A stretch of 17,582 nucleotides of DNA from an uncultured Bacillota bacterium. GTDB lineage: Bacteria; Bacillota; Sulfobacillia; UBA995; UBA9673. Shown here in pieces: positions 1-17,582 of the stretch (position 1 is the first letter of the stretch; each line of letters begins with the position of its first letter). The notes under the pieces are model-generated. The model ran no database searches and was not told where the DNA came from. It worked only from the letters and a program-made list of their open reading frames with translations. The stretch is taken from assembly GCA_937863905.1 (NCBI GenBank), contig CALMHV010000371.1:1-17582 (forward strand), in the 5' to 3' direction. The position numbers were made by a program, and so were the translations under genes.

Positions 1-73
1 TCCCCTCCGGACCGAGGCCCGCCGCCCAGGCGGACTCCCGTCTCCGGGTCCAGTTGGGAACGTCTCTTGGTCT

Positions 74-514
74 CTAGCGCTGCTCGGGCGGCTCCGGGGA
101 GTCGGGGGGCTGGCCGGGATCCGGCTCAGTCTCCGTCGGGAGGCCCTTGGCCCGTAACTTGCGCTCCCTGACTCTCGCCTTTCGCTCGGCGCGCAACGCA
201 CGCTGCTGCTGCCCGCGCTCCTCCTCAATCTCCTCGAGCCGGAAGATGAGCATGTCCACGTTCTCCCGGTCCTGGAGGAGAGCGCCGTAGGCATCGATGT
301 TCGGCAGAAAGACACCGATGGCCGGAGAGACGATGTGGAGAGCGTTTCCGGCCAATCGGCTGAACGGCTTGTTCGACTCAAGGAAAATCATCGCCGGCGT
401 GGCCATTCCGGCTCTGGCAATCCTCTGGGCTACATCCTCAAGCATCTTGTCTCTCTGCTCCGGAGAGAACTCGTAGAGCGGCGGAACATGGTCACCCATG
501 CGATCGCCCTTCAT
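74..514 (-). CDS. Small charged protein with coiled-coil-like tail, paralogue of the preceding gene
   Basis: The function is not recognised. The protein has 146 residues. The conserved block AMIFLESNKPFSRLAGNALH (41-60), IVSPAIGVFLPN (61-72), LLQDRENVDMLIF (79-91) and LEEIEEERG (93-101) matches the preceding gene: shared AM, ES, P-SRL, ALH, P--G--L, DR-N and E-E-RG positions. The ending is different: a basic helix (QQQRALRAERKARVRERKLR) and an acidic Pro-rich tail. ATG at 514 follows GAGGTGA with suitable spacing, which decides the start over an ATG five codons later. It is the last gene visible. The 73 bases after it hold only small CCCG/CGGG and CCGC/GCGG hairpins and no further gene. A helper or adaptor role for the GlmL-like and barrel-sandwich proteins is an inference from position alone. 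Confidence 0.72.
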   Translation of the reverse strand: MKGDRMGDHVPPLYEFSPEQRDKMLEDVAQRIARAGMATPAMIFLESNKPFSRLAGNALHIVSPAIGVFLPNIDAYGALLQDRENVDMLIFRLEEIEEERGQQQRALRAERKARVRERKLRAKGLPTETEPDPGQPPDSPEPPEQR

Positions 515-563
515 GGTGGCTCACCTCACTTCCAGTCTTCTCTCGCGGGGCCTGGCTTTCCTG

Positions 564-968
564 TCACCGCTTGGGCCGGGCCGGGGCGCCTCGCCTTTCC
601 TCCAGCTCCTCCACCTTGTCCACGAAGCGCTCCAGATTGCCCCGGTCTTCGAGCAGACACGCCAAGTTCTGCAGACGCTGCTCACCCAGCAAGAGTCCGA
701 CGCTGGGAGTCAGAAAATGAAGGGCGTGCGACCCAAGGCGGCTCAAGGGTCTTGCGCTCTCGGCAATCAGCATGGCGGCGGAGCCGAGGCCCGTCCTCGA
801 CGCCTCCAGGGCCAGCGCATCCACGAGCACCCGTTCGCGGTCGCGACGCTCACTGTCCTCGCTGTCAATGAGCCGACCGGCCGCGTCCAACTCCGACCTG
901 AGAAACCCCCAGAAGCTTCGTCTCCTGTTGGCCGACGCGCCCGGCGTCGTCCGCTTCCCCGTTGCCAT
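564..968 (-). CDS. Small charged protein, paralogue of the next gene
   Basis: The function is not recognised. The protein has 134 residues: an Arg-rich N-terminus (about 1-50), then a conserved block AMLIAESARPLSRLGSHALH (65-84), the hydrophobic FLTPSVGLLLG (85-95), and CLLEDRGNLERF and VEELEERRG (104-127), probably a helix or short coiled coil. The block aligns with residues 41-101 of the following gene, so the two are related copies. The central hydrophobic part is too short and broken for a confident membrane helix but could bind a membrane or partner. ATG at 968 has only a G-rich region (GGCGGGGG) upstream, a weaker site than in neighbouring genes. It follows the barrel-sandwich gene by 111 bases with a hairpin between, and precedes its paralogue by 49 bases. 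Confidence 0.68.
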   Translation of the reverse strand: MATGKRTTPGASANRRRSFWGFLRSELDAAGRLIDSEDSERRDRERVLVDALALEASRTGLGSAAMLIAESARPLSRLGSHALHFLTPSVGLLLGEQRLQNLACLLEDRGNLERFVDKVEELEERRGAPARPKR

Positions 969-1030
969 TCCCGCACCCCCGCCGCGACTAGTGATGTCGT
1001 CTCTCAGGGCAAGGGTTCTCCGCCGACCTG

Positions 1031-1075
1031 GGGCTTATGTGGGGCGGGCCGTCGGAGGCGGCCGCGCCCCAGCCC
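1031..1075 (-). terminator. Strong hairpin just after the barrel-sandwich gene
   Basis: Starting 5 bases past the stop, TGGGGCG pairs with CGCCCCA and the inner GGCCG with CGGCC around the loop CCTCCGA, with one bulged C; an outer GGGCT/AGCCC pairing extends it. No T run follows. It may act as a weak terminator or reduce expression of the two small genes that follow. Confidence 0.4.
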
Positions 1076-1079
1076 ACGG

Positions 1080-2432
1080 CTAGAGAATCTCCAGGTTGGC
1101 GCGGGGGACAGTCACGCGACGGCCGTCCTCGAGTTCCACGATGGCCACCAGAGTCTTGCACTCGGTCTCGATGACCTGGGGCTCGCGCGGGAGTTCGGCC
1201 ACCGTGCCTTGGGCGCCAAAGTACGGGTCATTGATGACCCTGACGCCCAACCCCTTCAGAAGGTCTTCGTAGACTACTTCGTGCTGGTCGAGCGGGCCGG
1301 AGTAGTCGGCAAAGGGGATGACGATCTCGGGTCGGATGGCTCCGGCCCGGATCTGCGTCGCGCCGTTGATGCAGGCCAAGCGTCCTTCCATGGTCCGAAG
1401 GACGGAGAACGCCTCCGCCCGCATGTCAAGTTTCCCAAAACCCTCCATGAGGATGAGGGTCATCGGGATGTCTTCCTGTCCGGTGATACCGACGCCGAGC
1501 TTCACGCCGAGGGATTCGATCACGTTCAGATAGCTGGCTGTGCCGGCCACGATGCCGCGAGCTCCGGCCAGCAGCGCCGCGGCGATGGCCTCATTGGTGG
1601 CCATGGAGCCGCCGATGAGAATCTTGTCCGCGCAGTCCGGGGTGATGCGGTCGGGAGTCAGGACGTCGCCAGGGCCGTCGACCAGGACCTTGATCTCGCC
1701 GTGGCGCTCGCCTCCGACCCCGAAGATGCCGGTGAGCCGGATCCCGGGAGTCTCGACGACCGCCCCACGCTGGGGGATGAGCGAGGAGACCTTACCCAGC
1801 AGGTAGGCGGTGACCACAACCTCCTTGAAGGGCCTGGCGATGGTGACGAACCCCGACTGGTAGTTGATGTTGGTCACGACACCCGAGATGGGCGCCTTCG
1901 AGGTCCGGGTGTAGTAGGCGGCCATTTCGCCTTTCTTGCTGATGACCTCGCCGCGCTTGACCTCATCCCCGACCTTGCAGGTCATGAATTTCTCGAGGTC
2001 GCGCGGCCGGCAGCCAAGGTCGAAGGCGACGTCGAAGTCAACCGGCGGCTCCTCCTTACCGAAAGTCTCGCGGATGACCACGCGACCGGAACGATCGGAG
2101 ATGTCCTCGATGACACCATCGGTCGGGCAGGCCAGGTCCTTTGACCCGTAGAGACCGCCCGCAAGCCCTCGGGCAAAGACCTCTTTGATCTTCACCCGGT
2201 CGCCGACCTTCTTCAACATGCACTTGGAGAGGTCGGCGTCGGCGATGCCGATAAGCCTCGCCACCGGCACGACCCAAGGGATGCCGGGTCTCAGGCTGAT
2301 CTTGGCGACGGGGGTGGTCGGCTCCACCGACTGGCCATCCTCGACCAAGATCACTCCGGCCTGCGGGAGGATGCGCCTCTTGCGGATGAGCGCTATCCGC
2401 TCCTTAACGACGGACTCGACTGAGGAGACCAC
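1080..2432 (-). CDS. Protein with tandem barrel-sandwich-like repeats and KOW-like C-terminus, unknown function
   Basis: The function is not recognised. The protein has 450 residues from GTG 2432, which is favoured because AAGGGGGGT lies 7 bases upstream; ATG 2453 gives 457 residues with a poor site. An opening ILPQAGVILVEDGQSVEP resembles the start of lipoyl/biotinyl-type barrels. Two successive repeats follow: KVGDRVKIKEVFARG with CPTDGVIEDISDRSGRVVI (about 75-120), and KVGDEVKRGEVISKKG with APISGVVTNINYQSGFVTI (about 153-198). No biotin- or lipoyl-lysine motif is present. A middle domain contains TGIFGVGGERHGEI, GITGQEDIPMTLILMEGFG and CINGATQIRAGAIRPEI. The tail (GVRVINDPYFGAQGTVAEL onward) is KOW/SH3-like. 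It overlaps the GlmL-like gene by 29 bases, so the two products are probably made together and may interact. No membrane helix is seen. Confidence 0.8.
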   Translation of the reverse strand: MVSSVESVVKERIALIRKRRILPQAGVILVEDGQSVEPTTPVAKISLRPGIPWVVPVARLIGIADADLSKCMLKKVGDRVKIKEVFARGLAGGLYGSKDLACPTDGVIEDISDRSGRVVIRETFGKEEPPVDFDVAFDLGCRPRDLEKFMTCKVGDEVKRGEVISKKGEMAAYYTRTSKAPISGVVTNINYQSGFVTIARPFKEVVVTAYLLGKVSSLIPQRGAVVETPGIRLTGIFGVGGERHGEIKVLVDGPGDVLTPDRITPDCADKILIGGSMATNEAIAAALLAGARGIVAGTASYLNVIESLGVKLGVGITGQEDIPMTLILMEGFGKLDMRAEAFSVLRTMEGRLACINGATQIRAGAIRPEIVIPFADYSGPLDQHEVVYEDLLKGLGVRVINDPYFGAQGTVAELPREPQVIETECKTLVAIVELEDGRRVTVPRANLEIL

Positions 2433-4320
2433 CGCGCTTACCCCCCTTCTCATCCTGGGCGGCCACCGCGGCCGCGGCGACAGGGCTTTCCTCGACGTAC
2501 TTGCGGATGGCGTCCATCGGATAGGCGTCCATGGCCTGGATCCAGGTCACGAGTTTCTCCACGCGCCGCGAGTCGTCTGAAGGCAGAGCCAGCGGGCGGC
2601 CGCGGCAGTCGAGGACGATGCCGACGAGCCCGCCCTGGACCACCTGCGCCACAACCCGCTTCCCCTTGCCGGCGCCGAGATCGAGCGGGGCGACCGGCTC
2701 GGCGTCGACCGTGGCCGTCTCACCAACCCCCAACGGGATGCGCTTGATCTCCCCGAAAACCACCGCCTCGTCCACAACCCGCCCGTCGGGCATCGTGACC
2801 TTCACCTTCAGGGCCGGCTTACCGTCCCGACCGCTCCCGCTCGGCGCGATGCAGGTTCCCAGCCGTACGAGACAGTCCTTGTCAAAGACCTCGGCGGCGA
2901 TTTCCGGGTACTGGCTGGCGAGGACCCCGAGGTGGGGCATCATGAAGATGCTGTCGACCGCGAGTTGGCAGAAGCCCTCGGGTTGGAACGCATCCAGGAG
3001 CATCAGCGCGGCCTGGTTGCGGCGGGGGGCATGCGAGAGGACGCCACCACTGCCGACCAGGATGCCGAGTTTCTTCAAGTCGATGATCTCGGTCCCGAAG
3101 GATGACTTCACCGCGTCCTTCATGCTGCGCCAGACGACCGAGAGTTCCTCTTGCTCAATCTTCCGGGCTAGCTGCCGGTGGTGCTCGAAGGAGAGCCGCA
3201 GGGCCTCACGGGCCAGAGCCTGTTCTAGAATAAGGTTTGACAGCGTCTGAGGAATGGTCGTGGGACGGACCATCTTGTTGGAGATCCAATTGCTGAGGCC
3301 TTCCTTGTCCACTTCGAAAGGAACCCAGCGGCGGATGTTCTCGTAGCCGGCCTGTTCGTAGACGTTGCAGATGCTGTAGCTCATCCCCAAGTTGGCGCTG
3401 ACCGTCCGGGTAAACGTGCCGGAGAACTCGGAGAAGACGTCCGTGGTCGCCCCGCCGATGTCCACGCCGATAATCGTCGTCTTGTACTGCTTGGCCATCA
3501 CCTGCACGATGTACCCCACGGCGCCGGGGGTCGGCATGATGGTCGCGTCCACCCACTTCATGAGCTCGCCGTATCCCGGCGCCTGGGCCATGACGTGGTT
3601 CATGAACAGGTCGTGGATGGCCTCCCGGGCCGGCCCAAGGTTCTCGACGTCGGGGCGCGGCCGCACGTTTTCCACCATGTGGACCTCGATGATGCCCTCG
3701 CACACCGAGTCCACGATGTCGGCGGCGTCCTTGTTGCCCGCGAAGACCAGGGGCAGCTTGTACGTCGCGCCGAACCGCGGCTGTGGGTTCGCCTGGACAA
3801 TGGTCTCAGCCATGGCGGCTAGGTAGGAGACCGACCCGCCGTCCACGCCGCCGGACATAAGAATGATGTCGGGACGCAAATGGGTGATGCGCGTGATCTG
3901 TTCGGAAGTCGACCGGCCATCGTCGACGGCGATGACATCAAGAACGACAGCCCCGGCGCCCAGAGCCGCCCGATGGGCGCTGTCCGCGCTGATGTGCGTG
4001 ACCAGCCCGGCGACCATCATCTGGAGCCCGCCGCCGGCGCTGGACGTTGAGACGTAGTAGTCGACTCCCTTGTTGCCCTGTTTGGGACGCAAGAGATGGC
4101 CCTGGTCGTCCAGAATGGAGCGCTGGACGATCTCCTCGACCCGCTTGATGGACTTACGGACCCCAATCATCACGTTCTCCCACGGCGCCTCGACCGTGGT
4201 CGGCATCTCGCCTCGGGTGACAAGTCGATACTCATCGCCACGCTTCTCAATCAGAATCGCCTTTGTGGTTGTACTGCCAACGTCCGTGGCTAGTATCGAC
4301 TGCGGCTGGTTTGCGGCCAC
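2404..4320 (-). CDS. GlmL/MutL family ASKHA ATPase-like protein (glutamate mutase L homologue), C-terminally extended
   Basis: Belongs to the family of GlmL/MutL, a protein encoded with adenosylcobalamin glutamate mutase and thought to help reactivate it. The actin/Hsp70-like ATP site is complete: phosphate-1 loop ATDVGSTTTKA (11-21), connecting SGGVDGG (156-162), phosphate-2 loop GVDIGGATTDV (285-295) and adenosine loop GILVGSGGVLSHAP (419-432). STSSAGGGLQMMVAG (91-105) is typical of the family. At 638 residues it is clearly longer than the roughly 460-residue clostridial GlmL. The extra 150 or so residues (about 485-638) include a beta-rich part and a Lys/Arg-rich tail. No glmS, glmE or methylaspartase gene is in the window, so a mutase role is doubtful here. 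GTG at 4320 has GGAGG 7 bases upstream. Its end overlaps the next gene by 29 bases. Confidence 0.88.
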   Translation of the reverse strand: MAANQPQSILATDVGSTTTKAILIEKRGDEYRLVTRGEMPTTVEAPWENVMIGVRKSIKRVEEIVQRSILDDQGHLLRPKQGNKGVDYYVSTSSAGGGLQMMVAGLVTHISADSAHRAALGAGAVVLDVIAVDDGRSTSEQITRITHLRPDIILMSGGVDGGSVSYLAAMAETIVQANPQPRFGATYKLPLVFAGNKDAADIVDSVCEGIIEVHMVENVRPRPDVENLGPAREAIHDLFMNHVMAQAPGYGELMKWVDATIMPTPGAVGYIVQVMAKQYKTTIIGVDIGGATTDVFSEFSGTFTRTVSANLGMSYSICNVYEQAGYENIRRWVPFEVDKEGLSNWISNKMVRPTTIPQTLSNLILEQALAREALRLSFEHHRQLARKIEQEELSVVWRSMKDAVKSSFGTEIIDLKKLGILVGSGGVLSHAPRRNQAALMLLDAFQPEGFCQLAVDSIFMMPHLGVLASQYPEIAAEVFDKDCLVRLGTCIAPSGSGRDGKPALKVKVTMPDGRVVDEAVVFGEIKRIPLGVGETATVDAEPVAPLDLGAGKGKRVVAQVVQGGLVGIVLDCRGRPLALPSDDSRRVEKLVTWIQAMDAYPMDAIRKYVEESPVAAAAVAAQDEKGGKRGGLLSRVRR

Positions 4321-4496
4321 TTCGTCCCCTCCTTCTCTCTCGGATGTGACGCGTTCGCCGTCTTTAGCCCGGGACAGCTCGAAGGCCTAAGTCGGCCTGC
4401 GACAATGACGGAGGTGCGCAATTGGTTTCGCCCGATGGGAAGCGACTCAAGGGATGAAACCCCGCCCTTTCGGAAGGCGAAAAGTTCCCTCTAAGT
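4321..4496 (-). other. Possible structured leader of the GlmL-like gene
   Basis: This is the remainder of the largest gene-free gap (252 bases). A small hairpin sits at 4463-4479, and GGTTTC (4424-4429) can pair with GAAACC (4456-4461), closing a loop with an inner CCC/GGG pairing. A short GGCC inverted repeat lies near 4385-4398. I see no known riboswitch consensus and no convincing promoter. The gap ends with AAGGAGGGGACGAA before the GTG at 4320, a good ribosome-binding site with a 7-base spacer. Confidence 0.3.
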
Positions 4497-4545
4497 ACCC
4501 AAGGGGCGGGCCTGGTCCCTCCGGACCAGGCCCACCCCCCAAGGT
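4497..4545 (-). terminator. Strong hairpin between membrane genes and GlmL-like gene
   Basis: GGGCCTGGTCC (4508-4518) and GGACCAGGCCC (4523-4533) form a perfect 11-bp stem with a 4-base loop. A flanking GGGG (4503-4506) can pair with the C run at 4535-4540 to lengthen it. It begins about 28 bases past the stop of the 202-residue membrane protein. No clear T run follows on the minus strand, so it may be a non-canonical terminator, a pause site or a transcript-stabilising structure. Confidence 0.5.
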
Positions 4546-4572
4546 ACCGTACCGAACCCCAGCCGCTGAGGA

Positions 4573-5181
4573 CTAGCCCGTGTAACCCAGCCACTGGGTG
4601 ATGAGCATGTTAGCCCTCCCGAGGAAGAGGTTCCACCGGTAGAGGACCGTGTTGCCGAAGGCCGAGCCGAGGGCGATCATGATGTACCACTTGCCCACCT
4701 CGGCTATCCCGCCCACCACCGGGTTCTCCTTCGCTAGCGTGAAGAAGAAGTAGACCAGGGTGCAGAGTATACCGACGAAGATCAGTATGTTCTGCAGGGA
4801 GTTGAGGGCCACGAACGAGGCTGTGATCTGATTGAGCCACACCGCCGGCGTGAAAGCCAGCGTGTACCCGGTGCCGTACCCGACCCAGAAGGACATCGGG
4901 TACCTCGCGATCCAGGACAGCGACGGCACATACCGGAAGAAGATCAGCAGCCCGAGGATGATGGCCAGGACGTAGTGGTACTGCCCGTTCGTCCCGATCC
5001 ACTCAACGATCGCCGGTTTGATGTAGTTGAAGAAACTGTAGACGAACCAGTACGTCGTGGCGAGGCCGAGGAAGACGTTCTCCGCAATGCGGAAGATCGG
5101 GTTGTCCTTGTACAGATAGGTGTACACGGCCAAGGTGCAGATGGCCTGACACCAGATGCCCGGGTCTGACGTGATATGCAT
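4573..5181 (-). CDS. Six-helix integral membrane protein, unknown function
   Basis: The family is not recognised. The 202-residue protein has hydrophobic stretches at about 7-23, 33-53, 68-83, 96-115, 130-149 and 161-182, so around six helices. It is rich in Tyr, Trp and Phe. It has no obvious soluble domain. The segment YLYKDNPIFRIAENVFLG between helices 1 and 2, and KENPVVGGIAEVGKW between helices 5 and 6, share a K(D/E)NP start followed by a hydrophobic helix, which hints at internal duplication of two halves (inference, low certainty). ATG at 5181 lies about 13 bases after GGAGG, a longer spacer than its neighbours have. It is the last of four consecutive membrane genes and is followed after 35 bases by a strong hairpin, so it may end one transcription unit. 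Confidence 0.8.
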   Translation of the reverse strand: MHITSDPGIWCQAICTLAVYTYLYKDNPIFRIAENVFLGLATTYWFVYSFFNYIKPAIVEWIGTNGQYHYVLAIILGLLIFFRYVPSLSWIARYPMSFWVGYGTGYTLAFTPAVWLNQITASFVALNSLQNILIFVGILCTLVYFFFTLAKENPVVGGIAEVGKWYIMIALGSAFGNTVLYRWNLFLGRANMLITQWLGYTG

Positions 5182-5261
5182 AGCCTGTAGTTCACCTCCT
5201 CGCCAGTCTCAGAGAGACCGTGTTCAGCCTAAGCCAGCAGCGACCCCACTCAAGGGCCGCC

Positions 5262-6077
5262 CTACCTCTTCCGAGTGACATAGCCGATGTTTCCGAGAAC
5301 GATGAACAGCGCGACCATCAGGGCGATGACGGACATAGTATCCTGGCTCTTCAGAGCCGCGCCCGGACGACCCACCAGCTGTTCGTACTCGGCACCGCCG
5401 CGACTGCCGGCGATCATGCCGTTGTACTGCCCGGACTGGACATAGGTCATCGAGTCCGGAACGGACATCTGAATCTCACCGACGATAAGCTTGATGCTAG
5501 TCCCCTGCGTGATTATCTGCAGCCACTCAACCGCTCCCGGGGTTCCGCAGTCGAGGACCAGGACGGCCGCTATGTACTCCTGCGTCAGCCTCGGTACCGC
5601 CTGAATCAGCGGGAACTGGCCGATCGGGTCGTTGTTGAAATCCACGATGGCCGCGCCCGCCAAGTCGGTCTGGGCGGACTGCATCCACACCGAACCACCC
5701 GGCTTGGAGCCGAACTCGATGTAGTCGGTCCCGTAGACATAGTTGAACTCGGCCGCGATGGGAGTGATCATATCGTGAGCAATCGCGACGCCCAGCGTCC
5801 AGTTCGTGTTCCCGAGGATGATCTTGTACCCGCGCTCCATGCACTGATAGAGCATGGCCTTCAGCATCGGGTTGAGTTCACCCGCCGCGCCCGGGTCGTA
5901 CATCGGCGCTATCAAGACCACCGAGTTGTCGGGCAGGTTCTGGATGGCGTCATACGTCTGGACCGCCAGCGGGGAGACCTTAACAGGCAGGCCTAGCGGC
6001 ATGAATATGGTCACCGCAACGAGCGCCACCGAGATGAGATAGAGAAGCCGGCGATCGATCTTCATCAATCTTTCCAC
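5262..6077 (-). CDS. Membrane-anchored protein with large, probably extracytoplasmic domain
   Basis: The family is not recognised. Of 271 residues, helices lie at about 10-30 and 247-266, with a core of about 210 residues between. The N-terminus (MERLMKIDRR) and C-terminus (YVTRKR) are positively charged, so by the positive-inside rule both ends are cytoplasmic and the core faces outside. The core begins with a beta-strand/turn/helix pattern (NSVVLIAPMYDPG, then LKAMLYQCMERGYKIILGN) like an alpha/beta fold and has a Gly-rich segment GQYNGMIAGSRGGAEYEQL (216-234). That last segment resembles GSFQGMIQIGGTAMTAQL in the DUF6754-like protein. GTG at 6077 is chosen because AAGGAGGTG lies about 9 bases upstream; an ATG four codons later is too far from that site. 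It could be a substrate-binding or sensing part of the membrane complex. Confidence 0.8.
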   Translation of the reverse strand: MERLMKIDRRLLYLISVALVAVTIFMPLGLPVKVSPLAVQTYDAIQNLPDNSVVLIAPMYDPGAAGELNPMLKAMLYQCMERGYKIILGNTNWTLGVAIAHDMITPIAAEFNYVYGTDYIEFGSKPGGSVWMQSAQTDLAGAAIVDFNNDPIGQFPLIQAVPRLTQEYIAAVLVLDCGTPGAVEWLQIITQGTSIKLIVGEIQMSVPDSMTYVQSGQYNGMIAGSRGGAEYEQLVGRPGAALKSQDTMSVIALMVALFIVLGNIGYVTRKR

Positions 6078-6151
6078 GAATAGGCACCTCCTTCCGGAGA
6101 TGGACTTTCAAGCCACTGCGACTCATCCAACACGAGCAGCCTGTTCATACT

Positions 6152-6781
6152 CTACTGGGTCCCCGAGCCACCGATGTGGGCACGCTCGAGACCGAGCATA
6201 ATACGAAGGGCCGTGGCGAAACCGCCGACCGCGATTCCCAGGTTGATGCCGCGCATGCCGGCTACGTTCAATGTCCCCATGACCCACTTGCTGACGAAAG
6301 CACTCCAGTTACCCCAGATGGCATCACCGATCGGAGCACGCCCGAGCATCACGAAGAGAGCGCAGACCAGTAGAATCGTCGCTTCCTTCGTCCGAATCCG
6401 GAACGCTCGGTAAGCCGCCGAGGTGATGAAGAACGCAACCAGGGAGAACATGGTCGCGCTCAGCGGAGACATCGCGTTGACGTAGATCCAGTCGAACTGC
6501 AGCCCGTTCTGGGTCTGAATCATACCCAGCACGAGATAGGCGTACATGCAGAGAAGCAGGACGATGCTGTAGAACCAACCTTCCCGCTTGCGTTGGATGT
6601 ACTTAACGTGAATCACGGTCAGGTTGACGAAGCCCAGGGCCAAAGCGATGGCATAGCTGATCTGGAACCAGTTGTTCAGCGGCTCCATCAAGTTCCACTT
6701 CTGACCCAGGAAGAAGTACGTCGAGAACACCACAACCAGGGAGGAGATGACTGTCAGGATCATTGGACCCTCTTTACGCAT
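6152..6781 (-). CDS. Six-helix integral membrane protein, unknown function
   Basis: The family is not recognised. The 209-residue protein has hydrophobic segments at about 7-26, 40-60, 69-89, 102-125, 133-148 and 178-197, so about six membrane helices with short loops. The longest loop (149-177, APIGDAIWGNWSAFVSKW) has aromatic and polar residues that may lie at the membrane surface. Positive clusters follow helix 2 (HVKYIQRKREG) and helix 4 (RAFRIRTKE), which places those loops inside. There are no transporter signature motifs that I can name. ATG at 6781 is preceded by AAGGAGGTG with a 7-base spacer from GGAGG, a near-ideal site. It lies between the two proteins that carry a helix at each end; a six-helix protein of similar size (202 residues) occurs two genes downstream, so the pair may form the membrane core of a complex. 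Confidence 0.8.
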   Translation of the reverse strand: MRKEGPMILTVISSLVVVFSTYFFLGQKWNLMEPLNNWFQISYAIALALGFVNLTVIHVKYIQRKREGWFYSIVLLLCMYAYLVLGMIQTQNGLQFDWIYVNAMSPLSATMFSLVAFFITSAAYRAFRIRTKEATILLVCALFVMLGRAPIGDAIWGNWSAFVSKWVMGTLNVAGMRGINLGIAVGGFATALRIMLGLERAHIGGSGTQ

Positions 6782-6845
6782 CTAGACACCTCCTTTTCGC
6801 AACGACTGCCCCTTCCGCGGCGAACCCTTACGTGCATGTCGTGAC

Positions 6846-7673
6846 CTAGTACCCGCCGAGGATGTCTCTGAGGACCGTGCTGTCCGGCGAGACCGTGGCG
6901 AGAACCGCCCCCACCACGATGATCAGGGCGAGGACGATCTTCAACCAGTCCTGGGCAACGACCGTGCCGTACATGACCGGCTCCTTGGAGAGGTACGCGC
7001 TTGCGGCGTAAATCTCTTCGCCGATCAGGGAGTAGTCGCAGGCGGCCACAAAGAACGGCAGCTGCGCGGTCATGGCCGTTCCGCCGATCTGGATCATCCC
7101 TTGGAACGAACCGGTTTCAGCCAGCATCATGGCCTCGGCGTAGAACGCGCCGATCATGATGTTCGCCGCAGGACGCTCGCGCTCGAAAATACCGATGACG
7201 GCGCCGGTGAACGCGAACTGCTCCGCCGACAGGAAGCGGATGTCGTCCGGGTTGAAGGCATCGGGACGACCCTCTTCGAGATAGGCCTGACGCGTGATTT
7301 CTTCAATCACGGCGTACGGAAGCGGGTCGCAGTTCAGAGCGAGGAACCGGGTATCATAGCGGGCGCACTGACGGGCGATATGGCTGACCATTCCGAACGC
7401 AGCCAGAGTTTGTGGGTTGTCAACGCTAAGGATACCCGGGATGAACACGACCGGACGGCCCATTTCCGTGGCACGGCCTATGGCCTCGTCGACGGCCTCG
7501 AGCCCGGCGATCTTCTTGATCTCGGGGATCTTGCGACCCGTACGAGCGCGGGCCACCATGACCCAGATGATCACGCCGAGCCCCAGGACAATGGCGAAGT
7601 CGATGACCGAACCCGCTGAGAAGATTCCCAACGTGGGCACGGGGGCTTGCTCCTGAGCTAGCAACCACATCAT
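6846..7673 (-). CDS. DUF6754-like membrane protein with a helix at each end
   Basis: A 275-residue protein with hydrophobic helices at about 23-41 and 245-262 around a soluble core of about 200 residues. The core (from GLEAVDEAIGRATEMGRP through VVFIPGILSVDNPQTLAAFG and SLIGEEIYAASAYLSKEP) looks like the DUF6754 family as I remember it; function unknown. Positive residues directly after helix 1 (ARARTGRK) predict the core in the cytoplasm and both ends outside. The start is ATG at 7673. A GTG at 7685 lies inside the AGGAGGTGAG ribosome-binding site itself and is unlikely to be used. A second ATG follows immediately. It heads a run of four membrane proteins with gaps of 64-80 bases, each with its own GGAGGTG site. 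It shares size, layout and a short motif with the 271-residue protein two genes downstream. Confidence 0.82.
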   Translation of the reverse strand: MMWLLAQEQAPVPTLGIFSAGSVIDFAIVLGLGVIIWVMVARARTGRKIPEIKKIAGLEAVDEAIGRATEMGRPVVFIPGILSVDNPQTLAAFGMVSHIARQCARYDTRFLALNCDPLPYAVIEEITRQAYLEEGRPDAFNPDDIRFLSAEQFAFTGAVIGIFERERPAANIMIGAFYAEAMMLAETGSFQGMIQIGGTAMTAQLPFFVAACDYSLIGEEIYAASAYLSKEPVMYGTVVAQDWLKIVLALIIVVGAVLATVSPDSTVLRDILGGY

Positions 7674-7884
7674 ATGTTGTCTCACCTCCTGGACCTAGAG
7701 TTCTTGCTATGCGCTACACCCCGCGGGAGCCGGAAGGGTTTTACTCCCTCGGAGCTATAGCCAGCCAGACAGACTGAGATGGACTAGAAACTGCTATGGT
7801 ACGACAGTCCTTTTCGGCGGAGTCGGTTCTCCTCCTCCTCCAGAGGCCACTTTTTATCTGGTTCCCGCTTCCCGGCCGTGCGAG
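7674..7884 (-). other. Leader region before the DUF6754-like gene
   Basis: This 211-base gap holds no convincing gene. It contains a GGAGGAGGAGGAG stretch (about 7830-7842), which heads only a tiny open frame and is probably not a gene. Near 7724-7757 a GGGAG element can pair either with CTCC just upstream or with CTCCC just downstream, an arrangement that could act as an alternating leader. I see no clear sigma-70 promoter; TATAGC near 7755 lacks a good -35 partner. The region ends in a strong CAGGAGGTGAG ribosome-binding site. Confidence 0.3.
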
Positions 7885-8376
7885 CTAGGTCTGGCCGGCC
7901 GGCTGGTCGAGCGTCCCGATGCGCTGGCGGATGAGATCCAACACCTGTTCGCGGTTTGAGGGACCGAAGTAGAGCATGAGTCCCTTGAGGTAGCGCATGC
8001 GCATGTCGGTGGGGCGGAGGTGGAGGTAGACTCCGTCGTCGAAGAGGCGGTACTCATCGAAGTCCTGCCAACGGAACCCCTCGCGTGAGAAGAAGACAAC
8101 CTGGCACGCCTTCTTGTTGGTCAGAACGAAACCCTGCGGGAAGTAGACCGGCGCGAGAGCCCCGCCGAGAAGGAGCACGGCCAGAATCACGTAGATGGCC
8201 GAGCCGAACGCGAACCACACCAAGACCAAGCCGACCAGCGTGGCCGCCACCCCAGCCAGAAAGGTCTTCGGTTTGCGCCGCATCAAGGAGCTCGACCACT
8301 TGAGAAGCGTGACCTCCGGAGCGAAGGCTCCGGACTTCGGCGGCTGCTCTCCCGCTTTGGGCTTGTCCTTGGTCAT
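7885..8376 (-). CDS. Two-helix membrane protein with PH-like soluble C-terminal domain
   Basis: I do not recognise a named family. The 163-residue protein has a charged, Pro-rich N-terminus, then two adjacent hydrophobic helices at about 39-57 and 60-79 that could form a hairpin in the membrane. A soluble tail of about 80 residues follows. The tail's pattern (FVLTNKKACQVVFF, then GFRWQDFDEYRLFDDGVYL, then RYLKGLMLYFG, then a final helix EQVLDLIRQRI) resembles bacterial PH-like domains found on small membrane proteins; this is an inference from pattern. ATG at 8376 follows GGAGGT with a 5-base spacer, which decides the start although the frame stays open to 8595. It lies 133 bases after the DUF4438 gene and leads into the membrane block, so it could belong to either group. 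A role in assembling or tethering a membrane complex is possible. Confidence 0.75.
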   Translation of the reverse strand: MTKDKPKAGEQPPKSGAFAPEVTLLKWSSSLMRRKPKTFLAGVAATLVGLVLVWFAFGSAIYVILAVLLLGGALAPVYFPQGFVLTNKKACQVVFFSREGFRWQDFDEYRLFDDGVYLHLRPTDMRMRYLKGLMLYFGPSNREQVLDLIRQRIGTLDQPAGQT

Positions 8377-8454
8377 GCTGGACCTCCCCGACATTGCCTT
8401 CAAGGTCAAACTGTATTTCGACTTGTCGAGTTCATTCCCTCTCAAACCGCGGTC

Positions 8455-8472
8455 GCGGCGCGAAGCCGCCGC
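8455..8472 (-). terminator. GC-rich hairpin downstream of the DUF4438 gene
   Basis: A perfect 6-bp stem (GCGGCG / CGCCGC) with a 6-base loop lies about 40 bases past the DUF4438 stop. No run of T follows on the minus strand, so it may only slow or process the transcript. It marks a plausible boundary between the peptidase block and the membrane block. Confidence 0.35.
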
Positions 8473-8509
8473 CAAACCGGCCCCGGAACGCCGGCCGCGA
8501 GGACCGGGC

Positions 8510-9424
8510 TCAGGCTGGAAACTCGCTTTCCGGACGGAGGCCGAGAAGGACCGCCACGTTGGCCTTCGGGTCCAGCCTCGGCTCAATCTCCCCATGATTG
8601 GCGGTCAACAGGGTCGTGACCCCAGGTCCATGACCGGCGATCTTTGAATCGCTGTGGATGATGACGCCGATGATGACCGCGCCACGCCGGTAGCTTCGAC
8701 CATAGAACGAAGAAGCGTCGCGGATGGCCACGAGATCGCCGAACCGCAGCTTGTCCAGACCCAGCTTGACCAGGACCGGGGGATCCTGGGTCGTGATGTC
8801 GTAGTCGCCGCTGTGAGCCGTGCTGGCCCCGAGCCCCGAACCCATCAGGACCGCAGGCACTTCGGCCACGACGGGGACGGAAAGCTTGGCCTTGCGTCCC
8901 CGCCCCGCCGCGGCACCCGTGACCTCGATGTCCATTCGCTCGAAGAGGTCCGGGTCAAGGTTCATGACCTTCACCTCGGGGAAATCGGTAATCTCAAGCC
9001 CCTGTCCGGCCGCCCGGACCAGAATCTTGTCGCCGATGGCCAGCTTTTCGAGAATCGACGGCGCAAAATCGATGATGACATGCTCGATACCACCATGCTT
9101 GCCGGTCACGACACCGCTCGACCCCTTGGCCTCGCCCGAAACCACGACCGCCCGGTTCCCGACGCAGGCCAGAGTGTTGTAGGCCGTGTTGACCGCCTCA
9201 TCCTTGTCCTTGCTGCTGACGCCTGGCTCCACGTGGTCGCCGGCCCAGCCGTAGACGGTGTCGCCGACGCGCACGTTGTAGACGATGCCGCCCGTGGCCG
9301 GGCTGACCCGCGCCACGCCGTCGTACCCCACGCGGTACGAGGTCCGCATCACGGGCGCGGAGACCTCGCCTTGGACCGAGATGGTCACGATCCTGTCCCT
9401 GTTGGTCCGGACCTTCAAGTCCAT
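8510..9424 (-). CDS. DUF4438 domain-containing protein
   Basis: A 304-residue soluble protein that I recognise as the DUF4438 family; its biochemical role is unknown to me. Notable conserved-looking segments are GDTVYGWAGDHVEPGVS (54-70), NTLACVGNRAVVVSGEAKGS (83-102), GKHGGIEHVIIDF (108-120), GDKILVRAAGQGLEI (132-146), AHSGDYDITTQDP (204-216) and HGPGVTTLLTANHGEIEPR (262-280). The many Gly, His and Asp residues would suit a metal- or ligand-binding enzyme, but no catalytic residue can be named. No signal peptide or membrane helix is seen. ATG at 9424 follows AGGAGG with a 5-base spacer, a strong site. It closes the peptidase block and is followed by a small GC-rich hairpin. Its position right after the M55 gene suggests a role in the same peptide pathway. 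Confidence 0.85.
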   Translation of the reverse strand: MDLKVRTNRDRIVTISVQGEVSAPVMRTSYRVGYDGVARVSPATGGIVYNVRVGDTVYGWAGDHVEPGVSSKDKDEAVNTAYNTLACVGNRAVVVSGEAKGSSGVVTGKHGGIEHVIIDFAPSILEKLAIGDKILVRAAGQGLEITDFPEVKVMNLDPDLFERMDIEVTGAAAGRGRKAKLSVPVVAEVPAVLMGSGLGASTAHSGDYDITTQDPPVLVKLGLDKLRFGDLVAIRDASSFYGRSYRRGAVIIGVIIHSDSKIAGHGPGVTTLLTANHGEIEPRLDPKANVAVLLGLRPESEFPA

Positions 9425-9472
9425 CCCCTCCTCCTTCGACTCGCAGAGGGTCGATTGTCCCCCTTGCGTCTT

Positions 9473-10339
9473 TTACGAGCCCACGCTCCTGGCCATGGTG
9501 ATCATGACCCGCATGGCCTGGAAGGCCGCGATGTAGTCGTCGTGGGTGAACGAGACCGCTGAGGGGCCGACGGCCTGGGCGCCGGGAACCATCAGGGCGG
9601 CCCCGGCCATGGCCGTGCTGTTGAAGTCGAGTTCGATGGTCACCGGGCGCGGCGGGACGAGGGGTCGGAGTTCGCCGACGAGGCCGAGGGCCTCAGCCGC
9701 CGCCTCCTGGATTTCAGCGTTGGCCTCCTCGAGGGAAAGACAGCGGGCCGCGAAACGACCCACGGGTTCCTTCACGGCGATGGCCTTGATGCCCGGCAAG
9801 ACGGCCGAGGCCTCGGACACCGTCTCGGAGTCGCCCGTGATGAGAAGGATCGGGACGTTGTAGTACCCCGCGATGAAGGCGTTCAGCAGGGTCTCCCCGG
9901 CGGGCTGGCCGTTGATGCGGAGTTCACGGATGGTGTCGGAGGAGTAGGTGTGATTGAGAACGCCCGGCGTGCCGTTCCGGGAATGGTAGCCCACGAAGAA
10001 GGCGCCGTCGAAGCCGTCGGCCACCCCCTGCATCATACTCAGGGGCTTCGGCGAGCCGGTGAGGAGTTGGGCCCCCGAATGGAGTTCCTCGATAAGGATG
10101 TTGCGCCCCCCACCATGGCTGTCGTTGATGAGGATGATGTCGGCCCCGCCCTGGATCGCGCCGGAGACGGCGGCGCTCACCTGACGGGTCATCAGGCGGC
10201 GAGCGCGGGCGTATTCCTCGCCCTGGCCGGGACCGGTGTGGTCGCCGTGAACCACGCCGCTGATGCCCTCGATGTCGCAGGAAATGAAGATGCGCTGGAG
10301 CTTGTGGGGCCTGATGTCGGACTTGAAGTCGCTGGCCAT
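9473..10339 (-). CDS. M55 family metallopeptidase, D-aminopeptidase (DppA-like)
   Basis: Zinc D-aminopeptidase family typified by Bacillus subtilis DppA, which cleaves D-Ala-containing dipeptides. The expected ligands appear in order with DppA-like spacing: D22 and E24 in SCDIEGISGV, H75 in INDSHGGGRN, H119 in VGYHSRNG, and E149 in GQPAGETLLN. H130 in VLNHTY matches the catalytic His115 of DppA. Length 288 is normal, with about 14 extra residues before the usual IFISCDIEG start. ATG at 10339 has GAGGAG 8 bases upstream. In B. subtilis dppA sits with an ABC dipeptide transporter; no such transporter is visible here. It precedes the DUF4438 gene by 48 bases. The family call is firm; D-Ala-D-Ala as the substrate is an inference. 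Confidence 0.93.
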   Translation of the reverse strand: MASDFKSDIRPHKLQRIFISCDIEGISGVVHGDHTGPGQGEEYARARRLMTRQVSAAVSGAIQGGADIILINDSHGGGRNILIEELHSGAQLLTGSPKPLSMMQGVADGFDGAFFVGYHSRNGTPGVLNHTYSSDTIRELRINGQPAGETLLNAFIAGYYNVPILLITGDSETVSEASAVLPGIKAIAVKEPVGRFAARCLSLEEANAEIQEAAAEALGLVGELRPLVPPRPVTIELDFNSTAMAGAALMVPGAQAVGPSAVSFTHDDYIAAFQAMRVMITMARSVGS

Positions 10340-10372
10340 GGTCCTGGCTCCTCTCTTGTGGCGAGTCGCGTC

Positions 10373-11395
10373 CTAGCGGGACTTCCGGATCTCGAAGACC
10401 GCTTCCGTGTAGCCGACGTTCTCCCCGCGGTTGTTGATGTTGGCCGGCCGCCGGAACGGCTCGAGGGCCGCCGCCGCCTCGGCCGAGAGAAGGCCGAGTT
10501 GCTCTAAGACGCGGACGGCTGTCGGGTGGGTCCCCCGGGCGTTGCCGTCGTCGATCTTCAGGGCCACGCCCAGGCTTCGCCCGGGAATACCGAAGCAGTA
10601 GACGCCCTCGGCGCCGCTCTTGGCGACGACGGGCGTCGCCCTCATGAGCGCCGTGCACAGGCGGCCCGTGCCGCCGACCATCTCCGGATAGGCCCGCATG
10701 GAGCGAGCCACGAGTCGCGCCGCCGCGGCTCGCTCGGGCGAGAAAGCCGACCGCGGGTCTTCCGGGTTGGCCAGTCGAGCGAAGGCCTGGGCCATGTTCC
10801 GCAAGGGCAGAGCGAAGACCGAGACCCCGCACCCGTCCGTGGCCGTGCCCATCTTGTCGATGGGGTAGCCGGCCACCGCCGCCACATTCTCGCGGCAAAG
10901 GCGCTGGAGCGGGTGCTCGCGGCGCCAGTAGTCTTCGAGAGTCCAGCCCATTTGCCTGGCTACGGCCAGCATACCGGAATGCTTCCCCGAGCAGTTGCAG
11001 TGGACGGACGTCGGCGAGCGCCCCTCGCGCACCAGGGCTTGGGCCGATGGGCCATGCGTCGGAAGATGGGTCCCGCACCGCAGGTGGGTTTCGTCGAGGC
11101 CCACCTTGGCCAGAATCCCCAGAACGTTCTCGACGTGGTCGGGCTCGGAACTGTGGGACGCGCACACGACGGCCAATTCCCGTTCGGTGAGCCCGTAGGT
11201 CGCGTAGGCTCCAGACTCGATGACGGCCAGGGCCTGGATGGGTTTGGCCGCGCTACGCATGAACGTGTAGTAGTCCGGGTCGCCCACGGCGGCCACGACC
11301 GAGCCGGCCGTATCGACGACGGCGATGCTGCCGCGGTGGAGGCTCTCGACATAGTCACCGCGCCAGACCTTCACGAGGATCTCCGACTCAGGCAT
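10373..11395 (-). CDS. Asparaginase family protein (asparaginase II, Rhizobium etli ReAII type)
   Basis: Cytoplasmic L-asparaginase of the serine-lysine class (PF06089), unrelated to the E. coli AnsA/AnsB fold; it hydrolyses asparagine to aspartate and ammonia. The two Ser-Lys centres are visible: RSAAKPIQ supplies S48 and K51, and CASHSSE supplies S80, with K259 the likely partner of S80. HCNCSGKHSGM (C135, K138) and ATDGCGV (C189) match the zinc-site residues as I recall them from ReAII, at essentially the same numbering. Length 340 is normal for the family. ATG at 11395 has GGGAGAG about 5 bases upstream. It lies 33 bases upstream of the M55 peptidase gene, within the same likely transcript. 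True preference for asparagine over another amide substrate cannot be read from the sequence. Confidence 0.92.
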   Translation of the reverse strand: MPESEILVKVWRGDYVESLHRGSIAVVDTAGSVVAAVGDPDYYTFMRSAAKPIQALAVIESGAYATYGLTERELAVVCASHSSEPDHVENVLGILAKVGLDETHLRCGTHLPTHGPSAQALVREGRSPTSVHCNCSGKHSGMLAVARQMGWTLEDYWRREHPLQRLCRENVAAVAGYPIDKMGTATDGCGVSVFALPLRNMAQAFARLANPEDPRSAFSPERAAAARLVARSMRAYPEMVGGTGRLCTALMRATPVVAKSGAEGVYCFGIPGRSLGVALKIDDGNARGTHPTAVRVLEQLGLLSAEAAAALEPFRRPANINNRGENVGYTEAVFEIRKSR

Positions 11396-11437
11396 TCTCG
11401 CTCTCCCTTGGGTGCGCCGCGGTTCTCGTCCGGACGC

Positions 11438-12478
11438 TCAAACCCGGCCGTGACGGCGCAGGATACTGATGACTTCCTCTATCGGCAAAGCCTCCCGGAC
11501 ATGCCCGTCGCGCCCGGCCATCGTCTCGGCGGCGAAGAGGGCGTTGACGATGGCCTCCTCGGTGGCTTCGACGGCGGCCTCGAAAAGGGGCCCGAAATGG
11601 CGATCATCCTCGGCCAGAGCGTAGCGGACCAGGACGGGCTCGCTGGGGAAGGCCGGCTCGAGGCCGGCGGTGCTGAAAGCCAGGACGAAGTCCCCGCTGC
11701 CGTGAGCCCCCACGGAACCCGTGCGGGCCAGACCCAGGGCCGCCCGGCGCGAAACGCGCGTGAGCTGCCGCGAGGTCAGCGGGGCATCGGTGGCCAGGAC
11801 GATCATAATGGACCCACCGGGGAGTTGGTCCGGCTCCTCAGCGGCGACAAGGTCGCGGCCCACCGGGACACCATCCAGACGGAAGTCGGCCCGGCGGCCG
11901 AAGTTGGCCAGCACCAGACAGCCAAGAGTGAAGCGGGCGCCGGGCGCGCTTTCGGGCCCCGCCGGCCGCGCTCCGAAGGTGACCTGGCGCGAAGCCGTCC
12001 CCAGGCCGCCCTTGAACCCGAGGCAGGACATGCCGGTCCCGGCCCCCACGTTGCCTTCGGGCACGGGGCCCGGCGCCGCAAGGCGCAGAGCCTCCAGGCA
12101 ATCGGCCTCGGTCACGTGCCGGCCGCGGATGTCGTTAAGATAGGCGTCGGAACACTCGCCGACGACCGGGTTGACTGTTCCCGCGGTGAGGCCGATGTCC
12201 GGGTTCTCGGCCAGGGCCCGGGTGACCAGGGCGTTGGCGGCGGTGAAGACGCTCAGGGTGTTGGTGAGCAGGATGGGGGTCTCCAGGACGCCGAGTTCCC
12301 CCAGTTGGACGAGGCCAAGGCTCTTGCCGTACCCGTTGAAGACGAAGGACGCCGCCCGCGGCCTCTCCCGATAGAGGTTCCCTGGGTGGGGCACCACGGC
12401 CGTGACGCCGGTCCGGACGACGGGGAAGGCGGCCGCCGCACGCGGGTCAGGCGAAGTCTCGCCCCGGTTCAAGGTCAC
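11438..12478 (-). CDS. P1 family (DmpA/BapA-type, S58) N-terminal-nucleophile aminopeptidase
   Basis: A self-processing aminopeptidase family whose characterised members (DmpA, BapA) release N-terminal D-amino acids, glycine or beta-amino acids. Coordinates run from the first ordinary in-frame start, GTG at 12478 (346 residues). Seen: VNPVVGECSDAYLND (102-116), GNVGAGTGMSCLGFKGG (142-158), VLANFGRRADFRLDGVP (189-205) and QLPGGSIMIVLATDAP (218-233). By analogy with DmpA the Gly222/Ser223 bond is the autocleavage site and Ser223 the new N-terminal nucleophile. The conserved family N-terminus is encoded further upstream in the same frame (12479-12583), so GTG 12478 probably gives a truncated model; that extension is described as a separate feature. 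Cytoplasmic, as no signal peptide is seen. It lies 42 bases upstream of the asparaginase gene. Family call is firm, the start is not. Confidence 0.88.
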   Translation of the reverse strand: MTLNRGETSPDPRAAAAFPVVRTGVTAVVPHPGNLYRERPRAASFVFNGYGKSLGLVQLGELGVLETPILLTNTLSVFTAANALVTRALAENPDIGLTAGTVNPVVGECSDAYLNDIRGRHVTEADCLEALRLAAPGPVPEGNVGAGTGMSCLGFKGGLGTASRQVTFGARPAGPESAPGARFTLGCLVLANFGRRADFRLDGVPVGRDLVAAEEPDQLPGGSIMIVLATDAPLTSRQLTRVSRRAALGLARTGSVGAHGSGDFVLAFSTAGLEPAFPSEPVLVRYALAEDDRHFGPLFEAAVEATEEAIVNALFAAETMAGRDGHVREALPIEEVISILRRHGRV

Positions 12479-12597
12479 GTGACCGACAAGGACGCCGGGA
12501 ACATCGGTGATGGCGTTCAGCGGGCCGCAGGGAAGGCGGCCAAGCGAGATGCCGGCGTCTCTGGCGCGCGGTCTCCGACCCGTAGGGTGAGCCCCCT
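12479..12597 (-). other. In-frame upstream coding extension of the P1 peptidase, with possible ACG start at 12583
   Basis: Translated in the peptidase frame, this stretch encodes RARDAGISLGRLPCGP followed by LNAITDVPGVLVGHVTL, which is the hallmark N-terminus of P1/DmpA peptidases. The frame is closed upstream by TGA at 12598-12600, and no ATG, GTG or TTG lies between that stop and GTG 12478. The ACG codon at 12583 is preceded by AAAGGGGG with an 8-base spacer and would add 35 residues, giving about 381 in total, close to DmpA's length. A CTG at 12520 is a weaker alternative. Either a non-standard start is used, or the start has been mutated, or the assembly has an error here. Confidence 0.72.
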
Positions 12598-12623
12598 TTC
12601 AACACTCGCGGCCGCGGCGAGCC

Positions 12624-13430
12624 TCAGCCTTCGCGGTAGCGCGCGGCGGCCTCCACGAGGCCGGCGAAGAGCTTCAGGAACACGGGCTCCGTGGCCCAAA
12701 GGTTTTCGGGATGCCACTGGACGCCGAAGGCGAAGCCGGTCCCGCGTCCCGCGGGACCGGCGGAGGCCCCGGGCCTCTGGCCCATCCCCGCCAGCTCGAT
12801 GGCTTCGATCACGCCGTCCGGGGCGACGGCCGAAACCCGGTAGCCTTGCGGCATCCGGGAGATGGCCTGGTGGTGGAAGGAGTTCACTTTGAGCGGGCCG
12901 GACCCGAGCCGTTCCGCCAGAAGGGTGTCCCGCTCCACCTCCACCAAGTGCGTCCGGGCGTCGCGCGGGGCTTCCTGCAAGTGCTTGAGGCAACCGGGTT
13001 TCTGGCTGGGCAAGTCCTGGTAGAGAGCGCCCCCGGCGGCCACGGCCAGGATCTGGATGCCGCGGCAGATGCCGAAGACGGGGAGGCCCTTGGCCAGGGC
13101 CACCCGGACGAGGGCCAACTCGAAACGGTCGCGGGGAGGTTCGAGCTTGCCCAGGGCCGGGATGGGACCTTCGCCGAAGAACTCGGGGTCGAGGTCGAAC
13201 CCTCCCGGGACCAGCAGCCCGTCGATGGTCTCGAGGCTGTCGGCGGCGAGCGAGGCCGCGACGGCCTCAGCTTCCCGCGCCAGCCCGTGGCGGATCCGGT
13301 AGGGGATGGGCAGGACGAGCGGCAGCCCGCCCGCTTCCTCCACGCCCCCGCTGTAGTCCAGGCCCAACCTGGCAAAACGAAGTTCTCCCTCGATGACCAA
13401 ACCGCAGGTTATGCCGATGCGCGGTCTCAC
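12624..13430 (-). CDS. Gamma-glutamyl-gamma-aminobutyrate hydrolase family protein (peptidase C26)
   Basis: A class-I glutamine-amidotransferase-like hydrolase of the PuuD/C26 group, which cleaves gamma-glutamyl amide bonds. The family opening RPRIGITCG is present, followed by Y26 and the oxyanion-type segment LLVPGGFDLDP (72-82). The nucleophile elbow GICRGIQIL contains C122, and VQWHPENLW gives the His240/Glu242 pair; these match Cys114, His222 and Glu224 of E. coli PuuD. KVNSFHHQAI (181-190) is also typical. Length (268) is normal. The start is GTG at 13430, only 4 bases after the previous stop, with GGGAGAGG about 10 bases upstream. The natural substrate is unknown; putrescine-pathway partners are not seen here, so hydrolysis of gamma-glutamyl peptides released by the neighbouring peptidases is as likely as GABA production. 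Confidence 0.9.
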   Translation of the reverse strand: MRPRIGITCGLVIEGELRFARLGLDYSGGVEEAGGLPLVLPIPYRIRHGLAREAEAVAASLAADSLETIDGLLVPGGFDLDPEFFGEGPIPALGKLEPPRDRFELALVRVALAKGLPVFGICRGIQILAVAAGGALYQDLPSQKPGCLKHLQEAPRDARTHLVEVERDTLLAERLGSGPLKVNSFHHQAISRMPQGYRVSAVAPDGVIEAIELAGMGQRPGASAGPAGRGTGFAFGVQWHPENLWATEPVFLKLFAGLVEAAARYREG

Positions 13431-13434
13431 AGGG

Positions 13435-14466
13435 CTAGACCTCTCCCGTCTGGGTCAGGTAGTGGTGGAAAGCGGCGGTCTGGGCCAGGAGCCCAGGGGC
13501 GCCACCGGTGTGGACGAATAGGACGTTCCCGGTGGTCCCCAGGATTCCCTCGCGGATGAGCCCGATGAGCCCGGAGAGGGCCTTCCCCGTGTAGACCGGG
13601 TCAAGAACGAGCCCTTCGGTGCGGCCGGCCAGGAGGATGGCCTCCCAGCCCTCCCTGGTCGGGACGGCGTACCCCTCCCCCACGTAACCGTCGTGGACGA
13701 CGGCGGGCGGAGCCGGATGGCCCGGGAGGCCGAGCCGGGCGGCCGTTTCCGCGGCCAGAGCGTCGACCCGAGCCATCTGCGCCCCGGCCCCGCGGCTGAT
13801 GGTCACCCCGTGGACCTGGGTCCCGGGAAGGTAGAGGGCGGCGCCGAGATGAAGGCCGGCCTGAGTCCCGCACGACCCGGTCGCAACAAAGAGGTGGTCG
13901 AAGGCGACCCCCTCGGTCTGGGCCTGACCCGCGATCTCCAGGGCGGCCCCGACGTAGCCCAAGACCCCGATCGGGTTCGAACCGCCGACCGGGATGAGGT
14001 AGGGGCGGCGGCCCCGGCGGATCAGGTCGGAAGCGACCTCGTCCATGGCCGCGGCGATGGCCGGGTCGGAGTCGTCGTCGAGGACCACGACCCGCGCTCC
14101 GTAGAGACGGTCCAGGAGCAGGTTGCCCCGGGCGGGCTCGGACGCGGCGGCCGCGACGGCCCCGGCCTGGTCCGCAAGGACCAGGACCACTTCGAGACCC
14201 AAGCGCCGGCAGGCGGCGGCGGTCAGGCGGGCGTGGTTGGACTGGAGAGCCCCGGTCGTCACGACGGTGTCGGCGCCCTGGCTGATCGCCTCGCCTAAGA
14301 GGTACTCGAGCTTCCGCACCTTGTTCCCGCCCAGACCGAGGTCGGTCAGGTCGTCGCGCTTCACCCAGAGGTGGGGCCCGCCGAGAGCGGCGGAAAGCCG
14401 CGGGCACTCCTCCAGAGGAGTCGGCCAGGAGGAGAGGCGGGCGCGAGGCCGTCCGAAAAGGCTCAC
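13435..14466 (-). CDS. dcyD: D-cysteine desulfhydrase / 1-aminocyclopropane-1-carboxylate deaminase family PLP enzyme
   Basis: A 343-residue fold-II PLP enzyme of the family that removes sulfide and ammonia from D-cysteine or opens ACC; some members act on other D-amino acids. Seen: substrate/PLP-binding start WPTPLEECPRL (14-24), VKRDDLTDLGLGGNKVRKLE (35-54) with PLP lysine K49, GALQSNHAR (72-80), the phosphate-binding loop ATGSCGTQAG (195-204), DPVYTGKA (289-296) and HTGG (319-322). The start is GTG at 14466: it overlaps the alr stop in a GTGA arrangement and has GGAGGT about 8 bases upstream. An open frame continues to about 15141 inside alr, but that part is a shadow. D-cysteine versus ACC preference cannot be settled from motifs alone. 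The setting beside alanine racemase and D-peptidase genes favours a D-amino-acid substrate, which is an inference. Confidence 0.9.
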   Translation of the reverse strand: MSLFGRPRARLSSWPTPLEECPRLSAALGGPHLWVKRDDLTDLGLGGNKVRKLEYLLGEAISQGADTVVTTGALQSNHARLTAAACRRLGLEVVLVLADQAGAVAAAASEPARGNLLLDRLYGARVVVLDDDSDPAIAAAMDEVASDLIRRGRRPYLIPVGGSNPIGVLGYVGAALEIAGQAQTEGVAFDHLFVATGSCGTQAGLHLGAALYLPGTQVHGVTISRGAGAQMARVDALAAETAARLGLPGHPAPPAVVHDGYVGEGYAVPTREGWEAILLAGRTEGLVLDPVYTGKALSGLIGLIREGILGTTGNVLFVHTGGAPGLLAQTAAFHHYLTQTGEV

Positions 14467-15746
14467 TTGGGGCCACCTCCGGGGAGAGCGGCGCCGCCGA
14501 GAGGGGCGGTGCCGAGGATGGAGCGTATGGCCACCGGCCGCCCGCCGCGAATGAAGACGCGGGGCACCCGGCGGCCGACGCTGGAGACGATTTCGTAGTT
14601 GATGGTTTGACAGGTCGCGGCCAGCTCCTCCGCTGGCAGGGAGGCGGATGGGCCGCCGCCGAGCAGGATGGCCTCCTCGCCGACGAGGGAGTCGAGGACG
14701 GAATTCGCGCCGAGGCCCGCGGCCGAGTCCCCCAGGCCCACGACAGCGTCCAGGCCGACCATGATGTGGTCCATACAGACGCGCCCCAAAACCGGGCAGC
14801 TGACGCCCCGGACAAGGACCCGGCCGCGCGTGTTCGCCCGGCGGTAGCCGTCGGCGTAGCCGACGGGCAAAGTTCCGACGACGGTCGGCCGCTCGGTGAT
14901 GAACTCCCGGTTGTAGGAGACGGGTGTCCCGGCCGCGACCCGCTTCACGAAGAGAAGCCGGGACTTCCAGGTCATGGCCGGCACGAGGGCGACCCGCGAT
15001 GGGTCCACCTCGGCGGAGGGGTAGAGGCCGTAGAGGCCTATCCCGACCCGGACCAGGTTCTGGCGCGTCTCCGGGTGAGAGATGATGCCGGCCGTGTTGG
15101 CGGCGTGCCGCCAGCGGAACTTGAGGCCGGCCTTGGCGCAAAGAGCGAGGAAACCCTCGAAGAGGGCGGCCTGCTGCCGCGTGAAGGTCGGATCGGCCTC
15201 GTCGCTCGACGAGAAGTGAGTGTAGACACCCTCGAGTTCCAGTCCCTCCAGGCGGGAGAGACGAAGCGCGAAGTCCGCGCCGGCCTGGTCAGGCGTGACG
15301 CCCATGCGGCCCATCCCCGTGTCCACCTTGAGGTGGGCCCGGGCCGGGCGGCCGTGACGGCGACCAGCGGCGGCAAGGGCTTCGGCCGTCTCGAGGTCGA
15401 AAACGGCCGCCACGACGTCGTTCCCCACAATCGTGTCGGCCTGAGCCGGCATCGAGGGGCTGAGGTTCAGGATGGGGGCGGTGATGCCGGCCCGCCGGAG
15501 TTCGATGGCCTCCTCGAGGGCGGCGATGCCGAGCCAGGTGGCCCCGGCCTCAAGCACGGTCCGCGACGTCTCGACGGCGCCGTGCCCGTAGGCGTCGGCC
15601 TTGACCACGGCCAGGAGGTCGGCCGGGGCGGCCAGGCGGAGAAGGGCCCTCGTGTTGGCGGCGATAGCATCCAGGGAGATCTCGGCCCAGGTCGGCCGGA
15701 ACATGGTCTCGGCCTCACTGCCGGGAGAGCGGTAGTCAAGGACCAC
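14463..15746 (-). CDS. alr: Alanine racemase (PLP-dependent)
   Basis: Interconverts L- and D-alanine, supplying D-Ala for peptidoglycan or allowing D-Ala from degraded peptides to be used. The fold-III PLP barrel begins at RPTWAEISLDAIAANTR. The PLP lysine is K49 in AVVKADAYGHG (numbering from the GTG start). The second catalytic residue is Y278 in GTPVSYN, matching Tyr265 of the Geobacillus enzyme, and Y297 in PVGYADGYRR matches its Tyr284. CMDHIMV (324-330) is the usual C-terminal-domain motif. At 427 residues it is slightly long because of about 14 extra N-terminal residues. GTG at 15746 has AGGAGG upstream but with a long spacer (about 13 bases). ATG at 15704 lies closer to the family's usual N-terminus and is the main alternative. 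The stop codon overlaps the start of the next gene by 4 bases, implying translational coupling. Confidence 0.95.
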   Translation of the reverse strand: MVLDYRSPGSEAETMFRPTWAEISLDAIAANTRALLRLAAPADLLAVVKADAYGHGAVETSRTVLEAGATWLGIAALEEAIELRRAGITAPILNLSPSMPAQADTIVGNDVVAAVFDLETAEALAAAGRRHGRPARAHLKVDTGMGRMGVTPDQAGADFALRLSRLEGLELEGVYTHFSSSDEADPTFTRQQAALFEGFLALCAKAGLKFRWRHAANTAGIISHPETRQNLVRVGIGLYGLYPSAEVDPSRVALVPAMTWKSRLLFVKRVAAGTPVSYNREFITERPTVVGTLPVGYADGYRRANTRGRVLVRGVSCPVLGRVCMDHIMVGLDAVVGLGDSAAGLGANSVLDSLVGEEAILLGGGPSASLPAEELAATCQTINYEIVSSVGRRVPRVFIRGGRPVAIRSILGTAPLGGAALPGGGPK

Positions 15747-15828
15747 GGTCTTGATGTCGCCTCCTAAACTCGTGTCTGGTCAGGCTCAGCCACCCGGCGG
15801 CGCCACGCCGCGACGGGCGCCTCCCGGT

Positions 15829-17580
15829 TCAGACCGCGACGAACGTCGGCCCGTATCCGGTGGCCTCCGCCAAGCTATCCAGAGCCCGGGGCAGGCGGTG
15901 AGCGATGTCCGATGCCAGAAGACCCCGGCGACCGATGTCCCGCGCGGCCAGGTCTCCGGCCAGCCCGTGGGCCGACACGGCAACCAGGGCGGCCTCCAGC
16001 GGCGGCAACCCCTGGGCGAGGAACGTCCCGATGGCCCCGGCCAGGACGTCGCCGCTGCCTGCGGTGGCCAGGCCGGGGTTCCCGGTGGCGTTCAGCCAGG
16101 CGGCTCCGTCCGGGGCGGCGACGACGGTGCCCGCGCCCTTCAGGACAACGACGACCCCCCAGGCTCGCGCGGCCCGGCGGGCGGTTCCCAGGCGGTCGGC
16201 CTGGATCTCCGCGACGGGGCGGCCCACGAGCCGGGACATCTCGCCCGGGTGGGGGGTGACGACCACCCGGGATGAACCCAAGACGCTGGACAGAAGGCCG
16301 GTGACCGCGTCCGTTCCGGCGAGAGCGATGGCGTTCAGGGCGTCGGCGTCGAGGACCAAGGGCAGCCGGCGTCCGGGGCCACGGAGGATGGCCGAGACGA
16401 AGGCCGCCACCTCAGGGCTCGAGCCGAGACCCGGCCCCACGACCAGGGCCAGGCTCTTTCCTTCCTGCCCTTCTTTCGCCTTCCCGCCGAGCGCGAGAGC
16501 CAGGTCGTCGGCGGAGGCGCCGGCGAGGCGGCCATCCGGACCTTCAGGGAGTCCCCGGGTGAGAAGCTCGGGCAGCGCCGAGGCGATGACGGGACGACAG
16601 CCTTCCGGGCAGGCCACGGTGGCCAGGCCGGCGCCGGACCGCAGGGCGCCAAGGCCGGCGAGAGCCGCCGCCCCCGTGTACCCCGGCGAGCCGGCGATGA
16701 CCCAGACGTGGCCGAAGGTTCCCTTGTGGCCGGTGGCCGGACGGGCGGGAAGAAAGGCGGCGGCCGCCGCCGGGAGGAGCCAATGGGTGGGCGGAGACGG
16801 CGTGGCGGCCGCGCCCCCACCTGACCCCGACAGGGCCCGGTCCAGACAGTCCTCGGGGAGGCCTATGGGAGCGAGATAGAGGCGACCGACGTACGGCGCC
16901 GCCTCGGGAAGGGCAAGACCGGTCTTCACGCCGGCCAGGGTCACGGTGGCGTCGGCCCGGACGCAAGGCTTGGCGGCCTGGCCGGTGTCCGCGTCGAGAC
17001 CGGAAGGCAGGTCGACGGCCAGGAGGCTCGGCCCGGTGGGGGGCGTAGCCTTCCCGGAAGCGCCCGCCCGGGCCTCGTTGACCAGCCGGATAAGGGCGGC
17101 CACCGAATCCCGCGGGGCACCCTTCGCGCCGGTGCCGAGAAGGGCGTCGATGACGACCGAAGACCTGGCGAGGAGCGGCTCAAGGTCGCGTGACTCGCCC
17201 GAGAAGACCGTGGGCCGGAGGGACGTCCTGTCGGCCAGAGCTTTCAGGTTGACCAGGGCGTCGCCGGTGAAGGTCTCGCCCGGTTCGGCCAAGACGACTT
17301 CAACCGTGAAGCCCTGCTCCGCGAGGTGCCTGGCCGCGACCAGACCGTCACCGCCGTTGTTGCCCTTGCCGACCAGGATGGTGATGGGCGCGGCCGACAA
17401 GGCGCCACGATGGCGGCTCTGGGGGCTGGCCCCGAGGCCAGGGGCCGCTTGCGCGACTAACCCGGCCGCGACCTCGGCCACGGCCCGGCCGGCGTTCTCC
17501 ATGAGAAGGACCCCCGGCACGCCCGCCTCCGCGGCAAGACCGTCCGCCGCCCGCATCTCCGACGAAGAGAATAGGCGCAC
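15829..17580 (-). CDS. nnrD/nnrE (yjeF-type fusion): Bifunctional NAD(P)H-hydrate epimerase / ADP-dependent NAD(P)H-hydrate dehydratase
   Basis: This 583-residue cytoplasmic repair enzyme restores damaged NADH and NADPH: the N-terminal half epimerises the hydrated R form and the C-terminal half dehydrates the S form with ADP. Epimerase (YjeF_N) signatures seen are LLMENAGRAVAE (about 25-36), GKGNNGGDG (71-79), LLGTGAKG (147-154) and VDLPSGLDADTG (189-200). Dehydratase (carbohydrate-kinase-like) signatures are GHKGTFGHVWVIAGS (284-298), VVGPGLG (380-386), VLDADALN (409-416), VTPHPGEMSRL (441-451) and NATGNPGLATAGSGDVLAG (497-515), with D511 as the expected catalytic base. Length fits the two-domain family. 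The start taken is GTG at 17580. The preceding codon ends in TG at the window edge, so an in-frame ATG, GTG or TTG one codon upstream is possible and the 5' end may be incomplete. It is the first gene of the visible run; this gene beside alr is a common Bacillota arrangement. Assignment is very secure. Confidence 0.96.
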   Translation of the reverse strand: MRLFSSSEMRAADGLAAEAGVPGVLLMENAGRAVAEVAAGLVAQAAPGLGASPQSRHRGALSAAPITILVGKGNNGGDGLVAARHLAEQGFTVEVVLAEPGETFTGDALVNLKALADRTSLRPTVFSGESRDLEPLLARSSVVIDALLGTGAKGAPRDSVAALIRLVNEARAGASGKATPPTGPSLLAVDLPSGLDADTGQAAKPCVRADATVTLAGVKTGLALPEAAPYVGRLYLAPIGLPEDCLDRALSGSGGGAAATPSPPTHWLLPAAAAAFLPARPATGHKGTFGHVWVIAGSPGYTGAAALAGLGALRSGAGLATVACPEGCRPVIASALPELLTRGLPEGPDGRLAGASADDLALALGGKAKEGQEGKSLALVVGPGLGSSPEVAAFVSAILRGPGRRLPLVLDADALNAIALAGTDAVTGLLSSVLGSSRVVVTPHPGEMSRLVGRPVAEIQADRLGTARRAARAWGVVVVLKGAGTVVAAPDGAAWLNATGNPGLATAGSGDVLAGAIGTFLAQGLPPLEAALVAVSAHGLAGDLAARDIGRRGLLASDIAHRLPRALDSLAEATGYGPTFVAV

Positions 17581-17582
17581 CA

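Follow-up and report, generated by a model that had tools for sequence, protein, structure and literature searches.

The window, that is, the whole stretch of 17,582 nucleotides from an uncultured Bacillota bacterium that was analysed, carries the genes listed in Table 1, which are real and lie on the same (minus) strand in the places given in the preliminary description. Read from the PH-like gene to S1, the intergenic distances are, in order, 199, 64, 74, 80, 252, −50, 111 and 49 nt. The 252 nt between TM6b and the GlmL-like gene are the single real break in this array, for which short gaps had been described. The gene overlap that had also been described is that of the GlmL-like gene with BSH (50 nt, becoming 29 nt with the BSH start at 2432 that relatives point to). 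Ribosome-binding sites, said to be consistently strong, were recovered as clear Shine-Dalgarno-like sequences upstream of the DUF6754 gene (start 7673), TM6a, EA2, TM6b and the GlmL-like gene, and were less clear for S2 and BSH. The upstream block of the window encodes peptide and D-amino-acid enzymes.

Table 1. Genes of the array in the window, in order of transcription
Feature	Position	Strand	Description
PH-like small membrane protein (label of the preliminary description)	7885-8376	-	Opens the conserved PH-GlmL-BSH-S-GlmL-BSH locus
DUF6754 protein (PF20539)	6846-7685	-	Predicted cytoplasmic Rossmann-like domain with a helix on either side; start probably at 7673
TM6a	6152-6781	-	Six hydrophobic segments, ends probably both inside
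EA2	5262-6077	-	One helix, predicted extracytoplasmic Rossmann-like domain, one helix
TM6b	4573-5181	-	Six hydrophobic segments, perhaps seven
Long GlmL-like ASKHA ATPase homologue	2404-4320	-	638 aa, C-terminal extension of ~150 residues
BSH	1080-2453	-	Barrel-sandwich-like segments, conserved middle region, KOW-like end; likely start 2432
S2, small protein, S1/S2 family	564-968	-	Homologous to S1
S1, small protein	74-514	-	Homologous to S2

The genes form two modules and not a single operon. One, module B, is a membrane cassette of four genes (4573-7685) whose order DUF6754-TM6a-EA2-TM6b is constant wherever all four are present; this order was complete in 53 of 67 groups of called genes; genes at fetched loci were called with a composition-based script of our own that misses genes and starts. 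The remaining 14 groups lay in 11 loci, eight of which were re-read in six frames: in seven all cassettes were complete and ordered, and in one (L056) the cassette was decayed. Hydropathy and loop charges in 41 sequences gave six hydrophobic segments for TM6a; TM6b also has six, and residues 86-131 may hide a seventh. Of the two consecutive membrane proteins to which six helices had been given earlier, TM6a keeps that number, and TM6b has six segments or perhaps seven. A helix at each end around a large domain was borne out for both the DUF6754 protein and EA2.

Apart from DUF6754, a family that Pfam leaves uncharacterised, no membrane part matched a known family or a solved structure in these searches. 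The DUF6754 protein scored 312.7 bits against PF20539 (cut-off 27, E = 2e-93). EA2, TM6b and S1 had no Pfam match at E values up to 1, and matches of TM6a and S2 were at chance level and below cut-off. Profile searches of the PDB gave a best E value of 0.45 with the four cassette proteins and of 0.18 with the DUF6754 protein alone. No homology was found by profile comparison between DUF6754 and EA2 (hhalign probability 3.9) or between TM6a and TM6b (2.1). Mean identity was 0.49 for DUF6754, 0.38 for TM6a, 0.37 for TM6b and 0.35 for EA2; DUF6754 was the most conserved subunit in 493 of 496 pairs and EA2 the least conserved in 276 of 496.

The DUF6754 and EA2 domains are predicted to be Rossmann-like and to face opposite sides of the membrane. 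Foldseek returned no match for either model at E ≤ 0.001, and VIA-align returned general Rossmann matches for both. The DUF6754 model resembles RCK/KtrA ligand-binding domains and NAD(P)-binding folds, and the EA2 model also aligns with RCK domains; Rossmann folds align widely. A common architecture of the two proteins is suggested by the matching order of secondary-structure elements and by the fold matches they have in common, these being its sole grounds.

Module A consists of the long GlmL-like ASKHA ATPase homologue followed by BSH, together with the PH-like gene and the small S proteins. The earlier assignment to an ASKHA-type, GlmL-like family was confirmed by a score of 404.7 bits against Pfam MutL (PF13941; cut-off 27, E = 6e-121). 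In NCBIfam the protein stayed below the GlmL equivalog NF040745 (223 bits, cut-off 475), the Or-4 equivalog NF040744 (207 bits, cut-off 600) and the GlmL subfamily (169 bits, cut-off 204). DIGGATTD and GSGG..SHAPR, which we take to be the MutL-family ATP site, are invariant across 19 sequences. The tandem barrel-sandwich repeats ascribed to BSH rest on weak matches: RnfC_N at 20.4 bits (cut-off 25.6), and GcvH, biotin-carrier and SPT5/NusG KOW domains, all at E = 0.016 or worse. In every one of the 52 called cases BSH came immediately 3′ of a GlmL-like gene; the genome-wide tables contain exceptions, and there are one to several such pairs per genome. Six-frame reading alone recovered one BSH (L090) and a divergent GlmL-BSH pair (L086) missed by gene calls; the first GlmL of another genome (G033, L097) spans two overlapping frames and is broken or misassembled. 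S1 and S2 are related, as had been noted (35% identity, E = 7e-19), and S-type genes recur beside GlmL-BSH or beside a cassette. The PH-like protein does stand first in the array, and its PH label finds no Pfam match over cut-off; homologues occupy the same place both with and without a cassette. The PH-GlmL-BSH-S-GlmL-BSH locus is kept even where cassettes are elsewhere, and related genomes have GlmL-BSH at the same locus without a cassette.

Genome comparisons covered the window's own phylum and included incomplete metagenome-assembled genomes. Cassette matches ranged from 1 to 27 per genome, with 27 in G020 (a 450-contig assembly with 6% contamination), 11 in G148 (some of them fragments) and 9 in G034. 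DUF6754 was absent from 14 named control genomes, from PLSDB plasmids and from INPHARED phages. Homologues of DUF6754 formed 6249 clusters with E ≤ 0.001 among 8000 candidates scored; the few names among the best 120 homologues per search belonged, with hardly an exception, to Bacillota under its present or earlier names, and a single-sequence scan of genome contigs gave four loci, with few named organisms. A bacterium predicted to ferment peptides and amino acids (PMC10215811) is probably among the carriers. Neighbours of scattered cassettes are diverse. Among the up to 25 families listed, peptidases and amidohydrolases, a class picked after the fact, accounted for 12 or more of the 85 genes lying next to a cassette and for 4 or more of 100 distant genes. 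In 54 scanned sources, which did not include nine of the cassette loci, no known-ligand riboswitch and no T-box reached gathering score immediately ahead of a cassette.

Coupling of the cassette and GlmL-BSH is well supported. BSH was found in 18 of 18 cassette-bearing relatives versus 4 of 23 other relatives (Fisher p = 5e-8, phi 0.82), and in the phylum set in 14 of 16 cassette genomes versus 2 of 183 others (p = 1e-17, phi 0.86), by tests that ignore kinship. DUF4438, used as a control from the same locus, was more loosely associated (12 of 16 versus 17 of 183, phi 0.51). GlmL-BSH directly followed a cassette in 13 loci; ten of these, with the window among them, belong to the class of the window, and three lie outside it. 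Between two genomes of one genus (G048 and G197) the flanks are collinear, and S1 and the whole cassette are absent from G048, in which GlmL is also short of about 125 residues. This natural absence, together with the co-occurrence across genomes, argues that cassette and GlmL-BSH work together. The number of GlmL-BSH copies is not matched to that of cassettes: one genome (G000) combines a single cassette with four BSH genes, of which one lacks a GlmL. Two other genomes have a cassette and no BSH match; one (G134) has a complete but divergent cassette and MutL genes of ordinary length only, and the other (G058, 78% complete) has no MutL match. The single machine proposed in the preliminary description is partly supported: its parts seem to work together, but the seven to nine genes are no fixed set. 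Separate occurrence of the genes, which had been named as counter-evidence, was found in that cassettes usually lie away from GlmL, yet genomes with one nearly always have the other.

The reading that we tentatively prefer, though with less than even confidence and with the transport part a matter of interpretation, is a family of transporters in which interchangeable cassettes have a cytosolic GlmL-BSH unit in common. Each cassette would carry solutes across the membrane, most probably taking up amino acids, peptides or similar small nitrogenous compounds; TM6a and TM6b would form the path through the membrane, EA2 would display a putative ligand-binding domain outside and the DUF6754 protein a putative nucleotide- or ligand-binding domain inside. 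The barrel-sandwich arms of BSH may dock the common, putatively ATP-binding unit on the DUF6754 side, from where it would serve whatever cassettes are present in the cell by powering, gating or assembling them. There is support for the parts suggested earlier: a core in the membrane with domains on its two faces, a protein of ATP-binding type and an adaptor. The high copy numbers in G020, G148 and G034 are a pattern shown by transporters and receptors, and the high conservation of DUF6754 and low conservation of EA2 fit an inner subunit that meets a shared partner and an outer one that varies. The probable fermenter among the carriers and the peptide and D-amino-acid enzymes upstream in the window also favour this reading. 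Against it stand the diversity of cassette neighbours, the riboswitch scan without a hit directly ahead of a cassette, the unmatched copy numbers of the two modules, and the two genomes (G134 and G058) with a cassette and no BSH match. That this amounts to a new transporter class with an ASKHA-fold rather than a P-loop motor, one GlmL-BSH serving up to 27 interchangeable four-subunit cassettes with a Rossmann-like domain on each side, is a bolder proposal and, as it stands, an unlikely one.

Receptor families also reach tens of copies, and the same parts could make a sensor, in which EA2 would bind an outside ligand and the membrane pair would relay the signal through DUF6754 to GlmL-BSH as a nucleotide-dependent switch. 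Domains on both membrane faces, the RCK/KtrA likeness of the DUF6754 model and a c-di-AMP riboswitch two genes before one cassette (L052) are consistent with this. We nevertheless consider a sensor improbable, since a receptor with two multi-helix subunits in each unit would be costly and no output domain or regulator dominates the cassette neighbours among the families listed.

Alternatively, the long GlmL-BSH might be an activator or repair chaperone of a cytosolic enzyme, linked to cassettes via lifestyle or descent only. GlmL and Or-4, after which the family is named, accompany amino-acid mutases by their NCBIfam names, mutases that are linked to B12, and GlmL-BSH pairs occur away from cassettes too. 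This explanation is less probable still in view of the window's own genome (93% complete), which has no match to glutamate mutase E (PF06368) and encodes a separate Or-4-like MutL, of the tighter co-occurrence of BSH than of DUF4438 with cassettes, and of the cassette absence and shortened GlmL in G048.

A redox or ion pump like Rnf/Nqr, or a biotin-dependent decarboxylase, with BSH as the peripheral part, TM6a/TM6b as the ion path and nicotinamide bound by the Rossmann domains, would suit the weak matches of BSH to RnfC, NqrA and biotin-carrier domains and the NAD(P)-binding likeness of the DUF6754 model. It is very unlikely: TM6a and TM6b match no Rnf/Nqr membrane family (Pfam, E up to 1), no Fe-S or flavin family was found in the Pfam search of window proteins, no fixed Lys stands at the second barrel-sandwich hairpin (Arg in the window BSH, the position being judged by eye in the alignment), and up to 27 matches per genome misfit a bioenergetic complex. 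Cassettes exporting or folding particular envelope molecules, as parts of an envelope assembly machine, are a highly doubtful alternative, for which one can cite four peptidase M23 genes among the 117 neighbours scanned and a single locus with a gene of FtsW/RodA type, against few envelope neighbours overall and commonest next-door families that, among those listed, are not envelope ones.

If the preferred transporter reading is true, fermenters among the uncultured Bacillota depend on an entire class of membrane machine, with up to 27 matches in one genome, of which the family libraries searched recognise nothing beyond DUF6754, and a GlmL-type ATPase gains a testable partner. The modularity of the system and its natural loss in one genome (G048) make the function directly testable.

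As had been stated, the proteins match no characterised transporter, secretion or signalling component (Pfam, NCBIfam and PDB searches); for PADLOC defence proteins, none of eight proteins matched at E = 0.01, S1 being left out. The first cassette protein is a member of DUF6754 (PF20539), a domain family annotated without a function, and the literature searched gave no paper naming DUF6754 or DUF4438. The long GlmL belongs to the same ASKHA ATPase family as GlmL and Or-4 (PF13941) and differs from them in being ~150 residues longer, in scoring under the NCBIfam cut-offs, and in being normally followed by BSH with no mutase subunit beside it; no glutamate mutase subunit is among the window's neighbours. 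With Rnf/Nqr the system may have in common an RnfC_N-like segment in BSH, below cut-off, whereas the membrane subunits match no Rnf/Nqr family and the cassette is multi-copy. Both Rossmann-like models, that of DUF6754 and that of EA2, can be aligned with RCK domains like the gating domains of KtrAB, TrkA and MthK, but no pore homology was found and one of the two cassette domains is placed outside. A parallel in proposed logic is that of group II ECF transporters, in which one soluble ATP-using unit serves several interchangeable membrane units. No homology to them was found, and no ABC_tran match among ten window proteins (Pfam); the sharing proposed here would instead join an ASKHA rather than a P-loop ABC ATPase to four-subunit cassettes.

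The four membrane genes of the window are one unit: DUF6754 (PF20539) and EA2, end-anchored proteins with a domain inside and outside respectively, and the multi-helix proteins TM6a and TM6b. PF20539 was present in 18 of 41 relatives and the DUF6754 profile in 16 of the 199 genomes of the phylum set, with 1 to 27 matches per carrier in the two sets. Among genes called around these matches, 53 of 67 groups showed the full order DUF6754-TM6a-EA2-TM6b. The remaining 14 groups were spread over 11 loci, of which eight were re-read in six frames; cassettes in the other three (L047, L054, L073) run to the contig end. All cassettes were complete and in order in seven of the eight (L036, L059, L068, L069, L071, L074, L076), including L059, which holds two adjoining cassettes and whose apparent TM6b-DUF6754-TM6a-EA2 order in the called genes was a grouping artefact. 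Cassettes are frequently free-standing, and the neighboring gene lay on the opposite strand upstream of 16/51 and downstream of 20/45 cassettes, counted outside the eight loci with a class-type GlmL after the cassette. A c-di-AMP riboswitch (L052, 12424-12618) lies two genes ahead of one cassette, and group II intron matches (L030, 3139-3449; L038, 618-684) lie close to others.

Beside the cassette, the second unit is a GlmL-like ATPase of the MutL family (PF13941) paired with BSH, a barrel-sandwich protein, and this pairing is nearly invariant. In the loci kept, a same-strand GlmL-like gene precedes BSH, often overlapping it, in all 52 called cases having an upstream gene; three further called BSH genes sit at locus or contig ends. 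The paired GlmL was 595-672 aa in 46/52 cases, and open frames of other MutL matches were mostly 440-570 aa. When phylum tables of BSH and MutL matches were compared by hand, MutL was just upstream at 27 of 31 clear BSH loci, downstream at three (G069 C34, G111 C75, G111 C118) and missing at one (G000 C76, which is L090 of the window's own genome). The cassette lies inside the locus formed by a PH-like gene and GlmL-BSH in the window's family and several other families, and is followed by a single GlmL-BSH in G168, G197 and G222, which are outside the window's class. It is absent from the PH-GlmL-BSH-S-GlmL-BSH locus (S, small gene) of G021, G027, G032, G033, G034 and G037 and from the PH-S-GlmL-BSH locus of G012; these genomes (L091-L097) have 1 to 9 cassette matches elsewhere. 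In three relatives, the gene immediately after the second BSH is amidohydrolase-like.

The two units go together by genome, and the case for their coupling rests on these counts. BSH was found in 18/18 relatives with the cassette versus 4/23 without it, the four being G001, G015 and G036, whose contigs end within the locus (L087, L084, L085), and G022, whose only pair is divergent. Both the cassette and BSH are missing from G006 and G007, and G004 and G005 of the same family carry the cassette. In the phylum set, BSH was found in 14/16 cassette genomes versus 2/183 others (G048, and G055 with a match at E 4.5e-4). Phi for cassette and BSH was 0.82 (relatives) and 0.86 (phylum set), compared with 0.51 for the control DUF4438, from the window's own locus. 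Two genomes are counter-examples: G134, a one-contig genome with a complete divergent cassette, three ordinary-length MutL genes and no BSH, and G058 (78% complete), with a cassette and neither BSH nor MutL. The preliminary description's single set of genes stands as co-occurrence, but the set comprises two units, and the GlmL-BSH locus of some related genomes has no cassette inside. By eye, the L068 cassette is directly ahead of tsaE-, tsaB-, rimI- and tsaD-like genes; L057, L103 and L104 likewise have tsa-like genes close to the core locus.

Loci of G048 and G197, which belong to the same genus, are collinear, and identity of the pieces flanking the gap is 75-84% on one side and 74-78% on the other. 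S1 (a small gene) and the cassette lie between 9178 and 12475 of the G197 locus (L061), where G048 (L100) has ~25 bases. Since G222 and G168 are arranged like G197, we read the difference as a loss by G048 and not as a gain by G197. The G048 GlmL is 469 aa versus 601 in G197; a ~125-residue block is missing and the frame is still open, as expected, in this single event, if GlmL decays after cassette loss.

Carriers probably include Candidatus Fermentithermobacillus carboniphilus, as which the BSH homologue P0125 is annotated; we infer that P0125 and the DUF6754 homologue P0104 are both on its closed genome. In the parts of its description consulted, fermentation of peptides and amino acids is predicted, ABC peptide transporters are listed and no system like cassette plus GlmL-BSH is mentioned (PMC10215811).

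The window is one entire contig of an assembly of 1.94 Mb in 452 contigs (93% complete). Its minus-strand order is Nnr, alanine racemase, PLP enzyme, peptidase C26, peptidase S58, asparaginase II, D-aminopeptidase M55 and DUF4438 (Pfam), then PH-like, DUF6754, TM6a, EA2, TM6b, long GlmL, BSH, S2 and S1. The GlmL and BSH frames overlap, as first described; close spacing holds for most intervals but not for the 199 nt ahead of DUF6754 or the 252 nt ahead of GlmL, and the consistent strong ribosome-binding sites come down to clear sites ahead of at least five genes. The enzyme block is partly retained ahead of the PH-GlmL-BSH locus in relatives, and in L081-L083 diadenylate cyclase-, YbbR-, GlmM- and GlmS-like genes (by eye) lie farther upstream of it. 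The assembly has one DUF6754 match. Contigs C41 and C194 carry additional GlmL-BSH pairs, and C30 carries a separate MutL that is Or-4-like. By eye, the L089 pair is flanked by electron-transfer-flavoprotein-like and two ABC exporter-like genes, the L090 BSH is preceded by a pyruvate-ferredoxin-oxidoreductase-like gene, and the L101 MutL is accompanied by ornithine-carbamoyltransferase-like and carbamate-kinase-like genes, probably an ordinary ornithine pathway.

Coordinates of features in the window and in fetched loci
Feature	Location	Strand	Remark
Peptide/D-amino-acid enzyme block (Nnr to M55)	window 9473-17580	minus	
DUF4438	window 8510-9424	minus	homologue of Thermotoga TM1086 (structures 3dcl, 3n99)
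Long GlmL-BSH pair, own genome	L089 7570-12753		
BSH relative at contig end, own genome	L090 7502-9067		no GlmL ahead
Or-4-like short MutL, own genome	L101 8363-9628		near contig end
Divergent complete cassette	L068 8513-11286		one-contig genome without BSH
Decayed cassette	L056 9696-10794		six frames: DUF6754 readable, TM6a shortened, EA2 and TM6b unmatched
First GlmL of G033	L097 5260-7190		two overlapping frames; broken or misassembled
Amidohydrolase-like gene (by eye)	L078 15261-16433; L079 2051-3223; L080 930-2087		

The cassettes may be a family of transporters, a reading that fits units which recur in diverged copies, can stand alone, contain two multi-helix subunits and place domains on both faces of the membrane. 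GlmL-BSH would be an ATP-using unit shared among them, which would explain why cassettes co-occur with it in a genome and do not necessarily adjoin it. We infer every step leading from co-occurrence to transport, and the main rival is that the cassettes are a sensor rather than a transporter. In line with the preliminary description, no characterized family was found for the cassette proteins in the searches made. The window ATPase falls within MutL but outside both GlmL and Or-4 by curated cut-offs. No homology to ECF transporters was found, although the proposed logic is similar.
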